NCBI GenBank assembly: GCA_016223085.1
Contig: JACRPS010000008.1
Location: forward strand, 186,001-250,000
Reading direction: 5' to 3'
From: Chloroflexota bacterium
GTDB lineage: Bacteria; Chloroflexota; Anaerolineae; Aggregatilineales; Phototrophicaceae
DNA: 64,000 nt
Shown: positions 1 to 64,000 of the stretch, piece by piece
Numbering within the stretch: position 1 is the stretch's first letter
Layout: each line of letters begins with the position of its first letter
Position numbers and translations under genes: made by a program
The notes under the pieces: model-generated
Seen by the model: only the letters and a program-made list of their open reading frames with translations
What the model was told of the DNA's origin: nothing
Database searches by the model: none

Positions 1-327
1 GCAGTCATCAAATTCGATGACGCGGTTGCAGTTGGTGCAGATGACGTGGTGATGGTGGCCTTCTGGCATCAGCACGTAGGTCGGTGTCATGCTGCTGTCA
101 ATGTAGGTCGGGCGGATAATCAGCAGCGTCGTGAATAAATCCAGCGTGCGGAACACACTGGCGCGCCCGATGCTGGCATCCAACGCAGTCACTCGTTCCA
201 GCACTTCGGCAGAGGTAATGTGTCCCCCGCTATCTTCCAGCACGCGCAGCACGGTCAGCCGCGCGTGGGTGAGTTTGTGCCCGGCATCCCGGAGGCGGGC
301 GGCACGGGGGCTGAGTTCGTTGGTCAT
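1..327 (-). CDS. Fur-family metal-responsive repressor, Zur-like (partial, cut by window edge)
   Basis: A DNA-binding metal sensor, probably the repressor of the metal-transport genes that start on the other strand at 525. The frame opens at the ATG at 327-325 and runs off the window after 109 residues, so the missing C-terminus is a window effect. The N-terminal part fits a winged helix. Four consecutive His (about residues 91-94) are followed by CTNC (97-100) and IEFDD (104-108), the Fur-family sensing cluster and first CxxC of the structural zinc site. The divergent znuA-type gene points to Zur rather than iron Fur; this is inference from context, and a manganese or iron sensor is possible. 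Confidence 0.88.
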   Translation of the reverse strand, partial: MTNELSPRAARLRDAGHKLTHARLTVLRVLEDSGGHITSAEVLERVTALDASIGRASVFRTLDLFTTLLIIRPTYIDSSMTPTYVLMPEGHHHHVICTNCNRVIEFDDC

Positions 328-356
328 GGTCGTTACCTGCTATTTTATGTTGGACT

Positions 357-385
357 GTAGGGGAGGGTCTGAGACCCTCCCCTAC
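357..385. repeat. Dispersed palindrome, GGGGAGGGTC type
   Basis: A 29-base near-perfect palindrome with arms GTAGGGGAGGGTC and GACCCTCCCCTAC around TGA. It lies between the repressor start and the znuA promoter. The same sequence recurs at 52425-52453. It could fold as a hairpin in RNA from either strand. Confidence 0.85.
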
Positions 386-396
386 ATACACCGATC

Positions 397-425
397 TTGA
401 CACGTTTTACGTACTGAGATACAGT
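397..425 (+). promoter_or_regulatory. Promoter of the znuA-znuC pair
   Basis: TTGACA at 397-402, a 17-base spacer and TACAGT at 420-425 make a good sigma-70-type promoter reading toward the gene at 525. Transcription would start near 432. The -10 box lies inside the palindrome GATAC-A-GTATC at 418-428, so a repressor bound there would block it. Confidence 0.6.
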
Positions 426-452
426 ATCATTTGTTACTGATACATGGTATCA
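418..452. promoter_or_regulatory. Twin operator-like palindromes, probable Zur/Fur sites
   Basis: GATAC-A-GTATC (418-428) and TGATACATGGTATCA (438-452, arms TGATAC and GTATCA) share the half-site GATAC. Their centres are 22 bases apart, about two helical turns. One covers the -10 box, the other the start of the transcript. The second has the 15-base shape known for Zur boxes of several phyla. The metal identity is inferred only from the flanking repressor and znuA-type gene. Confidence 0.55.
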
Positions 453-524
453 CTCAGGTGACAATTTGGATAGAGGCGGTTGCGCTGCCTGCTCCTCCTA
501 TTGTAATGGAAAAGAGGGTTAACC

Positions 525-1550
525 ATGAAACGATTGTTTGCTATATTGTTAATCCTGCTGCCGCTGGCGCTGGTGGGCGCGCAGGATGAGCCTTTACACG
601 TTATCACTACCTCGAACATTCTGGCCGACGTGGCGCGGAATGTCGGCGGCGACCGGGTGATGGTGGACTCGCTCATCCCGCCCGGCGCGGACGGCCATGC
701 CTGGCAGCCGACACCGAGCGACGTGCTGAAGGTGGCGCGCGCCGATCTGGTGCTGGCGGTTGGGGTGGGTTACGAAACATTTTTAGGACAGTTGGTGGAA
801 AACGCGGCGGACGTGCCGCAGGTCATCGTTTCCAGCGGCATCCCGATTCTGCCCTTTGCCGGCCACGATGAGGCCGAAACGGCAGAATCAACACCGGAAG
901 CCGGGCATGATGACGCGGAATACATCGGCGTGTATGGAGAGGCGGGCGTGTGCGAGGACGACCATACCCAGGCAGCGACTGCCGAAGCCGATCACGCTAA
1001 TGAGGAGGCGCCCGGCCAGTGTGACCCCCATGTGTGGACGGACCCGACCAACGTCATGATCTGGGTGGATAATATCGCGGACGCTCTGGCGCAAACTGAC
1101 CCCGCCAATGCCGAGGTTTACCGCGCCAACGCTACCGCGTATCAGGAGCAGTTGGCGGCGCTGGATGCGGAGGTGGCCGCGATGCTGGCGGAAGTGCCGG
1201 AAGCGCGGCGCGTGCTGGTGACCAACCACGAATTTTTGGGGTACTTCGCCCATCGGTACGGGTTTAAGGTGGTGGGCGGCATTCTTGGCGCGACCACGCT
1301 GGAAGAACCCGACCCGCAGCGGTTGGCTGCGCTGGCAACCGAGGTGAAAGCGTTGGGCGTGCCGGCGATCTTCGCCGAAGTGTCGGCCAACAGCCCGTTT
1401 GCGCAGGTGATCGCGCAGGAAGCCGGTATCCGCGTAGTGTCCAACCTGTACAGCGAGTCCCTGAGCGACATAAACGGGCCAGCCGCAACTTACCTGGATT
1501 ACTTGCGTTACAACGCGCAGACGATTGCGGACGCGCTGAAGCCAGTATAA
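525..1550 (+). CDS. znuA: Metal ABC transporter substrate-binding protein (zinc type)
   Basis: Extracytoplasmic binding protein of cluster A-I (SBP_bac_9), delivering Zn or Mn to an ABC importer. Residues 1-19 form a signal peptide without a lipobox Cys. Likely metal ligands are His58 (DGHAW), His169 (DPHVW), His235 (TNHEF) and an acidic residue near Glu285 (AEVSAN). Between the first two ligands, residues about 113-166 form an acidic loop with four His and two Cys; such a charged His-rich loop is typical of zinc-specific members and absent from most Mn-binding relatives. Length 341 residues is slightly long because of the loop. The ATPase gene follows 51 bases downstream; no permease is adjacent. 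GAGG upstream serves as ribosome site. Confidence 0.9.
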   Translation: MKRLFAILLILLPLALVGAQDEPLHVITTSNILADVARNVGGDRVMVDSLIPPGADGHAWQPTPSDVLKVARADLVLAVGVGYETFLGQLVENAADVPQVIVSSGIPILPFAGHDEAETAESTPEAGHDDAEYIGVYGEAGVCEDDHTQAATAEADHANEEAPGQCDPHVWTDPTNVMIWVDNIADALAQTDPANAEVYRANATAYQEQLAALDAEVAAMLAEVPEARRVLVTNHEFLGYFAHRYGFKVVGGILGATTLEEPDPQRLAALATEVKALGVPAIFAEVSANSPFAQVIAQEAGIRVVSNLYSESLSDINGPAATYLDYLRYNAQTIADALKPV

Positions 1551-1601
1551 GCAGGCTTTTGTAGATCAGCCGCAGGTTTGAATCTGTGGCAGGACGGCAC
1601 C

Positions 1602-2408
1602 ATGATTGACGTACAACCGCAGGAACAAACCATAACCTCGGACGCTGGTGAGGCAATCTTGCAGACGCGCGGGCTGACGGTGGGTTATCACGGCCAGCCG
1701 CGAGCGATTGAGAACGTGAGCTTCAGCGTCCACGCCGGGGAGCGCGTGGCAATCATTGGCCCGAACGGCGCGGGCAAATCCACGCTGGTGAAGGCGATCA
1801 TGGGGTTGACGCCACCACAGCGCGGACAGATTATCCTGCCGGAGAATTTGCGCCTCGGTTACGTGCCGCAGCACGAAAGCGTGGACTGGAACTTTCCAGT
1901 AACGGTGCGCGACGTCGTGATGATGGGACGCGTACAGCAAATTGGCCTGTTCCGCTGGCCGACGCGCGCTCACTGGCGCATTGTCGACTCAGCGCTGGCG
2001 CGGGTGGACATGACCGGGCTGGCTAACCGGCAGATTGGGGAACTGAGCGGCGGGCAGCGGCGGCGGGCGTTTATCGCGCGCGCACTCGCCCAGGAGGCGC
2101 GGCTGCTGCTGCTGGATGAACCGTTCAGCGGGGTGGACGCCAGTGTGCAGGCCAGCCTGATGGACACACTCGACCGTCTCAACGCTGACGGCCTGACGAT
2201 CATCCTGACGACACACGACCTGGGACTGGCATTTAACCGCTTCGACCGGGTGATGGCGCTCAATCGCCGCGTCATCGCGTACGGCGCGGCGGGCGAGGTG
2301 TTCCGTCCGGCGGTGCTGTCGGCGCTGTACGGCGGGCGCTTCGCCACCTGGGATGAGCAGTCGCGCACGATGGTGTTTATTGACGATCATCACTGCGAGG
2401 GATGTTAA
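1602..2408 (+). CDS. znuC: Metal ABC transporter ATP-binding protein
   Basis: Cytoplasmic ATPase of a Zn/Mn importer. Walker A GPNGAGKST, signature LSGGQRRR, Walker B LLLLDEP and the switch His in TTHD are all present. The Q-loop-adjacent stretch ESVDWNFPVTVRDVVMMGR is characteristic of metal-cluster ATPases (ZnuC/TroB/SitB type). The ATG at 1602 was chosen because AGGACGG lies just upstream and the family needs few residues before the first strand; an in-frame start at 1578 is possible. The last residues, DDHHCEGC, are a small His/Cys tail that could touch metal. It should work with the binding protein upstream and, because no permease follows, perhaps with the one at 60950-61840. Confidence 0.9.
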   Translation: MIDVQPQEQTITSDAGEAILQTRGLTVGYHGQPRAIENVSFSVHAGERVAIIGPNGAGKSTLVKAIMGLTPPQRGQIILPENLRLGYVPQHESVDWNFPVTVRDVVMMGRVQQIGLFRWPTRAHWRIVDSALARVDMTGLANRQIGELSGGQRRRAFIARALAQEARLLLLDEPFSGVDASVQASLMDTLDRLNADGLTIILTTHDLGLAFNRFDRVMALNRRVIAYGAAGEVFRPAVLSALYGGRFATWDEQSRTMVFIDDHHCEGC

Positions 2409-2738
2409 TCAGGAAGCCCCTATTTCCGGCGGAGTGGTGAATAGAGGGGATATATCCCTGTCGGGCGAGATATATCCCGTCCCGACACGACCACGATTTT
2501 CACCATTTCCCATTCCTGCTGTACTGTCCTTCCCCACAACAGCAGAACAATTCAAACGCTTTCAGCAACCATTGACACCCGCTTCTGAAAACGTGTCGCC
2601 CGGCGTTGTTTTGCTTCCGAATCCGGGATGAGTATTGTCGTGCCAGCCACTTCTATAGCAAACTCTCACTATATTCCGCCGAAAGATGAAATATAATACT
2701 CCTAGACTCACAGTCTGCATGTGAGAACAGGGGAATTC
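2409..2738. other. Intergenic region upstream of the histidine kinase
   Basis: About 330 bases without a convincing gene. Two short GGGATATATCCC-like inverted sequences lie near 2447-2482. A perfect TATAAT at 2692-2697 sits 42 bases before the kinase start, but no good -35 box is placed 16-18 bases before it, so the promoter is only tentative. Confidence 0.4.
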
Positions 2739-5210
2739 ATGGGGAAAGCGCGAAGCCGTGAGCGCGTGACCGCTGTGTCCCGTCCGGGGGATACGCTGCA
2801 CCACGCCCACCTTGATTTACTGGAAGCGACAGGCGACGTTATTATCACAACCGATGCGGCGGGCTGCTGTACGGCTGTCAGCCCAACGGTTGAGTCGCTG
2901 CTGGGATGTACACCATCGGAGGTGGTCGGGCTGCCGGCCACCTCGTTTGTTGTACCGGGCTGGAAACGGCGTGTCCGCGCCTTTTTTGGCCGCCAGGTTC
3001 GAGAGCAGACGGCGCGCACCGTATTTGAGTTCCCGGTTGTCACTCGTTCCGGCCAGGAAAAGTGGGTGGAACAAACGACCGTACTGCTTGTAGAGGGGGG
3101 GCAGGTGATCGGCCTGCGCGGCCTGCTGCGCGACATCACCCGCCAGCGGCGTATGGAGCAGGAATGGCACGGCAACGCGGCGAATCGGGTAACACATATG
3201 AATCATTTTCAGGATTATATATGGTCCATTGACCGGCAGTACCGTGCCGTGACGTTTAACGAGGCGCTGCAGCAGCAGTTTAAGGCGTTGTACGGCGTAA
3301 CGCTGGAACCCGGTATCAACCTGCTTGACCATGCGCCAGCCGAACAGCAGGACTCATGGCGGCAGTATTATGACCGGGCACTCCGGGGAGAGCATTTCTC
3401 GGTCGAAGTGGACTTCTACTGGGGCGGCGTGTTTGTGTCCAGCGAGGTGCTGTTCGCGCCAGTCTACGATGAGGCTGGCGCGATCACCGGCGCGACAATG
3501 GTCAGCCGCAGTATCACGGAGCGCAAACTGGCCGAGAACGCCCTGCGCGAATCAGAAGAACGTTACCGCAGCCTGGTCGAGAACGCGACCGACATCATTT
3601 TTACCCTCGACGCCGACTTAAAAATAACCTCGCTGAACCCCACCTTTGAAACGATCACCGGCTGGCGGCGCGCCGACTGGCTGGGGCAGTCATTTGAGGG
3701 GTTGGTTTACACCGGCGATCTGCCGGCAGCCATAGATCATTTTCAGGAAGCACTGCATTCCGCCGGCGATTCCCAGGGGGCATTTGAACTGCGCCTGCGC
3801 TCCGTGTCCGGCAGGCTCGTAACCGGCGAGTTCAAAATTCACCGGCAGCTCGACCGTGGACAGGTGACCGGCCTGTTGGGCATCGCCCGCGATGTGACCG
3901 AGCGCAAACGCACCGATGCGGAACGCGACCTGTACATCAACCAACTGGAAGTGCTCCAGTATGTGGACACCGAATTAAGCCAGAATCTGAAGGTAGACTC
4001 GGTGCTGACGATGGCCCTGGACGCGGCGGTACGCCTGAGCAAAGCCGACGCAGGCGCGATTCACCTGCTGGATGGCGACCAGATGTGGGTGGCGCAGGTC
4101 ATTGGCGACTATCCGCGCACCCTGTTAGGGTCGCGCGTGCCGCTGCATCATGGCATTGTGGGCCGGGTGGTGCGCACCCAGCAGCCGGAATGGGTGGCCG
4201 ATGTCAGCCGTGACCCGGATTATCTCGACCACGTAAAAGCCACTCGCTCGCAGATCACCATCCCGCTAATCTCACGCGAGCGCACCATTGGTGTGCTGAA
4301 CGTACAGGCCAGCCAGCCGGAACGGTTTTCGCAGCGCATTTTTGATTTCCTCAAGCTGCTGACCGCGCGTATCGCCACCGCGATTGACAACGCCCGGCTG
4401 TACCAGATGTCACAGAACCAGGTGACGGAACTGCAGGCGCTGTACCAGCAGGTGAGCGAACTGGAACAACTGAAGACGGAAATGATTCGTATCGCCGCCC
4501 ATGACCTGCGGAATCCGCTGGGCGTGGTGTCCGGCTACACCCAGATGCTGGGCTGGGAACTGGAAGGCCAGCTTTCCGAACGCCACCGCGATCACCTGCG
4601 GATGATCCGGCAGGCAGTGGAACGGATTGACAAGATCACACGCGACATTCTGACCCTGGAACGAATCGAGCAGATGGCGCGTGGGATGCTGACCGAAAAG
4701 GTGGATTTGTGTAATCTGGTCGCGCTGGCGTTTGAAGAATTCCGGGAACAGGCCGCCGAGAAGGGGCTGGATTACCAGCTTGACAGCGCGCGCAGGCCGG
4801 TCATCGTTCAGGGGGATACGATCTTCCTGCGCGAGTCCATTGTTAACCTGCTGAGCAATGCGATCAAATACACCCCTAACGGGGGCAAAGTATGTGTCCG
4901 GCTGCACAGTGACGGTGGCAAGGCCATATTTGAGGTGCAGGATACTGGCTACGGCATCCCCCAGGAAAGCCAGGGCAACCTGTTTCAACCGTTCTACCGC
5001 GCGGTGACGAAGGAAACCAAAACGATACGCGGCACCGGGCTGGGGCTGCATCTGGTACGGCGGATTGTTGAACGGCACAACGGGCAGATGCGCTTTTCCA
5101 GCACCTACGGTCAGGGCAGCACCTTTGGCTTTGACATCCCGCTCACAACCCAAAAAACGAAAAGCAGCACCAAAACCCGGGCGGCACACAAACCAGCCGC
5201 CGTTTCCTGA
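2739..5210 (+). CDS. Soluble PAS-PAS-PAS-GAF sensor histidine kinase
   Basis: Cytoplasmic two-component kinase of 823 residues with no membrane segment. Domain order: PAS about 20-140, second PAS 150-270, third PAS 275-395 (opens with ESEERYRSLVENATDII), GAF 410-560, HisKA with phospho-acceptor His588 in IAAHDLRNPLG, then HATPase_c with N box NLLSNAIKYTPNG, G1 DTGYGIP and G2 GTGLGLHLVRR. It should sense an internal signal, possibly redox or a small ligand, through the PAS/GAF modules. ATG 2739 was chosen over the upstream GTG 2721 because AGGGG lies six bases before it. The receiver gene at 5299 follows 88 bases later but lacks a normal phospho-acceptor, so the true partner may be elsewhere. 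Confidence 0.92.
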   Translation: MGKARSRERVTAVSRPGDTLHHAHLDLLEATGDVIITTDAAGCCTAVSPTVESLLGCTPSEVVGLPATSFVVPGWKRRVRAFFGRQVREQTARTVFEFPVVTRSGQEKWVEQTTVLLVEGGQVIGLRGLLRDITRQRRMEQEWHGNAANRVTHMNHFQDYIWSIDRQYRAVTFNEALQQQFKALYGVTLEPGINLLDHAPAEQQDSWRQYYDRALRGEHFSVEVDFYWGGVFVSSEVLFAPVYDEAGAITGATMVSRSITERKLAENALRESEERYRSLVENATDIIFTLDADLKITSLNPTFETITGWRRADWLGQSFEGLVYTGDLPAAIDHFQEALHSAGDSQGAFELRLRSVSGRLVTGEFKIHRQLDRGQVTGLLGIARDVTERKRTDAERDLYINQLEVLQYVDTELSQNLKVDSVLTMALDAAVRLSKADAGAIHLLDGDQMWVAQVIGDYPRTLLGSRVPLHHGIVGRVVRTQQPEWVADVSRDPDYLDHVKATRSQITIPLISRERTIGVLNVQASQPERFSQRIFDFLKLLTARIATAIDNARLYQMSQNQVTELQALYQQVSELEQLKTEMIRIAAHDLRNPLGVVSGYTQMLGWELEGQLSERHRDHLRMIRQAVERIDKITRDILTLERIEQMARGMLTEKVDLCNLVALAFEEFREQAAEKGLDYQLDSARRPVIVQGDTIFLRESIVNLLSNAIKYTPNGGKVCVRLHSDGGKAIFEVQDTGYGIPQESQGNLFQPFYRAVTKETKTIRGTGLGLHLVRRIVERHNGQMRFSSTYGQGSTFGFDIPLTTQKTKSSTKTRAAHKPAAVS

Positions 5211-5298
5211 CCTCAGTCATGTTTGACTTTCAGCCAGTTTGGTTTACAATCCTTGTAATGTCCGGGGACTGCGCCCCAGGTATAAGAAGTTAATATTG

Positions 5299-5682
5299 AT
5301 GGTACAAACCCGCCCAATTCGCGTGGTGGTTATTGATGACCATGAAACCGTCCGTTATGGACTGGCGGTGATGTTCGAGGTCATGGATAACTTTGAGTTG
5401 GTTGGCGAGGCCGCAGACAGCCAGCAGGGATTGGCGCTGTGTGCCCAACTTCGACCTGATCTGGTGCTGATCGAATTGCGCCTGCTGCGGTCCGACGGCT
5501 TTTGTGCACTACGCCTGATGAAGAAGCGCTTCCCTCAGATTAAGATTATTGTCATGAGCGCCTCGGAAAACGACGAGGATATTCAGGCAGCCTACCGGGC
5601 CGGCGCCAGCAGCTATCTGGTGAAAAACACCGGCATAGACGAAATCGCGGCCACCCTTCGAGCAGCGATGTTCATGGACTGA
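5299..5682 (+). CDS. Stand-alone receiver domain with Glu in place of the phospho-acceptor Asp
   Basis: A 127-residue NarL-type receiver with no DNA-binding output domain. The acidic pocket Asp13-Asp14 (VIDDHE), the switch Ser87 (VMSAS) and Lys109 (YLVKN) are present, but the position that should be Asp reads Glu59 in LVLIELRLLRSDG (codon GAA). Glu there cannot form the usual acyl phosphate and often mimics the active state. The ATG at 5299 gives a normal receiver start; a TTG at 5239 would add 20 residues without homology. It follows the kinase gene in the same direction. Function is unknown; it may titrate the kinase or act as a permanently active adaptor. Confidence 0.85.
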   Translation: MVQTRPIRVVVIDDHETVRYGLAVMFEVMDNFELVGEAADSQQGLALCAQLRPDLVLIELRLLRSDGFCALRLMKKRFPQIKIIVMSASENDEDIQAAYRAGASSYLVKNTGIDEIAATLRAAMFMD

Positions 5683-5699
5683 AGCGGTACCAGCCGGCG

Positions 5700-6581
5700 T
5701 CAGGCTGCGGTTGCCGTCGTGGATTGCGCCAGCCCGGTCATCTGCTCGCTGATCGCCCACAACCGGCGCTGGGCTTCTTCATCATAAGATGTTTTTGATG
5801 AGGGAACGGCTTTGCTTTTGTCGAAGTATTGGCCGGTCACACCCTCTACTTCCGCCGATGACGCCAGGTAAACGGTGGTGCGCGCGCCTTCTTCCGGCGT
5901 CAGCGCGAAGCGGTGCAGCAGCCCCATGACACGGCTCATCAGGCCGGGACCGGTGCGGCCAAAGCCGGTCGCCACAAAGCCGGGATGCAGCACGTTGGCC
6001 GTGACGCCGCTGCCGGCCAGCCGCCGCGCCAGTTCATAGGTGAACAACACGTTCGCCAGCTTCGACTGGCTGTAAGCCTTCCAGCCGCCGATGCCGTAAG
6101 GCGTCTGCTTGAAGTTCAGATCATCAAACTGCATCCTGCCACCGCGATGCGCATCCGACGACACGTTGACGATGCGCGCCGGGGCGCTGGCCGTCAGCAC
6201 GTCCAGCAGCAGATTTGTGAGCAGGAAGTAACTGAGGTGGTTCAGCGCGAAGGTCATTTCATAGCCGTCATCGGTTTCCCGCCGCTGGGGGAAGACCCCG
6301 CCGGCATTGTTCACCAGCACGTGCAGCCGGTCGTGCTTCGCCTTAAACTCGTCCGCCAGCCGCCGCACCTCGCTCATCACCGACAGGTCGGCGACCAGCG
6401 CCGCCACGTTAGGGTTGCCGCTGCGTTGCTGAATCTCGGCAACGGTCGCCTGCGCCCGATCGCCGCTGCGCCCGGAGAGGACGACCGTCGCGCCCAGTTT
6501 CGCCAGTTCGAGCGCCGTCACCTTGCCAATGCCGTTGGTCGCGCCCGTGACCAGCGCTACTTTGCCATCCATCCGCGCCAT
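5700..6581 (-). CDS. Short-chain dehydrogenase/reductase, retinol-dehydrogenase-like
   Basis: NAD(P)-dependent oxidoreductase of the classical SDR fold, 293 residues. The Rossmann glycine motif TGATNGIG is at residues 12-19, the NNAG motif about 90-93, the catalytic Ser in VNVSS near 141 and the YSQSK catalytic pair near 169-173. The long C-terminal half with LHPGFVATGFGR resembles the RDH11-14 / WW-domain oxidoreductase branch, which acts on lipophilic carbonyls; the substrate here cannot be told. It is transcribed convergently with the receiver gene, 17 bases separating the stops, with no clear terminator between them. It appears to be a single-gene unit. Confidence 0.9.
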   Translation of the reverse strand: MARMDGKVALVTGATNGIGKVTALELAKLGATVVLSGRSGDRAQATVAEIQQRSGNPNVAALVADLSVMSEVRRLADEFKAKHDRLHVLVNNAGGVFPQRRETDDGYEMTFALNHLSYFLLTNLLLDVLTASAPARIVNVSSDAHRGGRMQFDDLNFKQTPYGIGGWKAYSQSKLANVLFTYELARRLAGSGVTANVLHPGFVATGFGRTGPGLMSRVMGLLHRFALTPEEGARTTVYLASSAEVEGVTGQYFDKSKAVPSSKTSYDEEAQRRLWAISEQMTGLAQSTTATAA

Positions 6582-6660
6582 TTTTTGTCCTTATTCCGTT
6601 GAAAACAGGTTAACGGGTATCGGGATAGGTAGGCAGCAATAGAAACCGTTGTTAAGCAGT

Positions 6661-6705
6661 CAGCCATCAGCCAAAAGCAAAAGGCAAAAAGCTGGATGCT
6701 GACCA
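6661..6705. repeat. Degenerate 7-bp tandem array
   Basis: Successive heptamers related to AGCCAAA / AGCAAAA / GGCAAAA follow one another in the gap between two minus-strand genes. It resembles the short tandemly repeated heptamer sequences known in cyanobacteria and is similar in kind to the arrays at 29474 and 33922. Confidence 0.5.
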
Positions 6706-6797
6706 CTCAAGCAGCAGAGTGAAGCGTTTGGCTTCAATCCTGCGACCCGCCTATCCTGAATTCACTATGATGTGACTGATTATAATGGCAACAAAAT

Positions 6798-6822
6798 GCC
6801 GGTGAGTCATTTCCTCACCGGC
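6798..6822 (-). terminator. Probable terminator of the DoxX gene
   Basis: Arms GCCGGTGAG and CTCACCGGC flank a 7-base loop. Read on the minus strand, the hairpin lies 25 bases after the stop of the DoxX gene and is followed by ATTTTGTT, a short U-rich run. Confidence 0.6.
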
Positions 6823-6846
6823 GGCTTATCTGCGAACCGTGCCCGG

Positions 6847-7479
6847 CTAAATGTCGCCCATCTGCTCCTCGAAGCGTTTGCGCCGTGTTGGCGCTTCGCC
6901 GTCATCCACCACCTGCGGCCTGCCGACGGTGCGCCGGCTCCAGGGCGTGCCCAGCCAGCGCAGCAGGAAATAATCCAGCCCGATATAACCGGCCACTTTC
7001 CACGCCAGCACCAGCAGAAGCGCGCCCAGCAGCAGCAGACCGTTGGTGCTGGCCGACCCGGCCATGATAAAGTTCCAGTTCATAAACGCGCCAAAAAAGG
7101 CTGCAATCCCGACAAACGCGCCGAGAATCAGGGCGATGCCCACCAGAATTTCGCCCATGACGATCAACTTGGCGAACCAGGTATACGCCTGCGCATCCAG
7201 CAGGCTTTGAATAAAGTTACGATACCAGTCAAAGGCAATTGGCGGCCTGCCACCTTCCGGGATGGTAACCGCGCCCTGCCAGAAACCGCGCAGCGCCTCG
7301 CCCGTTTCCACCCAGGCAGGATTACTTAGCTTGCCCCAGCCAGACTGAAGCCACGTCAGACCAAGCAGGACGCGAATCGGCAGCCAGATGATCGCCGACC
7401 GGGTGTCGCTGAACAGAAACCGCGCTAACGGCGGGTCTTCAATCAGCCGCGCGTTCTCCGATTTTAAGGAGTTAAACAT
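6847..7479 (-). CDS. DoxX-family integral membrane protein
   Basis: A 210-residue membrane protein of the DoxX/DoxD superfamily. The motif IRVLLGLTWLQSGWGKL opens the first membrane helix, and four hydrophobic segments follow, with the typical NWNFIMAGSASTNG stretch before the last pair. Some relatives form the small subunit of thiosulfate:quinone oxidoreductase, but most DoxX proteins have no assigned role, so none is claimed here. ATG 7479 was chosen because GGGAGG lies seven bases upstream; an upstream TTG falls inside that ribosome site. A hairpin with a U-rich tail follows the stop. Confidence 0.85.
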   Translation of the reverse strand: MFNSLKSENARLIEDPPLARFLFSDTRSAIIWLPIRVLLGLTWLQSGWGKLSNPAWVETGEALRGFWQGAVTIPEGGRPPIAFDWYRNFIQSLLDAQAYTWFAKLIVMGEILVGIALILGAFVGIAAFFGAFMNWNFIMAGSASTNGLLLLGALLLVLAWKVAGYIGLDYFLLRWLGTPWSRRTVGRPQVVDDGEAPTRRKRFEEQMGDI

Positions 7480-7592
7480 CGTTTTCCCTCCCAACCATAA
7501 ACCGTCAAACGGACAGCATAAATCATCCGGCTTGTATTTCGGTTAAAATGACGGCAGAAAGCTGTAAGAAGTAAGAAGTGATTGCGGGCCGG

Positions 7593-8123
7593 CTATCCCC
7601 CTGCCACCCACGACCCTTCCGGCAGCATCTCCCCGGCGCGGACGTGTACTGCCAGCCGGTTTTCGGCGGGCGTAATCGGGCAGCTCCAGGCATCATTGTA
7701 CGCGCAGAAGGGGTTATAGGCCTGGTTAAAATCCACGTGGAAGCGGTTGTCGCCCAGAAATTCGGGTTCGAGGTAGCGTCCGGCAGGGTAGGTTTCCGTA
7801 CCCGCTCCCGCGTCCACAAACGGCAGGAAGAAGCCGTAGTCGGCTTCGTAGATCGTCAGCGCGACCTGCTGCCCGTCCACCGTGAAGGTAAACCGCCCGT
7901 GCCGCTGATACTGGCGCACGTCGCCGGTGGTGGTCTGGATTGGCACCGGTTTGCCGTCGTTGATCGGTTCGACGGTGACGATCAGATCAAGCGCGGGATT
8001 CGGGTCGTAGTAGCGCAGGCCATTGAAGACCGTCTGCTGCTCCGGCGTCAGCGGCGACTGGGGATGGCGCTTAAAGAAGTCATCTTTCTGGCGGCGCGCC
8101 AGCATCAATTCGTCAGCGTTCAT
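7593..8123 (-). CDS. DUF1684 family protein
   Basis: A soluble protein of 176 residues from the DUF1684 family, whose function is not established. Visible family landmarks are the N-terminal KDDFFKRHPQSPL, the central YEADYGFFLPFVDAGAG, and the most conserved block NPFCAYNDAWSCPITPAENRL near the C-terminus, which holds two Cys. No signal peptide or membrane segment is seen, so it is probably cytoplasmic. ATG 8123 is preceded by AGGAGCG at good spacing. It is divergent from the phosphoglycerate mutase gene, with 95 bases between the two starts. Confidence 0.85.
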   Translation of the reverse strand: MNADELMLARRQKDDFFKRHPQSPLTPEQQTVFNGLRYYDPNPALDLIVTVEPINDGKPVPIQTTTGDVRQYQRHGRFTFTVDGQQVALTIYEADYGFFLPFVDAGAGTETYPAGRYLEPEFLGDNRFHVDFNQAYNPFCAYNDAWSCPITPAENRLAVHVRAGEMLPEGSWVAGG

Positions 8124-8218
8124 GGTTCGCTCCTGATTGCACACGCTGACTCGACGCCTGCCAGATACGGCGTCTTACCCTATAATGTCCCTAATCGTTA
8201 GTACGCAAGAGGCGCGGC

Positions 8219-8830
8219 GTGAACGGAACGCTCATCCTGGTACGGCACGGACAGTCACAGTGGAATCTGGAAAACCGCTTCACCGGCTGGACGGATGTGC
8301 CGCTGACAGCGGAAGGCCGGCGCGAGGCTCGCCGCGCCGGGGAACTGCTGGCGGGCTATCGCTTCGACCGGGCCTTTACGTCTGTGCTGACGCGGGCTAT
8401 TGAAACGCTACGGATTATCCTCGAAACCACCGGCCAGATGGACATTCTGGTCGAGCAGGATGCCGCCCTCAACGAACGACACTACGGCGATTTGCAGGGA
8501 CTCAACAAGGCGGAAACCGCCGCCAAGTTCGGCCAGGCGCTGGTACACCAGTGGCGGCGCAGCTACCGGGCGCGGCCACCCAATGGGGAAAGTTTGCAGG
8601 ACACGGCGGCGCGGGTGCTGCCGTATTATCACACCCGGATTGAGCCGCTGGTGCTGGCCGGGCAGACCATCCTCGTCGTCGCACACGGCAACAGCCTGCG
8701 GGCGCTGGTCATGGCGCTGGATGACATTCCCGAAGCCGATATTCCTGAACTGAATATCCCGACCGGCGTGCCGCGCCGCTACCTGATTCGTACCGATGGC
8801 ACAATCCTCGAACGCGGCTACCTGGGATAA
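8219..8830 (+). CDS. gpmA: 2,3-bisphosphoglycerate-dependent phosphoglycerate mutase
   Basis: Interconverts 3- and 2-phosphoglycerate in glycolysis and gluconeogenesis. The catalytic phospho-His is in LVRHGQSQWN at the N-terminus, followed by NRFTGWTDVPLT, which is specific for the mutase branch; the acid Glu is in NERHYGDLQGLNK, and the second His is in VVAHGNSLRAL. At 203 residues it is the short form, lacking part of the C-terminal tail of the ~250-residue enzymes. It starts at GTG 8219 after AAGAGGCG. A TATAAT lies at 8181-8186, without a clear -35 box. A hairpin follows the stop. Confidence 0.92.
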   Translation: MNGTLILVRHGQSQWNLENRFTGWTDVPLTAEGRREARRAGELLAGYRFDRAFTSVLTRAIETLRIILETTGQMDILVEQDAALNERHYGDLQGLNKAETAAKFGQALVHQWRRSYRARPPNGESLQDTAARVLPYYHTRIEPLVLAGQTILVVAHGNSLRALVMALDDIPEADIPELNIPTGVPRRYLIRTDGTILERGYLG

Positions 8831-8832
8831 AA

Positions 8833-8857
8833 AGAGGCGAACCAACGGTTCACCTCT
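8833..8857. terminator. Hairpin between gpmA and tRNA-Ser
   Basis: Arms AGAGGCGAACC and GGTTCACCTCT pair with one mismatch around AAC, starting three bases after the gpmA stop. No U-run follows on the plus strand. On the minus strand it lies just past the tRNA 3' end and is followed by TTTTATCC, so it may serve to end the tRNA transcript. Confidence 0.5.
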
Positions 8858-8865
8858 CAGGCAGC

Positions 8866-8952
8866 GGAGAAGGAGGGATTCGAACCCTCGATAGCCTCAT
8901 CGGCTATACCCGTTTTCGAGACGGGCCCGTTCAACCACTCCGGCACCTCTCC
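8866..8952 (-). tRNA. tRNA-Ser (anticodon CGA)
   Basis: Read on the minus strand, the acceptor arm GGAGAGG pairs with CTTCTCC, the anticodon stem CCCGT/ACGGG encloses CTCGAAA (anticodon CGA, decoding UCG), a long variable arm follows, and the T arm is GAGGG-TTCGAAT-CCCTC. Length 87 and the long variable arm identify a class II serine tRNA. The CCA end is not encoded. It stands alone. Confidence 0.95.
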
Positions 8953-9130
8953 ACTACCCGGTATTATACCGTACACTGTTGCCGCCGAAAATCCCCGATT
9001 TTTCCAGTACGGTTCAGTTCGTTTTGGGACAGTTGGACTATCTCATAATCCGCCACCTACCTCATGTGCCCCGCCTGATTTTGCGCTACGCTAAGGACAA
9101 AGTGGGTACAGACAAAGGGGCGAAAACCGA

Positions 9131-9436
9131 ATGGACATTGGGGCGTTAATTGGTGACATTATTGCGGCACCCTTCATTTGTATCGGGTGGATTATCGTGG
9201 GCGCCATCGCGGGCGCGGTCGCGCGGCAGATCATGGGTTCACGCGATCAGCCGTTTATCTCTGACCTGATTCTGGGGTTGATCGGTGCGGTCGTCGGCGG
9301 CTTTGTTGCCAGCCTGCTCGGCCTCTACCGACCGGATGGCGGCCTGGGGCTGGTGCTGGTTAATCTGGTGATTGCCATCGTCGGCGCGATCATTCTTATC
9401 GCTATCGGGCGCGCCATCATGGGACGGCGCGTGTAG
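9131..9436 (+). CDS. GlsB/YeaQ/YmgE-family small membrane protein
   Basis: A 101-residue, very hydrophobic protein of the transglycosylase-associated (GlsB/YeaQ/YmgE) family. Three membrane helices are visible: around residues 13-32 (IGWIIVGAIAGAVARQIMG), 47-67 (LGLIGAVVGGFVASLLGLY) and 76-96. The repeated glycine patterns GxxxGxxA are typical. Members are often stress-induced, but their biochemical role is unknown. GGGGCG about ten bases before the ATG acts as ribosome site. A strong terminator begins 24 bases after the stop, so it is a single-gene unit. Confidence 0.88.
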   Translation: MDIGALIGDIIAAPFICIGWIIVGAIAGAVARQIMGSRDQPFISDLILGLIGAVVGGFVASLLGLYRPDGGLGLVLVNLVIAIVGAIILIAIGRAIMGRRV

Positions 9437-9460
9437 CATACGACACTCTCCTTCTGGCAA

Positions 9461-9495
9461 GAACGCCCCTGGTCGCTGACCGGGGGCGTTCGTTT

Positions 9496-9497
<2 letters not shown>
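9461..9497 (+). terminator. Intrinsic terminator of the GlsB-family gene
   Basis: Arms GAACGCCCC and GGGGCGTTC, extended by TGGTC/GACCG, are followed by GTTTTT. It is a textbook rho-independent terminator. Its U-run touches the stop codon of the convergent tadA. Confidence 0.85.
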
Positions 9498-10418
<921 letters not shown>

Positions 10419-10533
10419 GATTTCCTCCCTGTTACTCGCACATGCGATACCTCGCTGTTACTCATCATAGGCAGGACTTCCAGCCGATGCCTCCGTCAAA
10501 CGGCGGATTTTTCGCGCACTTCTGATCAAGAAC

Positions 10534-10605
10534 CTGTCCGTAAACCTCTTTTATTTGTCGGCAGGGGTACGGCATGCCGTGCCCCTACGAAGGGTTTATG
10601 GCTAG
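10534..10605. mobile_element. 72-bp MITE-like element with terminal inverted repeats
   Basis: Ends are CTGTCCGTAAACC (10534-10546) and GGTTTATGGCTAG (10593-10605), imperfect inverted repeats. The centre holds the GGGGTACGGC-type palindrome at 10561-10588. A second copy of the same length in the opposite orientation is at 20432-20503. No protein is encoded. Confidence 0.65.
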
Positions 10606-10619
10606 CCACAAGCGATTCC

Positions 10620-10647
10620 GCAGGGGCGAACCGGCGGTTCGCCCCAC
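10620..10647. repeat. Dispersed palindrome, GGGGCGAACC type
   Basis: Arms GGGGCGAACC and GGTTCGCCCC around GGC. It lies 15 bases after the 72-bp element and just past the stop of the minus-strand acidic protein gene, where it could act as a hairpin in the transcript end. Confidence 0.8.
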
Positions 10648-10660
10648 CATATAGAGCCGT

Positions 10661-11104
10661 TTAGAACAGCGTAAGCTGCCGGGGAACATCCGGCTCGTCA
10701 TCTTCCGGTGGCGCTTCATCGGTGAAGGTTTCCGACAGCGTTTCCGCCTCGGCCAGCGGTTCCAGCGCGTCGTCCGGCAGCGGATAATCGGTTTCAACCG
10801 GCGTCGAGAGCGAATAAAAGACCTCGGCCTGCGGCTCGACCGAGACACTTTCCTCGCCTTCAGGGAGAGGGGCCGAGAGTGAGGGGTTCAGTATATCGAG
10901 GTCGGGCACAAAATCCGCGCCCACGTCATCCACGTGCATGGTCGCCCGCACGCGCAGTTCCGCCAGTTCGGCCTCGGTGAAACCGGCGTCGTGCATCACA
11001 ATGCGCAGCGTCGGCTCGGTCACGCGGTCGTTGGCCCGCACCACGTGCATGTAATGCGCCTGCAGGCAGGCGCGCCATTCCTCGGCAAAGATGTTTTCAC
11101 TCAC
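10661..11104 (-). CDS. Acidic protein of unknown function ending in a clamp-binding-like motif
   Basis: I do not recognise this 147-residue protein. Residues 1-65 look folded and helical; residues about 66-140 are acidic, Pro/Glu/Ser-rich and probably disordered. The last five residues are QLTLF, which fits the QLxLF consensus by which polymerases and repair proteins bind the DNA sliding clamp, placed at the end of a flexible tail as in many clamp ligands. It starts three bases after the stop of the beta-CASP nuclease gene and so belongs to the same operon as that nuclease and probably RNase D. A DNA-replication or repair role is inference from the motif alone. Confidence 0.75.
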   Translation of the reverse strand: MSENIFAEEWRACLQAHYMHVVRANDRVTEPTLRIVMHDAGFTEAELAELRVRATMHVDDVGADFVPDLDILNPSLSAPLPEGEESVSVEPQAEVFYSLSTPVETDYPLPDDALEPLAEAETLSETFTDEAPPEDDEPDVPRQLTLF

Positions 11105-11107
11105 GGA

Positions 11108-12514
11108 CTACACCTCAAACGACTGCTTCCATTGCGGCACGTCCACTGTCAGATTATACTGCTTCCGCAGTCCGTCAGCTAAGGCGGTGGCCGCCGGCGG
11201 CTCGCCGTGTACCAGGAAGGTGCGCTGCGGTTTGCGGCTCATTGCGCCAACCCAGGCCAGCAGTTCGTCCCGGTCGGCATGGCCGCTGAAGCCGTTGAGC
11301 ACGTCCACCTCGGCGCGGCGCTGGTAGGTTTCACCAAAGATGCGTACCTCGGAGTCACCTTCCACCAGCCGCCGCCCCAGCGTGTCCGGCGCCTGCCAGC
11401 CGACGATCAGCACCGTGTTCCGGGGGTCTTCAATGTTGTTCTTGAGATGGTGCAGGATGCGCCCGGTTTCCGCCATGCCGCTGGCGCTGATGATGATCGC
11501 CGGTTCGCGCAGGAAGTTGAGCTGCTTGCTCTCCTCCACCGACCGGGTATAGGTAATCTGTTTCGAGTCAAACGGGTCGCCGTTGTGGCCGAGCGTCATC
11601 ACAAACTGGCGCGTCTCGGCGTCAAAACATTCGGGATGGGTGCGGAATACGTCGGTCGTATTGACAGCCAGCGGGCTGTCTACATACACACGCAGGCGCG
11701 GGATGTCGCCCCGCTGTTCCAGCTGGTGCAGCGTGTACACCAACTGCTGCGTCCGCCCGACCGCAAACGCCGGGACAATCACCTTGCCGCCACGTTGGTA
11801 GGTTTCCGTCACCACCCGTTCCAGTTCTTTTTCAGAGTCTGGGTACGGCTCGTGCAGGCGGTCGCCGTAGGTGCTTTCCATAATCAGGACGTCTGCGCCG
11901 TCCACTGTCTGCGGGTCGCGGATGATCGGGATACCCTTGCGCCCCAGGTCGCCGCTGAAGACCAGCCGCACGGCACGTTTGGCCTCGCGGTCTTCGATGT
12001 CCAGCACCACGATGGCGCTGCCCAGCATGTGCCCGGCGTCGAGGAACGTCAGGCTGATGCCGGGCGCAATCTGGCGCGGGCGGAAGTAGTTCTGCGAGAC
12101 AAAACTATCCAGCGACGCGGCGGCGTCCTCCTCGGTGTAGATCGGTTCAACCGGCGGCTTGCCGCGCTTGCGATGCTGCTTATTGACGTACTCCACGTCT
12201 TTTTCCTGGATGTGGCCGCTGTCCAGCAGCATCACGCTGCACAGGTCGCGGGTGGCGTGGGTGCAGATGATGTCGCCGCGAAAGCCGCTTTTAACCAGGT
12301 TAGGGATATTGCCGGAGTGGTCAATGTGGGCGTGGGAGAGCACCATTACATCCACCGAACGGGCGTCAAACGGCAGATGCCGGTTGCGCTCAGCGGCTTC
12401 GCTGCGTTTGCCCTGGTACAGCCCGCAGTCCAGCAGCAGGCGCGTGCCGTTAACTTCCACCAGGTGCTGCGAGCCGGTCACGGTTTGCGCGCCGCCGTAG
12501 AAGGTTATTCGCAT
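11108..12514 (-). CDS. Metallo-beta-lactamase/beta-CASP family ribonuclease-like protein
   Basis: A 468-residue enzyme of the beta-CASP branch of metallo-beta-lactamases (CPSF73-like, YhcR/TTHA0252-type exo-/endoribonucleases). The metal motif HAHIDHSG, the later GHMLGS and SGDLGRKG (motifs 3 and 4), the beta-CASP insert with PAFAVGRTQ and [14 protein letters not shown], and the closing SGHAD His are all visible. No KH or RNase J C-terminal domain follows. ATG 12514 ([15 protein letters not shown]) was chosen over a longer frame because the core begins there and GAGGT lies just upstream. It should cut or trim RNA in the cytoplasm, next to RNase D. Confidence 0.88.
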
Positions 12515-12592
12515 AGGTGACCTCGATTCGTTGGGTGATTTGCGTACGGACACGAACAATCGTGTCCCAACCTGCACCAATCATACCGCGAA

Positions 12593-13744
12593 TCAGCGCG
12601 GTTTGCCCCTGCGGTGGAAAGGACGCAGCACATCGAGGATTTCCTGCCCATATTCTGCCCGGCGCCAGGGGCCAAGCCCCTGAATCCCGTTAAGATCATC
12701 CACCGTCGCCGGGTCACGGTAGGCCAGCGCCCACAGGGCATCTTTTGACAGAATCACGTCGGACTCTACACCGCGCGCTTCGGCGCGGGTTTTGCGCCAG
12801 GCCCGCAGCGCGGTAAACCGTTCCACCACCAGCGGGTCAACACTGGGCTGCGGGGGTGGATGGGGCAGCGCGCCGCGTCGTCCGCGTTCCACTGCCTGCA
12901 CGATCTGCCGCCCGTAGCGCCGAATCTGCGACTCGGTCATGCCGAAGATGCCGCGTAACTGGTGCAGACCGGCGGGGGCAGCCTGCGCCAGCGCGACCAG
13001 CCCTTTATCGGAAAAGACCTTAAACGGTGGCGCGTCCCGTTCTTCGGCGATGTTTTCCCGCAGCAGGTACAGCTCACGCAAAATTGCCATCTGGCGGCGG
13101 CTGAGGTCGGCGGCTACGCCGATGCGCCAGTAACCATCGGGGTCAAACTGGTGGTTGCTGGCCTGAACACGGGCGTATTCCTCAAACGTTTCGCGGGCTT
13201 CGGCCAGCGCGTCCATCTGCTCCAGTTCGCCGCGCAGTTTGTCGCGCAGCAGCGGCAGATAATGGGTGTCCATCTGGGCGTACAGCAGGCTTTCGTCCGA
13301 CAGCGGGCGCTGCCCCCAGTCGTCGCGCTGGTGGCTTTTGTCCATCTCCACCCCCACGTACTGGGTCAGCAATTTGTCCAGCCCAATGGCTTTATGGCCG
13401 CAGATACGCGCCGCGATCATGGTGTCAAACAGGTTGTTGATGGTGAAGTCGTAATCCCGCTTCAGGCACAGCAGATCATATTCGGCAGCGTGGAAGACTT
13501 TTTCGATGTTGGGGTCGGCCAGCAGCGGGCCAAGCAGCCGCACGTTGGCAACCCGCAGTGGGTCCACGATGTAATCCGCCGAGCGCGTGGAAAGCTGGAT
13601 GAGACAGACGCGCTCGCGGTAGGCGTACAGGCTGTTGGATTCGGTATCAACCGCGATGAGGGGTTCGGCGGCCAGTTCGTCAACCAGCTTACGAAAGTCA
13701 CGATCATGCTCAATGTAGCGGGCGGGGGGAAAGGGCCAATCCAT
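12593..13744 (-). CDS. rnd: Ribonuclease D with two HRDC domains
   Basis: 3'-5' exoribonuclease of the DEDDy class, which matures tRNA and other stable RNA ends. Exo I is VDTES (Asp33, Glu35), Exo II includes HAAEYDLLCLKRD, and Exo III is YAQMDTHYL with the Tyr-x3-Asp pair. Two helical HRDC domains follow at about residues 210-290 and 300-375, the second after a Pro-rich linker. Length 383 matches bacterial RNase D. The beta-CASP gene follows 78 bases later on the same strand, so the two nucleases and the acidic protein are likely cotranscribed. Confidence 0.92.
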   Translation of the reverse strand: MDWPFPPARYIEHDRDFRKLVDELAAEPLIAVDTESNSLYAYRERVCLIQLSTRSADYIVDPLRVANVRLLGPLLADPNIEKVFHAAEYDLLCLKRDYDFTINNLFDTMIAARICGHKAIGLDKLLTQYVGVEMDKSHQRDDWGQRPLSDESLLYAQMDTHYLPLLRDKLRGELEQMDALAEARETFEEYARVQASNHQFDPDGYWRIGVAADLSRRQMAILRELYLLRENIAEERDAPPFKVFSDKGLVALAQAAPAGLHQLRGIFGMTESQIRRYGRQIVQAVERGRRGALPHPPPQPSVDPLVVERFTALRAWRKTRAEARGVESDVILSKDALWALAYRDPATVDDLNGIQGLGPWRRAEYGQEILDVLRPFHRRGKPR

Positions 13745-13875
13745 AAAAGGGCGCTGACTTTACATCCATGCAGGTTATCGAAAAGGGAGAATCATGCTCG
13801 CATAAGACCTGAACATGAAACTTGTGACAACTATAAAGGCTGCCGGATGCGCGTCAAGTGGCAATTCGTTTGCTT

Positions 13876-14793
13876 TTAGAGCCACTTTCGCCGGATGAAG
13901 TACAGAATCATCAGGATTGAAATCACCAGCATAATACCCATGATGGTGAGAAAAGCGGCGGGGTGTTCGTCCAGCGGCAGATCAATGTTCATGCCGTAAA
14001 TGCCGGCGATCAGCGTCAACGGCAGGATCAGCACGGAAATCACCGTCAGAATCCGCATCACATCGTTCAGGCGGTGGCTGGCGAGGGTGTTAGCCGTGTC
14101 CGACAGCCCGGTAATGACCTCGTAATTTTCATCAATGATGTCCCGCGCCAGCCGGCCATGATCTACGGTATCGCCGAAGTACTCTTCGAGTTCGTCGCGG
14201 ATGACCGGGTGTTCCGTCCGTTCCAACTGCTCCAGCACCGGCACCAGATGGCGGATAATCCGGCGCAGGGCGATGATGTCGCGCCGCACCACCGCGATTT
14301 CCTGAATGATGTGGCGCGAGTTTTCCGTAAACAGACCATCTTCGATGTGGTGGATATTGCTGTCCACCTTGTTTAAGATCGGGAACAGGTAATCCACCAG
14401 CCGGTCAACCACCGCGTAAAAGGCATCGTTGGCGCCGTGTCCCATCCATTTTTCGCGCTCGATGGACGAGGACTGCACGCGCTCGAACAGCATCACCAGC
14501 GGCTTCAGGTCGCCGTCGTGGGCCGTCACCAGCACGTTGCGCCCCACAATAAAATCCACCTCGCTGGAACGGGTGATGCGTTCCACCCGGTCCCACTGGG
14601 GAAGCTGCATGACAACAAATAAATACTGGTCGTGCTCGTCAATCTTGGGGCGCTCCATCACACTTAACAGGTCTTCCAGATTCAGCGGATGGATGTAGGG
14701 CAAATCACGGCGAAGCTGGTCAACATCCGCCGGCGTGATGTCCACGATGTTGATCCAGGTGAATGTGTTGTGCTGGATACGCTCGATTGGCAT
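13876..14793 (-). CDS. corA: CorA-family magnesium/cobalt transporter
   Basis: Pentameric divalent-cation channel in the inner membrane. The 305-residue chain has an N-terminal soluble alpha/beta domain, long helices about 130-240 and two C-terminal membrane helices separated by YGMNIDLPLDEHP, which carries the diagnostic GMN selectivity motif. The C-terminus ends in RRKWL, as is common for CorA. It stands alone between RNase D and the respiratory operon and is divergent from the latter. No riboswitch-like leader was seen upstream. Confidence 0.93.
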   Translation of the reverse strand: MPIERIQHNTFTWINIVDITPADVDQLRRDLPYIHPLNLEDLLSVMERPKIDEHDQYLFVVMQLPQWDRVERITRSSEVDFIVGRNVLVTAHDGDLKPLVMLFERVQSSSIEREKWMGHGANDAFYAVVDRLVDYLFPILNKVDSNIHHIEDGLFTENSRHIIQEIAVVRRDIIALRRIIRHLVPVLEQLERTEHPVIRDELEEYFGDTVDHGRLARDIIDENYEVITGLSDTANTLASHRLNDVMRILTVISVLILPLTLIAGIYGMNIDLPLDEHPAAFLTIMGIMLVISILMILYFIRRKWL

Positions 14794-14849
14794 GAGTGAC
14801 AGCCTTAACGTTCACGACGTTTAGTAAACGCTAAAGACGATTAAAAGTT

Positions 14850-14878
14850 TTGACAGTCTTTGGCGTTTGTGATACATT
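14850..14878 (+). promoter_or_regulatory. Promoter of the Rieske-cytochrome b operon
   Basis: TTGACA (14850-14855), a 17-base spacer and TACATT (14873-14878) preceded by TG (extended -10) read toward the Rieske gene. The leader would be about 130 bases and contains a small hairpin GTGTG-T6-CACAC at 14951-14966. Confidence 0.6.
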
Positions 14879-15016
14879 GTACTAGCACTCGGTTAGCCCC
14901 GCATGGACGAGATGTATACGGTTGTAAGCATCGCCGTTTTCCACTGTTTGGTGTGTTTTTTCACACAATCGGGTTAGAATAACGCTGGCTTGGTCATGTT
15001 GAGGGAGACAACGTTA

Positions 15017-15613
15017 ATGGCTACAGCAAGTGTCACGAAGGCCACCGCCTCGCCACCTGCCAAAACCCAGGCGGTTGAGGTCAGCGCCCCCAACCGCCGC
15101 GAATTTCTTTATTATATCTGGGGCGCCTCCATTCTGCTGCTCACCGGGCAGGCGACCGCCGGTTTAGTCTGGTTCGCGCTGCCCCGCTTCCGTGAAGGCG
15201 AGTTCGGCGGCACGTTTGTTTATGGCGCCGACCAGATGGCCGACATGATGCCGGCGCCGGGCGCTGCGCCCGTATCTGTGCCTGCCGGGCGGTTCCATCT
15301 CACCTATCCCGAAAATGAAGGTTTTCTGGCGCTGTACGGTGTCTGTACCCACCTGGGCTGCCTGCCCAAGTGGACGCCTACCACACACCGCTTCGAATGC
15401 CCGTGTCATGGTTCAAAATTTCAGCTTGATGGCAAGTACATCGAAGGCCCGGCCCCGCGCAGCCTCGACCGCTTCCGTGTAACGCTGACGTTTGCCGACG
15501 GCACCACCGCGACCACCAACGAAGCCGGCGACCCCATCCCGCTCAACGGCAAACAGGTCGTGAACATCGCCGTCAACACCGGCGCGCGCATCAAGCGGCC
15601 CGGTCGTGACTAA
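15017..15613 (+). CDS. Rieske iron-sulfur protein of a bc-type complex
   Basis: Takes electrons from quinol in a cytochrome bc/b6f-type complex. The 2Fe-2S ligands are in CTHLGC and CPCHGS, about residues 110-134, the bridging disulfide being the second Cys of each box. The N-terminal region has NRREFLYYIWG followed by a hydrophobic helix, a twin-arginine-type uncleaved signal anchor, so the cluster domain lies outside the membrane. ATG 15017 gives a 198-residue protein with GAGGGAG upstream. It is first in an operon with cytochrome b and a di-haem cytochrome c, with gaps of 27 and 14 bases. Confidence 0.93.
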   Translation: MATASVTKATASPPAKTQAVEVSAPNRREFLYYIWGASILLLTGQATAGLVWFALPRFREGEFGGTFVYGADQMADMMPAPGAAPVSVPAGRFHLTYPENEGFLALYGVCTHLGCLPKWTPTTHRFECPCHGSKFQLDGKYIEGPAPRSLDRFRVTLTFADGTTATTNEAGDPIPLNGKQVVNIAVNTGARIKRPGRD

Positions 15614-15640
15614 TGCAGCCTGGATGAGGAGATTAATGGT

Positions 15641-17437
15641 ATGTCGGTCCTCCCATTTCCATCGTTTTTAGATGACGTCAAGGAAAAAGGCCTGAAGCGC
15701 GCCGTCTTTGAACTGGTAGACGAGTCAGTCGAACGGTTGACGGCGGGCATGAACATCGGGGACATCCGCGAAGCGCTGCGCGGCGAAGCCCCCAGCCGCA
15801 AGCCCAACCCCCGCCTGCAGCCGCACGCGGACGGCTTCTGGCTGCACATGCGCCCCAGCTACTTCCATGCGGATATGACGGGTTTGTATCCCACTTTCCG
15901 TCTGGGCTGGCTGTCCACCTATTTTGTCTTTTTTGAGACAATCACCGGCATCCTGCTGATGATCTGGTATACCCCCTCGCCGGAAGTTGCCTATGCCAAC
16001 ATGATTAACATCCTCAGCAACGTGCCGATGGGTCAACTCCTGCGTGACCTGCACCGGCTTGGGGCTGAGGCGATGGTGCTGATCGTCGCCTTACACATGA
16101 CACGAACCTGGTTCACCGGGTCGTATAAAAAGCCACGCCAGTTCACCTGGTTCACCGGCGTGCTGCTGCTGGTCTTTACCGGCTTCCTCAGCTTCACCGG
16201 CTACCTGCTGCCGTGGGACCAACTGGCGCTGTGGGCGGTGACAATTGGCGCGAGCATGATCGAAGCTACGCCGCCACCGATTGTCGGCGAGAACCTGAAT
16301 CTGCTCATTCGCGGTGGCCCGGAAATCGGCGCGAACGGTTTGCTGCGCTTCTATCTGGCGCATGTATTGCTGCTGCCGGCACTGTTGTTTGTTTTCACTG
16401 GCGTGCATTATTACAAGGTCATCGTTCACGGCCACAGCCTGCCGCCGAAATCGGAGAACATCGGCGAAGACACCGCCAAGCGCGTGCCGCTGGACAAGCG
16501 CGTTTATTTCATCCCGGACGTGCTGACCAGCGAACTGATGTGGATTGCCGTGACCACGCTCATCCTTGTGGTGCTATGCATCTGGTTCTACGATGCGCCG
16601 CTGGAACACCATGCTGACCCGCAGGTGACGCCGCTTGGCACGACCGCGCCCTGGTACTTCCTGTGGCTTCAGGGTGCGCTGAAACTGGGCGATAAGGTCT
16701 TCTGGGGGATCATTTTCCCCGGCATCCTGCTCGGTTTCCTGGCGGTGTGGCCGTACATTGATATAACACCCAGCCGCCGCTATGCCCACCGCCGCGTGGC
16801 GCTGACGATCTTCCTGCTACTGATTTCGTTTATCACTGTCCTCAGCTACATGGGGCTGGCTAAATTTGGCGTCGTCACGGCGGCAGATATCACCATCATT
16901 CATGAGCTGACTTACCCGCCGGCGCATGACAAGATGGGCGAACTGTTACCCGTTCCGTATGACCAGCTTGTGCCCGGTATGTACACGACGCGGGAATTTG
17001 CTGCTGAAGCCGGCCAGGAAGCAGCGGCGGTAAGCGCGTTTAATTCCGAGATTGAGAGCAACAACCAGGAACAGCAGGTCTTAAACGAACTGCAAAACCA
17101 GGATTTCCTGCCCATCTCCAGTCTGAACTTCTCGACCGTGCCCGCCGATGCCCCGGAACTGCGTCGCGTGCTGAAAGATTTCGAGGCGATGATCGAGAAA
17201 CACAAAAATGAGCTGGTGAACGCCTGGGGCGGGGTCATCATCACGCAAAATCAGAAAGACCTGCGGCGCGTGGATGTGATTATAAGCTGGGACACGGTGC
17301 AGATCGAAAACGGTCGCCCGGTGTTGGACGAAAACGGTAATCCGGTGCTGGTGCGCGACGAAAACGGCAACGTGGTACGCAGCCAGAATATCCAGCATGT
17401 CTTTATCCACCGTGACGGTGGCTACTTCGCGCACTAA
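15641..17437 (+). CDS. Cytochrome b of a bc/b6f-type complex, fused form with C-terminal extension
   Basis: Di-haem membrane subunit that oxidises quinol. The 598 residues contain an N-terminal soluble stretch (1-75), the b6-like four-helix core with haem ligands His138/His152 and His241/His256, then the subunit-IV-like helices to about residue 410. The 15-residue spacing in the second His pair is the b6 type; mitochondrial-type b has 14. The Qo motif, PEWY in most families, reads APWY at 336-339, so the usual Glu is absent. After the last helix a ~180-residue soluble tail follows, ending in near-repeats (LDENGNPVL, RDENGNVV). GAGGAG nine bases upstream of the ATG marks the start. Confidence 0.92.
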   Translation: MSVLPFPSFLDDVKEKGLKRAVFELVDESVERLTAGMNIGDIREALRGEAPSRKPNPRLQPHADGFWLHMRPSYFHADMTGLYPTFRLGWLSTYFVFFETITGILLMIWYTPSPEVAYANMINILSNVPMGQLLRDLHRLGAEAMVLIVALHMTRTWFTGSYKKPRQFTWFTGVLLLVFTGFLSFTGYLLPWDQLALWAVTIGASMIEATPPPIVGENLNLLIRGGPEIGANGLLRFYLAHVLLLPALLFVFTGVHYYKVIVHGHSLPPKSENIGEDTAKRVPLDKRVYFIPDVLTSELMWIAVTTLILVVLCIWFYDAPLEHHADPQVTPLGTTAPWYFLWLQGALKLGDKVFWGIIFPGILLGFLAVWPYIDITPSRRYAHRRVALTIFLLLISFITVLSYMGLAKFGVVTAADITIIHELTYPPAHDKMGELLPVPYDQLVPGMYTTREFAAEAGQEAAAVSAFNSEIESNNQEQQVLNELQNQDFLPISSLNFSTVPADAPELRRVLKDFEAMIEKHKNELVNAWGGVIITQNQKDLRRVDVIISWDTVQIENGRPVLDENGNPVLVRDENGNVVRSQNIQHVFIHRDGGYFAH

Positions 17438-17451
17438 AGGACAAACCACCG

Positions 17452-18627
17452 ATGTTTCAAGGAATGATCTTCCCGAAAATCGAGAACCGTATCCTCGTCG
17501 GCGTGCTGGCCTTCGTGCTGACGATGGTGCTGCTGGGCTGGGCCGCGATTAACGAAGGTGGCCGCATGGCCGCCTTCGACGAAACCTACCATGCCCGTTC
17601 GATTGAACAGGGCGCGGTGCTGTTTGCTACCAACTGCACCACCTGTCACGGGCCGAACGGCCTGGGGGGCGCCAAAGGCCCGGCGCTAAACAACCCGCAG
17701 TTGTTCGGGCACGACTTTTTCCCGGAAGTCACGCGGGAAATTAACACGCTGAACGTCGAACGTACGACACTGGAAGCCGAAGCCGGACGGACGGATACCA
17801 CCCAGGACCGGCTGAACCAGATTAACGCCCGCATCCAGGAGATTGACGCCCGCATCGAAGAACTGGATGCGCCGCGCCGGCAGCAGTTGGCCTCGGCCAT
17901 CGAGAAAGGTTATGACCCACAGCGCCCGAACCGCCTGCAAAACGTATTGTGGAACGGCACGCTGGAGTCTTTCGTCCTGACAACCCTGATTCACGGACGC
18001 CCGGTCAGCAACAACTACTGGCCGATTGGCTCGTCTGGCGCGGGCATGGTGGCCTGGTCGCAAACGGCAGGCGGCCCGCTGCGCATGGACCAGCTTGAAG
18101 ACCTGACGGCGTACATCCTCAACTGGGACCGCGACTGGACGCTGGACGACCTGTTTGCGGTGCAGCAGTTCGCCATCCAGCCCAGCGACCCGGGACCGCT
18201 GCTGGCGCAGATTGAGCAGTTGCAGGCGTCCGGCGGCGAACTCCAGACAGCCGTTGGGGTCAACGTGCGCCAGATTCTGACCGATCTGGAAACCGTAACC
18301 GGCGACCCGGCGCGTGGCGACCAGCTTTACCACAGCCAGGCGCGCTCGTTTAACGGCACGACACTAGCCTGCAACGGCTGCCACATGCCGGAAGGCCCCG
18401 GCACTGGCCCGCAGACCAACGGCACGATGACCCGCATCGAAACCGAACGCCTGCAGGACCCGGCGCTGGCCGGTTATACGCCAGAGCAGTATCTGGTCGA
18501 AAGCATCGTCCAGCCGGGTAACTACGTTGTGCCGGACTTCCAGAATGTGATGATCCCCAACTTTGGTCAGAACCTGTCGCTGCAGGATTTGGCCGACCTG
18601 ATCGCCTATCTGGAAACGACAGGCTGA
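17452..18627 (+). CDS. Membrane-anchored di-haem cytochrome c of the bc complex
   Basis: A 391-residue c-type cytochrome, probably the electron acceptor subunit of the complex. One N-terminal helix (about 13-33) anchors it. Haem motifs are CTTCH (62-66) and CNGCH (307-311). Within the first haem domain, residues about 92-150 are a charged heptad-like stretch (LNQINARIQEIDARIEELD) that should form a coiled coil inserted between the haem Cys and the likely Met ligand. The second domain resembles the mono-haem protein at 19780. It follows cytochrome b by 14 bases. The extra coiled coil may be an assembly or partner arm; this is inference. Confidence 0.9.
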   Translation: MFQGMIFPKIENRILVGVLAFVLTMVLLGWAAINEGGRMAAFDETYHARSIEQGAVLFATNCTTCHGPNGLGGAKGPALNNPQLFGHDFFPEVTREINTLNVERTTLEAEAGRTDTTQDRLNQINARIQEIDARIEELDAPRRQQLASAIEKGYDPQRPNRLQNVLWNGTLESFVLTTLIHGRPVSNNYWPIGSSGAGMVAWSQTAGGPLRMDQLEDLTAYILNWDRDWTLDDLFAVQQFAIQPSDPGPLLAQIEQLQASGGELQTAVGVNVRQILTDLETVTGDPARGDQLYHSQARSFNGTTLACNGCHMPEGPGTGPQTNGTMTRIETERLQDPALAGYTPEQYLVESIVQPGNYVVPDFQNVMIPNFGQNLSLQDLADLIAYLETTG

Positions 18628-18660
18628 CAACGGACGGCATCTGTAATAACGAATGTGTGG

Positions 18661-18685
18661 TGGGGCGGGTCTCAGACCCGCCCCA
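18661..18685. repeat. Dispersed palindrome, GGGGCGGGT type
   Basis: Arms TGGGGCGGGTCT and AGACCCGCCCCA around one base. It lies 33 bases after the di-haem cytochrome stop. A related hairpin spans a start codon at 28753-28775. Confidence 0.8.
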
Positions 18686-18713
18686 ACGATTTTAACTGCT
18701 GCCACATCCGGGT

Positions 18714-18742
18714 GTAGGGGCGAACCGGCGGTTCGCCCCTAC
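18714..18742. repeat. Dispersed palindrome, GGGGCGAACC type
   Basis: Full 29-base copy with arms GTAGGGGCGAACC and GGTTCGCCCCTAC around GGC. It lies between convergent genes, 24 bases past the stop of the YihY gene. Confidence 0.85.
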
Positions 18743-18766
18743 TGCTTTGACCATACCGATGGTGTT

Positions 18767-19696
18767 TTACCCCTCCGGCGGCTGAATCGTGTCCGTCCGC
18801 TTGAACACCTTGCGCCCGTACTGCGGATAATGCGACCCGTAGCGCCGGGCGTATACCTGCGTAAATTCCGCCCCCAGGAACAAAATCTGCGCTGAATAAT
18901 ACACCCAGATCAGGATGACGATGATCGAACCGGCAGCGCCGTATGGCGACGCGACGCCGCTGTTGCCCAGGTACAGGCCGATCACCAGCTTGCCGAGTGT
19001 GAACAGCAGCGCCGTCAGTGCCGCACCCAATGACACATCTTCCCACGCCACCGGCGTATCGGGCACGATCTTGTAGATCATGCCCAGCAGCAGCGTGACC
19101 ACGCCCAGCGACACGATAAAATTCAGCGACTGCGTGAGGAAACCAAAGCCCGGCATCAGGTTTTCGACAAAATTGCCCGTAATCGCCAGCCCGGCGCTAA
19201 TTACCAGCGATACCAGCAGCAGAAACCCCGTGCCGAGCAGCATCAGGAACGAGATAAACCGCCGCTGAATCATCACGATGATTGCCCACCACCACTTCCG
19301 GTCAGGTCGGGCTTTCTGCGGCACGCCCCAGATGATGTTGAGCGCGTCCTGAAGCTGGCCGAACACGGCGGTTGCGCCGACGATGAGCGTCACCAGACCG
19401 GCGATCGTTGCCAGCCGGTTCGACGATGGTTCGCTGGTGTTGCGGACAATTGTCTCGACCGTTTCCGCGCCGGCCCGCCCGATCAGCCCTTCGATCTGGC
19501 GCACGATCTCCCCGCGCGCGGCGTTTTCGCCAAAGACGGCGCCGGCAATGGCTATCGAAATCACCACCAGAGGCGCCAGCGAAAATACGGTATAATAGGC
19601 CAGCGCCGCCGCCAGGCGCGAAGCGTTATGACGATTCCATTCGGCAATGGTTTCCCGGAAAAGTTCCTTAAAGTTGATGCGCCGCCGCCGTACCAT
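18767..19696 (-). CDS. YihY/BrkB-family integral membrane protein
   Basis: A 309-residue inner-membrane protein of the YihY/UPF0761 (once BrkB, often misnamed ribonuclease BN) family. The opening NFKELFRETIAEWNRHNASRLAAALAYYTVFSLAPLVVI is typical, with six hydrophobic helices to residue about 280. The conserved WGVPQKARP loop and the C-terminal GAAGSIIVILIWVYYSAQI are present. Function is not established; it is not a nuclease. ATG 19696 was chosen because AAGGAG lies ten bases upstream. It interrupts the cytochrome genes on the opposite strand, so the mono-haem gene at 19780 has its own promoter region. Confidence 0.88.
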   Translation of the reverse strand: MVRRRRINFKELFRETIAEWNRHNASRLAAALAYYTVFSLAPLVVISIAIAGAVFGENAARGEIVRQIEGLIGRAGAETVETIVRNTSEPSSNRLATIAGLVTLIVGATAVFGQLQDALNIIWGVPQKARPDRKWWWAIIVMIQRRFISFLMLLGTGFLLLVSLVISAGLAITGNFVENLMPGFGFLTQSLNFIVSLGVVTLLLGMIYKIVPDTPVAWEDVSLGAALTALLFTLGKLVIGLYLGNSGVASPYGAAGSIIVILIWVYYSAQILFLGAEFTQVYARRYGSHYPQYGRKVFKRTDTIQPPEG

Positions 19697-19779
19697 GCCT
19701 GTACCACTCCTTGCTGTGCTCAACCAGACGCCAGGGACACTGGTTTATCGCTGATCTCAAGTGACACGGATGAACCCCT

Positions 19780-20427
19780 ATGTTCAACTATTTTCGCCGT
19801 CTCATCAAGGCTTTGCCGCTGCTGGCGCTGACATTCGCCGGCATGATGGCCGCGCAGAACGAGGAACCGGCGCTGACCTGCACCGCCGCCGAGATGGCAC
19901 AGCAGCAGGCGGCGCTGGCGCAGGCGCTGGCCGCCGCTGCCAACCAGATGGCGGATGACCCCTATGCCGCGCTTGATACGTGGTTTAAAACCGGCGCGGC
20001 GGCGCAGGAAGCCGCCCTCAACTGCGGCTATGTCCCGCCGGACGTGGCAACGCGGGCGGTTGGCGCGGACGTGCCGCGCATCCTGAATCTGCTGGACGAA
20101 GTCAGCGGCGACCCGCTGAACGGCCAACTGCTGTATAACAGCGATACGCTGGCGTGTTACGGCTGCCACGTGACGCAGGCGGGGGAGGCCGCCCCCGCGC
20201 TGGACGGTACGTATACCCGCGCGGAAGAAACGCGTCTGCACGACCCGGCGCTGGCGGATTACACCATCAGCCAGTATTTGGTCGAGAGCATCGTGCATCC
20301 AGGGCAGTACGTTAGCCCCGGTTACGACAATGTGATGCCCAACAACTACGGTGAGCGCCTGTCGCTGCAGGACCTGGCCGACCTGCTGGCGTATCTCGAA
20401 AGCCAGGATGGGGAGTCGCCTGAATAA
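19780..20427 (+). CDS. Secreted mono-haem cytochrome c
   Basis: A 215-residue exported c-type cytochrome. Residues 1-25 form a signal peptide. An Ala/Gln-rich helical region follows (about 35-80, with Cys34 and Cys82 that could pair), then a haem domain with CYGCH at 126-130 and a probable Met ligand in NVMPNN. From the haem site to the end it matches the second domain of the cytochrome at 17452 almost line for line (DPALADYTISQYLVESIVHPG against DPALAGYTPEQYLVESIVQPG), so the two arose by duplication. It probably shuttles electrons for the same complex. The ribosome site is weak. Confidence 0.88.
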   Translation: MFNYFRRLIKALPLLALTFAGMMAAQNEEPALTCTAAEMAQQQAALAQALAAAANQMADDPYAALDTWFKTGAAAQEAALNCGYVPPDVATRAVGADVPRILNLLDEVSGDPLNGQLLYNSDTLACYGCHVTQAGEAAPALDGTYTRAEETRLHDPALADYTISQYLVESIVHPGQYVSPGYDNVMPNNYGERLSLQDLADLLAYLESQDGESPE

Positions 20428-20431
20428 GTAT

Positions 20432-20503
20432 CTATCCATAAACCCCTCGTAGGGGCACGGCATGCCGTGCCCCTACCGACAGCCAAAAGCGGTTTACGGA
20501 TAG
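20432..20503. mobile_element. 72-bp MITE-like element with terminal inverted repeats
   Basis: Ends are CTATCCATAAACC (20432-20444) and GGTTTACGGATAG (20491-20503), inverted repeats with one mismatch. The centre is the GGGGCACGGC-type palindrome at 20449-20476. It is the inverted partner of 10534-10605, with matching flanks outside the palindrome. It begins five bases after the mono-haem cytochrome stop. Confidence 0.7.
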
Positions 20504-20639
20504 GCCCTAAACGAGTAATGAGGGATGAGTGCCGAGTGATGCGTCGCACGGTACAATACAGCATATTTAACCTGGAAACCGCCAGATGTTTGCCGCGAAA
20601 AACCTTAGCGTCCTGAACGCGCGGAGTCAGACACGCTCC

Positions 20640-20692
20640 AGCCCCTTCAGTGGGCTTGGTTTTTAGCAGCCAGATGGCTTTAGCCTCTGGCG
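20640..20692. repeat. Composite hairpin repeat (CCCCTTCAGTGGGC / TGGCTTTAGCC type)
   Basis: Contains AGCCCCTTCAGTGGGCTT and a second hairpin with arms GCCAGA and TCTGGC around TGGCTTTAGCC. The same modules occur at 24298-24431 and 27596-27732. All three copies end 20-40 bases before a start codon in the cytochrome/Ccm region. Confidence 0.75.
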
Positions 20693-20725
20693 GCGGAACA
20701 CTGACAACTCACCGAGGAGATGATG

Positions 20726-21073
20726 ATGCGAAAGCTGCTGCCCGTATTGATTGTGCTTATCCTGTGCCTGCCGCTGCTGGCGTTGCCAGCCCACGCGCAA
20801 GAAGCCACCGCCGAACCAACGGCGGAAGCCACCACCAGTGCGGCTGTAACCGCCGAGCCAACGGCAGAAACGACAACCAGCGCGGAAGCAACTGAAGCGC
20901 CCACTGGCACAGTCACGGCTGTACCCACCGCCGCACCAGAAGGTGAAACCGGTGAAGCGCCGACTGGCCTCAGCACGCTGGTGCTGCTGATCGGCCTGGG
21001 CGCGGTGGCACTGGTCGGCCTTAGCAGTATCGCACGAAACAATCTGCAAAACAGGACAGGCAACAAATCGTAA
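20726..21073 (+). CDS. Small Thr/Ala/Pro/Glu-rich single-pass membrane protein
   Basis: I do not recognise this 115-residue protein. It has a signal peptide ending LPAHAQ, a low-complexity external segment of about 55 residues made of variants of EATAEPTAEATTS, and a C-terminal membrane helix (LSTLVLLIGLGAVALVGLSSI) followed by a short polar tail. The architecture is that of a surface stalk anchored at its C-terminus. It lies just before the octahaem cytochrome, whose C-terminal tail has similar composition. Three ATG codons stand in a row at 20720, 20723 and 20726; the third has the best distance to GAGGAG. Confidence 0.75.
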   Translation: MRKLLPVLIVLILCLPLLALPAHAQEATAEPTAEATTSAAVTAEPTAETTTSAEATEAPTGTVTAVPTAAPEGETGEAPTGLSTLVLLIGLGAVALVGLSSIARNNLQNRTGNKS

Positions 21074-21194
21074 GCGGCGCTGTTATGCCGTAAGTGGTTC
21101 TGAAATAGGCCATGTGGCTCTGTTGGCTCTGGCGGTGTCTCGGTTAGATTAAGAGGAATGCAACTTATCATCCTCTCATCAAACGGGAGCCGCC

Positions 21195-22643
21195 ATGACA
21201 CCCAACCGACCCTCTGGACTGCTGCGCTCCGCCCGCGTGCTGATTATCGGTTTGCTGGCGATCATCATCGTACCGGGGCTGGCGCTGGTGATGTTTGCCA
21301 TCAACCGCGGCGTCGCACCCGGCGAAGAGCGCGTGGACTATCTGGCGAACAGTGTGGATGCCTGCGTCACCTGTCACCGCAACACCACGCCCGGCATTGT
21401 CGAACAGTACAGTCACAGCACGATGGCCGCCGCCAATGTGACGTGCAGCCAGTGTCACGAAGTCGCCGTCGACTACCCCGGCGCCATTGCCCACGAGGGG
21501 ACTTACGTCCTCAATTCCCCAACTACAGCCAAGTGTGCCACCTGCCACGCCGCCGAAGTGGCGCAGTTTAACCAGAGCCGTCATGGCCTGCCGGCTTACG
21601 TGGCGATGGTCGGCGTGGATGACATCCCGGCGGAACTGGTGACGATGTACGAGTCGATTCCTGAAGCGGAACTTGGCCCCATCCAGGCGCGGGCGGTGCT
21701 GTTCGACATCGAAGGCGAGGCCGTGACCCGCTTCGCCTGCGAAAGCTGTCACAACATCGGCAAACCCGCCGCCGATCTCTCGGTCGGCCAGTGCCAGAAG
21801 TGCCATATTCGGCACGAGTTCAGTTTGACACAGGCGCGTAAGCCAGAAACCTGCAACAACTGCCACATTGGGCCAGACCATCCCCAGTGGGAGATTTATC
21901 AGGAATCGAAGCACGGGATCGCCTACATGACCGGCGGCGAACACTGGAACTGGGAGGCCGAACCCGGTACGCTGACAACCGTTGACTTCCCCGCCCCAAC
22001 CTGTGCCATCTGCCATATGAGCGGCTTTGGCGCGTCCGGCACGACCCACGACGTAGGCGACCGGCTGACGTGGTATCTGTTTGCGCCGGTGAGTGAACGC
22101 CGTCCGGTGTGGCAGGACAACCGCGTGCGGATGCAAAACGTCTGCCGCGAGTGCCACAACAATAACTTCATCGCGGACTTTTACGAGGACGCCGACCGGT
22201 TGGTGCTGGCCATCAACGCCTGGGTGGAGGAAGGCAACGCCATCATGCAGCCGCTGCGGGATGCCAACCTGCTGACCGGCACGCCGTTTGACGAGCCGGT
22301 GGATTTCACCCATTACGAACTGTGGCATCACTGGGGACGCACCGCCAAGTTCGGCGCGTGGATGCAGGGCGCGGATTATACCCAGTGGCACGGCGCGTAT
22401 GAGATGTTGAGCGACCTGGCAGAACTGCGCGAGATTGGCCGCGAGCGGCTGGAAGCCGCCGGTTTACCAGTGCCCGAAATAATGTTGAAACCGAACACAC
22501 CGCCGCAAATCCCCGGCGAACCGGAAGCCACGCCGGACTCGGCAGCGGCGGTAGGCACAGCGGAAGCGACCATCGAAGCCATGCTGGAAGGTACGCCGGT
22601 CGGCGGGCAGGAAGCCACGCCCGAAGCGACGGCGGGAGGATAA
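21195..22643 (+). CDS. Octahaem cytochrome c of the hydroxylamine oxidoreductase (HAO) family, membrane anchored
   Basis: A 482-residue multihaem enzyme facing the outside of the membrane. One N-terminal helix (about 15-36) anchors it. Eight haem motifs are visible: CVTCH 57, CSQCH 84, CATCH 114, CESCH 182, CQKCH 200, CNNCH 220, CAICH 270 and CRECH 317. The blocks RHEFSLTQARKPETC, IGPDHPQWEIYQESKHGI, MSGFGASGTTHDVGDRL, ELWHHWGRTAKFG and DYTQWHG match HAO-family order and spacing. Members oxidise hydroxylamine or hydrazine, or reduce nitrite; Tyr395 in DYTQWHG is the candidate for the P460 cross-link, which needs alignment. A Pro/Thr/Ala/Glu tail (about 434-482) is unusual. The membrane gene at 22647 follows by three bases. 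Confidence 0.9.
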   Translation: MTPNRPSGLLRSARVLIIGLLAIIIVPGLALVMFAINRGVAPGEERVDYLANSVDACVTCHRNTTPGIVEQYSHSTMAAANVTCSQCHEVAVDYPGAIAHEGTYVLNSPTTAKCATCHAAEVAQFNQSRHGLPAYVAMVGVDDIPAELVTMYESIPEAELGPIQARAVLFDIEGEAVTRFACESCHNIGKPAADLSVGQCQKCHIRHEFSLTQARKPETCNNCHIGPDHPQWEIYQESKHGIAYMTGGEHWNWEAEPGTLTTVDFPAPTCAICHMSGFGASGTTHDVGDRLTWYLFAPVSERRPVWQDNRVRMQNVCRECHNNNFIADFYEDADRLVLAINAWVEEGNAIMQPLRDANLLTGTPFDEPVDFTHYELWHHWGRTAKFGAWMQGADYTQWHGAYEMLSDLAELREIGRERLEAAGLPVPEIMLKPNTPPQIPGEPEATPDSAAAVGTAEATIEAMLEGTPVGGQEATPEATAGG

Positions 22644-22646
22644 GCC

Positions 22647-23546
22647 ATGTACCACCTGGCAACCCTGTTCCCACCGGTGGAACGGCTGCGGCTGCCGGTC
22701 ACGCGCGATCAGCTTATGCTGCTGATGGCCGCCATCACCGAGTTGTTCCTGGGCATTGACATCTATCTGGCGCATATGATTAGCGGTCAGATCAAACCCG
22801 CCGAGTGGATCCCGATCATCTTTGGTGTAGTCGCCGGGGTGCTGCTGCTGCTGGCCGGGCTGATCGCCTTCCGCAACCGTCCGCTGGCGACCGTCATGGC
22901 AAATATCGTGTTTGTCGGCAGCATCGTCGTTGGGTTGATGGGCGCGTATTTCCACCTCGTCCGCGCCAACCTGATCGCCGGCAGCGCCCCAGCGGGGGAA
23001 GCGGTCGGGCTGCTGATCTGGGCGCCGCCGTTCCTGGGGCCGCTGTTTTTTTCGCTCAACGGCGTGCTGGGCATCAGCGCCGCCTGGGTGGAAGACCCAC
23101 CGGACAGCGGGCGGCTGCGGCTGCTGGGCGGGCGCACCGTGCAAATGCCGTACAGCAAAACCCGCGCCTATTTCCTGATCGTCAGCATCGGTATCCTGGC
23201 GACAGTCATCAGCAGCGTGCTGGACCACGCCCGGTCGCAGTTTGAAAACCCCTGGGTGTGGATTCCAACGATCTCCGGTGTGTTTGCCGTCGTTGTGGCA
23301 GTTGTGATGGGCGCGCTGGCACGTCCCACGCGGGAGGACATCGCCGTGTACGCCGCCACGATGATTCTGCTGTGCATCGTCGGCGTGGTCGGTTTCCTGC
23401 TGCACATCAATACCAATCTGGTCTCGCAGAATAACATCGTTGTCGAACGGTTCATCCGGGGATCGCCGCTGCTCGCGCCGCTGGTCTTCGCCAACTGGGG
23501 GTTGCTCGGCCTGATCGCCCTGCTCGATCCGGCAGAGACGGCATAA
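22647..23546 (+). CDS. Eight-helix membrane protein with internal duplication and four conserved-looking His; partner of the octahaem cytochrome
   Basis: I do not recognise a named family for this 299-residue protein. Eight hydrophobic segments are visible. The two halves are alike: His43-x10-WIP (Trp54) then His103 in the first, His194-x10-WIP (Trp205) then His253 in the second, with the second His 49 and 48 residues after the Trp. Each His sits at the end of a helix, a pattern suited to binding b-type haem or forming a quinone site. It starts three bases after the octahaem gene stop with GGAGGA upstream, so the two are coexpressed. A role as the quinone-linked anchor of the octahaem enzyme is inference. 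Confidence 0.8.
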   Translation: MYHLATLFPPVERLRLPVTRDQLMLLMAAITELFLGIDIYLAHMISGQIKPAEWIPIIFGVVAGVLLLLAGLIAFRNRPLATVMANIVFVGSIVVGLMGAYFHLVRANLIAGSAPAGEAVGLLIWAPPFLGPLFFSLNGVLGISAAWVEDPPDSGRLRLLGGRTVQMPYSKTRAYFLIVSIGILATVISSVLDHARSQFENPWVWIPTISGVFAVVVAVVMGALARPTREDIAVYAATMILLCIVGVVGFLLHINTNLVSQNNIVVERFIRGSPLLAPLVFANWGLLGLIALLDPAETA

Positions 23547-23549
23547 ACC

Positions 23550-23577
23550 GTAGGGACACGGCATGCCGTGTCCCTAC
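23550..23577. repeat. Dispersed palindrome, GGGACACGGC type
   Basis: Perfect palindrome with arms GTAGGGACACGGCA and TGCCGTGTCCCTAC, starting four bases after the stop of the eight-helix membrane protein gene; it may form the 3' hairpin of that transcript. Confidence 0.85.
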
Positions 23578-23686
23578 AACATTTCAACACCCATTTCTAA
23601 TCTTCCCCACAGCCACCGCCGTTGTTCCGACACCGTTAATTTTGTACAATTTTGCTGCGACGAATGTCACCAATAGCCTATTTCCC

Positions 23687-23715
23687 TGATGACTGCGATC
23701 ATAATTCGCTATAAT
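23687..23715 (+). promoter_or_regulatory. Possible promoter of ccmE and the Ccm cluster
   Basis: A perfect TATAAT at 23710-23715 lies 46 bases before ccmE. The -35 position 17 bases earlier reads TGATGA, a weak match. The gap between 23578 and 23709 is otherwise without visible genes. Confidence 0.4.
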
Positions 23716-23760
23716 GGAAACGTCGTCCTTCGATAACCAAGGCACGGGAGTAACGCACAC

Positions 23761-24285
23761 ATGGCAGAAGCAACCTGGGAGAAACCAGCAGCCCCGGCAG
23801 TCAAGACCGGCAGTGGTCGCCTGAAATTCCTGATCGGCGGCCTGCTGATTCTGGCCGCCGTCACATACCTGATTATTTCCGGCACGGGCGCCGGCGCGCG
23901 CTACTTCATGACGGTGGACGAACTGGTGAAGAACCCGGATTACGTTGGCAAAACGGTGCGTATCTCCGGCGCGGTCATCGGCGATACCATCCAGTACGAT
24001 GCCCGGAACCTCATCATCAACTTTACGATTGCCAATATCCCGACTGAATATGAAAATCTGGCGGAAGAACTCCACGCTGCCGCGACCGACCCCAGCCGGA
24101 CACAGCTTCAGGTACGCGTCGAAAATCAGGTGAAACCCGACCTGCTCCAGCACGAGGCGCAGGCGATTCTGACCGGCACGCTTCAGCCAGACGGCACCTT
24201 CCAGGCGACCGAACTGCTGCTGAAGTGCCCGACACGCTTTGAAGAAGCCGACCCCGGCAAGGTCATTACCAACCCGGAAGCGTAG
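23761..24285 (+). CDS. ccmE: Cytochrome c maturation haem chaperone CcmE, Cys-type haem site
   Basis: Periplasm-facing haem chaperone that carries haem from CcmC to CcmF. The 174-residue chain has one N-terminal membrane anchor (about 21-40) and the OB-fold domain with VGKTVRISGAVIGDTI and the block VKPDLLQHEAQAILTGTL. In most bacteria haem binds covalently to His in HxxxY. Here the matching site reads CPTRF, Cys156 to Phe160 (codons TGC and TTT). A CxxxY variant is known from archaea and some anaerobic bacteria; the Phe instead of Tyr is a further change. It opens the Ccm gene cluster. GGGAG lies twelve bases before the ATG. Confidence 0.92.
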   Translation: MAEATWEKPAAPAVKTGSGRLKFLIGGLLILAAVTYLIISGTGAGARYFMTVDELVKNPDYVGKTVRISGAVIGDTIQYDARNLIINFTIANIPTEYENLAEELHAAATDPSRTQLQVRVENQVKPDLLQHEAQAILTGTLQPDGTFQATELLLKCPTRFEEADPGKVITNPEA

Positions 24286-24297
24286 ATTAGCTCTATC

Positions 24298-24431
24298 GCC
24301 CAGGGTTAAACCCTGGGCTGATGAAAACTAAGCCCGCTAAAGGGGCTGCCGGTACATCGTGAGGGTTTACCTCAAGCTCCTTCAGTGAGCTTAACAGTAT
24401 TTTTGATAGCCGGATGGCTTTAGCCTCCGGC
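24298..24431. repeat. Composite hairpin repeat cluster upstream of ccmF
   Basis: Four hairpins in a row: GCCCAGGGTT/AACCCTGGGC (24298-24318), AGCCC-GCTAAAG-GGGCT (about 24331-24347), AAGCTC-CTTCAGT-GAGCTT (24374-24392), and GCCGGA/TCCGGC around TGGCTTTAGCC (24409-24431). An in-frame ATG at 24414 lies inside the last hairpin and is not taken as the ccmF start. Confidence 0.7.
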
Positions 24432-24470
24432 GGCGCTATCAAACAATCAACGAGTTCGAACGAGCGAATA

Positions 24471-26546
24471 ATGTTAGCTGAAATTGGTTTCGTCTCCACG
24501 TTCCTCGCCTTTGTGGCCTCCATTTACGCGATCATCGCTGCTGTGTATGGCGGACGCCAGCACTCGGAACGGCTGGTCGCCAGCGCGCGCAACGCCGCCC
24601 TGCTGACCTTCCCGCTGCTGCTGGTTGCCACCGGCGCACTGGTCATCGCTCTGATTCGGGGCGAATACCAGATGAGCTATGTGTGGTCGGTATCTGACCC
24701 GAACACGCAGCTTTTTTACCGCATCACAGCGCTGTGGGGGTCGCAAAAAGGCTCGATCCTGTTCTGGTGTTTTTTGATGAGCCTGTTCGCGGTAGGGGCG
24801 CTGGTGCTCAACTGGCGTACGCACCGCCGCCTCATGCCCTACGTCATCGCCTACACGATGGCGACGCTGGCGTTTTTCCTCGGTCTGGTCGTCTTTTACG
24901 AAAACCCGTTTGAACGCTGGTGGATTGTGGGCGAAGAAGCCGTTGAAGCCGCGCTGATTCCGGCGGGCGCGGTCGCGCCCTCGATGCAGCGGCTGGCGGA
25001 AACGGCCAACGGCCTCAACCCGCTGCTGCGGCACTTCGGCATGATTATTCACCCGCCGATGTTGTACCTGGGTTTTGTCGCCTTCACCATCCCGTTCGCG
25101 TTTGCGATGGCGGCGCTGGCCTCCGGCGACCTGTCCACCAACTGGATTAAGGCGACGCGCCGCTGGTCACTGGTGGCGTGGCTGTTCCTCGCGTTGGGGC
25201 TGCTGCTGGGCGGGCGCTGGGCGTATGACGTGCTCGGCTGGGGCGGTTACTGGGGCTGGGACCCGGTCGAAAACGCGGCTTTCCTGCCCTGGCTGATCGG
25301 CACGGCCTTCCTGCACAGCGTCATGATTCAGGAAAAACGCGGGATGCTGAAGGTGTGGAACATGTTCCTCATCATCGGCACGTTCAGCGCCGTGATCTTC
25401 GGCACCTTCGCCACCCGCAGCGGCCTGATTGACAGCGTGCATTCGTTCGCCCGCAGCGAGATCGGCTTCCCGATGTTTTTCTTCTGGGCGGCGATTACGG
25501 TCATTTCGGTTGGGCTGATTTTGTGGCGCTGGAATCGCGGCGAACTGAAAGACGAACACCCGTTTGTGAACATTCTCAGCCGCGAATCGCTGTTTGTGCT
25601 GAACAACGTGGTCTTTGTGCTGCTGTTTGTGGCAATCTTCTGGGGCAGCTTCGGCGCGCCGGTCATTTCCGAACTGTTTATGGGTGAGGACATCACGCTC
25701 GGCCAGGATTATTTCCTGCGCGTGACGCCGCCGCTGTTTGTGGCGCTGTACATCCTGATGGGCGTCGCGCCGCTGTCGGCCTGGGGCGCGACCTCGCTGC
25801 GGCGGCTGGGTAAAGCGCTGCTGGTGCCACTGGCGCTGACGGCGCTGTTCCTCGTGATTATCGTGGTCACGCAGCACACCAGCGACCCCGGCGCGCTGTT
25901 TGGCTACGGCATCGTCAGTCTGGCCGGGTTTGTCGCCCTGTATGAAACTTACCGGGGCGCGTCCGCGCGCCGCCGCAGCATCGGCGAAAGCTGGCCGCGC
26001 GCCGTGCTGGCGCTGTTCACCCGCAACCGCCGCCGCTATGGGGGCTACATCGTCCACCTGGGCATTACGATCATCGGCATCGGCGTGATCGGCAGCACTC
26101 TGTTCCAGCAGACGACGCAGCGCACGCTGGCCGTTGGCGAAAGCGTGGACTTCGGCGGGTACACCCTGCGCTATGACAACTTCACCAACGCGATTGCCGA
26201 CGATGGCCGCCAGATGCAGATCGCCGATGTGACGCTGATACGCAACGGGCAGGTGCTGACCACCATGCGCCCGCGCCACGACATTTACCCGACGCAGCCG
26301 ATGACCATTGCTGCGTCGTACAGTACGCTGGAAAACGACTTCTACGTGCTGCTGGTTGGCTGGGAAGAAACCAACGCCAACAGTGCCACGTTTAAGATGT
26401 ACATCAACCCGTTGATTAACCTGGTCTGGTGGGGCGGCCTCATCCTCATCCTGGGGACGCTAATCGGCGCATGGCCGACCGAGACGCTGCCGGTCACACT
26501 GCGCGAACCTGCCGCCGTCAACGGTCGAGCGAGGGCAAAGGCATGA
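24471..26546 (+). CDS. ccmF: Cytochrome c haem lyase subunit CcmF
   Basis: Integral membrane core of the haem lyase that joins haem to apocytochrome c. The 691-residue protein has about 14 membrane helices and the family's tryptophan-rich haem-handling motif GWGGYWGWDPVENAAFLPW around residues 255-275. The flanking external His are seen in HFGMIIHPPMLYLG and QEKRG...DSVHSFARSE. ATG 24471 (MLAEIGFVSTF) matches where CcmF proteins begin. The stop overlaps the next start as ATGA, so ccmH is translationally coupled. It lies within the E-F-H order found in other System I clusters. Confidence 0.95.
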   Translation: MLAEIGFVSTFLAFVASIYAIIAAVYGGRQHSERLVASARNAALLTFPLLLVATGALVIALIRGEYQMSYVWSVSDPNTQLFYRITALWGSQKGSILFWCFLMSLFAVGALVLNWRTHRRLMPYVIAYTMATLAFFLGLVVFYENPFERWWIVGEEAVEAALIPAGAVAPSMQRLAETANGLNPLLRHFGMIIHPPMLYLGFVAFTIPFAFAMAALASGDLSTNWIKATRRWSLVAWLFLALGLLLGGRWAYDVLGWGGYWGWDPVENAAFLPWLIGTAFLHSVMIQEKRGMLKVWNMFLIIGTFSAVIFGTFATRSGLIDSVHSFARSEIGFPMFFFWAAITVISVGLILWRWNRGELKDEHPFVNILSRESLFVLNNVVFVLLFVAIFWGSFGAPVISELFMGEDITLGQDYFLRVTPPLFVALYILMGVAPLSAWGATSLRRLGKALLVPLALTALFLVIIVVTQHTSDPGALFGYGIVSLAGFVALYETYRGASARRRSIGESWPRAVLALFTRNRRRYGGYIVHLGITIIGIGVIGSTLFQQTTQRTLAVGESVDFGGYTLRYDNFTNAIADDGRQMQIADVTLIRNGQVLTTMRPRHDIYPTQPMTIAASYSTLENDFYVLLVGWEETNANSATFKMYINPLINLVWWGGLILILGTLIGAWPTETLPVTLREPAAVNGRARAKA

Positions 26547-27070
26547 ACGTATTTGATAATATGCGTAGGGACACGATATATCGTGTCCCTACATTCCTGA
26601 TTTTCCTGCTGCTTCTCCTGGCGCTGGCCGTGCCGGTCACCGCGCAGAACTCGCCTACATCGGGCACGGTCACGGCGGACGACGTGAACGCCATTGCCAA
26701 ACAGATGTACTGCCCGGTATGCGAGAACATCCCGCTGGACGTATGCAGCACGGCGGCCTGCGCCCAGTGGCGCGACGAAATCCGCATCCAGCTTCAGCAG
26801 GGGCGCACCGAGCAGGAAATCAAAAACGATTTTGTAGCGCGGTATGGCGACCGGGTGCTGGGTACGCCGCAGGACCCGACGCTGCGGGCGCTGTCGCTGG
26901 TCACGCCCTGGATGATCGCGGCGCTGGTGGCGCTGGTCGCGGCGGTGGTGCTGGTACGCTGGTGGCGCGGACGCGGCACGGCGGCGCTGGCAACAACCGG
27001 CAGCGTGGCCGCGCCATCGGACGACGATTACCGCGCCCGGCTGGAACGCGATTTGCAGGCGCGACGATAA
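26543..27070 (+). CDS. ccmH: CcmH, apocytochrome c thiol-handling subunit
   Basis: Membrane-anchored CcmH/Ccl2-type protein that reduces apocytochrome CxxCH thiols and presents them to CcmF. Signal peptide residues 1-31 end VPVTAQN, followed by the short three-helix domain with YCPVC, the family's redox pair, and a second pair in DVCSTAAC, then one membrane helix (about 119-138) and a short cytosolic tail. Start ATG 26543 overlaps the ccmF stop as ATGA. Residues 8-17 of the signal peptide (RRDTIYRVPT) are encoded by an inserted dispersed palindrome at 26565-26592, keeping the frame open and the N-region positive. Confidence 0.92.
   Translation: MNVFDNMRRDTIYRVPTFLIFLLLLLALAVPVTAQNSPTSGTVTADDVNAIAKQMYCPVCENIPLDVCSTAACAQWRDEIRIQLQQGRTEQEIKNDFVARYGDRVLGTPQDPTLRALSLVTPWMIAALVALVAAVVLVRWWRGRGTAALATTGSVAAPSDDDYRARLERDLQARR
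26565..26592. repeat. Dispersed palindrome inside the ccmH signal-peptide codons
   Basis: Perfect palindrome with arms GTAGGGACACGATA and TATCGTGTCCCTAC, identical to the copy at 27074-27101 just after the same gene. It is read in frame as RRDTIYRVPT. Confidence 0.9.
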
Positions 27071-27073
27071 ATC

Positions 27074-27101
27074 GTAGGGACACGATATATCGTGTCCCTA
27101 C
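27074..27101. repeat. Dispersed palindrome, GGGACACGAT type, after ccmH
   Basis: Perfect 28-base palindrome, identical to 26565-26592. It begins four bases after the ccmH stop. Confidence 0.9.
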
Positions 27102-27123
27102 AGCGTAAAAAGGTTTAACGACG

Positions 27124-27579
27124 ATGCACCCCTTTTTTCAGGATTACCTTGACCGGCTGGCGGAACTGCATCTGGAGCTGGAGAAAGCAATTGATGGGCT
27201 GTCGCTGGACGCGCTCCAATGGACGCCTGACCCTGACATCAATTCGCTGACGGTGCTGGTGGTGCATGTCACCGGCGCGGAACGGTACTGGATTGGCGAC
27301 GTGGCGCTGCAACTGCCGTCGAATCGCAACCGCGCCTCGGAGTTCGAGGCCGAGGGCTTAAACGAGGAAGCCCTGCGCGAACGTTTGCAGGCCAGCCGCG
27401 ATTTCGCCCGCGAAGCGCTGGACCGGCTGCGGCTGGAAGATTTGGACCTACCACGCGCTTCGTCCATGGACGGGCGTGAAGTAACCGTCGGCTGGGCGCT
27501 GCTGCACGCGCTGGAACATACCGCGCAGCACGCCGGCCACGCGCAGATGATGCGCCAGTTGTGGCAGCAGCAGATGTGA
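27124..27579 (+). CDS. DinB-family four-helix protein
   Basis: A 151-residue soluble protein of the DinB/YfiT (DUF664-like) fold, a four-helix bundle that binds a divalent metal through three His. Candidates are His in VVHVTGAERYWIG near residue 43 and two in HALEHTAQHAGHAQMMRQLW near the C-terminus. The superfamily contains bacillithiol and mycothiol S-transferases as well as many uncharacterised members, so a thiol-transfer role is possible but not shown. It sits inside the Ccm cluster between ccmH and the thioredoxin-like gene; no known Ccm function fits it, so it may be a passenger. Confidence 0.85.
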   Translation: MHPFFQDYLDRLAELHLELEKAIDGLSLDALQWTPDPDINSLTVLVVHVTGAERYWIGDVALQLPSNRNRASEFEAEGLNEEALRERLQASRDFAREALDRLRLEDLDLPRASSMDGREVTVGWALLHALEHTAQHAGHAQMMRQLWQQQM

Positions 27580-27595
27580 TTGCAACCGGACTCTC

Positions 27596-27732
27596 GCCGA
27601 GGGCTAAAGCTCCTCGGCTGATGAAAACCAAGCCCACTGAAGGGGCTTACAGAGATTTAGCGCAAAACAGCACCTTTAATGGGCTTAAACAGCCGAAGGC
27701 TGCATAATCAGCCAGGGGTTTTGAACCCCTGG
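27596..27732. repeat. Composite hairpin repeat cluster upstream of the CcmG-like gene
   Basis: Hairpins GCCGAGG...CCTCGGC (27596-27618), AAGCCC-ACTGAAG-GGGCTT (27630-27648) and AGCCAGGGGTT/AACCCCTGGC (27710-27732), with the linking text GATGAAAACCAAGCCC shared with the cluster at 24298. Confidence 0.7.
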
Positions 27733-27753
27733 CGGTGACGAGGGATTAATTCG

Positions 27754-28335
27754 ATGACCGACCTGAATCTACCGTTTGAGACCGAACCGTCTGAATCCGA
27801 ACCCAAGCGCGGCTTCCGGCTGGGCCTGGGGTCTATTGTGCTGCTGGTGGGTTTCCTGCTGGTGGCAATGGTGTTTGGCTTCGCGCTGGCGCAGCGCAAC
27901 CAGGCACAGCCACAGGCCGGTGCGGCGCCGGACTTTACGCTGACCACGCTCACGGGCGAAACCTATAAGCTGTCCGACCTGAAAGGCCAGGTGGTGGTCA
28001 TCAACTTCTGGGCCAGTTGGTGTGGGCCATGCCGTGTCGAAGCGCCGGAACTGCAAAAAGTCTGGGACAGCTATAAGGATAAAGGTGTGATGTTCCTGGG
28101 CGTGGCCTACACCGATACCGAACGCGGCGCGAAAGCCTTCATCCAGCAGTACAACCAGACCTATCCCAACGGTCTGGACATCGGCACGAAGATTTCCGAC
28201 CTGTACAACATCCAGGGCGTGCCGGAAACGTTTATTGTCAACCAGAAGGGCGAAGTGGTGGAGTTCATCATGCAGCAGGTGAACGAAACCGAGTTGAGCC
28301 GGATTCTTGACCGGGTTCTAACCACCGGGGCATAA
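27754..28335 (+). CDS. Membrane-anchored thioredoxin-like protein of CcmG/ResA type
   Basis: Thiol:disulfide reductase of the TlpA/ResA/CcmG group that keeps apocytochrome c Cys reduced. It has 193 residues: a cytosolic Glu/Ser/Pro start, one membrane helix (about 27-46), then the thioredoxin fold with the active site WCGPC (Cys90, Cys93), the insert KDKGVMFLGVAYTDTE and the cis-Pro loop GVPETFIV. It reads APDFTLTTLTGETYKLSDLKG before the fold, as in ResA. It is three bases upstream of the CcmI-like gene. The name CcmG would be given by its place in the cluster. Confidence 0.92.
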   Translation: MTDLNLPFETEPSESEPKRGFRLGLGSIVLLVGFLLVAMVFGFALAQRNQAQPQAGAAPDFTLTTLTGETYKLSDLKGQVVVINFWASWCGPCRVEAPELQKVWDSYKDKGVMFLGVAYTDTERGAKAFIQQYNQTYPNGLDIGTKISDLYNIQGVPETFIVNQKGEVVEFIMQQVNETELSRILDRVLTTGA

Positions 28336-28338
28336 ACC

Positions 28339-28728
28339 ATGAGTATTGAGGGCCTGATTGTTTCACTGGTGATCGTCCTGGCGACCGTGCTGTGGATTGT
28401 TTCACCGTTCTGGCAGCGGCAGGTTGGCAGCGCCGCCAGTGATGCCATTATCCAGAAGCAGCACGAACGGCTGCTGGTCTATTACGAGCGCGTGCTGACC
28501 AATATCCGCGATCTGGACGAAGACTACAGCACCGGCAAAATGCAGGCCGGCGATTATGAAACTGAGCGCGAAGAATGGGTGCAGCGCGGTGTGCAGGTGT
28601 TGAAGGCGTTGGACGAACTTGACCAGCATCGCCTGATCGTGCCCGACGCCGACCAGGAAGCGCTCGACCATGCCATTGACGACGCGATTGAACAGGCGAT
28701 TGCCACCCACCGCCGGACTGCTCACTAG
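28339..28728 (+). CDS. CcmI-like membrane protein (short form)
   Basis: A 129-residue protein with one N-terminal membrane helix (about 5-26) and a soluble helical part. The stretch NIRDLDEDYSTGKMQAGDYETEREEW matches the conserved start of the CcmI/CycH cytosolic loop, where that protein has LDFDYxxGKxxxxDY. The TPR part of full-length CcmI that grasps apocytochromes is missing, as in short homologues of many non-proteobacterial clusters. It begins three bases after the thioredoxin gene and its TAG is followed directly by an ATG, though the next cytochrome more likely starts at 28765. Identification rests on motif and context. Confidence 0.8.
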   Translation: MSIEGLIVSLVIVLATVLWIVSPFWQRQVGSAASDAIIQKQHERLLVYYERVLTNIRDLDEDYSTGKMQAGDYETEREEWVQRGVQVLKALDELDQHRLIVPDADQEALDHAIDDAIEQAIATHRRTAH

Positions 28729-28752
28729 ATGATTCGGTTTCATTACGGCAAC

Positions 28753-28775
28753 AGGGGCGGGTTTATGACCCGCCC
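28753..28775. repeat. Dispersed hairpin enclosing a start codon, GGGGCGGGT type
   Basis: Arms GGGCGGGT (28755-28762) and ACCCGCCC (28768-28775) with loop TTATG that contains most of the ATG at 28765. The purine-rich stem is also the only candidate ribosome site for that start. Confidence 0.7.
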
Positions 28776-29463
28776 TTCCCTTGTGCTGGCCGCACTGCTG
28801 CTGGCGGCGTGCAGCCCACCGAAGCCAGTAGCAACCATCACCCCTGCTGCCACCCTCGTGCCGGACATCGGCTATCCGCAAACGCCGCCGGATGTGGCGT
28901 TAGGCGCGCAGATTTTCGCCAAACGCTGTACAGCCTGTCATGGCGAAGCGGGGCTGGCGGACGGCCCGCTAGTGCGGGCGAAGGCGATTCCCGCGCCACC
29001 ACAGTTGGCCGCCTGGGATACCGGCTGGGACAAAACGCCGGCGGAACGTTTTGCCTTTATCGCCGTCGGCAACATGGACAAAATGATGCCGCCCTGGAAC
29101 GAGGCGCTGTCCGAGCCGGAACGCTGGGCCGTGACGCTGTTCACTTACACGCTGCATACCACGCCGGAGCAGCTTGAACAGGGACGCAACCTGTGGGCGG
29201 CGGAGTGCGCCTCCTGTCACGGCGCGGACGGGCGCGGTACGGCGGAAGCTGACATCAATTTGAGCGACCCCCGGCATATGATCGGCGTGAGCGACGAAAC
29301 GTTGTATAACAGCATCACGCATGGCTTGGCGGACGGTTCGCACGTCTTCGCTCAACTGGACGACGATCAGCGCCGCTCGCTGGTCGCCTATACCCGTTCC
29401 CTGAGCGTTGCCAACCCTGACGCCATCGGCCAACCGCTTCCCGCCGAAACCACCGCCCAGTGA
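28765..29463 (+). CDS. Di-haem cytochrome c lipoprotein
   Basis: A 232-residue lipid-anchored electron carrier. Signal peptide and lipobox (LLLAAC) place the lipidated Cys at about residue 16, followed by a Pro/Thr linker. Two class I haem domains carry CTACH and CASCH, with a probable Met ligand in DKMMPPWN for the first; the second may use Met of the DPRHMIGV block. Start ATG 28765 gives a normal lipoprotein signal; an ATG at 28729 would add twelve residues and spoil it. It lies inside the Ccm cluster, seven bases before ccmA, so it may be a main client of the system. Confidence 0.9.
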   Translation: MTRPSLVLAALLLAACSPPKPVATITPAATLVPDIGYPQTPPDVALGAQIFAKRCTACHGEAGLADGPLVRAKAIPAPPQLAAWDTGWDKTPAERFAFIAVGNMDKMMPPWNEALSEPERWAVTLFTYTLHTTPEQLEQGRNLWAAECASCHGADGRGTAEADINLSDPRHMIGVSDETLYNSITHGLADGSHVFAQLDDDQRRSLVAYTRSLSVANPDAIGQPLPAETTAQ

Positions 29464-29470
29464 GATCATC

Positions 29471-30223
29471 ATGACTCAGCACTCAGCACTCAGCACTCAG
29501 CACTCACTGATTGAAACCCGCGCCCTTGTGAAAGCCTTCGGGATGCTGCCCGTACTGCGCAAGCTCGATTTGAGCATCGCGCGTGGCGAGTTTGTCGCCC
29601 TGCTCGGCCCGAACGGCAGCGGCAAATCCACGCTGCTGCGCCTGCTGGCCGGACTGAGCAAGCCGACCGCCGGGGATATTCTCGTCGGTGGCTGGAAGCT
29701 GCCGCAGGAAGCCGCCCCCGTGCGCGCGCAGATCGGCATGGTCAGCCACAAGGTGCTGCTGTACGAAAACCTGAACGCCCGCGAAAACCTGCGTTTCTTC
29801 GCCCGGCTGTACAATCTGCCCGCCGCGAAAGCCGATGAGCGCATCACGCAGCTTCTCGACCAGGTGGGGCTGGCGCGTCGCACCCACGACCCGGTGCGGA
29901 CATTTTCGCGCGGGATGCAGCAGCGCCTCAGCATCGCCCGCGCCCTGCTCCACAACCCGGATATTCTGCTGCTGGACGAGCCATACACCGGGCTGGACGT
30001 GGATGCCTCGGCGGTGCTGGATAACCTTTTGCGCGATGCACACAAAGGCGGGCGCACGATTATCATGTCCACGCATGAATTAGGCCGTGCCGCCGCGCTT
30101 GCCAGCCGCGTCGTCATCCTGTCGCGCGGAGTCGTCGGCTATGACGCACCAACGGCAGGTCTGGACGGACTGCGTTTATCTGCGATTTACACCGAAACCA
30201 CCAGCATGGCAAGTGCGCGATGA
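29471..30223 (+). CDS. ccmA: Haem/Ccm ABC transporter ATP-binding protein CcmA
   Basis: ATPase that drives release of holo-CcmE from the CcmC-haem complex. Walker A GPNGSGKST, signature SRGMQQRLSIARAL, Walker B ILLLDEP and switch TH in MSTHE are intact; 250 residues. The first twelve codons after the ATG consist of four copies of the heptamer ACTCAGC plus a partial copy, giving TQHSALSTQHS, which has no counterpart in the family; the conserved part begins at LIETRALVKAFG. No better start exists before the conserved region, although GTG 29528 is possible. Its stop overlaps ccmB as ATGA. Confidence 0.9.
   Translation: MTQHSALSTQHSLIETRALVKAFGMLPVLRKLDLSIARGEFVALLGPNGSGKSTLLRLLAGLSKPTAGDILVGGWKLPQEAAPVRAQIGMVSHKVLLYENLNARENLRFFARLYNLPAAKADERITQLLDQVGLARRTHDPVRTFSRGMQQRLSIARALLHNPDILLLDEPYTGLDVDASAVLDNLLRDAHKGGRTIIMSTHELGRAAALASRVVILSRGVVGYDAPTAGLDGLRLSAIYTETTSMASAR
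29474..29509 (+). repeat. Heptamer tandem repeat (ACTCAGC x4) inside the ccmA 5' codons
   Basis: Four exact ACTCAGC units (29474-29501) followed by ACTCACT. The unit length is not a multiple of three, so gain or loss of one unit would shift the ccmA reading frame. Confidence 0.9.
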
Positions 30224-30897
30224 AAACCCCCTTCCTGAAGGCCGTCTTCAGCATCGTCCGCAAGGACTTACAGATCGAACTCCGCAGCCGCGAACTGGTC
30301 AGTTCGATGGGGCTGTTTGCGCTGTTGAGCATCCTCATCTTCAGCTTCGCGCTGGAACTCGACCGCAACGCCCGCCGCGAAGCGATCAGTGGCGTACTGT
30401 GGGTGACAATCGTTTTTGCCAGCGTGCTTGGCCTCAACCGGTCGCTGGCGATGGAGCGCGACCAGGGCAACCTGGACGCCATGCTGCTGGCGCCGATTGA
30501 CCGCGTGGCGATTTTCTTCGGCAAACTGATCGGCAATCTGGTGTTCGCTCTGGTCGTCGGCCTGCTGCTGCTGCCGATCATGACAATCCTGTATAATTAC
30601 AATCTGTTCCAACCCTGGCTGATCGCCGTGCTGCTGCTGGGCACGTTCGGCTTCTCGACGGTCGGCACGCTGCTGGCGATGATGACGGTGCAGACCCGCG
30701 CCCGCGAAAGCCTGCTGCCCATCGTCATGATGCCGATTGCGCTGCCGGTGCTGCTGGCCGCCGTGCGCGCCTCCACCAATATCCTGACCGATAACCCCAT
30801 CGCCGACTGGATTGCCTGGGTGCAAATCCTGGTGGTGGTGGACATCATTTATCTGGTGGTGTGTTTCCTGCTGTTTGAGTATGTGATTGAGGAGTAG
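30220..30897 (+). CDS. ccmB: Haem exporter membrane subunit CcmB
   Basis: Six-helix permease subunit that pairs with CcmA in the CcmABCD complex. The 225-residue chain opens with the cytosolic FSIVRKDLQIELRSRELVSSM, the CcmB signature that contacts the ATPase, followed by helices to the end; the block LLPIVMMPIALPVLLAAV is also typical. The start overlaps the ccmA stop (ATGA). A ~65-base gap separates it from ccmC, with a possible internal promoter. Confidence 0.93.
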   Translation: MKTPFLKAVFSIVRKDLQIELRSRELVSSMGLFALLSILIFSFALELDRNARREAISGVLWVTIVFASVLGLNRSLAMERDQGNLDAMLLAPIDRVAIFFGKLIGNLVFALVVGLLLLPIMTILYNYNLFQPWLIAVLLLGTFGFSTVGTLLAMMTVQTRARESLLPIVMMPIALPVLLAAVRASTNILTDNPIADWIAWVQILVVVDIIYLVVCFLLFEYVIEE

Positions 30898-30901
30898 TTT
30901 T

Positions 30902-30929
30902 TTGCAATTTTTAGTAGATATGCTACGAT
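30902..30929 (+). promoter_or_regulatory. Possible internal promoter of ccmC
   Basis: TTGCAA (30902-30907), 16 bases, then TACGAT (30924-30929) preceded by TGC, an extended -10. It would give ccmC-ccmD their own transcript, about 30 bases of leader. Confidence 0.4.
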
Positions 30930-30962
30930 TTTCGCAGTCAGAAATGGAGGAGGGAGAACGCG

Positions 30963-31727
30963 ATGAGTGCTGTATCGAAGGCAACACCGGCCACCACCGA
31001 GCAGGCACAGACGACCGGCAGGCCGCTAGGGCTGACGATTCTCACCGTGCTGACCATTATCGGCGTTGCTGCCGGATTGTACATGGCATTGGGATACGCC
31101 CGCACCGATCTGGAACAGGGTGACGTGCAGCGTATTTTTTACATTCACATGCCGGCGTTTATCGGCGCGTTTGTGGCGCTGCTGGGTACGGTCATCGGCG
31201 GCATCATGTACCTGCGCACCCGCAACGTCAAATGGGACAAGCTGGCTTTGGCAGGCGTGGAAGTCGGTATCGCGCTGGCGCTGATTAACCTCATCACCGG
31301 CATGGTCTGGGCGCGCCCGATCTGGAATACCTGGTGGACATGGGACCCGCGTCTGACCTCGGAAGCGATTATGATCTTGACCTACGCCGCCTACGTCATG
31401 CTGCGGCAGGGCATCGAAAACGTGGAGCAGCGCCGCCGCTTCGCCGCCGTGTACGGCATCCTGGCGTTTGTGACCGTCATCATCACGCTGGTGATTACCC
31501 GCGTCCGCCCGGACACGATTCATCCGGTCGTGATCGGCCCCAGCGTGCAGACCGACACCGCCCAGGGCGCCTTTGAAGTCGCGGCCAGCACCGGCGTCCG
31601 TATGGCACTGATGGTCAACATGCCGGTATGGGCGCTGCTCGTGCCGGTCACGCTGATGTGGTACCGTATCCGCCTGGAAAATCTGGCGGAGCGCGTCCAG
31701 GCGCTGAAGCTGAAAGCCTTGAGCTAA
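30963..31727 (+). CDS. ccmC: Haem-handling protein CcmC
   Basis: Six-helix membrane protein that attaches haem to CcmE. The tryptophan motif WWTWDPRL (124-131) lies in the second external loop; external His62 (YIHMP) and His in DTIHPVV are the expected axial ligands of the bound haem. Length 254 matches the family, with a ~20-residue polar N-terminal tail. GGAGGAGGG before the ATG is a strong ribosome site. ccmD follows 15 bases later. Confidence 0.95.
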   Translation: MSAVSKATPATTEQAQTTGRPLGLTILTVLTIIGVAAGLYMALGYARTDLEQGDVQRIFYIHMPAFIGAFVALLGTVIGGIMYLRTRNVKWDKLALAGVEVGIALALINLITGMVWARPIWNTWWTWDPRLTSEAIMILTYAAYVMLRQGIENVEQRRRFAAVYGILAFVTVIITLVITRVRPDTIHPVVIGPSVQTDTAQGAFEVAASTGVRMALMVNMPVWALLVPVTLMWYRIRLENLAERVQALKLKALS

Positions 31728-31742
31728 CGGAGCACTAACAAC

Positions 31743-31895
31743 ATGGACACAACTATCCCCGCCACTGGCGATTATCTGATTCTCGGCCTGGTCGCGGTGT
31801 TCGCCATTCTGCTGCTGTTCATCGCCAGCATGGTGATCCGCTACCGCAACCTGTCGCAGGATGCCAAGCTGATCGAACAGCTCGAAGATAAATAG
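31743..31895 (+). CDS. ccmD: CcmD-like small membrane protein
   Basis: A 50-residue single-helix protein directly after ccmC. It reads MDTTIPATGDYLILGL then a hydrophobic helix (about 12-33) ending in RYRN and a short charged cytosolic tail (QLEDK). CcmD proteins are poorly conserved in sequence but share this size, an N-out helix preceded by an aromatic residue, and the position after ccmC; they help release holo-CcmE. The call rests on size, topology and place. CGGAG lies twelve bases before the ATG. Confidence 0.85.
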   Translation: MDTTIPATGDYLILGLVAVFAILLLFIASMVIRYRNLSQDAKLIEQLEDK

Positions 31896-31902
31896 CTGTC
31901 GT

Positions 31903-31930
31903 GTAGGGGCGAACGGCGGTTCTCCTGTAC
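31903..31930. repeat. Degenerate dispersed palindrome, GGGGCGAACC type
   Basis: Left arm GTAGGGGCGAAC is intact; the right arm is decayed to GGTTCTCCTGTAC. It stands three bases before an intact GGGACACGAT-type copy. Confidence 0.6.
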
Positions 31931-31933
31931 CCT

Positions 31934-31961
31934 GTAGGGACACGATCTATCGTGTCCCTAC
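31934..31961. repeat. Dispersed palindrome, GGGACACGAT type, supplying a stop codon
   Basis: Arms GTAGGGACACGAT and ATCGTGTCCCTAC around CT. The last TA/C of the plus strand gives the TAG stop of the minus-strand acetyltransferase gene at 31960-31958. Confidence 0.85.
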
Positions 31962-32410
31962 GTTTTCCCATCCAACCGTTTCGCCCGCCGCATCGTAATC
32001 AGCCTATAGCCGAACAGGCGCAAAATCCGTCCCATCACCCCGGCCTTGAGTTTCAGCGGCATCGGCGTGCGCCACCAGGGGACGCGCTCGAAGCCAAAGC
32101 GGGCGTAGTAGGCCGCGTTGTGGTCGAGACATTCCAGATACACGTCGCCCGTTTCGCGTTCCAGCAGCGCGTGGATGATGCGCGCGCCGACCCCCTGCCG
32201 GCGGTACGGCTCCTTGACGACCAGGCTGCCCAGTTCGCGGCATTTCGGATACGGGCGCACCTGCCCGATACCAACGATTTCGCCGCCGTTTTCCGCGATC
32301 AGGAAATGCGACCAGTGCAGGCCGGTCGGGTCCAGTTCTTCGGCCTTCACCATCTGGCGAATGGTGTCCTGATCGGCGGCGGTCGCCGGTCGGATGTGAA
32401 TGTCGGGCAT
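31958..32410 (-). CDS. GNAT-family N-acetyltransferase
   Basis: Acetyl-CoA-dependent transferase, 150 residues. The GNAT core is seen as strand 4 with ELGSLVVKEPYRRQGVGARII, containing the pyrophosphate-binding loop RRQGVG, and the later LECLDHNAAYYARFGFERVP, the usual strand 5 and helix 4 block. Such N-acetyltransferases (ArgA/YjaB-like size) act on small amines or protein N-termini; the substrate is not predictable. ATG 32410 follows AGGAGCC-like bases on the minus strand. The C-terminal RRAKRLDGKT ends at a TAG provided by a dispersed palindrome, so the tail may have been altered by that insertion. Confidence 0.87.
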   Translation of the reverse strand: MPDIHIRPATAADQDTIRQMVKAEELDPTGLHWSHFLIAENGGEIVGIGQVRPYPKCRELGSLVVKEPYRRQGVGARIIHALLERETGDVYLECLDHNAAYYARFGFERVPWWRTPMPLKLKAGVMGRILRLFGYRLITMRRAKRLDGKT

Positions 32411-32432
32411 AATAGGAGCCTCTTGTGCCGTC

Positions 32433-32540
32433 GCTGGACGTTCAAAACGTCCAGCTATCCCCAAAACCTCTAAAGAGGTTGATAACGAACCGCTTCAGCA
32501 GTTTACCATTAATTTCCAGCCTTCGGTTTTGAGCCGAAGG
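32433..32540. repeat. Three consecutive hairpins between divergent genes
   Basis: GCTGGACGTT/AACGTCCAGC (32433-32455), AACCTCTAAAGAGGTT (32465-32480) and CCTTCGG/CCGAAGG around TTTTGAG (32519-32539). They resemble the composite clusters of the Ccm region in build but not in sequence. Confidence 0.6.
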
Positions 32541-32598
32541 TGGAAGAGCATTTTATCATTATATTGCAGTCTCCCGCTGGCCGGATATACTTTCCCCC

Positions 32599-33918
32599 AT
32601 GTCACGACTCTGTGCAATCCTATGGCTGCTGCTCGCGGCGTTGGCGGCGTGTGGGCCGGTCGCGCCGGCTGCCGACCTCGCGCCAACGGTGCTTCCATTC
32701 CCGACGATGACGCCGGGCAGATTAATACGCGGCCTGCTGCCGACCGTTGTTGCGCCGTCGTCAAACGGCAGCAGCCAACTGGCGAACCCGGCGACCGCTG
32801 TCGCGCGGGCCAGCCTGCCGACCCCTACGCCGGACTACGCCGCCTGCCCCGCGCCCGCCAACCCGCCAACTCCTTCAAGTTACTTCACTGGACAGGACAT
32901 TGCCCCGGGAATGATTGAGTTTGTGTCGGATGGCGGCTCGGTGGCGGCGCTGACAGCTCTCCTACAGGACGAATGGGCAGTGTTGGGCGAACGCGGCCAG
33001 GTTCGTAACGACGTGGATTTTATCGGCGCGGGCGCACCGCAGCTTGTGCTGGTGTATGACTCGCCGGATGGCGGCGGCACGCTGCTGATTCTGGGCTGTG
33101 CCAATGGTCGTTACACCCCGCTGTATCAGGCGACTACCGGCGCGATGCCGGAAATTATTGCCGAGGGCGACATGACCTACGACGGCAGGCCGGAAATGCT
33201 TTACAGTCACCGCCAGTGCAGCGCCGATAATCCCGACGACTGCGCTTACCGTACCCTGCTGCTGGCCTGGAGCGCCGACGAAGGACGCTTCGTGAACCTG
33301 CTCAACACAACCATCAACAGTCTGGAACCGCCGACGGTCAGCGACATTGACAACGACCGCGTGGTTGAAATCGTGGTGCGGCTGACGGATACCGGCAGCG
33401 CGGCCACCGGCCCGCTACGCACTGGCGTCAACATCTACGACTGGAACGGCCAGTATTACGCGCTGTCCATCGTCCAGCTAGACCCGCCGCGCTTCCTGAT
33501 ACAACTGGTGCATGAGGCCGACCGCGCCTTCCAGCGGTCGGCCATCGAGACTTCGATTGCGCTGCTGGAACAGGCGCTGAATGACCCCGTGCCGCGCTAC
33601 TGGCTGGACGATGAACCCACCTTCCTGAAGTCATACATCCTCTATCGCCTCCTCCTGCTGTACGCCTATACCGAACAGGAAGACAAGGCGCTGCAAACCC
33701 TGCAACTCAGCCTGAACACCTTCCCCCCACCGGACAGCCCGGTATACGCCGCCCTGATTGACGCCTTCTGGAACGGCTTCCAGACGACCAACAATCTGCA
33801 TAGCGCCTGCCAGCAGGTTCAGGCTATAATCAGCGCCCGACCAGAGGCCCTCGGTTTGCTCAACCGCTACGGCAGCCGCAGCCCGGTATACACCGCCAGA
33901 GATTTGTGTCCGTTTTAA
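32599..33918 (+). CDS. Lipoprotein of unknown function with VCBS-like and TPR-like regions
   Basis: I do not recognise a named family. The 439-residue chain has a lipoprotein signal (LLAALAACG, lipidated Cys18), a ~75-residue Pro/Thr/Ala linker, then a beta-rich domain of about 200 residues in which segments such as DFIGAGAPQLVLVYD, GDMTYDGRPEMLYS and VSDIDNDRVVEIVVRL look like FG-GAP/VCBS repeats with Asp/Asn calcium-type loops. Residues about 310-425 are helical, with paired helices like tetratricopeptide repeats (LYAYTEQEDKALQTLQLSLN). It should be exposed on the outer face of the membrane. It is divergent from the acetyltransferase gene and stands alone. Confidence 0.8.
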   Translation: MSRLCAILWLLLAALAACGPVAPAADLAPTVLPFPTMTPGRLIRGLLPTVVAPSSNGSSQLANPATAVARASLPTPTPDYAACPAPANPPTPSSYFTGQDIAPGMIEFVSDGGSVAALTALLQDEWAVLGERGQVRNDVDFIGAGAPQLVLVYDSPDGGGTLLILGCANGRYTPLYQATTGAMPEIIAEGDMTYDGRPEMLYSHRQCSADNPDDCAYRTLLLAWSADEGRFVNLLNTTINSLEPPTVSDIDNDRVVEIVVRLTDTGSAATGPLRTGVNIYDWNGQYYALSIVQLDPPRFLIQLVHEADRAFQRSAIETSIALLEQALNDPVPRYWLDDEPTFLKSYILYRLLLLYAYTEQEDKALQTLQLSLNTFPPPDSPVYAALIDAFWNGFQTTNNLHSACQQVQAIISARPEALGLLNRYGSRSPVYTARDLCPF

Positions 33919-33921
33919 TCG

Positions 33922-33999
33922 GTTGCCAGATACCAGTTGCCAGTTCCCAGTGAACAGCGGCACGAACCGTATTGACTGGTAACTGACAACTGACAACTA
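33922..33999. repeat. Paired heptamer-type repeat arrays
   Basis: A left array of CCAGTTG-like units (33924-33951) and a right array of AACTGAC-like units (33974-33999) are nearly inverted copies of each other around a 22-base centre. They fill the gap before the M20 peptidase gene. Confidence 0.55.
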
Positions 34000-34017
34000 T
34001 TCACAAGGGATAGAGTC

Positions 34018-35166
34018 ATGTCCGATCTACTCACCTACTTTCAGGCCCGCCAGCAGCAGATGGTGGATTTTCTCACCACGCTCATCAGCTACGAAACGCC
34101 CACCACCGATAAGGCGCTGGTGGACAAACTCGGCAGCTTCATCGAGCAGGAGTGCCGGTCGCTGGGCGCGACGGTCACGCGGATTCCACAGGAAAAAGCC
34201 GGCGATTTTCTGCTGGTGAAGTGGAACGAAACCGCGCCTGGCAAACCGATCATGTTCCTGATTCACGCTGATACCGTCTGGCCGGAAGGCACGCTGGCCG
34301 AACGTCCGGTACGGATTGACGAGGAAGGCAAGCTGTTTGGCCCCGGCGCAGTGGATATGAAGGGCGGCATCACGATTACCCTGTGGGCGCTGCGCGGCCT
34401 GGTGGAACGCGGCGAACTGCCCAACCGCCCGATCTGGATTTTGATGACCAGCGATGAAGAAGTGGGCAGCATCTATTCCGAGCCGGTGATTAAGGAACTG
34501 GCAGCGCAGGCCGGACTGGTGCTGGTGATGGAACCGGCGACGAAGGAAGAAGCCCTCAAGACATGGCGCAAGGGGGTTGGCACCTATCAGATTACGGTCG
34601 AAGGACGCCCGTCCCACGCCGGCAACGCGCCGGAGCAGGGCATTAATGCCGTGATCGAACTGGCGCAGCAGGCGCTGAAGCTCAACAGCCTGAATGATCT
34701 AAAAAACGGCACGTCGGTATCGGTCACGGTGTTTCATGGCGGCAGCGCCAGCAACGTGATTCCGGCCAAAGCGACCGCCGAGGTGGATGTTCGCACCATG
34801 ACCGACCGCGCCTGGGACGAGATCGGCGAAAAGATCATGAGCCTGACGCCGTTTATTCCGGGTGCGAAACTCAGCGTCAGCGTCCACCACGCGCGCGGCC
34901 CGATGGAAAATAACGCCCTGATGCAGCGCACCTTCGCCCAGTGCAAGGCGATTGGCGAACGCTACGGCCTCACCATCCGGCAGGATGGCAGCGGCGGCGG
35001 CAGTGACGGCAACTTCACCGCGCACATGGGCATCCCCACGCTGGACGGACTGGGGCCGCAGGGCGACGGCCTGCACGCCCTGCACGAACACGTGGTCATC
35101 GCCAGCCTGCCGCGCCGCGCCACGCTGATCGCGGCCATGCTGAAAGAGTGGCAGTTCGAGGGATAA
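34018..35166 (+). CDS. M20-family metallopeptidase, glutamate carboxypeptidase-like
   Basis: Zinc-dependent exopeptidase of the M20A group (carboxypeptidase G2-like), 382 residues, cytoplasmic because no signal peptide is seen. Motifs in order: LIHADTVWPEG with the first metal His and catalytic Asp, GPGAVDMKGG with the bridging Asp, MTSDEEVGS with the general-base Glu and a metal Glu, then a lid domain containing RPSHAGNAPEQGINA, and finally GLHALHEHV with the last metal His. It releases C-terminal Glu or similar residues in the family; the natural substrate is unknown. AAGGGATAGAG precedes the ATG. Confidence 0.92.
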   Translation: MSDLLTYFQARQQQMVDFLTTLISYETPTTDKALVDKLGSFIEQECRSLGATVTRIPQEKAGDFLLVKWNETAPGKPIMFLIHADTVWPEGTLAERPVRIDEEGKLFGPGAVDMKGGITITLWALRGLVERGELPNRPIWILMTSDEEVGSIYSEPVIKELAAQAGLVLVMEPATKEEALKTWRKGVGTYQITVEGRPSHAGNAPEQGINAVIELAQQALKLNSLNDLKNGTSVSVTVFHGGSASNVIPAKATAEVDVRTMTDRAWDEIGEKIMSLTPFIPGAKLSVSVHHARGPMENNALMQRTFAQCKAIGERYGLTIRQDGSGGGSDGNFTAHMGIPTLDGLGPQGDGLHALHEHVVIASLPRRATLIAAMLKEWQFEG

Positions 35167-35212
35167 AAGACTCAACACAACGGTGCAAAGAGGCAAAGAC
35201 GCAGAGAACGCC

Positions 35213-35240
35213 GGAGGGGCGAACGGCTGGTTCGCCCCGG
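35213..35240. repeat. Dispersed palindrome, GGGGCGAACC type, before a small gene
   Basis: Arms GGGGCGAAC and GTTCGCCCC-like (one base shifted) around CGGCTG. It ends four bases before the ATG of the 75-residue protein and so covers its expected ribosome-site region. Confidence 0.65.
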
Positions 35241-35243
35241 TTT

Positions 35244-35471
35244 ATGTCTCATTTATTAAACACCTTTGACCAACTGCCGCCGGACAAGCAGCAGCAGGTG
35301 GTCGAATTCGCGCGCAAGCTCACCAGCAAACTGCCGCCCGGTACACCCGGTAAAGTTCTGATTGAACTGGCTAAAGAGCTAAACTTTGATTCGCAAGACC
35401 TGGCTGAAATGCTGGCCGCAATCGAGGACCCAGTAGAAGGGTGCGAAAAGATTGATTGGGATGAATGGTAA
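35244..35471 (+). CDS. Small antitoxin-like protein of unknown function
   Basis: A 75-residue soluble protein. FDQLPPDKQQQVVEFARKLTSKL resembles the helical opening of DUF2281-type antitoxins, which often precede a PIN toxin, but the C-terminal half with LAEMLAAIEDPVEGCEKIDWDEW does not carry a DNA-binding motif I can name. No toxin follows on this strand; the next gene is the Mrr-like protein. The start at 35244 is preceded by a dispersed palindrome rather than a clear ribosome site. The family assignment is tentative. Confidence 0.6.
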   Translation: MSHLLNTFDQLPPDKQQQVVEFARKLTSKLPPGTPGKVLIELAKELNFDSQDLAEMLAAIEDPVEGCEKIDWDEW

Positions 35472-35624
35472 AGCATAGCTCCTTGATATTAACAGTTAGC
35501 TTGCCCCAGTTTATACCCTTACAACACCTATCCAGATCAAGAAATAAACCTATAGCTTTCCTATAGAGAATGTTGCTTAAAATAGAGAGCAGATAATCTT
35601 CTCATTGCCGCTCTGGAAGTTCCA

Positions 35625-36359
35625 ATGACAGAAACCTTCGCTATAACGCTCGATATATTGTTTTCAGTTTTTGGATTCGTGTTTGATTTCTGGTTTTTCT
35701 TGATTTTGGCTCCATTGAAATACAAAGGGAATTTGCTGGGTAAAATGTTAGGAATGTGGGTTTTCCTGACTATTCTTCGAGGATTTATACTCCTGGATTC
35801 GACACCAGCGACCCCATTATTTATTTATGAGCCGCTCAATACCATGTTGTTTGCTGCATCTGGGGTTGTTATATTTGGAACTTATACCCTCCGCAATCGT
35901 CAGGCATGGAACGCCTTCAAACGTAAGACAAGTGCAGTTAAAGACCTTGAAACGCTCTTACAGTTATCGGCAAGCGAATTTGAACAGATGGTTGTTGATG
36001 TTTACGAAGCAGCCGGACATCGTGCAAAACGGACAGGTACAACAGGAGATCATGGTGTTGATGTTGTTGTTCAGTCCAAGAACGGCGAAAAATGGGTGGT
36101 CCAGTGTAAACGCTGGCGGGGTAAAGTTGGCGAACCCATTGTGCGCGATTTCTACGGAACAATCCAACACGAAAAAGCCGATAAAGGCACAATAATCACA
36201 ACGGGCAAGTTCACCGCCCAGGCGAGAGAATGGGCGAAAGGTAAGCCAATCACCCTGTATGATGGCGAACGTTTCCTTCGTGCCTGGGAACAGGCAAAAA
36301 TAGCAGCGAAGGATGGGCAAGATCACAAAGTTATCGCTCACCCATCATCAGGGCGATAA
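35625..36359 (+). CDS. Membrane-anchored Mrr-like restriction endonuclease domain protein
   Basis: A 244-residue protein with three hydrophobic segments (about 8-31, 41-58 and 70-90) and a C-terminal Mrr_cat nuclease fold (about 110-225). The catalytic pattern is clear: SEFEQMVVDVYEAAGH, then DHGVDVVV with Asp146 and QCKRW with Gln160 and Lys162. Mrr proteins cut modified DNA; those tethered to the membrane are found in several phyla and may act on incoming DNA. The gene and its upstream gap are visibly more AT-rich than all neighbours and use codons such as ATA and TTA, which suggests recent transfer. Ends 15 bases before the convergent OsmC gene. Confidence 0.88.
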   Translation: MTETFAITLDILFSVFGFVFDFWFFLILAPLKYKGNLLGKMLGMWVFLTILRGFILLDSTPATPLFIYEPLNTMLFAASGVVIFGTYTLRNRQAWNAFKRKTSAVKDLETLLQLSASEFEQMVVDVYEAAGHRAKRTGTTGDHGVDVVVQSKNGEKWVVQCKRWRGKVGEPIVRDFYGTIQHEKADKGTIITTGKFTAQAREWAKGKPITLYDGERFLRAWEQAKIAAKDGQDHKVIAHPSSGR

Positions 36360-36374
36360 TCCTTAGCTTAGCAA

Positions 36375-36890
36375 TTACCCTTCCCGCCGCACCTGCACCG
36401 GGTAGCGCAGCGTGTTGAGCACCGGGCAGGTTTCTTCGGCGGCGCGGTGCATCCGTTTGATGTCCTCTGCCAGCGCGGGCGACTGCACCCGCGCCACGTA
36501 GGTAATATCCTCAATGCGCGGCGGCTGTTCATACGGCAGGCCGACCACGCCCGCCATGTCCAGCCTGCCGCTGACCTCGATTTCCACGTGGTCAAGCGGG
36601 ATATTCAGCAGCACCGCCTGAATCAGATAGGTATGCACCAGACAGCTTGCCAGCGAACCGAGCAGCAGTTCCGGCGCGGTCGGGCCAAGCGCGTGGCCGG
36701 CCAGCCCCGGCGCGGAGTCCGTCAAAACGGTATGGTCGCCGATGCGCACCGGGCGCGCGCCAGTAATGCCCGCCACCTGCGACGACGCCTTGATCGAAAT
36801 CACCGATGATTCCGGCTTCGCTTCATAATCCGCCCGCCGTGCCGCCAGCACCGCCGTCTTGCGCGCGATGTACGAATCCAGTAATGCCAT
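36375..36890 (-). CDS. OsmC-family protein
   Basis: A 171-residue member of the OsmC/Ohr superfamily, which reduces organic hydroperoxides through two Cys. The first Cys is in the helix ELLLGSLASCLVHTYLIQA, the second in EETCPVLNTLR, at the usual distance. The OsmC branch, rather than Ohr, is favoured by the long N-terminal helix and TAPELLLG. It would act as a dimer in the cytoplasm with a dithiol donor. It lies 15 bases downstream of the YgiT-like gene on the same strand; the coupling may be accidental. Confidence 0.87.
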   Translation of the reverse strand: MALLDSYIARKTAVLAARRADYEAKPESSVISIKASSQVAGITGARPVRIGDHTVLTDSAPGLAGHALGPTAPELLLGSLASCLVHTYLIQAVLLNIPLDHVEIEVSGRLDMAGVVGLPYEQPPRIEDITYVARVQSPALAEDIKRMHRAAEETCPVLNTLRYPVQVRREG

Positions 36891-36905
36891 TAGATGACAC
36901 CCCTT

Positions 36906-37142
36906 TTATTGTGCCGCATCATAAACTTCAACGGATTCGACCCGCACAGGTTTGTGCTGGCCGGTAATGTACTCAACCACAAGGTCATGAGCCTGAGGCG
37001 TAAAATAGATCTCGCCGCACTGCTGGCAAACCAGCGCCGGCACATTTTCGATGACAACCCAATGCCCCTGGTATTCCTGAAAGCGCGTTACTCGACGTTC
37101 TTCGAGTTGTCCTCCACAATACCTGCAATCCTGTTCAGTCAT
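36906..37142 (-). CDS. YgiT-type zinc-finger antitoxin-like protein
   Basis: A 78-residue protein with two CxxC pairs, CRYC and CQQC, framing the zinc-ribbon of YgiT/MqsA N-terminal domains, and the characteristic ENVPALVCQQCGEIYFTPQ. It lacks the helix-turn-helix C-terminus of MqsA, as is usual when the partner is a DUF4258 toxin. Its ATG at 37142 overlaps the stop of the upstream frame as ATGA, the standard coupling in such toxin-antitoxin operons, but that toxin gene is only a 3' remnant here. It is thus an orphan antitoxin. Confidence 0.8.
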   Translation of the reverse strand: MTEQDCRYCGGQLEERRVTRFQEYQGHWVVIENVPALVCQQCGEIYFTPQAHDLVVEYITGQHKPVRVESVEVYDAAQ

Positions 37143-37255
37143 CTTTGTTTCCTCGTTTTCCAATCAGCCTCCCAGTCTTCAGGCGACGGGACATATACAG
37201 TGATAATTTTAACATGTGGCGGAGAGCTTACCTGGATATGCAATACCAACCCAGC
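37139..37255 (-). pseudogene. 3' remnant of a DUF4258-type toxin gene
   Basis: In the frame ending at 37139 the last ~32 residues (HVKIITVYVPSPEDWEADW, then KTRKQR) look like the C-terminus of a DUF4258/RelE-fold toxin, which in complete operons precedes a YgiT antitoxin with an ATGA overlap as seen here. The N-terminal two thirds are absent: upstream the sequence is the coding region of the HExxH protein in another frame. The exact left boundary is uncertain. It suggests a deletion joined the two genes. Confidence 0.6.
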
Positions 37256-38576
37256 TTGCTCCTTCCAGTTGATTTTCCACCGCCAGCAACTGCTCCCGCG
37301 ACGTAATCCCCCGCATGGTGACAATCCAGGCGTGCAGTGACGGGCTGGCGTCGCGGATGGCCTGTATCGCCGGGCCAACCGGGTCTTCGCCGCCCGCGCC
37401 CGGTTCGCCGGACTGGTAGCCGCCGTAAAACGCAAAATAGGCCTGATTCAGCTTGCGGATGCTGTAGCCGTTGGCGACAAACACCTGCCGCCGTTCCTCC
37501 ATGTAGGCTTCGGCCTTGTCCACCTGGCCTGCCCCCAGCAGCCGGTCTACCGTCCGGCGAGTGATGTCCATTTCCCGGCCAAAGTCAAACGCCGGCGGCT
37601 CGGCTGGTTCGGCGGGGACGGACGGCTGTTCGCCCCTGCTTTCCGGCGGCAGCAGGTCGGGGTAATACCGTGCCAGTACGAGGCGGCTCATCTCGCGCCC
37701 GAACAGATTGGCCGTCGTTTCGTTGATGACCCGTGTTTCCCCCACAAAACTTTCGCCGCTGAAGTACGACAGTCCCAGCGGGAAGGCAAACAGATAGTTA
37801 TGCAGCCATTCGTGTGAAATCGTGTCCAGCGCCCAGGGGATGGACGCCGTTTCCAGCACCATCGTCGGGTACATGGCAATCCCCCCCAGCGGCACGACCA
37901 GCGATGACACCTTCCGCTTGTGGTCAATCGTGGCCTCCAGCGTGGTGATTTCGTCCGCCGTCATCGGGTCGAGATTGATGGAAATGTCGAACCGGATTTG
38001 ATCGCGCGGCGAAACCACCAGCAGATTGGGCACGCGCGTGAAGTGCGCCGACACCGGTGGCAGGATTTGCCCGGCGACCGCGAAGCCCTGTTCCGCCAGC
38101 ACCGCCGCTACCTGACCTTCGAGAATCGCCTCCACCAGCGCCTGCCGGTCGTCCAGATCGGCGCGAAGCCGCCGCAGTTGGGCGCGCAGATCGGCGGATG
38201 CGGCATCCGGGTTGGGCTGGTTCGGGTCGCTGTAGATGGCGTTGATCTGCGCTTCCAGCGCCTGCGCCTGCTGCAAATCGGCCATGTAATCCCGCACGCG
38301 CTGCGTCCGGTCGGTTTCGCTCATAAACGGGTGCAGGCCGTAGAGCGTCTGATGGATTTTGACGCCGATGGCGTTCAGTTCCCACGTCACGTAGTCGAAC
38401 TGCTCGTCCTGCGCCAGCGTTGCCACCGCGTACCAGTCCAGTCCCAGCGGCACGGTGGAATATTGCAGCAGCGCCAGCATCAGGCCGATCAGCAGCGCCC
38501 AGGCCAACGCGCGCCGTAGCCAGCGCAAAACACGGCGCAGCCCAACAGTCCATCTCGCCAAAATGAAGTCCCTCAT
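37209..38576 (-). CDS. Putative membrane-anchored HExxH metalloprotease-like protein
   Basis: I do not recognise a named family. The 455-residue protein has an N-terminal membrane helix (about 23-41) and a large external part. A coiled helical section spans 85-165. The zinc-protease signature HEWLH is at 255-259 in DTISHEWLHNYLF, with a possible third ligand Glu286 in INETTANLFGRE, as in gluzincins. Two hydrophobic stretches (about 226-242 and 260-272) flank the site. The last ~15 residues (up to GKLSATC) are read from the toxin remnant in another frame, so the native C-terminus was probably lost. Catalysis is inference from the motif. Confidence 0.75.
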   Translation of the reverse strand: MRDFILARWTVGLRRVLRWLRRALAWALLIGLMLALLQYSTVPLGLDWYAVATLAQDEQFDYVTWELNAIGVKIHQTLYGLHPFMSETDRTQRVRDYMADLQQAQALEAQINAIYSDPNQPNPDAASADLRAQLRRLRADLDDRQALVEAILEGQVAAVLAEQGFAVAGQILPPVSAHFTRVPNLLVVSPRDQIRFDISINLDPMTADEITTLEATIDHKRKVSSLVVPLGGIAMYPTMVLETASIPWALDTISHEWLHNYLFAFPLGLSYFSGESFVGETRVINETTANLFGREMSRLVLARYYPDLLPPESRGEQPSVPAEPAEPPAFDFGREMDITRRTVDRLLGAGQVDKAEAYMEERRQVFVANGYSIRKLNQAYFAFYGGYQSGEPGAGGEDPVGPAIQAIRDASPSLHAWIVTMRGITSREQLLAVENQLEGASWVGIAYPGKLSATC

Positions 38577-38584
38577 TCAAAACC

Positions 38585-38613
38585 GTAGGGGCGAACCGCT
38601 GGTTCGCCCCTAC
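38585..38613. repeat. Dispersed palindrome, GGGGCGAACC type
   Basis: 29-base copy with arms GTAGGGGCGAACC and GGTTCGCCCCTAC, just upstream of the HExxH gene start (minus strand). Confidence 0.85.
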
Positions 38614-38660
38614 ACGATCCTATCACATCCCCTGGTGTCGGGCTGAGGCTTCCAGCGCGT

Positions 38661-39752
38661 CTACTCGCTGCTTTCAAACGTGCCGAGGTGTTCCACCGTC
38701 ACTTCGACTTCGCCGCTGCCGGAATACGACGTGATCTCCAGCGTGTATTTACCGGCTTCCGCTATAATGAGATTTCGCAACTGGGCATCACCGTAGTTCA
38801 GATCGGGATTCGTCGTACCGTGATCGTCATTTTCGGCCATGATAACCCCCTGCGCGTTGAGAATACTCAGGCGGGGGTCTAACCCTTCTTCAAGCGCCCG
38901 CACCGTGATCGTCACCACTTCGCTGCGCTTCATCACCGACGAGAAATTCAGGCGGCCATTCGGCACCAGATTGCCCGTAAAGGTCTCCAGCCGCGCGCCT
39001 TCGCGCGGGGTTAGCTGGCCGTAGCGGGTGATAAACACCTGGATGTCGCCATGATCGGTATCCGAATAACTGCTGACTTCAATATCGTAGGTATCGGTTT
39101 CCGGCACAACAAAATATTTGATCTGCGAGTCGCCATAATTCAGCACCGGGTCGCCGAACTGGTAATCCCGGTCATCGTTCACCGCCACCGGAACCCCCAT
39201 CGAGTTCCGCAGTTCCAGATATGGATTAAACGTGTCCGCCAGCGACACCACGCTGATGGTCACAATTTCGTTGGCCTCAAGCTGGAGCGAGTGACGGAAG
39301 CGGCCATTTTCCACCACTGTGCCGGAAACAATCTCCGTCTGCCCCAGGCCGATCAGGCCGGGGTCGCCGGCCTCCACCGTCAGGCTCGCCACCTGATCGC
39401 CATAAATGCCGCTGACGCTGATGGCATACTCTCCCGGCAGCAGATAAAAGTTTTCGATGACCGCGTCATACGGGGCAACGTCCTCGCGCCCGCCCATGTT
39501 ATCGCTGGCGTAGGCCACTTCACGCCCGGCGGCATTCAGCAGGCTTAAGTACGGGTCGGTGCTGTCATCACCCCCGCGTGCGATCAACGTCACCACCTGC
39601 GGTTCGCTGACGGTAAGCGCAAGCTGCGGCGCGGTCTGGTCGGCCTTCACTTCGACTGTCTCACCAATCTGCACCGGCGGTATCGTCTGGGCAGCAACCG
39701 CCGATACCAGCGCCAACAGCAGCCATGACAGAACAAGGATTCGCCTTGCCAT
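38661..39752 (-). CDS. Secreted protein with three PPC-like beta domains
   Basis: A 363-residue exported protein of unknown function. The signal peptide (1-21) ends AVAAQ. Three repeats of about 110 residues follow, each like the bacterial pre-peptidase C-terminal (PPC) domain: the key strand pattern is DPYLSLLNAAGREV, NPYLELRNSMGVPV and DPRLSILNAQGVIM, each followed by an Asp/Asn-rich turn, and the last two share LNYGDxQ. PPC domains usually hang on secreted proteases or bind sugars; here they make up the whole protein. It shows no catalytic motif. The HExxH protein gene is downstream on the same strand. Confidence 0.85.
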   Translation of the reverse strand: MARRILVLSWLLLALVSAVAAQTIPPVQIGETVEVKADQTAPQLALTVSEPQVVTLIARGGDDSTDPYLSLLNAAGREVAYASDNMGGREDVAPYDAVIENFYLLPGEYAISVSGIYGDQVASLTVEAGDPGLIGLGQTEIVSGTVVENGRFRHSLQLEANEIVTISVVSLADTFNPYLELRNSMGVPVAVNDDRDYQFGDPVLNYGDSQIKYFVVPETDTYDIEVSSYSDTDHGDIQVFITRYGQLTPREGARLETFTGNLVPNGRLNFSSVMKRSEVVTITVRALEEGLDPRLSILNAQGVIMAENDDHGTTNPDLNYGDAQLRNLIIAEAGKYTLEITSYSGSGEVEVTVEHLGTFESSE

Positions 39753-39832
39753 GAGTTTCCTCCTGATTGTCGGTTCAAAGCATAACGTCCGCTACTGCTG
39801 ATTATAGGCCAGGCGGCGCAGCGGGGAAAACA

Positions 39833-39861
39833 GCAGGGGCGAACCGGCGGTTCGCCCCTGC
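39833..39861. repeat. Dispersed palindrome, GGGGCGAACC type
   Basis: Arms GCAGGGGCGAACC and GGTTCGCCCCTGC: the outer TA has changed to CA on one side and the other arm changed to match, so pairing is kept. Confidence 0.85.
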
Positions 39862-39899
39862 CTCTGCATCTCCGTATCTCTAGCCTCTGTGTTACGCTT

Positions 39900-41162
39900 T
39901 TACTCGTACTTGAACCGCCGCACCGCGATCAGGAACACCACCGCCGTGAGTGCCAGCAGCACCAGCACGTTGGGTATCACCGACGCCACGCCACCGCCGT
40001 GAAAGATCACGTTGCGGAAGCCTTCCATTGCCCACGCCACCGGCGAAAGGTGGCCAAGCGTTTGCATCCACTGCGGCACAATTTCCAGCGGCCACCACGC
40101 CCCGCCCAGCGGCGCGAGGATCAGCACGACGAGATTCAGCAGACTGCCGGCCTGCATCTCGGTTTTCACAAATGTCGCCAGCAGCAGCGCGAAAGCCGTG
40201 CAGCATAGTGTAAACACGACCATGATGAGCAGCAGCGCCAGCGGCGAGTCGCCAAAGTACACACCCAGAATCAGGCCAAAGCCAAAGGCAACAGCATACT
40301 GAATCATGCCCATGACGAAGCGCGCCAGCATCTTCCCGGCGACCACCTGCCCCGGCGCTACCGGCATGGTCAGCATCCGCTGGAATGTCCACTGCTTGCG
40401 CTCGGTCAGCAGCACCAGGCAGCCGATCAGCACGGTGGACATGACATACATGGTGCCGATGCCGGGCACGGACTGGCTGAAACCGGACGGCTTGCGCCCT
40501 TCCTTCTCGGCGCTTTCGCTGAACGTGACCGCCGGCGGCAGGTCGTTCCACGTCTGGCGCGCGGTGTCGTAGATTTCCTGCCGGAACGTGGTCCGCTCGG
40601 CTTCGTCGCGGAAGGTCGCGCCCACCAGGCCGGAGTTCTCAAACACCTCCACGCCGACCCGCGCCGCCACGGCTGCCCCGCCCGTCCGTTGCAGTACCGC
40701 CTGTAACGCCTGCAGCACCGGCCCGGTCTGCCCGGTTGCGTTCTGCGAGCGATAGATCACGTTCACCGGCTCACCTGCCAGCGCCTTCGCGCCGAAGTCC
40801 GGCGGAATCACCAGCGTGGCACTGACCATGCCATCGGTCAGCCGCCCGGTTGCCAGTGCTTCGGTCAGACTCTCTCCGTTTAGCCGGCACACGTCGTCAG
40901 CATTGTTGTCCGCCGGACACAGCATAATATCAGGGTTCACCACTTTCAGGTTCGCCAGCAGTTCCGCCGACAGGTCGCTCCGGTCCTGATCGAAGGTATC
41001 CACCAGCAGCCGCGCGCCGCCACCCCCGCCACCAAAACCGCCGTTGGCAAGGCCGATGAAGAAGATAATCACCAGCGGAATGATAACCAGCGACAGCCAG
41101 ATGCTTCGGTCGCGGAAGGACACCCGCAGATCGTTGACAGCGACACTCCAGATTTTGTCCAT
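39900..41162 (-). CDS. ABC-2 type permease, second of a pair
   Basis: A 420-residue ABC-2 membrane subunit of a YhfA/NatB-like exporter. One helix near the N-terminus (about 21-41) is followed by a ~180-residue external domain and then five helices in the C-terminal half, with the typical YVMSTVLIGCLVLLTERKQWTFQRMLTMPV coupling segment and PVAWAMEGFRNVI. Substrate unknown. ATG 41162 (MDKIW) follows GGGGGAG. It begins ten bases after the stop of the preceding permease gene, so the two permeases likely form a heterodimer with the ATPase at 42562. Confidence 0.9.
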   Translation of the reverse strand: MDKIWSVAVNDLRVSFRDRSIWLSLVIIPLVIIFFIGLANGGFGGGGGGARLLVDTFDQDRSDLSAELLANLKVVNPDIMLCPADNNADDVCRLNGESLTEALATGRLTDGMVSATLVIPPDFGAKALAGEPVNVIYRSQNATGQTGPVLQALQAVLQRTGGAAVAARVGVEVFENSGLVGATFRDEAERTTFRQEIYDTARQTWNDLPPAVTFSESAEKEGRKPSGFSQSVPGIGTMYVMSTVLIGCLVLLTERKQWTFQRMLTMPVAPGQVVAGKMLARFVMGMIQYAVAFGFGLILGVYFGDSPLALLLIMVVFTLCCTAFALLLATFVKTEMQAGSLLNLVVLILAPLGGAWWPLEIVPQWMQTLGHLSPVAWAMEGFRNVIFHGGGVASVIPNVLVLLALTAVVFLIAVRRFKYE

Positions 41163-41172
41163 TGTACTCCCC

Positions 41173-42558
41173 CTAGATGTCCTGCCGCCGCGCAAACACG
41201 GTCAGACTGACGGCAAACAGCGCCATGCCGATCAACGCCAGGAAAACCAGATTTAGGCCGATGTCGCCCTGGCCGCTTGCCAGTTTGGTGAAGCCTTCCG
41301 ACCCCCAGCGCACCACCGACAACCGTGTGACCCACTCGAAGTTCCCCAGCACGCCGACCGCAAAAAACGCGCCGCCCAAGATACCCATGAGCATACTGAC
41401 GATGCTGCCAATCCAATTGGCCTGTTCGGCGGTTTTGCCGATAGCCGCCGTGAACATGCCCACGCCCGCCGTCGCCGCCGAGGTCGCCAGAATGAGGCCG
41501 ATGATTGCCAGCCAGTCGTTGCCCCACACCGATTTCACTTCACCTTCCAGCAGGCTGCCGATGACCGTAAAACCGATGAACAGGAACGCCAGTTGCAGCA
41601 TCACCACCAGGAAAGTCGCGATCAGTTTGCCGGTTAAGATCAGGACGCGCGGCGTGGGCGATACCACCATGCGTTGCAGCGTCCACTGGCGGCGCTCCTC
41701 GATGATGCTGGCCGCCACACCGTTGGCCGTGAACAGGGCGAAGAAAACCGCCTGCGCCGAGCCAAACACCACCAGTGGATTGAAGTCCGCCTGTTTGCCG
41801 GTAACGCTCTGCTGTTCGATCTGAATGGTGTTAAAGCCGGGCGTGAAGGCGCAGGCAAAATCCGGCTGGAAACTGCCGTTGCCGGCTGCGGCGGCAAAAC
41901 CCAGACCGAAGGCCGGATTCTGCCGGGCGCGATCAATCATTGTGCCAATCGTTGACGCGATGGTGATCTGCCCGGTCAGCAGTTGATTGGTGAAGCCTTC
42001 GACAATGCTGCGGATGATGCCCGCCGAAATCGGCTGCGCACTGTCACCATAAACTTCAATCGCCAGCGGCGTGATCGCCGGGTCATCCTGCGTGTAGCTG
42101 ATGCTCTCACTGAAGCCCGCCGGAATGATGACCGCCGCCGCGTAGTCACCCTGGTCCACCCCCGCTTTCGCTGCCGCCGGGTCATCCAGCAGCGTGGCTT
42201 CGGTCAGATCGGTTAAGTAGGTGTTGGCGGTGGTCTCGTCCGAGTCCGCTCTCTGCACCGCGTCACACGCGCCCAACGCGACAGTATCGGTGTTGGCCTC
42301 GTTGATCGCCGGGATAAACGCGCTCACCAGGCTGCCGCTGCTGTCCACCACCTGTGACCCCTCGACGGGCGGCGTATCGAGATTGACAATGGCGACCGGA
42401 ATATTGGTGATCGGTGACGAGCCGCCCATATTGCCGAACGCCAGCGAGATGATCGTCGCCAGAATCAGCGGCGTGACGATCATGATAATCAGCAGGTTGC
42501 GGTCGGTGAAGGTGGTATAGATGTTGATAGAGGCGATGGCCCAGATTTTTCGCAGCAT
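41173..42558 (-). CDS. ABC-2 type permease, first of a pair
   Basis: A 461-residue homologue of the next gene with the same plan: N-terminal helix (about 22-42), a ~200-residue external domain rich in Asp, Thr and Ala, and five to six helices after residue 260. The coupling segment ANGVAASIIEERRQWTLQRMVVSPTPR is clear. Four residues before its ATG the ATPase gene ends (three-base gap), showing a tight operon. The order ATPase-permease-permease matches drug, lipid or sodium exporters of the ABC-2 class; substrate not predictable. Confidence 0.9.
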   Translation of the reverse strand: MLRKIWAIASINIYTTFTDRNLLIIMIVTPLILATIISLAFGNMGGSSPITNIPVAIVNLDTPPVEGSQVVDSSGSLVSAFIPAINEANTDTVALGACDAVQRADSDETTANTYLTDLTEATLLDDPAAAKAGVDQGDYAAAVIIPAGFSESISYTQDDPAITPLAIEVYGDSAQPISAGIIRSIVEGFTNQLLTGQITIASTIGTMIDRARQNPAFGLGFAAAAGNGSFQPDFACAFTPGFNTIQIEQQSVTGKQADFNPLVVFGSAQAVFFALFTANGVAASIIEERRQWTLQRMVVSPTPRVLILTGKLIATFLVVMLQLAFLFIGFTVIGSLLEGEVKSVWGNDWLAIIGLILATSAATAGVGMFTAAIGKTAEQANWIGSIVSMLMGILGGAFFAVGVLGNFEWVTRLSVVRWGSEGFTKLASGQGDIGLNLVFLALIGMALFAVSLTVFARRQDI

Positions 42559-42561
42559 GGT

Positions 42562-43638
42562 TCAGTCCCTCAGCGCCCGCCCGGTCAGGTGCAGGAACAC
42601 GGCTTCGAGGTCGGGTTCGCGCACTTCGACCGACAGCACATCCACACCCATCTCGTTGGCAATCCGCAACAGGTCCGGCAGCGCCTTGCGCCCGCGCTTG
42701 GCATAGACCACAATCGTGCCGTCCTTCACCTGTCCGGAACGCACCACCACCATCTGGCCGGTGGAGCGTTTCTCCACCACCAGTTCGGCGGATTCTTCCA
42801 TGCCCGCGACCGGCTTCAGTTCGACGGTTTCATACGTCGCTTTGGTCACGCCGGGGACTTCCGTCTGGAAGCGCGCCAGCAGCGCCTCGGAAATCGGCTG
42901 CTCGCCGACGTTGAAGACCAGCCGGTCTTCCTCGCCGACCTTCTGAATCAGTTCGCCGACCGTGCCTAGCGCAATGATCTGGCCGTGATCTATGATGCCG
43001 ACGCGGTTGCTCAATTCCTGCGATTCTTCCATCAGGTGCGTAGTGTAGAGCACGGTCATTTTACGGTCCTGCTGCAGGCGGATGACCGTATCGAGGATGC
43101 GGCGGCGGCTCTGCGGGTCAACGCCAACTGTCGGCTCGTCCATGTAAACCAACTGCGGCTTGTGCAGCAGGCCAACGCCGATGTTGACGCGGCGTTTCAT
43201 GCCGCCGGAGAAAGTGTCTACTCTGTCTTTCTGGCGGTCGCGCAGGTCAATAAATTCCAGCGTTTCGTCCACGCTGGCGGCCAGTTCCCTGCCGTGCAGG
43301 CCGTACAGCCGCCCGAAGAATTCCAGATTTTGCCGGGCCGTCAGCGTGGGATACAGCGCGATTTCCTGCGGCACGACGCCGAGTAGCTTCTTGGCTTCCA
43401 GCGGCTGATTGGTGATCGAAAAGCCGCCGATGCAGGCATCTCCCTCGGTTGGCGTCAGCAGGCCACTCATCATCGAAATCGTGGTGCTTTTGCCCGCGCC
43501 ATTAGGGCCAAGCAGGCTGAACACCTCGCCCCGGTAGATATCCAGGTCAATACCCTTAACCGCCTCAACGACCGTGCCATCCTTACGTTTGAAGGTCTTT
43601 TTGAGGCCGCGCACTTCGACCAGCGCCTGTTTGCTCAT
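42562..43638 (-). CDS. ABC-2 exporter ATP-binding protein
   Basis: ATPase of the NatA/DrrA-like group, 358 residues. Walker A GPNGAGKST, Q loop VPQEIALYPTLTARQNLEFF, signature FSGGMKRRVNIG, Walker B LVYMDEPTVGVD and switch TTHLMEE are intact. A C-terminal regulatory domain of about 120 residues follows, ending EVREPDLEAVFLHLTGRALRD, as in DrrA-type ATPases. It is the first gene of a three-gene operon with both permeases downstream. Confidence 0.92.
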   Translation of the reverse strand: MSKQALVEVRGLKKTFKRKDGTVVEAVKGIDLDIYRGEVFSLLGPNGAGKSTTISMMSGLLTPTEGDACIGGFSITNQPLEAKKLLGVVPQEIALYPTLTARQNLEFFGRLYGLHGRELAASVDETLEFIDLRDRQKDRVDTFSGGMKRRVNIGVGLLHKPQLVYMDEPTVGVDPQSRRRILDTVIRLQQDRKMTVLYTTHLMEESQELSNRVGIIDHGQIIALGTVGELIQKVGEEDRLVFNVGEQPISEALLARFQTEVPGVTKATYETVELKPVAGMEESAELVVEKRSTGQMVVVRSGQVKDGTIVVYAKRGRKALPDLLRIANEMGVDVLSVEVREPDLEAVFLHLTGRALRD

Positions 43639-43734
43639 GTGGAACTGCTCCCCCCCCGGATGGTTATGTTCGTTCAGTGTGTTATGCTGTGATACGGATT
43701 GGGGGGGTAAAAAGTTGCAGAACGAGGGGGAAAC

Positions 43735-43761
43735 GAGGGGAGGGCCTTAGACCTCCCCTAC
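43735..43761. repeat. Partly decayed dispersed palindrome, GGGGAGGGTC type
   Basis: Arms GAGGGGAGG and CCTCCCCTAC with a shortened centre CCTTAGA. It lies 34 bases past the end of the secreted protein gene. Confidence 0.65.
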
Positions 43762-43794
43762 GCCTTCATGGTTACTGTGAGCGTTGGTTGCCAG

Positions 43795-45834
43795 TCATGA
43801 CGGCGTCACATCAATCACAAAGCTGCCTGTCGCGCTCCAGTTGCCCCAGGTGCCATCCGGTCGTCTGGCCCGCACCCGCCAGAAATAGACACCGTCGGCC
43901 AGCGCGACACCAACCATGACGGATAATACGCTGGCGTCCAGCAGTTCTCTCTCGTCAACCAGCTCCTCAAACGACGGCTGGCGCGAAACCTCTACCCGGT
44001 AGCCGGTGGCCCAGGTGACGGCGCTCCAGCTTAACGTGGGCTGGCGAGTCGTCTTAAACACATTCGACATCGGGCTGGCATCGGTGGTGGACTCGCCGCT
44101 GATCTGCACCGTCTGGACGCTGCTCCAGGCAGACGGTACGTTCGAGCCATCCAGGGCGCGCACCTGCCAGGAATAGGTATGCCCGTTGAGCAGCGGCGCT
44201 GGAGGCTCGTAGCTGGTCGAAGCACCCCGGTATACTGTCGCCGCAGGCGGATTGACCGTATCAAGCAGAAGTTCGTAGGCGGCTGCGCCCGGCACGCTCG
44301 TCCACTGAAACGTAGGTCGCGTAATGGCACTGGTGGATTGGTCGGGTGGTGTTAGTGGCGTAGGCGTGGTCACCGCCGGTTCAGCGTAGGTTGCCAGCGT
44401 GCCCACCCGGAAGCGGCGGATGGAATAATAAGGCGAGTCAATCGTGATCGAAGCGGCGTCGTGGTAGCCATCCAGATAATTCACAACATGCGAAGCATCA
44501 CCCGGATCAACAATACGAGTGGCATTAAACGTATGGTCTATCACGTCCCTGAACCACGTCCCGGCGCTGGCATCATAATAGCTGGCGCGGACGCGAAGCT
44601 GCGTACTGCTCACCTGCTCCCAGCGCGCGCGGATGATGTCCCCCGGCTCCGGCATATTCCGTCCGGGCGCGGCCTGCGCGTCAGGAATGCGCCATTCTGC
44701 CAGTTTAACCGGGCCACCCGTCCAGGCCTCAAACCACAGATAAAATATACCGTTGGCATTCGCATGGGGAATGATTTCGAGATTTTCTTCCCGGTTGATC
44801 TCTTTCCGGAAACCGATCATCGCCGAACAGTAATTGTTGATACAGTTCGGTGGTGTTCCGTTCGGCCAATCAATTTCGATCTCGCCCCAGCCGTTAGCGA
44901 CCGAGGGCATTCGATCCAGATTACGGCCAGCCTGCAACCGGTTGTTGGCCGAGTAGAGACCGTAGGTTGGATGAAGCGTCAGATTGTTTGTCCAGGTAGA
45001 CCAATCATACTGCACCTGCACACCGCTGACCGTACGGAAATCCTGCTCCTGAAGATTGGCGGTTGACCGGTTATCGGGACCATCGGGGAAGCGGAAAGTG
45101 GTGGCGCTGCGCCACTGGTCAACATACACGTCCAGGCTGTCCGGACTGTTGGTGGACAGAATGCCAAACGCGGCGCGGCTGTAGGTTTCCTCGGTCAGCC
45201 GCCCCTGACGGTACCAGCCGTAAAATTGACCGTCTATCAGAAAGGCGAAGGCGCGTTTGACACCCGGACCGTTCTGGGAATGCAGGCCGATTTCCACCTC
45301 CACCCAGCGGTTTGTCGGGAAAGTCCCATAGACGTTAAACACGGTGGCGCTGGCATTCTGCGGCGTGCCCACCACTGACAAAGCGCCGTTTGCGCCAACA
45401 CGCAGATACCAGCCGTAAGTACTGGCATTGGCGCTGGCATACATCCCGGCCAGCGTCAGGTATTCATTGCCGCTGAGACGGCCAACCGTCGCTGACGGCA
45501 GATAGACCGAAGCGCGCTGCCAGTGCCACGTACCGGGTCGTTCGTTCCACTGGTGCGCCGTTGCCGGTTCGTTATAAGTAGCGTAGAGCGCCGCTTTCTG
45601 GTTAGCGCCGGCGGTATGTAGCAGAGCCGAGTAGCTGCCGCCGGCGAACTGGGCGCTGCTGCGGCTGATACCGTTATTAATATTCGTATCGCGCCCCACC
45701 GCCCACAAACTGATATTGCTATTTTCGAACGTTTCCAGCACCCCGGCAGCGGCGGAAACAGGGCTGATCCAAATTATCCCCAGGACAACGGCCAGCAATA
45801 CAAAACCGCATAATCCGGCTTTAGGTCTGTCCAT
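43795..45834 (-). CDS. Large secreted protein with concanavalin-like and fibronectin-type domains
   Basis: A 679-residue exported protein without a recognised activity. Signal peptide 1-28 (PVSAAA). Residues about 30-250 and 255-480 each look like a jelly-roll lectin/LamG-type domain (WNERPGTWHWQRASVYLP, NRWVEVEIGLHSQNGPG, and IEIDWPNGTPPNC onward). A Pro/Thr linker leads to two fibronectin-III-like domains: PTFQWTSVPGAAAYELLLD (about 498-585) and PTLSWSAVTWATGYRVEVS (about 595-679). The last domain is nearly repeated in the neighbouring secreted protein. It probably binds polysaccharide at the cell surface; this is inference from fold-like features. Confidence 0.82.
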   Translation of the reverse strand: MDRPKAGLCGFVLLAVVLGIIWISPVSAAAGVLETFENSNISLWAVGRDTNINNGISRSSAQFAGGSYSALLHTAGANQKAALYATYNEPATAHQWNERPGTWHWQRASVYLPSATVGRLSGNEYLTLAGMYASANASTYGWYLRVGANGALSVVGTPQNASATVFNVYGTFPTNRWVEVEIGLHSQNGPGVKRAFAFLIDGQFYGWYRQGRLTEETYSRAAFGILSTNSPDSLDVYVDQWRSATTFRFPDGPDNRSTANLQEQDFRTVSGVQVQYDWSTWTNNLTLHPTYGLYSANNRLQAGRNLDRMPSVANGWGEIEIDWPNGTPPNCINNYCSAMIGFRKEINREENLEIIPHANANGIFYLWFEAWTGGPVKLAEWRIPDAQAAPGRNMPEPGDIIRARWEQVSSTQLRVRASYYDASAGTWFRDVIDHTFNATRIVDPGDASHVVNYLDGYHDAASITIDSPYYSIRRFRVGTLATYAEPAVTTPTPLTPPDQSTSAITRPTFQWTSVPGAAAYELLLDTVNPPAATVYRGASTSYEPPAPLLNGHTYSWQVRALDGSNVPSAWSSVQTVQISGESTTDASPMSNVFKTTRQPTLSWSAVTWATGYRVEVSRQPSFEELVDERELLDASVLSVMVGVALADGVYFWRVRARRPDGTWGNWSATGSFVIDVTPS

Positions 45835-45997
45835 ACCGCTTCACCCCAATCCCACTAAATCAGTCAATCGTGTTGCTATGTCAATGACCAATTCACATTA
45901 TCACAAAATGTTTTGGAGTGGAACGGATGGGATAATAAAAAATCGTGAAATCAGCTTGCCGTCACGCTCAAAGCGGTCGCGGGTGGTTTTCGCAATC

Positions 45998-47623
45998 TTA
46001 CGGCGCTGGCGGCGTTACGTTGACGTAAAACATATCGGTGGCGCTCCAGCCGCCCCACGCACCATCAGGCCGCCGCGCCCGCACCCGCCAGTACCACAGC
46101 CCGTTCCACAGTTTTGAAGTAGAGATAGACAGTGTGTTAGCCGGTATTGATGTATTGCGGAATCGAGGTATGGAGAAACTGAGATTGTTCGCAACTTCAA
46201 TATCGTACGCAACTGCCCAGGTTACAGGACTCCAACTGAGTTCTGGTTGTGAAGTGGTATAAATATTGCGGACTGGGACTGCCATATCGGGCATGTTGCT
46301 GACCGATAGTTCAAAAGCGCCGATGTCGCATATGCCTTCGCGGGGCGTACCGCGCTGGTCACGCGGTGGACAGGCGGCAGGGTTAGCATTATTCACCGCA
46401 GGACTATTCGCCTGTAAAGCGTGAGTCCGGGTTAGACCGCCATTATCGGCAAGTATACCAATTCCCGCATTTACACCCGATTGATCGCCGAAGGTATCAA
46501 GCTTGCAACTGCCATCGGTGTCAATGTTGTTGCCTTCCGAAATAAACGTTTTTAGATGAAGCGCAGGATCAGTTTTATCTGTACAGTTGGCAGGTTGGTT
46601 GTTCGCCAGCAGCGAATTCCTGAAAGTGACAGAGTTGTTCCCGCCAAAAACCAGAATCCCGCCGCCATCGCGCAGCGCTACGTTATCGGCAATCGTTACG
46701 TTGGTAAAATTAATTGGCGAACCTGTATTGTAGATTGCTGCCCCGGCTCCAGCACGGTTGCCTGAAATGGTCGTATTGTCACTGACGTACATCACCTTAC
46801 TGGTGATGATATACATGCCGCCACCTAAGCCGGCAAAAGGATGAGTCGGCCCGCCGATGGCCTGATTATCCGAGATGGTGCTGTTTCGGATTTCCACGTT
46901 TCCATCGCCTTGTACAACCAGTCCACCGCCTGCGCCGCCAAAATCAGAGAATTCATTGCCAGCAATGTTGGCGGCAAGGGTGCTATCAATGATCGAGATA
47001 TCACCCATACCCACAAAGATTCCGCCACCGCTGCCCGGCGTCAGGTTGTTCACAACGGCGGTTCGATTCAAAATCATCCTGCCAAACTCGGTGTATTCAT
47101 AAATCCCTGCAGCTCCACCAGTTGCATAGTTATCAGCCACCGTACTATCGTTGAGAATTAGAGTGCCAAAGTTCATAATACCGCCGGCACAGCCGCCGCA
47201 AATATAGTCATAATCTGATGCAGTGGCGCGCCCATTGCGTATCGTAATATTGTTTAAGGTTAGGCTGCCATCCAGGAGCAAAATACGAAAATCTGGCGCG
47301 TCATCCGCCCGTTGAATCGTTGCGCCGTTGCCATTAATCGTTAAAGTTCCAAAGACGACTGGTAACCCGGTAGGGCCACCGCCATATGTTTGTTCAGAAG
47401 TCGCCTTGACATATGTATTATTTACTTCCATCAGCGTATACGTGCCCGTTTCGAGGTTAATCACGTCCGCGCCGGGACCATTGGCGTTGGCAGCGTTCAC
47501 GGCGGCGATCAGCGCGGCCACGTCGCCCGCCGGGATGTCGAACGTCTCCGCCTGGGCAACGAGTGGGCGTAGCAGCAGGATGGCGGTCAGCAGGAACAGG
47601 GAGCGCAGCAGGGGATGGTTCAT
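45998..47623 (-). CDS. Secreted right-handed beta-helix protein with C-terminal fibronectin-type domain
   Basis: A 541-residue exported protein. Signal peptide 1-25 (LVAQA). Residues about 26-430 form a parallel beta-helix typical of CSLREA/choice-of-anchor or Pmp-like repeats, with many copies of the pattern LNDSTVADN, IIDSTLAANIAG, IRNSTISDNQAIGG, FTNVTIADN. The block NSPAVNNANPAACPPRDQRGTPREG closes the helix, as in polymorphic outer-membrane-like proteins. Residues about 450-541 are a fibronectin-III-like domain almost identical in plan to the C-terminus of the protein at 43795 (WRVRARRPDGAWGGWSAT). Likely a surface adhesin; no enzymatic site is seen. Confidence 0.85.
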   Translation of the reverse strand: MNHPLLRSLFLLTAILLLRPLVAQAETFDIPAGDVAALIAAVNAANANGPGADVINLETGTYTLMEVNNTYVKATSEQTYGGGPTGLPVVFGTLTINGNGATIQRADDAPDFRILLLDGSLTLNNITIRNGRATASDYDYICGGCAGGIMNFGTLILNDSTVADNYATGGAAGIYEYTEFGRMILNRTAVVNNLTPGSGGGIFVGMGDISIIDSTLAANIAGNEFSDFGGAGGGLVVQGDGNVEIRNSTISDNQAIGGPTHPFAGLGGGMYIITSKVMYVSDNTTISGNRAGAGAAIYNTGSPINFTNVTIADNVALRDGGGILVFGGNNSVTFRNSLLANNQPANCTDKTDPALHLKTFISEGNNIDTDGSCKLDTFGDQSGVNAGIGILADNGGLTRTHALQANSPAVNNANPAACPPRDQRGTPREGICDIGAFELSVSNMPDMAVPVRNIYTTSQPELSWSPVTWAVAYDIEVANNLSFSIPRFRNTSIPANTLSISTSKLWNGLWYWRVRARRPDGAWGGWSATDMFYVNVTPPAP

Positions 47624-47899
47624 GGCGCGAATCTCGGTGGAATAGAGGAACTTTTCCCTACTATAACATGAGTTCTGTGCGCTTTTTCACAAAGAATACA
47701 GGCTAGAAACAGAACGGCTAACAGGCGTGGGGCAGCCGCTGGTTTTACAACTCATCTGCTGCCGTTCGAGTGGAAAACGTAGGGACATAGCAGCGCCATG
47801 TCCCTACCAGGAAAAACTAAAATTCGCCGTGAACGCCGGGCATTGGACCGACGCTTCTGCTGTGGGTAACAGCTATAGGCAGTTGGGGACGCCTGGAAT
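47624..47899. other. Intergenic region with one decayed palindrome
   Basis: About 275 bases with no convincing gene. It holds the GGGACATGGC-type palindrome at 47779-47807 and, near 47651, the upstream region of the beta-helix gene. Confidence 0.4.
47779..47807. repeat. Dispersed palindrome, GGGACATGGC type
   Basis: Arms GTAGGGACATAGC and GCCATGTCCCTAC with one mismatch. Related copies are at 56818-56842 and 62530-62556. Confidence 0.75.
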
Positions 47900-48895
47900 T
47901 TATACCAGGGTTATGACGACACTGCCCTGTTTATGACCCTGTTCGACATAGCGGTGAGCATCGGCAGTCTGTTCCAGCGGGTAACAGCGATCAATGATGG
48001 ATTTGAGTTTGCCCGCCTCAACCAGTTCTTTGATGAACATGAGGTCTTCCGGCTTTTCCATAGACAGCGCGCAGATGACCTTTTTGCTCCCAAACCGTGA
48101 AGTCCAGAGCATCTGGAAAAGCTGGCGCATCTTAAAGCTGGCATACAGCAGGCGTCCGCCTGGCTTGAGCGAACGTTTGCCACGTGAGAACGAAGTCTTG
48201 CCGAGGATGTCAACGATCAGATCGTAGGTTTCGCCGTTACGGGTGAAATCCTCTCGCGTGTAATCAACGACGTGATCCGCTCCGAGGGCTTTCACCAGAT
48301 CGAGCCTCGGCGTGCTGCATACGCCGGTCACTTCCGCGCCGAAGTATTTGGCAAGCTGTAGCGCATACGAGCCAATGCTGCCGGAAGCGCCGTTAATCAG
48401 CACTTTCTGCCCGCGCTCAATCTTGACTTTCCGCAGCAGGTTTAAAGCGGTTAACGCTCCGTAGGGCACGGCGGCAGCTTCCTCAAGCGTCAGTTTAGCC
48501 GGTTTGTGGGCGACCAATCCGTTTTCCGGTATACACAGATATTCGGCATACGCGCCCATGTTCGGCCCGCGATAGCCAAAAACCAGATCGCCGGCTTTGA
48601 ATCGTTTTACGTCTTTGCCAACGGCTTCAACTTCACCGGCAAATTCGCTCCCCAGAATTTGTTTACGGGGTTTCCGCAGGCCAAACGCCAGCCGAGACGG
48701 CAGCCAGAAGAAGAAGGGCATCGAGAAATTTCGCGGCGTGATGGTGTTGAACTTGCGCGCCAGGACATCGCCAAAACCAACCGGGGTTGCGCGAACACGT
48801 ATCAGGACTTCGTTGTCCTTTGGCGTCGGTTTAGGAACTTCTTGAAGTTGAAACACGTCCGGTGAACCATACTGCGTGTACACGACTGCTTTCAT
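47900..48895 (-). CDS. Zinc-free MDR-family NAD(P)H:quinone reductase-like protein (copy 2)
   Basis: A 331-residue medium-chain dehydrogenase/reductase of the quinone oxidoreductase type. The GroES-like domain begins MKAVVYTQYGSPDVFQLQEV, and the nucleotide-binding fold has NGASGSIGSYALQLAK, the AxGxxG motif for NADPH. The Cys and His ligands of zinc alcohol dehydrogenases are missing, as expected for quinone reductases. It overlaps the upstream paralogue by four bases (ATGA), so both are made from one message. The two proteins are alike over their whole length, showing tandem duplication. Confidence 0.9.
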   Translation of the reverse strand: MKAVVYTQYGSPDVFQLQEVPKPTPKDNEVLIRVRATPVGFGDVLARKFNTITPRNFSMPFFFWLPSRLAFGLRKPRKQILGSEFAGEVEAVGKDVKRFKAGDLVFGYRGPNMGAYAEYLCIPENGLVAHKPAKLTLEEAAAVPYGALTALNLLRKVKIERGQKVLINGASGSIGSYALQLAKYFGAEVTGVCSTPRLDLVKALGADHVVDYTREDFTRNGETYDLIVDILGKTSFSRGKRSLKPGGRLLYASFKMRQLFQMLWTSRFGSKKVICALSMEKPEDLMFIKELVEAGKLKSIIDRCYPLEQTADAHRYVEQGHKQGSVVITLV

Positions 48896-49842
48896 GAGCG
48901 GCCTCCTGCCGTATTGTGCTGCGCCACCGTGATGGCGACATTTCCCTTTTTGTGCCCTGCGTCTACGTAGCGATGTGCCTCGACGATTTGTTCCAACGGA
49001 TAACAGCGGTCAATGACCGGCCTGATCTTTCCGGCCTCAATCAATTCCTTGAGAGCATTCAGTTCTTCAACCCTCAGGCTGCCGCCCGCATCGGAATCAA
49101 GGTGGACGTTGAGATAGTGCCCGGTTTTCCTGAGCGCCTGCTTGGCTCGTGAAGCTGGCAATTTCCCTACTGCGTCAAACACCACATCATAGCACTCGCC
49201 GCTGCGGGTAAAATCCTCCCGCGTATAATCCATCACCTGGTCAGCGCCGAGGGATTTCACCAGTTCCAGGTTGGCGGTGCTGCATACCCCGGTGACATGC
49301 GCCCCGAAGTGGTGTTTGGCAAGCTGTACGGCAGCCGTGCCGACTGACCCGGAAGCGCCGTAGATCAGCACCTTTTGCCCGCGCTCAATATGGCCGCGTT
49401 TGAGACAGCGCAGTACGGTCATCCCGCCGCCCACTGAGACAGCGGCTTCCGCATAGGTCAGGTTGGCCGGTTTGAAGGCCAGCAGTCCGCTTTCAGGCAT
49501 ACATTTGTATTCGGCGTATCCACCGAAATTGACCGCGAAGGTGGAGGCAAAGACCGTATCACCGGGTTTAAAACGAGTGACGGCTTTGCCGACAGCCTCA
49601 ATCTCGCCAGACAGTTCCATGCCAAGGATGGCGCGTCGTGGTTTTAGGATGCCCAGGTAGAGCCGCGCGAATAACCACTGCGCGCGCGGGACGGTGAAAC
49701 TTCGCATCCGGCAGTCCCCAACGGTGACGCTCGTTGCAACCACGCGTATCAGGACTTCGTTATCCTGCGGCGTCGGTTTCGCAACTTCCTGAAGTCGAAG
49801 TACGTCGGGCGAACCGTACCGTGTGTATACCACTGCCTTCAT
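48892..49842 (-). CDS. Zinc-free MDR-family NAD(P)H:quinone reductase-like protein (copy 1)
   Basis: A 316-residue paralogue of the next gene, opening MKAVVYTRYGSPDVLRLQEV and with the NADPH motif YGASGSVGTAAVQLAK. The shared blocks VCSTxxLxLVKxLGAD and VDRCYPLEQ-like IDRCYPLEQ show a recent duplication. ATG 49842 was preferred because AGGAG lies seven bases before it; a longer frame from 49869 exists. It starts 35 bases after the XRE regulator gene on the same strand, so all four genes from 50547 to 47900 may be one operon under that regulator. Confidence 0.9.
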   Translation of the reverse strand: MKAVVYTRYGSPDVLRLQEVAKPTPQDNEVLIRVVATSVTVGDCRMRSFTVPRAQWLFARLYLGILKPRRAILGMELSGEIEAVGKAVTRFKPGDTVFASTFAVNFGGYAEYKCMPESGLLAFKPANLTYAEAAVSVGGGMTVLRCLKRGHIERGQKVLIYGASGSVGTAAVQLAKHHFGAHVTGVCSTANLELVKSLGADQVMDYTREDFTRSGECYDVVFDAVGKLPASRAKQALRKTGHYLNVHLDSDAGGSLRVEELNALKELIEAGKIRPVIDRCYPLEQIVEAHRYVDAGHKKGNVAITVAQHNTAGGRS

Positions 49843-49877
49843 CGGTCTTTCTCCTGATTTGTTTTGCATAGCCGCTT

Positions 49878-50099
49878 TTATGAATGCTTATCCTCAATAA
49901 AAAAGACCTGTTCCAGGGCGGTGTTGAAAACCCGCGCGATGCGAAACGCCAGTTCCAGCGAAGGGGAGTAATTGCCTTTTTCGATGGCGACAATCGTTTG
50001 CCGGGTTACGCCCACTTTGTCCGCTAACTGCTGCTGGGTCATCTCGTCGTGGTCAAAACGTAACCTTCGGATGTTATTGTTAATGATCAGTTTTTCCAC
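49878..50099 (-). CDS. XRE-family helix-turn-helix regulator
   Basis: A 73-residue cro/C1-type DNA-binding protein. The HTH is in MTQQQLADKVGVTRQTIVAIEKGNYSPSLELAF, the compact form common in regulators paired with DUF2178 membrane proteins. GTG 50099 was chosen as start because it comes one base after the stop of the upstream membrane gene (TAA-A-GTG) and the conserved part begins there; a longer frame would overlap that gene by 40 bases. It probably binds the 20-base palindrome before the membrane gene. Confidence 0.88.
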   Translation of the reverse strand: MEKLIINNNIRRLRFDHDEMTQQQLADKVGVTRQTIVAIEKGNYSPSLELAFRIARVFNTALEQVFFIEDKHS

Positions 50100-50100
50100 T

Positions 50101-50547
50101 TTAGAACCCTCGCCGGTAATAATAGAACTGTGAAATATCACTCACCATTTCGGACACAACCCCGGCGCAAATCAGAATAATGAACATCGCCGACGGCGGC
50201 ATATCCGCCACCAGCGACACCATCGCCAGCACAAATCCTGCCGTGAACACGTAGAGCGACATCTGGGCAGATTTCAGCTCAATCAACCGATCTCGTTCAT
50301 CGGTAATAGGGGGTTCTTCTTCCCGCGTGGCAATGGCATTGATGATGGCGAACAGGATATAAATCACGATTCTGGCGACAATCGAGACCGGGATTAAGAT
50401 CAGGAAGAAAGCTCCCCAGAAGCGGAAGACCTCCGGCGAATAGGGACTCGCTTCGGGGTATCTCTGAATCATGTACGCGGAATAAACCGCCGTAATCAGA
50501 ACGACGCTGACCAGATTGACGAGGCTTCGTTTTTCTTGATAGGACAT
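50101..50547 (-). CDS. DUF2178-like membrane protein, partner of the XRE regulator
   Basis: A 148-residue membrane protein with four helices in two pairs, separated by a cytosolic loop ending in PPITDERDRLIELKSAQMS, the feature typical of DUF2178-type proteins. Such proteins almost always sit beside a small XRE regulator and may anchor or inactivate it. The regulator follows with one base between stop and start. Its promoter has a strong palindrome directly downstream of the -10 box. The function of the family is not known. Confidence 0.82.
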   Translation of the reverse strand: MSYQEKRSLVNLVSVVLITAVYSAYMIQRYPEASPYSPEVFRFWGAFFLILIPVSIVARIVIYILFAIINAIATREEEPPITDERDRLIELKSAQMSLYVFTAGFVLAMVSLVADMPPSAMFIILICAGVVSEMVSDISQFYYYRRGF

Positions 50548-50578
50548 ATTTCACTCGATGTCTACCACTCTTTACTCG

Positions 50579-50627
50579 ATGTAAAGTGTTCTTTACATAA
50601 AGTATCACTAATCGCACTCCGTGTCAA
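50579..50627 (-). promoter_or_regulatory. Promoter and palindromic operator of the DUF2178/XRE unit
   Basis: On the minus strand TTGACA (50627-50622), 17 bases, then TACTTT (50604-50599). Directly downstream is the perfect palindrome ATGTAAAG-TGTT-CTTTACAT at 50579-50598, and the half-site CTTTAC recurs at 50570. A protein bound there would cover the transcription start. The neighbouring XRE protein is the obvious candidate. Confidence 0.65.
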
Positions 50628-50777
50628 GTATATTTTACACCCAATGGCGAAATCATCCCCCATCCTGATCGGCTGAAATTTGGAGCAATCACTCAGACAA
50701 AAAAGAATCGCGTTTTGCGCCCCGGCGGGGCTGCGCTATAAACAGACTGGTTTTCCACACATCCGGGGTGAAGCATC

Positions 50778-52142
50778 ATGACCTACGATCTGGTGATTAA
50801 AAACGGCACGGTTGTCACCGCCGAAACAACCTATCAGGCCGACATTGGCATTCGCGGTGAGCGTATCGCGGCAATTGGCGAAGACCTGTCGGGCGCGCGA
50901 GAAATAGACGCGGCGGGCAGGCTGGTTACGCCGGGCGCGGTGGATGTGCACGTGCATCTGTCGCTGAACCTCGGCGGCGGGCTGGTGTCGTCGGACGACT
51001 GGTTCACCGGCACGCGGGCGGCGGCCTTCGGCGGCACAACCACGATTGTAGACTTCGTGCATCCCGAAGCGGGCGAAACGCTGCTGCAAGCCTATGACCT
51101 GCGCCGCGCCGAAGCTGACCCACAGACGACGATTGACTACGCGCTGCACCTGGCGCTGGGGCCGGCGCAAATCCCGCAGTTGGATGATCTGCCGCAGGTG
51201 GTCGAGCGCGGCATCACCACCTTTAAGCTGTACATGGCTTACGGCTACTGCCTGAAGGACGGCGAACTACTGCAAGCGTTAGAAGCGATTCGGGACGTGG
51301 GTGGGCTGCCGGTGGTTCATGCCGAAAACTGGGATGTGATTACGACGCTGGTGCAGCACAACCTGGCCGCCGGACACACCGAACCGCGCTGGCATCCGCG
51401 CAGCCGACCGGCCTATCTCGAAGGCGAGGCCGCCGGGCGTGTGATTGACCTGGCGACGTGGGTGGGCGTGCCGGTGCATATCTTTCACATCGGTTGCCGG
51501 GAAGTGGTCGAACGCGTGGCGGCAGCGCGGGCGAAAGGGCTGCCGGTATACGGCGAAACCTGCCCGCAGTATCTGTTCCTGACGGAAGCCGCTTACGACG
51601 CTCCGGGCTTGCAGGGCGCGCTGCCGGTGTGCGCCCCACCGCTGCGCACCGAGGCCGACCAGCCGGTGCTGTGGCGGGCGCTGGCGCAGGATGACCTGCA
51701 ACTGGTAACAACCGACCACTGCCCATTCACGAAAGAGCAGAAGGCGCGCGGCCTGAACGATTTCAGCCGCATCCCCGGCGGCGTGCCTTCGATTGAAGCG
51801 CGGTTCGCGCTGCTGTACAGCTATGGCGTGCGCGGCGGCTACCTGACGCCGGAACGCTGGGTAGATGTGTGCTGCACGACTCCGGCGCGGCTGCATCATC
51901 TGGAACGCAAGGGCGTGATTGCGGTCGGTTACGACGCCGATCTGGTGATCTTCGACCCGGACAGGCGCGTGACGCTGTCCACTGACACGCTGCACGAAAA
52001 TGTGGACTGGACGCCCTACGACGGTATGGAAGTGCAGGGATGGCCGGCAGTAACGATTCAGCGCGGCGCGGTGCTGGTCGAAAACGGCACGTTTACGGGG
52101 AAGGCCGGGCAGGGGCGGTATGTCCATCGTCAAAAAAAGTAG
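50778..52142 (+). CDS. Dihydropyrimidinase/hydantoinase-like amidohydrolase
   Basis: Zinc-dependent cyclic-amide hydrolase, 454 residues. The binuclear site is complete: HVH in GAVDVHVHL (58, 60), the carboxylated Lys in FKLYMAYG near 150, His in VVHAENW and HIFHIGC, and the catalytic Asp in TTDHCPF. The Tyr of the stereochemistry loop and the block CPQYLFL are also typical of D-hydantoinase/dihydropyrimidinase. It opens the ring of dihydrouracil, hydantoins or allied compounds; no other pyrimidine-degradation gene is nearby, so the true substrate is open. The DUF4926 gene follows after 37 bases. Confidence 0.9.
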   Translation: MTYDLVIKNGTVVTAETTYQADIGIRGERIAAIGEDLSGAREIDAAGRLVTPGAVDVHVHLSLNLGGGLVSSDDWFTGTRAAAFGGTTTIVDFVHPEAGETLLQAYDLRRAEADPQTTIDYALHLALGPAQIPQLDDLPQVVERGITTFKLYMAYGYCLKDGELLQALEAIRDVGGLPVVHAENWDVITTLVQHNLAAGHTEPRWHPRSRPAYLEGEAAGRVIDLATWVGVPVHIFHIGCREVVERVAAARAKGLPVYGETCPQYLFLTEAAYDAPGLQGALPVCAPPLRTEADQPVLWRALAQDDLQLVTTDHCPFTKEQKARGLNDFSRIPGGVPSIEARFALLYSYGVRGGYLTPERWVDVCCTTPARLHHLERKGVIAVGYDADLVIFDPDRRVTLSTDTLHENVDWTPYDGMEVQGWPAVTIQRGAVLVENGTFTGKAGQGRYVHRQKK

Positions 52143-52179
52143 AGGTTTTGTGACGTTGAAACCGAGGAGGAGGTAGATT

Positions 52180-52428
52180 ATGAAACCTGAATTATACGAG
52201 CGAGTGGTACTCACCCGCGATGTACCCTCCGAAAATATGAAAAAAGGCGACGTGGCGACACTGGTTGACTATCTGGAACATCCTTCCGGCGGCGAGGAGG
52301 GCGCGATTCTGGAAGTGTTTAACGCCGTTGGCGAGTCCGTCGCCATTGCCACTGTGCCGGTGTCGGCCATCGCGTCCTTAACCGAAGAATATATGCCAGC
52401 CGCGCGGCCTATCCATGAGACTGTGTAG
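52180..52428 (+). CDS. DUF4926 family protein
   Basis: An 82-residue protein with the pattern YERVVLTRDVPSENMKKGDVATLVDYLEHP, found in DUF4926 proteins, a small beta-barrel of unknown role often near toxin or restriction genes. GAGGAGGAGG gives a very strong ribosome site. Its stop TAG (52426-52428) is the second to fourth base of a dispersed palindrome, so the reading frame ends by entering that repeat; the C-terminus may therefore have been changed by the insertion. Confidence 0.8.
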   Translation: MKPELYERVVLTRDVPSENMKKGDVATLVDYLEHPSGGEEGAILEVFNAVGESVAIATVPVSAIASLTEEYMPAARPIHETV

Positions 52429-52453
52429 GGGAGGGTCTGAGACCCTCCCCTAC
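52425..52453. repeat. Dispersed palindrome, GGGGAGGGTC type, supplying a stop codon
   Basis: Identical to 357-385. Its GTAG provides the TAG stop of the DUF4926 gene, and it lies between that gene and the convergent TPR protein gene, where it could end both transcripts. Confidence 0.9.
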
Positions 52454-52462
52454 CGATTTCGA

Positions 52463-53920
52463 TTACCCCTCGCCCGTTCCCCGGCTGAGGGTGCGCTCGT
52501 CGCCGACGCGCTCCGCTACCCAGCCTTCCGCGCCGTCCGGCGTGCGGACTTTCCACCAGGGCATCCCGTCCGCTGGCTGCGGGCCGTCCAGCAGGGTCAG
52601 TATCGTGCCGTTTTCGATCATGCCGATCACGTTGCCGCCCGTGCCCGCCGCGTCCCGCAGCCGGAGGCTGTCGCCGGCGGTGGTCGTCACCCGCGCCTCG
52701 CCACCAACGGCGAGCGCCGGTTGCAGCGTTTGCTCGGTTTCAACACGCTCCACTGCCCAGCCCTCGCTGCCTTCCGCCGTGCGGACGCGCCACCAGGCGT
52801 AACCGTCGGCTTTGCGCGGGCCTTCCAGTATCGTCACCGTCGTATCGCGTTCCAGCTTGTCAAGGATGTCAAAACCCAGCCCCGGCCCGCTCCGCAGGTT
52901 CAGCCGGTCGCTGGCAGTCGTGAAAATCACTGCCGTATCATGTACGGCCAGACTGAACACGGCGAACGTCACATCGTTGGCCGCGTCGCCGTCCAGCGTC
53001 AGCGTGACGGTGGCCGTGCCCTCGCTGCCGCCGCCGGCGTGGCCAAAGCGCAGCGTGTACTGCTGGCTGACCGGCACTTCGTAAGATAGCACCGCATCCA
53101 GGTTTACCCCGCTGTCGTCGTCGGACGCGACCGCGTTGCCGGCGCTATCCACCAGCACCAGCAGCGGGTCAAGTTCCGACCCGGAGGTCGTGCGCGCTGC
53201 TGCCCGCACGGTCTGCCCGGCAGTGGCCGTGAAGGTGATCAGATATTCCAGTCCCTCGGTCACGCGCAGTTCCGCGCCGTCAGCCAGTTCCGCCGCCGTG
53301 CGCGTTTCGGTACGCTGGCGAATGAGCGTTAACCACGCGCTGAAATCCTCATGCACGGACTCGTTACCCAGCAGTAGCTGTATATGGGCGCGGTTCAGGC
53401 GCGCGTCGGCGTAGTTCGGGTTCAGTTCCAGTGCGTCGTTGTAATAAGTCAGCGCGGTGGCGTAATCGCCGGTTTCGTAGAAGACGGACGCGAGATTGTT
53501 GTACGTGATGTACTTCTCGTCGCCGCGCAGGTCGAGCGCTTTCAGGTAGTTTAGTTTGGCGTCATCGTAATCGCCCATCACGTAATAGAGGTTGCCGAGG
53601 TTGTTCCAGGCCGGCCCTTCCAATGGGTCGAGTTCCAGGTAATGGTTATAGTCGGCCAGCGAGTGATCGTAGTCTTCCAGTTCATAGTAACTATAGCCAC
53701 GCCCGAACAGCGCCGGAAGATTGTTGGGATTCATCGCCAGGGCGCAGGTGTAATCGAGGATGGCAGCTTCATAGTCTTCCGCCTCCCAGTGGCTGTAACC
53801 ACGCTCCAGGTAGGCGTCCTCGCTGTCCAGGTCGCAGGCGCTGTCCTGCGCCCCGACGACCCCGGCGAGCAGCAGCGTCAATACCAACGCAGCCAGACAA
53901 GCCCGTTTAAGCGTTGCCAT
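52463..53920 (-). CDS. Secreted TPR protein with PPC-like and two SH3-type domains
   Basis: A 485-residue exported protein of unknown function. Signal peptide 1-24 (GVVGAQ). Five tetratricopeptide repeats cover about 31-195 (YLERGYSHWEAEDYEAAILDY, WNNLGNLYYVMGDYDDAKLNY). A PPC-like beta domain follows (215-325, DPLLVLVDSAGNAV), then two bacterial SH3 domains (about 340-405 and 415-480), each with LNLRSGPG or LRLRDAAG and a WWKVRT/WWRVRT core with GxEGWVAERV. SH3_3 domains commonly bind peptidoglycan; with TPRs it could scaffold complexes at the envelope. A single-gene unit. Confidence 0.88.
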   Translation of the reverse strand: MATLKRACLAALVLTLLLAGVVGAQDSACDLDSEDAYLERGYSHWEAEDYEAAILDYTCALAMNPNNLPALFGRGYSYYELEDYDHSLADYNHYLELDPLEGPAWNNLGNLYYVMGDYDDAKLNYLKALDLRGDEKYITYNNLASVFYETGDYATALTYYNDALELNPNYADARLNRAHIQLLLGNESVHEDFSAWLTLIRQRTETRTAAELADGAELRVTEGLEYLITFTATAGQTVRAAARTTSGSELDPLLVLVDSAGNAVASDDDSGVNLDAVLSYEVPVSQQYTLRFGHAGGGSEGTATVTLTLDGDAANDVTFAVFSLAVHDTAVIFTTASDRLNLRSGPGLGFDILDKLERDTTVTILEGPRKADGYAWWRVRTAEGSEGWAVERVETEQTLQPALAVGGEARVTTTAGDSLRLRDAAGTGGNVIGMIENGTILTLLDGPQPADGMPWWKVRTPDGAEGWVAERVGDERTLSRGTGEG

Positions 53921-53965
53921 ATGGATATTGCCCCTTTGGTGCTGATGGAAACCGATACCTTAATC

Positions 53966-55099
53966 TTACGCCAGAATCTGCCGCAGCACATCCGACGTTT
54001 GGTGTACCATCCCTACGAAATCAAAACGCTCCATGCCCACGTTCGCGTTGGCTGCCAGTGCGGCGCGTTTGCCCGGCTGTACCGCCACGCTCAGGGCCGC
54101 TGCCAGCGCCTCCACATTCACATACGGCACCAGCAGGCCGTTAATGCCGTGTTGCACCACTTCAGGATTGCCACCCTGGTCGCTGGCGATGACGGGCGTT
54201 CCCGCGCGCAGGCTTTCCAGCAGCGTGTGGGACAGTCCTTCGTAGCCGGAATACAGCACCGTGTAATCGGCAGCTTTCATGTACAGCGCCACCTGCTGGC
54301 GCGAAACCCGCCCCAGGAACGTCACCCGGCTCGCCAGCCGCGCTGCTGCGACCTGTCGGCGCAGCGCATCCAGTTCGTCACCATCGCCGGCGACGATCAG
54401 CCGGGCGTCTGGCACGCGCGCCAGCGCCGCGATCAGATGATCCACGCCTTTCCAGGGCGTTAACCGCGCAACGGTAAGGAAGATAGGCTCGTCCCCCAGT
54501 TCCAACTGTGCCCGCGCGTCAGCCTGCGTTAAATCGAGTGCCCGGTGTTCCGGCGGCAGGGCATTATAAATGACGTGAATCCTGGCCTCATCCACACCCC
54601 AACCGATGACCATGCGCTTCAGGTACTGGCTGGGCACAATCACAGCGTCCATCGCCCGCACCTGCCGCGCGCGGTTGGCCTTCTGGTAATTGACGATCAA
54701 GCCATAGCGTTTTGTCTGGAAAACGTCAATATCTTCCGTTGGTGGAATCCAGCCCTTGCGAATTGCCCGTTCCCAGCCGGGATCACCCACGATTTTGACC
54801 ACACGTGGCGCGCGCCGGCTGCCCAACAGCGGCAGATCGAGCGAATGGATATAGACCAGATCGGCCCAGGCCAGCCAGGGGCGGGCTGCCCGCGCGTAAG
54901 CCAGCAGCCGCAGCGGCAGGCGGCGGCGGGGAATGCGCACCAGTGAATAGGGATACCCTGCCGTCGGCGCGTCGCCATAGGTCAGGGCGCGAACGTCCCA
55001 GCCCAGGGCTTGCAGTTCGGGCAGCAGTTCGTACAGATAAGTGGCCGGGCCACCGGACTCCGGGTGAAAGATACCGGACGCGATCAACAGTTTTGGCAC
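53966..55099 (-). CDS. Glycosyltransferase family 4 protein
   Basis: GT-B fold enzyme of 377 residues that transfers a sugar from a nucleotide donor. The N-terminal half opens MPKLLIASGIFHPESGGPATYLYELLPEL, the acceptor side with its Gly-rich loop; the C-terminal half has LTVARLTPWKGVDHLI, VAGDGDELDALRR and the nucleotide motif GYEGLSHTLLESLRAGTPVIASDQGGNPE (E-x7-E). It shows no membrane segment. No other sugar-polymer gene is adjacent, so the product (lipid-linked glycan or exopolysaccharide) cannot be named. The CHASE4 sensor lies six bases upstream on the same strand. Confidence 0.92.
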   Translation of the reverse strand: MPKLLIASGIFHPESGGPATYLYELLPELQALGWDVRALTYGDAPTAGYPYSLVRIPRRRLPLRLLAYARAARPWLAWADLVYIHSLDLPLLGSRRAPRVVKIVGDPGWERAIRKGWIPPTEDIDVFQTKRYGLIVNYQKANRARQVRAMDAVIVPSQYLKRMVIGWGVDEARIHVIYNALPPEHRALDLTQADARAQLELGDEPIFLTVARLTPWKGVDHLIAALARVPDARLIVAGDGDELDALRRQVAAARLASRVTFLGRVSRQQVALYMKAADYTVLYSGYEGLSHTLLESLRAGTPVIASDQGGNPEVVQHGINGLLVPYVNVEALAAALSVAVQPGKRAALAANANVGMERFDFVGMVHQTSDVLRQILA

Positions 55100-55105
55100 A
55101 GTGGC

Positions 55106-56680
55106 TTAATCCAGCCGGTCAAATTCCGTTTGGACAAATTCAATATACTGTGTGATCTCTTCCCTGGGCGCACCTCGACGCACCGTGTCCGACACCTGAC
55201 CGAGCGTCACGCGGAACAACTCGTTGACGCGCTCCAGTTCCTGGTGCTTGCGTGACAGGGTTTCATAGGCACCGGTCAGGGCTTCTTCGGCCATCACGCG
55301 CTCGGTGATGTTGGTGGCCACACCGATCATGCCGGTGATCGCGCCGTCCAGACCGCGCGCAGGCAGGTAGCGTGTATCGAAGGTCATCTCCTTGACAACC
55401 AGCAGGCTGCTGAATTCTTCGCCCTTCAACGCCCGGTTGATTTCCGTGATGATCTGTGGGATATTGCGGAAGACGTCCACCACCGCCTTGCCGGTATCCC
55501 GCGCCGAATCCAACCCCAGCAGGTCCAGATTCCGGCCTTCCAGCAGTGTCAGCCGCCCGTTCAAATCTGCCGACCACAGTAGCAGGGGCGCGCCGTTGAC
55601 AATCGCGCGCAGCCGCTGGTCGCGTTCGCGTTCGCGGCCCTGCGCCTGTTCCAGCGCCTTCAGCATGGCGTTAATGTCCAGCGCCAGCGTCGTCAGTTCA
55701 TCGCTGCCGGTCGCGCTCACCTGCCCGCCGATATTGCCGCTGGTGCTGATCTGATTGACATCGCCGCTAAGATGCATCAACCGCGACACCACAAAGCGTT
55801 CCAGCAGCAGCAGCGTCAGCGTGACAAACACAATCCCGGCCACGACCAGCAGCGCCAGGAACAGCGTCACGCTGGCCTGCCCCTGGCCCAGAATGTCACG
55901 CGGCATATCCACCCGCAGCAGCAGCGCCGGCTGCCCGTACAGGTCATTTTCCAGCGCGTAACCGGCCACCCGGTCATTGGACAGCGCGTGGACGACCACC
56001 GATGACCCGTTCTCCAACGCCGTCTGAAAGTCACCCGGTAGCTGTGGGTCGCTGGTGAGCTGTACCTGAATCGGCAGTTGCAGCGAATCAGAAAACTGGC
56101 GAATTTTGGCATCATCCAGAAACGCGCCGAAGATGAGCGCGCCCGCGCTTGGCTGGCGGGCAAAGCTGTCCGTGACCGGGCGCGACGCCACCAGCATCGG
56201 CCCTTCCGGCAGCAGGATGATGCCGGCCACGCTGCTATCCGCGTCAGCGTGGATGAGCAGAGGATCACCCGGCTGGAAATGGTCTTCAATCCCTGCTGGC
56301 GAAGCGCGCTCAGAGCCGGCTTGCAGGTCCACCGTTTTGATAAACACGATTTCGCCCGCATTGTTGACAAAGACTGCCAAGTTCAGCCCGAGGTTGGTAA
56401 ATACGTCATCCGGCAAATTGTTTGTAGGATACTCCTCATCCTGCCCTTGGATGAAGGCATAAGAATCGTCCCAGCGGGCGTAATCACGGGTAGTAGCGCT
56501 CAGGCGATCTAGTTCGTTACCCACCGTGTTTAAGGCGCGCTGGACATTCTGACGAGCATTCTGTTCTTCCAGCTGCTGGAAGCTGTTCAGTAGAACCGTC
56601 TGGGCGGTGCCATACACGATAATATTCAGGCTGACGGCAACCGCCAGCACAATCAACAGCGTTTTTCGGCGTAAGGACAT
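55106..56680 (-). CDS. CHASE4-HAMP-PAS sensor protein without an output domain
   Basis: A 524-residue membrane receptor. Helix 1 (about 8-30), an external CHASE4 domain (about 35-255, with the family motif RDYARWDDSYAF), helix 2 (about 270-295), HAMP (295-350), a PAS domain (360-470, FRNIPQIITEI and DTRYLPARGLDGAITGMIGVATNITERV) and a C-terminal coiled coil of about 55 residues. CHASE4 proteins normally end in a kinase or GGDEF domain; here translation stops after the coiled coil, and no output domain is encoded in the next bases. It may signal through an associated protein. It is followed by the glycosyltransferase gene. Confidence 0.85.
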   Translation of the reverse strand: MSLRRKTLLIVLAVAVSLNIIVYGTAQTVLLNSFQQLEEQNARQNVQRALNTVGNELDRLSATTRDYARWDDSYAFIQGQDEEYPTNNLPDDVFTNLGLNLAVFVNNAGEIVFIKTVDLQAGSERASPAGIEDHFQPGDPLLIHADADSSVAGIILLPEGPMLVASRPVTDSFARQPSAGALIFGAFLDDAKIRQFSDSLQLPIQVQLTSDPQLPGDFQTALENGSSVVVHALSNDRVAGYALENDLYGQPALLLRVDMPRDILGQGQASVTLFLALLVVAGIVFVTLTLLLLERFVVSRLMHLSGDVNQISTSGNIGGQVSATGSDELTTLALDINAMLKALEQAQGRERERDQRLRAIVNGAPLLLWSADLNGRLTLLEGRNLDLLGLDSARDTGKAVVDVFRNIPQIITEINRALKGEEFSSLLVVKEMTFDTRYLPARGLDGAITGMIGVATNITERVMAEEALTGAYETLSRKHQELERVNELFRVTLGQVSDTVRRGAPREEITQYIEFVQTEFDRLD

Positions 56681-56817
56681 GGTGGAGGATTCCCCTTGAA
56701 TGCACGTTTCTATCGTAATATATCTTTTTCGTTTTTTCGATTAACGATTCGGGAGCGACCAGCAGTTTCAAACCAGTTTAAAACGGTTGCCTATGTAAAA
56801 ACCGATTACAATTACAG

Positions 56818-56842
56818 GTAGGGACATGGCGCTGCCATGTCC
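56818..56842. repeat. Dispersed palindrome, GGGACATGGC type, one arm decayed
   Basis: GGACATGGC and GCCATGTCC pair perfectly around GCT; the outer GTAGG lacks its partner. It lies 25 bases before the GNAT-like gene start and contains an in-frame ATG that is not used as the start. Confidence 0.75.
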
Positions 56843-56867
56843 GGGCAGCATACCTGTTGGAGTGCAC

Positions 56868-57743
56868 ATGAATAATCCGGCGGCAGACGAGAAAGAGACG
56901 CGCCGACTGCTGCGGCTGGTGCAGGATCACCTGTTCGGTGCCCAGGAAAGCCTGGGCGCCGTGCGGGAAACGCTGGGTATGGTTGAAGTGCTGCACCATC
57001 CGGCCAATCCGCACGCCGCGCTCAACTACGTGACGCCGCGCCGCAACACCGCCTGGATTTCCGGTAAGATGGTGGAACAGGGTCTGGAGCGCCTGCGTGA
57101 GTTAGGCCGGGCGGGGCGCATCCAGTATATCGAAGGGTTATATCCACCGCAGTTTGCCCAGACTCTGCGCGCCCTGAAGCTGGAGGTTGAGCGTAAAACG
57201 CCGCTGCTGGTGTATAAACCCGACGGCATCAATGGCCGTGTACCCCCGCCGCCGGGAACGGCCATCATGCCCGACGGCGTGGCGATGGAACGGGTCAGCG
57301 ACCGACGCGGCATTGAACTGTGGTGGTACGCCTGGCGCAACGCTTATTTCGACGTGCTGACGCTGGGTGTCGAGCCGCTGCTGGTGGGGCGCGATCTGGC
57401 CGCGCTGAAACTCGGCCAGCAGGCGGATATTCTGGTCTACCGTTACGGCTTCCCGGTCGGCGTGGCGCGCCTGAGCCTCCAGGGTGAAACGGCGCACCTG
57501 CTGGCGGTGGCCCTGCTGCGCGAGGTGCGCACCCCGGCCCTGCTGCGGGCGCTGGCGCAGACCGCCCTGACGACCGCTCTCGACCGCCAGAGTACGCTGA
57601 TCTTCGCCCCCGGTGACGGCGACACTGCCGTGCTGCGTGAGCTGGGTTTTGAGGAACTGGGCGCGATGGTATGCTATGCCGCTGCCAGCGCCCGTGAGGA
57701 AAACCATGAACCTGACGTGGAACAGCCTTTACTGTCATTGTGA
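56868..57743 (+). CDS. GNAT-like acetyltransferase fold protein of unknown function
   Basis: A 291-residue protein. The first ~140 residues are helical and without clear relatives. In the second part, ADILVYRYGFPVGVARLSLQGETAHLLAVALLREVRTPALLRALAQTALTTALDR and GFEELGAMVCYA look like the strand-4 turn, helix-3 and closing strand of a GNAT fold, though the pyrophosphate loop is not the usual RGxG. It is thus probably an acyltransferase or a degenerate member. ATG 56868 was chosen because GGAG lies seven bases upstream. The next gene begins 38 bases before its end, so the two are coupled. Confidence 0.7.
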   Translation: MNNPAADEKETRRLLRLVQDHLFGAQESLGAVRETLGMVEVLHHPANPHAALNYVTPRRNTAWISGKMVEQGLERLRELGRAGRIQYIEGLYPPQFAQTLRALKLEVERKTPLLVYKPDGINGRVPPPPGTAIMPDGVAMERVSDRRGIELWWYAWRNAYFDVLTLGVEPLLVGRDLAALKLGQQADILVYRYGFPVGVARLSLQGETAHLLAVALLREVRTPALLRALAQTALTTALDRQSTLIFAPGDGDTAVLRELGFEELGAMVCYAAASAREENHEPDVEQPLLSL

Positions 57744-58515
57744 TGATGCTGGCGTGGTGGCCCAATCCCTGCGCGAGTCGCTGGTCGCCGCCGGTTACAC
57801 GCTGGTGAACCCGTTTGGCCTCCTCCCCGGCAAGAGTTACCTCCATATGGTGCGGCTGTTTGTCGCTCCGGCATCGGGCGGCTGGGTGCGGGTGATCGGC
57901 TCGGCGGACGCCGCCAGCCTGCCGCCGCTGTCGCGCCTGGGGGTATGCCTGGCGCTGGCGCTGGACGGCGACCGCGCCACCATCACGATCTACGCCAACG
58001 GCCAGCCCGCGGACCTCACCGCGCTGCGACCCTTTCTCCGTCCGGGTCGCGCCGACGAGGTGCAGAAAATTCTATCATTCAGTGACGTAGGGGTACGGCA
58101 TGCCGTGCCCCTACCGTCTGAACTCCCCCTCGACGCCCTGCCTGCCGAACTGCAATCGCTGGCCGGGAGCGTAAATCCGGCGCAGGCGCAGAAGCTGTTC
58201 GCGCGCCTGAGCGCGCAGGCGCTTAAACGCGCTGGCGCGGGCAGCGATGCCGAGGCGGCGCGGGCGCTGCTGTCGAACGAGGGTGCGCCGGACTGGAACA
58301 GCGCCGGCGGGCAGCAGCTTCGCGCCCTGATGTCCTGCCTGACTGTACCGGAGAACTGGCGTGAGCCGGACTTCACGACCCTGCGCGATGCCTACCAGCT
58401 ACACGAGCGCCGCCGGCGCCTGCCCAATGCCCGGTTGTATCCCGGCGATGCCGAAGCGCTGGCGCGTGTGCCGGATGCGCTGGCGTACCTGGTGGTCTAC
58501 GGAGGGCGCGACTGA
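57706..58515 (+). CDS. Unknown protein carrying an in-frame dispersed palindrome
   Basis: I do not recognise this 269-residue protein. It overlaps the gene before it by 38 bases (start ATG 57706 after GAGG) and shares one base with the methyltransferase start after it, so the three are translated together. The N-terminal half has a beta-rich pattern (LHMVRLFVAPASGGWVRVIGS, ITIYANGQ); the C-terminal half is helical. Residues about 128-137 (VGVRHAVPLP) are encoded by an inserted copy of the GGGGTACGGC-type palindrome at 58087-58114, which lies in the linker between the halves and keeps the frame. Confidence 0.75.
   Translation: MNLTWNSLYCHCDDAGVVAQSLRESLVAAGYTLVNPFGLLPGKSYLHMVRLFVAPASGGWVRVIGSADAASLPPLSRLGVCLALALDGDRATITIYANGQPADLTALRPFLRPGRADEVQKILSFSDVGVRHAVPLPSELPLDALPAELQSLAGSVNPAQAQKLFARLSAQALKRAGAGSDAEAARALLSNEGAPDWNSAGGQQLRALMSCLTVPENWREPDFTTLRDAYQLHERRRRLPNARLYPGDAEALARVPDALAYLVVYGGRD
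58087..58114. repeat. Dispersed palindrome inside a coding sequence, GGGGTACGGC type
   Basis: Arms GTAGGGGTACGGCA and TGCCGTGCCCCTAC with one mismatch, read in frame as VGVRHAVPLP. The TIRs that flank the other two copies of this type are absent here. Confidence 0.88.
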
Positions 58516-59075
58516 TGGCCGGACAGGATCGCCTGCGCTGGGACCAGATTTACCGTGATCGTCTGAACGACCCGTACCCCCCGCCGGATCCGCTGCTGTT
58601 TGAATTTACGCCGCCCGTCACCGATGATGCCGAACACCGGGCGCTGGATTTGGCGGGCGGCGTGGGCCAGAACGGCCTGTGGTTGAGCGCGCAGGGGTAT
58701 CTGGTGGACATCATGGACATCAGCCGGGTGGCGCTGCTGCGGGCACAGACCGAAGCGACACGCCGCCGGCTGCGCAGTATCAACCTGTATCCGGTTGATC
58801 TGGACGACATCCAGCTAGACACCAACGCGTACGAAATCGTCTGCGTCTTTCGTTTCCTCAAGCGCAATCTGTTCCCGCAACTGCGGGCTGCCGTCCAGCC
58901 GGGCGGGCGCATCATTTACGAAACGTTCAACCAGCGTTACCGCAAAATCGTCCCCCAGTTTAACCCGGCCTTCCTGCTGGAAGTGGGCGAACTGGGCGGC
59001 TATTTCGCCGACTGGAAAATCCTGCATAACGCGGAAACCAGCCACATCTCCCGGTTGGTGGCGGTGAAACCGTAG
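58515..59075 (+). CDS. SAM-dependent methyltransferase, TehB-like
   Basis: Class I methyltransferase of 186 residues. The SAM motif is ALDLAGGVGQNGLWLSAQGY (motif I with DLAGGxGxNG), motif II follows as VDIMDIS, and EIVCVFRFLKRNLFPQLRAAVQPGGRIIYETF is the typical TehB/SmtA C-terminal strand region. Substrate unknown; TehB relatives act on tellurite or thiols, others on small molecules. The start codon shares a base with the preceding stop (TGATG), completing a three-gene unit. Confidence 0.88.
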   Translation: MAGQDRLRWDQIYRDRLNDPYPPPDPLLFEFTPPVTDDAEHRALDLAGGVGQNGLWLSAQGYLVDIMDISRVALLRAQTEATRRRLRSINLYPVDLDDIQLDTNAYEIVCVFRFLKRNLFPQLRAAVQPGGRIIYETFNQRYRKIVPQFNPAFLLEVGELGGYFADWKILHNAETSHISRLVAVKP

Positions 59076-59226
59076 CTATGCCAGGCGGACAGGCTGTTAC
59101 CGCCTTCTCTTAATCATACGTAAACAATTAAGAATTTCTCTTTATCAGTGGCGTTTATGCATTATTCGGCCAGACCGTCTTACAATACAATCTATAGACC
59201 GGCCTGTAGATTGAGGATTCCGCCGG

Positions 59227-60975
59227 ATGGTATGGCAGGACACGCCGTACACGCTTCCACTTATCGCTGCCGCTTTGTTATCGGCTTCGTTCGCCGTCCT
59301 GCTGGTCTGGCGCTTCAAGACGCGCGGCGCGGTCATCAGCGCGGTGCTGATCATGGCCGGTTCATGGTGGCTGCTGTGTGTCGCCCTGAATCTGGCCGGT
59401 GGCGATCTGCCAACCAAAACGTTCTGGGGCAAACTCAAATATATCGGTATTGAGATCATGCCCATCGGGTTTGTGGTGCTCGCGCTGGAAAGCCTGGGTT
59501 ATGGGCACTGGCTACGGCAGCGGCGCGTCTGGCTGATCGGCACGATTCCGGCGGTGCTACTGGTGCTGATCCTGACCAACGATTATCACCATCTCGTCTG
59601 GCCGAGCTACGCTAACGCCGTCCGAAACGCGATCCTCGTTTCGGAAAACCCCAAAGGTATCCTCTACTGGGTCAATTATGTCTACATCTACATCTGCATC
59701 ATCGCCACGATGCTGCTGCTGCTGCGGGCGGCCTTCAACTCCCGGCATCTCTACCGGCGGCAGGCGGTTGTCCTGCTGATCGGCCCGTTGGCGATCTGGC
59801 TGGTTACGTTTCTGGAAGCGTTCGGGATGCTGCTGGGGCTGCCGTTAAGCCCGATGCCGCTGGCCTGGATTTTTGCCATCGTCACCATCACCATCAGCAA
59901 CTTCCGCTTGAAAACCGGCGATGTCATCCCGATTGCGCGGCAGGCCATCCTGGACAGCATTCCCGAAGGGGTGATCGTGCTGGATACCGCACGACGGGTG
60001 CTGGACATCAATCCGGCAGCCTGCCGGGCATTCGGCAATGGTACAGAGCAGACGGTAATCGGTCAGCCGGTGGAAACGTTCTGGCCGGTGGGCGCGGCGC
60101 TGGTTCAGGCGGAGTCGAATGCGACCATTCCCAAAGAGCTAACGGCGGTACAGGATGGGGAACAGCACATCTATGACATTTCCGTATCGCCCACACTGGA
60201 TGCAGACCAACAACTTCGCGGCCACATCATCGTGCTGCGCGACGTGACCCGTCTCCGTCAGGCCGCGCAGCAGTCCTTCGATCTGGCGCTGGAACGCGAA
60301 CGAATGAAGCTGCTGTCCGGCTTCATTCAGGATGCGTCGCACGAGTTCCGCACGCCGCTGGCCGCCATTCGCCTGAGCACGTATCTGGCGGGGAAAACCA
60401 CCGACCCTGACCGGCGCGATTATCACCTGCGCAACATTGACAACCAGGTGCACAACATCACGCAACTGGTTGAATCGCTGGTGCTGATGGCGCGGCTGGA
60501 TAGTTTTGCGCCGCTGACGTTAGGCACGGTTGACGTGAATAATCTGGTTACGACGGTCTGCAAGTCCCGGCACAAGCTGCTGGAGGACAAATGCCTGCGG
60601 CTGCTGCTGGAACTGGACCCCAGCATACCGCCGCTGCGCGCCTGTTTCGATCTGTTGGCGGCAGCGGTCGGCCACCTGGTTGAAAACGCGGCCAAGTTCA
60701 ATAAACCTGACGGCAGCATTCGGATTGCGACCTGTCTGGGCGACCGCGAGGTGGTGATTCAGATCGAGGACACCGGCATCGGCATCAACCGGGAACATCT
60801 GGAGGCGATCTTCAACCGTTTCTATCGGGTTGAACAGGAGGCGCACACCATCCCCGGCTTTGGACTGGGCTTAACCATCGCGCAGGCCATCGCCGAACGG
60901 CACGGTGGCCGGATTGAAGTGGAGAGCACGCCGGATGTGGGCAGCCGGTTCAGCCTTCGTCTGCCGCTGAGGTAG
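59227..60975 (+). CDS. Seven-helix histidine kinase with PAS domain
   Basis: Membrane-bound sensor kinase of 582 residues. The first 235 residues contain seven hydrophobic helices of the histidine-kinase N-terminal 7TM type. A PAS domain follows (about 240-350, DTARRVLDINPAACRAFGN), then HisKA with His372 in ASHEFRTPLAAIR, and HATPase_c with HLVENAAKFNKPDG, DTGIGI and GFGLGLTIAQAIAERHGG. All catalytic boxes are intact. The stop lies within the last 26 bases of the convergent permease gene. The receiver-only gene at 62057 is the nearest possible partner. Confidence 0.92.
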   Translation: MVWQDTPYTLPLIAAALLSASFAVLLVWRFKTRGAVISAVLIMAGSWWLLCVALNLAGGDLPTKTFWGKLKYIGIEIMPIGFVVLALESLGYGHWLRQRRVWLIGTIPAVLLVLILTNDYHHLVWPSYANAVRNAILVSENPKGILYWVNYVYIYICIIATMLLLLRAAFNSRHLYRRQAVVLLIGPLAIWLVTFLEAFGMLLGLPLSPMPLAWIFAIVTITISNFRLKTGDVIPIARQAILDSIPEGVIVLDTARRVLDINPAACRAFGNGTEQTVIGQPVETFWPVGAALVQAESNATIPKELTAVQDGEQHIYDISVSPTLDADQQLRGHIIVLRDVTRLRQAAQQSFDLALERERMKLLSGFIQDASHEFRTPLAAIRLSTYLAGKTTDPDRRDYHLRNIDNQVHNITQLVESLVLMARLDSFAPLTLGTVDVNNLVTTVCKSRHKLLEDKCLRLLLELDPSIPPLRACFDLLAAAVGHLVENAAKFNKPDGSIRIATCLGDREVVIQIEDTGIGINREHLEAIFNRFYRVEQEAHTIPGFGLGLTIAQAIAERHGGRIEVESTPDVGSRFSLRLPLR

Positions 60976-61840
60976 CGCCATTCCGCCGCCGCAGCGACCA
61001 CAGATACCCCCTCCCCGGCGCGAACAAAAACGCCAGCAGAAACAGCGCCGTCATCGTCAGCACAATCGCCGCGCTGGCCGCGACCTGCCAGTGCCAGGAC
61101 AGGTACAGGCCGACGATACCGCTGACCGCGCCGAGCGCCGCCGCCAGCAGCATCAGATGGTGCAGGCGCTTGACAAAAAACCGCGCCGTTGCCGCCGGCG
61201 TCACCAGCATGGCCGCCACCAGCGCCACGCCGGCGACCTGCACGCCGATCACAATCGTCACCGCCAGCAGCACCAGCAGCACCAGCCGCAGCCGTTCGGC
61301 AGGCAGGCGCAGCGTTTGCGCCAGCGTGCTGTCGAACGACACCACCAGCAGTTCCTTGTACAGCAGCGCAATCACCGCCACTACCAGCACGCCGATCACC
61401 AAGATCAGCGCCAGATCGGTGTCGCTCACTGCGAGAATATTGCCAATCAGCACGTGTGTCAGGTCCACCGCGTAATTCTGCGCCTTCGAGATCAGGCCGA
61501 TGCCCAGCGCCAGCATCCCGGCGAAGACGATGCCGATGGCCGTATCCTCTGCCAGTTGGCCGCCGCGTGTGAGAAAGCCAATCCCCAGCGCCGACAGCAC
61601 GCCCGCCGCCAGTCCGCCCACCAGCAGCGACGCCCCGCCGCTGCCCACCGTGAGAAACGCAACCGCCACCCCCGGCAGGATACTGTGCGCCAGCGCATCC
61701 CCCAGGAACGCCAGCCCGCGCGTGACCACGTAGGCGCCCATCACGCCGCTGACGATGCCGATCAAAAGTGCCGCCAGCAGCGCGCGCTGCATAAACGACC
61801 AGTTCAGCGGGTCAAGCAGAAGCTGCTGCAGAATGTCCAT
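60950..61840 (-). CDS. znuB: Metal ABC transporter permease (Zn/Mn type)
   Basis: A 296-residue permease of the ABC-3 family, which handles zinc, manganese or iron. It has about eight helices; the family signature LAFLGDALAHSILPGVAVAFL is near residue 45 and the coupling region with HLMLLAAALGAVSGIVGLYLSWHW lies in the C-terminal third. It has neither ATPase nor binding protein beside it, while the znuA/znuC pair at 525-2408 lacks a permease, so they may belong together; that is inference. Its 3' end overlaps the histidine kinase gene by 26 bases on the opposite strand. Confidence 0.9.
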   Translation of the reverse strand: MDILQQLLLDPLNWSFMQRALLAALLIGIVSGVMGAYVVTRGLAFLGDALAHSILPGVAVAFLTVGSGGASLLVGGLAAGVLSALGIGFLTRGGQLAEDTAIGIVFAGMLALGIGLISKAQNYAVDLTHVLIGNILAVSDTDLALILVIGVLVVAVIALLYKELLVVSFDSTLAQTLRLPAERLRLVLLVLLAVTIVIGVQVAGVALVAAMLVTPAATARFFVKRLHHLMLLAAALGAVSGIVGLYLSWHWQVAASAAIVLTMTALFLLAFLFAPGRGYLWSLRRRNGATSAADEG

Positions 61841-61979
61841 CGTTTGCCACCTAATTGAAACAGCGTATCAATTGTAATGGAAGTCACCAGACGGGACAAG
61901 AGAGAAGCAGCAGCGTACCTGTCGTCCTATCACCCAATCGGTTTTTATCCATACTGTAACCTTGACGCGATTGGGGGCT

Positions 61980-62008
61980 TGACAGCAATCAAAAGTTGGC
62001 GGATACTT
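61980..62008 (+). promoter_or_regulatory. Promoter of the receiver gene at 62057
   Basis: TTGACA (61980-61985), 17 bases, then GATACT (62003-62008). The leader would be about 43 bases. Confidence 0.5.
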
Positions 62009-62056
62009 AATTTATCCTGCAACCACAATTAAGAAATCAAGTGTTTGGAGCACGGC

Positions 62057-62455
62057 ATGTCCGCCAAGATTCTCTACGTCGAAGACAACCCGCAGAATAT
62101 GCGCCTGGTCAGGAAGATACTTATGAGCGCCGGCTACCAGGTGCTTGAAGCAGCGGACGGCCTGACCGGCGTGGCGGTTGCTGCCCGCGAACAGCCGGAT
62201 TTGATCCTGATGGATGTGAACCTGCCGGACATCAACGGGCTGGAAGCGACCGCCCGGTTAAAAGCGTCGCCGCAGCTGGCGTGGATTCCGATCATTGCCC
62301 TGACCGCCAACGCCATGCACGGCGACCGGGAATACTGCCTCGCCGCCGGCTGCGATGGGTATCTCGCCAAGCCGGTCATGAAAAACGAACTGCTCAGCAC
62401 GGTAGCCCTGTTTTTAAGCCAGGCGTCCCCCTACGCCGAGGCGGGCTACCGTTAA
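62057..62455 (+). CDS. Stand-alone CheY/DivK-like response regulator receiver
   Basis: A 132-residue receiver with no output domain. The acidic pair is in YVEDNPQN, the phospho-acceptor is Asp53 in LILMDVNLPDINGLEA, followed by Thr in ALTANAMHGD and Lys in GYLAKPV. It resembles DivK and cyanobacterial receivers that pass phosphate to another kinase or regulator. ATG 62057 follows GGAG; an upstream TTG at 62045 is less likely. Unlike the receiver at 5299 it can be phosphorylated. A hairpin follows the stop. Confidence 0.9.
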   Translation: MSAKILYVEDNPQNMRLVRKILMSAGYQVLEAADGLTGVAVAAREQPDLILMDVNLPDINGLEATARLKASPQLAWIPIIALTANAMHGDREYCLAAGCDGYLAKPVMKNELLSTVALFLSQASPYAEAGYR

Positions 62456-62463
62456 GGACTGCC

Positions 62464-62490
62464 GTGGCAGAAGGGTGAGACTTCTGCCAC
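62464..62490 (+). terminator. Hairpin after the receiver gene
   Basis: Perfect arms GTGGCAGAAG and CTTCTGCCAC around a 7-base loop, nine bases past the stop. There is no U-run, so it may stabilise the transcript or work with Rho. Confidence 0.5.
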
Positions 62491-62529
62491 AATCGTCCTT
62501 GCTTCCCCATCCGAACCAGCTTTCCCAAA

Positions 62530-62556
62530 CAGGGACATGGCGTACCATGTCCCTAC
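62530..62556. repeat. Dispersed palindrome, GGGACATGGC type
   Basis: Arms AGGGACATGG and CCATGTCCCT around CGTA, ending in CTAC as other members. It lies 31 bases past the end of the peptidase gene on the minus strand. Confidence 0.8.
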
Positions 62557-62586
62557 ACCGCGTTTACGCTATTTAGAGCAATTCGA

Positions 62587-63696
62587 TCAGCCGGCGCGCG
62601 TAAGCTGGCGCGGGTAGTTGGTCAGCACCTCCACGCCGTCCGCCGTGACAGCGACGTTGTCTTCAATCCGCACGCCGCCCAGGCCGGGGATGTAGATGCC
62701 TGGTTCAATCGTGAATACCATGCCCGGCTCCAGCACGTCCGTCACGCCCGCGGCAATCTGCGGAATCGGCTCGTGTACGTCCAGCCCCAGCCCGTGCCCG
62801 GTGCGGTGGATGAAATAGTCGCCGTAGCCCGCCGCTTCAATCACGTCCCGCGCGGCCCGGTCCACCGCGCCCATTGGCACGCCCGGTTTCACGGCTGCTT
62901 TGGCGGCTTCGTTGGCCGCCAGCACCACATCGTACAGCCGGCGCATCTCGGCGGTAGGCGTGCCCAGGCAGAACGTCCGGGTGATGTCCGCCGGGTAGCC
63001 ATCCACCGTGCCGCCGAAGTCAATCAGCAGCAGGTCATCGCGCTCCAGCACGCGGTCGGTGGTGGAGCCGTGCGGCAGGGCGCTGTTTGGCCCGGTCTGC
63101 ACCAGCGACTCAAACGACAGACTGGTGCATCCCTGCGCGGTCAGTTCTTCAGACAGCCGCGCCGCGATCTGGCGCTCCGTCATGCCCGGCTGCACCCACG
63201 CCAGCAGCCTGTCCAGCGCCGCTTCGCTCAAGCGGTTGGCGCGGCGCATCCGTTCGATCTCGTCCGGCGTCTTGATGGCGCGAATTTTGATGAGGTCACG
63301 TTCGACCGGCTTCACACGCAGCGTCGCATCTACCGCCGCCAGCGCCAGCCATTCGGTGACGCGCATGGTCATGCCATCCACGCCCAGCGTTTTCCCGCGC
63401 AGCCCCAGTGCTTCAATTGCCTGCCGGAACGCCCCCTGATACCCGTCCGCGTCCGTCCAGGCGAAGGCGCGCGCTTCCAGATCAGGCCGGGCATTTAACT
63501 GCGGCACTTCAAGCTGTGGCACGATGAACGACAGCGCCCCGTCCGGGGTGATAAACGCGATAATCGGTCGTTCCGAGAGATGGAAGTTTAGCCCCGTGAA
63601 GTTGCGCATATTCGCGCCGGGCACGATCAGCACCGCGTCCACGCCGGCCATCCGGCGTAATCTTTCCTGACGTTCAGCATAATGGATCGGAGTCAT
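62587..63696 (-). CDS. M24-family aminopeptidase, Xaa-Pro dipeptidase-like
   Basis: Binuclear metal peptidase of the pita-bread fold, 369 residues, cytoplasmic. The five metal ligands are all visible: Asp in LLIDFGGTVDG, Asp in PADITRTFCLG, His in HRTGHGLGLDVHE, Glu in FTIEPGIYIPG and Glu in VRIEDNVAV. The N-terminal creatinase-type domain (1-130) is that of PepQ/YqhT-like enzymes, which cleave X-Pro bonds in dipeptides or small peptides. The PIN toxin gene ends four bases before its start on the same strand, so it may be cotranscribed with it. Confidence 0.93.
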   Translation of the reverse strand: MTPIHYAERQERLRRMAGVDAVLIVPGANMRNFTGLNFHLSERPIIAFITPDGALSFIVPQLEVPQLNARPDLEARAFAWTDADGYQGAFRQAIEALGLRGKTLGVDGMTMRVTEWLALAAVDATLRVKPVERDLIKIRAIKTPDEIERMRRANRLSEAALDRLLAWVQPGMTERQIAARLSEELTAQGCTSLSFESLVQTGPNSALPHGSTTDRVLERDDLLLIDFGGTVDGYPADITRTFCLGTPTAEMRRLYDVVLAANEAAKAAVKPGVPMGAVDRAARDVIEAAGYGDYFIHRTGHGLGLDVHEPIPQIAAGVTDVLEPGMVFTIEPGIYIPGLGGVRIEDNVAVTADGVEVLTNYPRQLTRAG

Positions 63697-63700
63697 GGGT

Positions 63701-64000
63701 TTACCAGCTTTCGGTTGAGAGATCGGCTATCCGTTGAAAATGGCCGTCGCGTGTGACCAGCGTTAAATGGTACTGCCGGGCAACCGCCGCAATCCACACA
63801 TCGTTCCCGGGAATGGGACTGCCTTTGCTTTTTAGCTCCTGTTTGATCTGGCCGTACCATTTCCCGGTTTCGGCATCACACGGAAGAACCTTATTTTGAG
63901 CGAGGAAACCTTGCAATCGCTGGACATTATCCTTTATATGCCCCGACTTGTAGGCGTCAAAATAAAGTTCCCCGACTACAGGGGCAGGAATAATTAATGT
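63701..64000 (-). CDS. PIN-domain (VapC-type) toxin, N-terminus beyond the window
   Basis: The frame is open to the window edge and gives the last 99 residues of a PIN-domain ribonuclease. LIIPAPVVGELYFDAYKSG contains the conserved Glu of the active site, GNDVWIAAVARQYHLTLVTRD carries the third and fourth acidic positions (Asp in NDVWIAA and TRD), and the tail is typical of VapC. The first acidic residue and the start lie outside the window, as would the antitoxin, which normally precedes VapC. Its last codon is four bases from the start of the peptidase gene. Confidence 0.85.
   Translation of the reverse strand, partial: TLIIPAPVVGELYFDAYKSGHIKDNVQRLQGFLAQNKVLPCDAETGKWYGQIKQELKSKGSPIPGNDVWIAAVARQYHLTLVTRDGHFQRIADLSTESW

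Follow-up and report, generated by a model that had tools for sequence, protein, structure and literature searches.

Genes at the locus

The window, a 64,000-nucleotide stretch of DNA from a Chloroflexota bacterium, contains two adjacent genes, one for a multihaem cytochrome and one for a membrane protein, with genes for a bc-type complex upstream and for cytochrome c maturation downstream (Table 1).

Table 1. Features at the locus and their positions in the window
Feature	Position	Strand	Basis
Octahaem c-type cytochrome, HAO superfamily, 482 aa	21195..22643	+	Eight CxxCH, PF13447, predicted structure
Eight-helix membrane protein, 299 aa, two four-helix halves, proposed quinone-coupling partner	22647..23546	+	Model, hhalign, alignment
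CcmE, CcmF and CcmH genes after the pair	within 23761-31727		Pfam
Cytochrome b gene, 598 aa	15641-17437		Pfam
ORF of 117 aa upstream of the octahaem gene	20720-21073		

The octahaem cytochrome is a member of the HAO superfamily. Its CxxCH motifs lie at residues 57, 84, 114, 182, 200, 220, 270 and 317, whereas 20,000 residue shuffles of the same protein averaged 0.02 such motifs and never exceeded 2; reading the sequence gave no CxxCK, all eight motifs being CxxCH. The family PF13447 matched with E 4.6e-32 and 111.8 bits (Pfam cut-off 21.9), and the NCBIfam hydrazine dehydrogenase model scored 91.1 bits, below its cut-off of 900. PDB sequence matches included IhOCC (4qo5, E 4.2e-29), Nitrosomonas europaea HAO (E 4.9e-28), and anammox HAO-like and HDH chains, and IhOCC was the clear leader when a profile of 21 octahaem relatives was searched (160 bits versus 116 for HAO). 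The structure model (pLDDT 74.7, pTM 0.67, poor at residues 205-249) also matched 4qo5 best, with Z 19.0 over 345 residues at 4.2 Å and 26% identity in the structural alignment. Further matches were 6h5l (Z 15.4), whose title describes a reducing HAO-like complex of Kuenenia, 4n4j (Z 15.3, tied), HAO 4fas (Z 14.9) and HDH (Z 13.9). The same model predicts an N-terminal helix at about residues 9-39 that would be compatible with a membrane anchor. An earlier note on this DNA, made from the sequence alone, had described eight haem motifs, HAO-family blocks and a membrane anchor, all of which agree with these results; grouping with an unrelated multihaem family, the outcome it had named as contrary, did not occur, as Pfam and structure both place the protein in the HAO superfamily. 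Just upstream of the octahaem gene, the 117-aa ORF begins with a signal-like segment, is rich in Thr, Glu, Ala and Pro in the middle and has a hydrophobic stretch at the C-terminus.

The membrane ORF starts 3 nt past the octahaem stop, and its model (pLDDT 87.6, pTM 0.87) has eight membrane-type helices, of which helix 4 is broken and helix 8 is short. The earlier note had recognized both the eight helices and a duplicated pattern of histidines. This duplication was recovered when the two halves were compared by hhalign within the octahaem-linked group (probability 98.3, E 1.5e-14). The protein has five histidines in all, and four of them (His43, His103, His194 and His253) were invariant in 71 of 71 octahaem-linked rows and in 17 of 17 rows of homologues linked to GMC oxidoreductase genes, described below. 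The alignment of the octahaem-linked group covered 70 of the 80 loci of a wider scan, with nine truncated or broken loci and L094 left out, and the GMC-linked group of the joint alignment covered 17 of 23 frames, with fragments and half-length frames left out. Across the joint alignment, 27 columns had at least 85% conservation in each group, including the four invariant histidines, and the motifs G96-x-x-G99-x-x-x-H103 in helix 3 and G246-x-x-G249-x-x-x-H253 in helix 7 were conserved in both. In the model, the four histidines lie toward the same end of helices 1, 3, 5 and 7. Paired histidines with glycines one and two turns away are typical of a membrane haem b site. Basic residues are found at the N-terminus and in the 2-3 loop, which suggests that the histidine-bearing end faces outwards, on the octahaem side; loop 7-8 is basic too.

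Database comparisons gave the membrane protein no known family. No Pfam or NCBIfam model matched over cut-off, and there is no CxxCH in its 299 residues, so it is not a tetrahaem cytochrome of the NapC/NrfH type. A PDB sequence search with the membrane profile gave nothing better than E 0.15, all matches being to receptors or glycoside hydrolases. Foldseek (best E 0.08) and VIA (best 3dby_B, Z 15.1, 3.8 Å over 223 residues, the next at Z 9.6) gave the model no convincing fold match among solved structures, and no relative was found on viral contigs.

Conservation of the gene pair

The octahaem and membrane genes form one unit. Of 61 genomes compared, the window's and those of 60 relatives, 21 have the octahaem gene, and exactly these 21 have the membrane gene as well (21/0/0/40). 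At all 21 loci, the membrane gene lay 3' of the octahaem gene on the same strand, at a distance of about 300 nt or less, one copy being cut by a contig end. A wider scan with one genome per species gave 207 stretches with an octahaem relative, 80 of which were examined. These were mostly from Chloroflexota, with a few titled Verrucomicrobia, Deltaproteobacteria, Tectomicrobia, Gemmatimonadetes, Acidimicrobiia or Actinomycetota. All 80 octahaem relatives kept eight CxxCH motifs, and in 79 of the 80 loci the membrane gene followed on the same strand, with a called gap of -181 to 125 nt. At the 80th (L025), the contig ends 146 nt past the octahaem gene, so that the membrane gene is cut within its first 47 codons. 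The adjacency on which the earlier note had staked the pairing is thus conserved within this branch.

Some loci had features of their own. Six with non-Chloroflexota titles (L049, L056, L058, L077, L087 and L093) nest among Chloroflexota in the tree, reflecting either gene transfer or wrong binning. One genome (G025) contains an intact-looking membrane copy cut by a contig end, together with short fragments on other contigs (C33, C34 and C17), one of which has two stops.

The P460 tyrosine position

The tyrosine that cross-links haem 4 in N. europaea HAO is Tyr467, which lies within GGWTYTEGW (counted from the alignment). The earlier note had suggested Tyr395 of the octahaem protein for this role, but alignment placed it two residues off. 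With both MAFFT and hhalign, Gln397 stands opposite the P460-type tyrosine of Ruegeria HAO, the exact P460 column being uncertain because the invariant His399 is close by, and Tyr395 is aligned with a Phe/Trp two places before that tyrosine. We therefore rejected Tyr395 as the cross-link. Gln397 and Tyr395 are both invariant in octahaem alignments of 21 rows and of 48 rows; alignment A5 covers 47 of the 80 loci.

The P460 tyrosine, a mark of oxidative HAO and HDH, is absent from the octahaem protein at the aligned place. HAO-family members without the tyrosine cross-link are reductive according to the available text of two sources (PMC12758564; PMC8940962), one of which reports tyrosine-less relatives from a microbial mat (PMC8940962). 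In the accessible part of another, a tyrosine-less HaoA with a NapC-type protein is proposed as a quinol-linked nitrite reductase (PMC3701875). Judged by its alignment, and by its structural matches to IhOCC and then to the reducing HAO-like 6h5l (tied with 4n4j), the octahaem protein looks like a member of the tyrosine-less, reductive side of the family.

Neighbouring genes

The bc-type complex is a local neighbour of the pair and no fixed partner. As the earlier note had pointed out, genes for a Rieske protein (E 1.1e-9) and for cytochrome b (E 3.4e-37) are near the pair in the window; by Pfam they lie 4-6 kb upstream, but this arrangement is not conserved. Upstream of the pair in the 80 loci, Rieske recurred at 6, cytochrome b at 7, and the window's two cytochrome c genes at 8 each, and we rejected the complex as part of the system. 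Downstream, most cytochrome c maturation genes recurred at 7-9 loci and CcmA at 13, a count that may include other ABC proteins. These figures should be read against the 50 loci that have more than 5 kb of sequence upstream and the 48 that have more than 6 kb downstream. In the window, the ORFs that follow CcmE, CcmF and CcmH are presumably TlpA, CcmA, CcmB and CcmC, judging from how they read. In the 598-aa cytochrome b, the Pfam matches stop near residue 408, leaving about 190 C-terminal residues, the last part of which is soluble-looking and repetitive.

We also scanned 116 of 349 candidate neighbour ORFs. The commonest families among these were Crp-type regulators, with 9 members, and no nitrogen-metabolism gene recurred beside the pair among the 116.

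Homologues of the membrane protein in GMC operons

Relatives of the membrane protein occur in a second type of operon. A tblastn match on a Granulicella plasmid (24.6% identity, E 6e-4) directly precedes a gene for a gluconate-2-dehydrogenase-subunit-3 protein (PF13618, E 8.6e-27), near a GMC oxidoreductase gene, and a search of 301 genomes of the phylum with the membrane gene gave weak matches in 23 Chloroflexota genomes. We gathered regions from 20 of these 23, which with Granulicella made 21 loci. In 20 of the 21, a membrane homologue was immediately followed by the genes for gluconate-2-dehydrogenase subunit 3 and a GMC protein, three of the GMC copies being cut by contig ends; the remaining locus (L140) is itself cut. 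Neither of the two dehydrogenase genes was found by tblastn in any of the 80 octahaem loci. The membrane-family profile matched the Granulicella protein (WP_013573000.1) with E 3.8e-25 and the best Chloroflexota frame with E 4e-27, and three GMC-linked proteins had 37-45% identity between their halves. By these sequence comparisons, the homology of the octahaem-linked and GMC-linked membrane proteins is firm.

GMC/gluconate-2-dehydrogenase modules are dehydrogenases, and their membrane proteins presumably pass electrons into quinone, so the flow in the octahaem unit may run in either direction.

Several GMC-linked copies are not full-length fusions. The halves appear as two overlapping frames in L136 (5897-6960) and L155 (6170-7203), and only one half was seen in L145 (5937-6506). 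These may be unfused ancestors or frameshifts.

Distant octahaem relatives

Octahaem relatives outside the main group differ in their partners. A search of 400 genomes in the phylum with the octahaem protein gave five strong matches, and in two of these (L160 in G244 and L159 in G126) the membrane gene was absent from the whole genome; pairing is therefore limited to one branch. The octahaem relatives in Desulfobaculum (L132) and Desulfosarcina (L133), and L160, each have a NapC/NirT-annotated or NrfH-like gene directly before them. The NrfH model scored 71-73 bits on the NrfH-like genes of these distant relatives, below its cut-off of about 134. L160 itself (1492-3554, - strand) is a divergent octahaem after such a gene (71.3 bits against a cut-off of 134.2). 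On the Desulfosarcina ovata plasmid (2457-13067), the NapC/NirT and octahaem genes, the latter product with 37.5% identity, lie among norR, NO reductase, hemerythrin, cupin and Crp/Fnr genes. L159 (1498-2868, - strand) has a lipoprotein-like start and stands alone.

In the tree, the membrane-linked octahaems grouped with L159, and the NapC-linked ones and IhOCC fell outside (support 85/91 for the outer group), the partner state of IhOCC having been set to "none" by default without a look at its neighbours. The tree had 45 rows, including 31 of the 80 and 7 of the 21 octahaem rows; its outer branches are very long and few deep forks are well supported.

By eye, an ORF upstream of L160 resembles a Crp/Fnr regulator, and an ORF at 2928-3383 of the L159 locus appears ferritin-like. 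A further HAO-like octahaem (L165, 760-2449, in G062) extends over two frames, has a hydrophobic C-terminus and lies beside cytochrome c genes.

Nitrogen and quinone genes in the genomes

NrfA was found in 2 of 21 octahaem genomes and 19 of 40 others (p 0.004), but this difference disappeared when counted by genus (3/18 versus 6/20, p 0.45), and we dropped the idea that the pair replaces NrfA. We do not count the rarity of NrfA as support, because of the by-genus result and because the window's own genome contains NrfA besides the octahaem pair. NirK showed no association with the octahaem gene (6/21 versus 12/40, p 1.0). The NapC/NrfH family (PF03264) was present in 33 of the 61 genomes, which says little because it is spread over genomes with and without the octahaem gene. 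Hcp was over cut-off in none of the 61 genomes, with 13 weaker matches, and the controls gave signal.

Genes for quinone synthesis were found in a minority of the octahaem genomes. MenD was over cut-off in 6 of the 21, the window's not among them, and a futalosine-pathway family in 3 of the 21, including the window's. Most of the remaining genomes had neither over cut-off.

A proposed quinone-coupled unit

We propose, in a reading that we consider evenly balanced between right and wrong, that the products of the two genes form a single redox unit at the membrane for the quinone-coupled octahaem reduction of a small nitrogen compound. The eight-helix protein would be the link to the quinone pool, where menaquinol is its most likely electron donor, and two b haems, held by the four invariant histidines towards the outer face, may lie on the electron path. 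Electrons would then pass to the anchored octahaem cytochrome, which has no P460 tyrosine and would reduce nitrite, NO or hydroxylamine. The membrane protein would fill the role that NapC/NrfH has for other octahaem reductases and for NrfA, with an unrelated fold, and the same membrane family would also serve GMC dehydrogenases. The quinone link, already suggested in the earlier note, is indirectly backed by two sets of neighbours: those of the GMC-linked homologues, and the NapC/NrfH-type genes before distant octahaems. Several points speak against this reading, namely the lack of Hcp over cut-off in the 61 genomes, NrfA in the window's genome, the absence of a recurring nitrogen gene among the scanned neighbours, the solitary L159, the lack of a convincing solved fold match for the membrane protein, the direction suggested by the GMC-linked homologues, and the small number of octahaem genomes with menD or futalosine-pathway genes over cut-off, which makes the quinone type doubtful. 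With a probability that we would place slightly short of even, the eight-helix protein defines a new family of quinone oxidoreductase subunits, with two b haems, four invariant histidines and a duplicated four-helix fold, attached to octahaem nitrogen reductases in one branch and to GMC dehydrogenases in the other.

The unit could instead run in the oxidative direction, with hydroxylamine or some other reduced compound as the substrate that the octahaem protein oxidises, and with quinone reduced by the membrane protein, as is presumed for its GMC-linked homologues. That these homologues accompany dehydrogenase modules, and that the cytochrome belongs to the HAO superfamily, would fit such a unit, but the P460 place holds no tyrosine and the closest match is IhOCC, and we consider the oxidative direction improbable. 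AMO matched in none of the 21 genomes, but this says little as the controls were silent too. We also consider it unlikely that the membrane protein carries no redox cofactor and serves as an anchor or in assembly, with the octahaem protein fed by the bc complex or by soluble cytochromes. Rieske, cytochrome b and cytochrome c genes near the pair in the window and a few relatives, and the maturation genes downstream, would fit this arrangement; against it, the octahaem protein already has its own predicted anchor helix, the four histidines are invariant across two operon types, and the bc genes are not kept beside the pair.

A different question is whether the substrate is a nitrogen compound at all. 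The membrane protein could be a quinone link for an octahaem protein that acts outside nitrogen chemistry, for example on a sulfur compound or as an electron relay. The lack of a recurring nitrogen gene among the scanned neighbours and of an association with NirK is consistent with this, as is the view of the authors who described the Ignicoccus octahaem proteins, to whom, in the available text, the in vivo role is speculative (PMC4429474). The HAO-like core and the NO-related neighbours of the Desulfosarcina relative argue for nitrogen, and we give a substrate of another kind a low probability.

Comparison with known systems

Reductive HAO relatives help to set the fate of fixed nitrogen, which is either kept as ammonium or lost as gas, and the electron route of these mostly Chloroflexota octahaem enzymes has no name. 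The pair may be a new way of linking HAO-type enzymes to membrane electron carriers. A shared membrane module, if true, would explain how both octahaem enzymes and GMC dehydrogenases reach the quinone pool in Chloroflexota and on the Granulicella plasmid, and would provide a marker that separates quinone-linked octahaem enzymes from oxidative HAO. Neither the pairing of an octahaem with an eight-helix protein nor its kinship to the GMC-operon protein is described in the literature searched, whose coverage leaves out most subscription journals; the search likewise gave no paper on the GMC-linked membrane protein.

The nearest functional parallel is HaoA with a NapC/cM552-type partner, known from reverse-HURM in Nautilia profundicola and from epsilon-HAO. 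There, according to the available text, a tyrosine-less octahaem likewise has a proposed dedicated membrane quinol partner (PMC3701875). That partner is a tetrahaem cytochrome of the NapC/NrfH type, whereas the eight-helix protein here is unrelated to it and has no CxxCH. Hcp, the second enzyme of the reverse-HURM route from nitrite through hydroxylamine to ammonium, is the gene that was over cut-off in none of the 61 genomes. NrfHA is likewise encoded by two genes, one for a periplasmic multihaem enzyme and one for its quinol partner in the membrane, as far as the accessible text describes it (PMC12285233), but NrfA is a pentahaem protein, usually with CxxCK, and NrfH is a tetrahaem cytochrome.

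For the octahaem protein, the best match in both sequence and structure is IhOCC of Ignicoccus hospitalis, whose structure paper calls it membrane-associated in its title (cited in PMC8840924), although that protein is archaeal and distant. For the membrane protein, the closest comparison is the "hypothetical protein" of the Granulicella GMC operon, which is homologous and has the same duplication and the same four histidines. It differs in having a flavoprotein-type dehydrogenase module as its partner, and some GMC loci carry half-length, four-helix frames. The octahaem protein is of a known kind, and what appears to be new is its fixed eight-helix partner and the kinship of that partner to the membrane protein of GMC operons.
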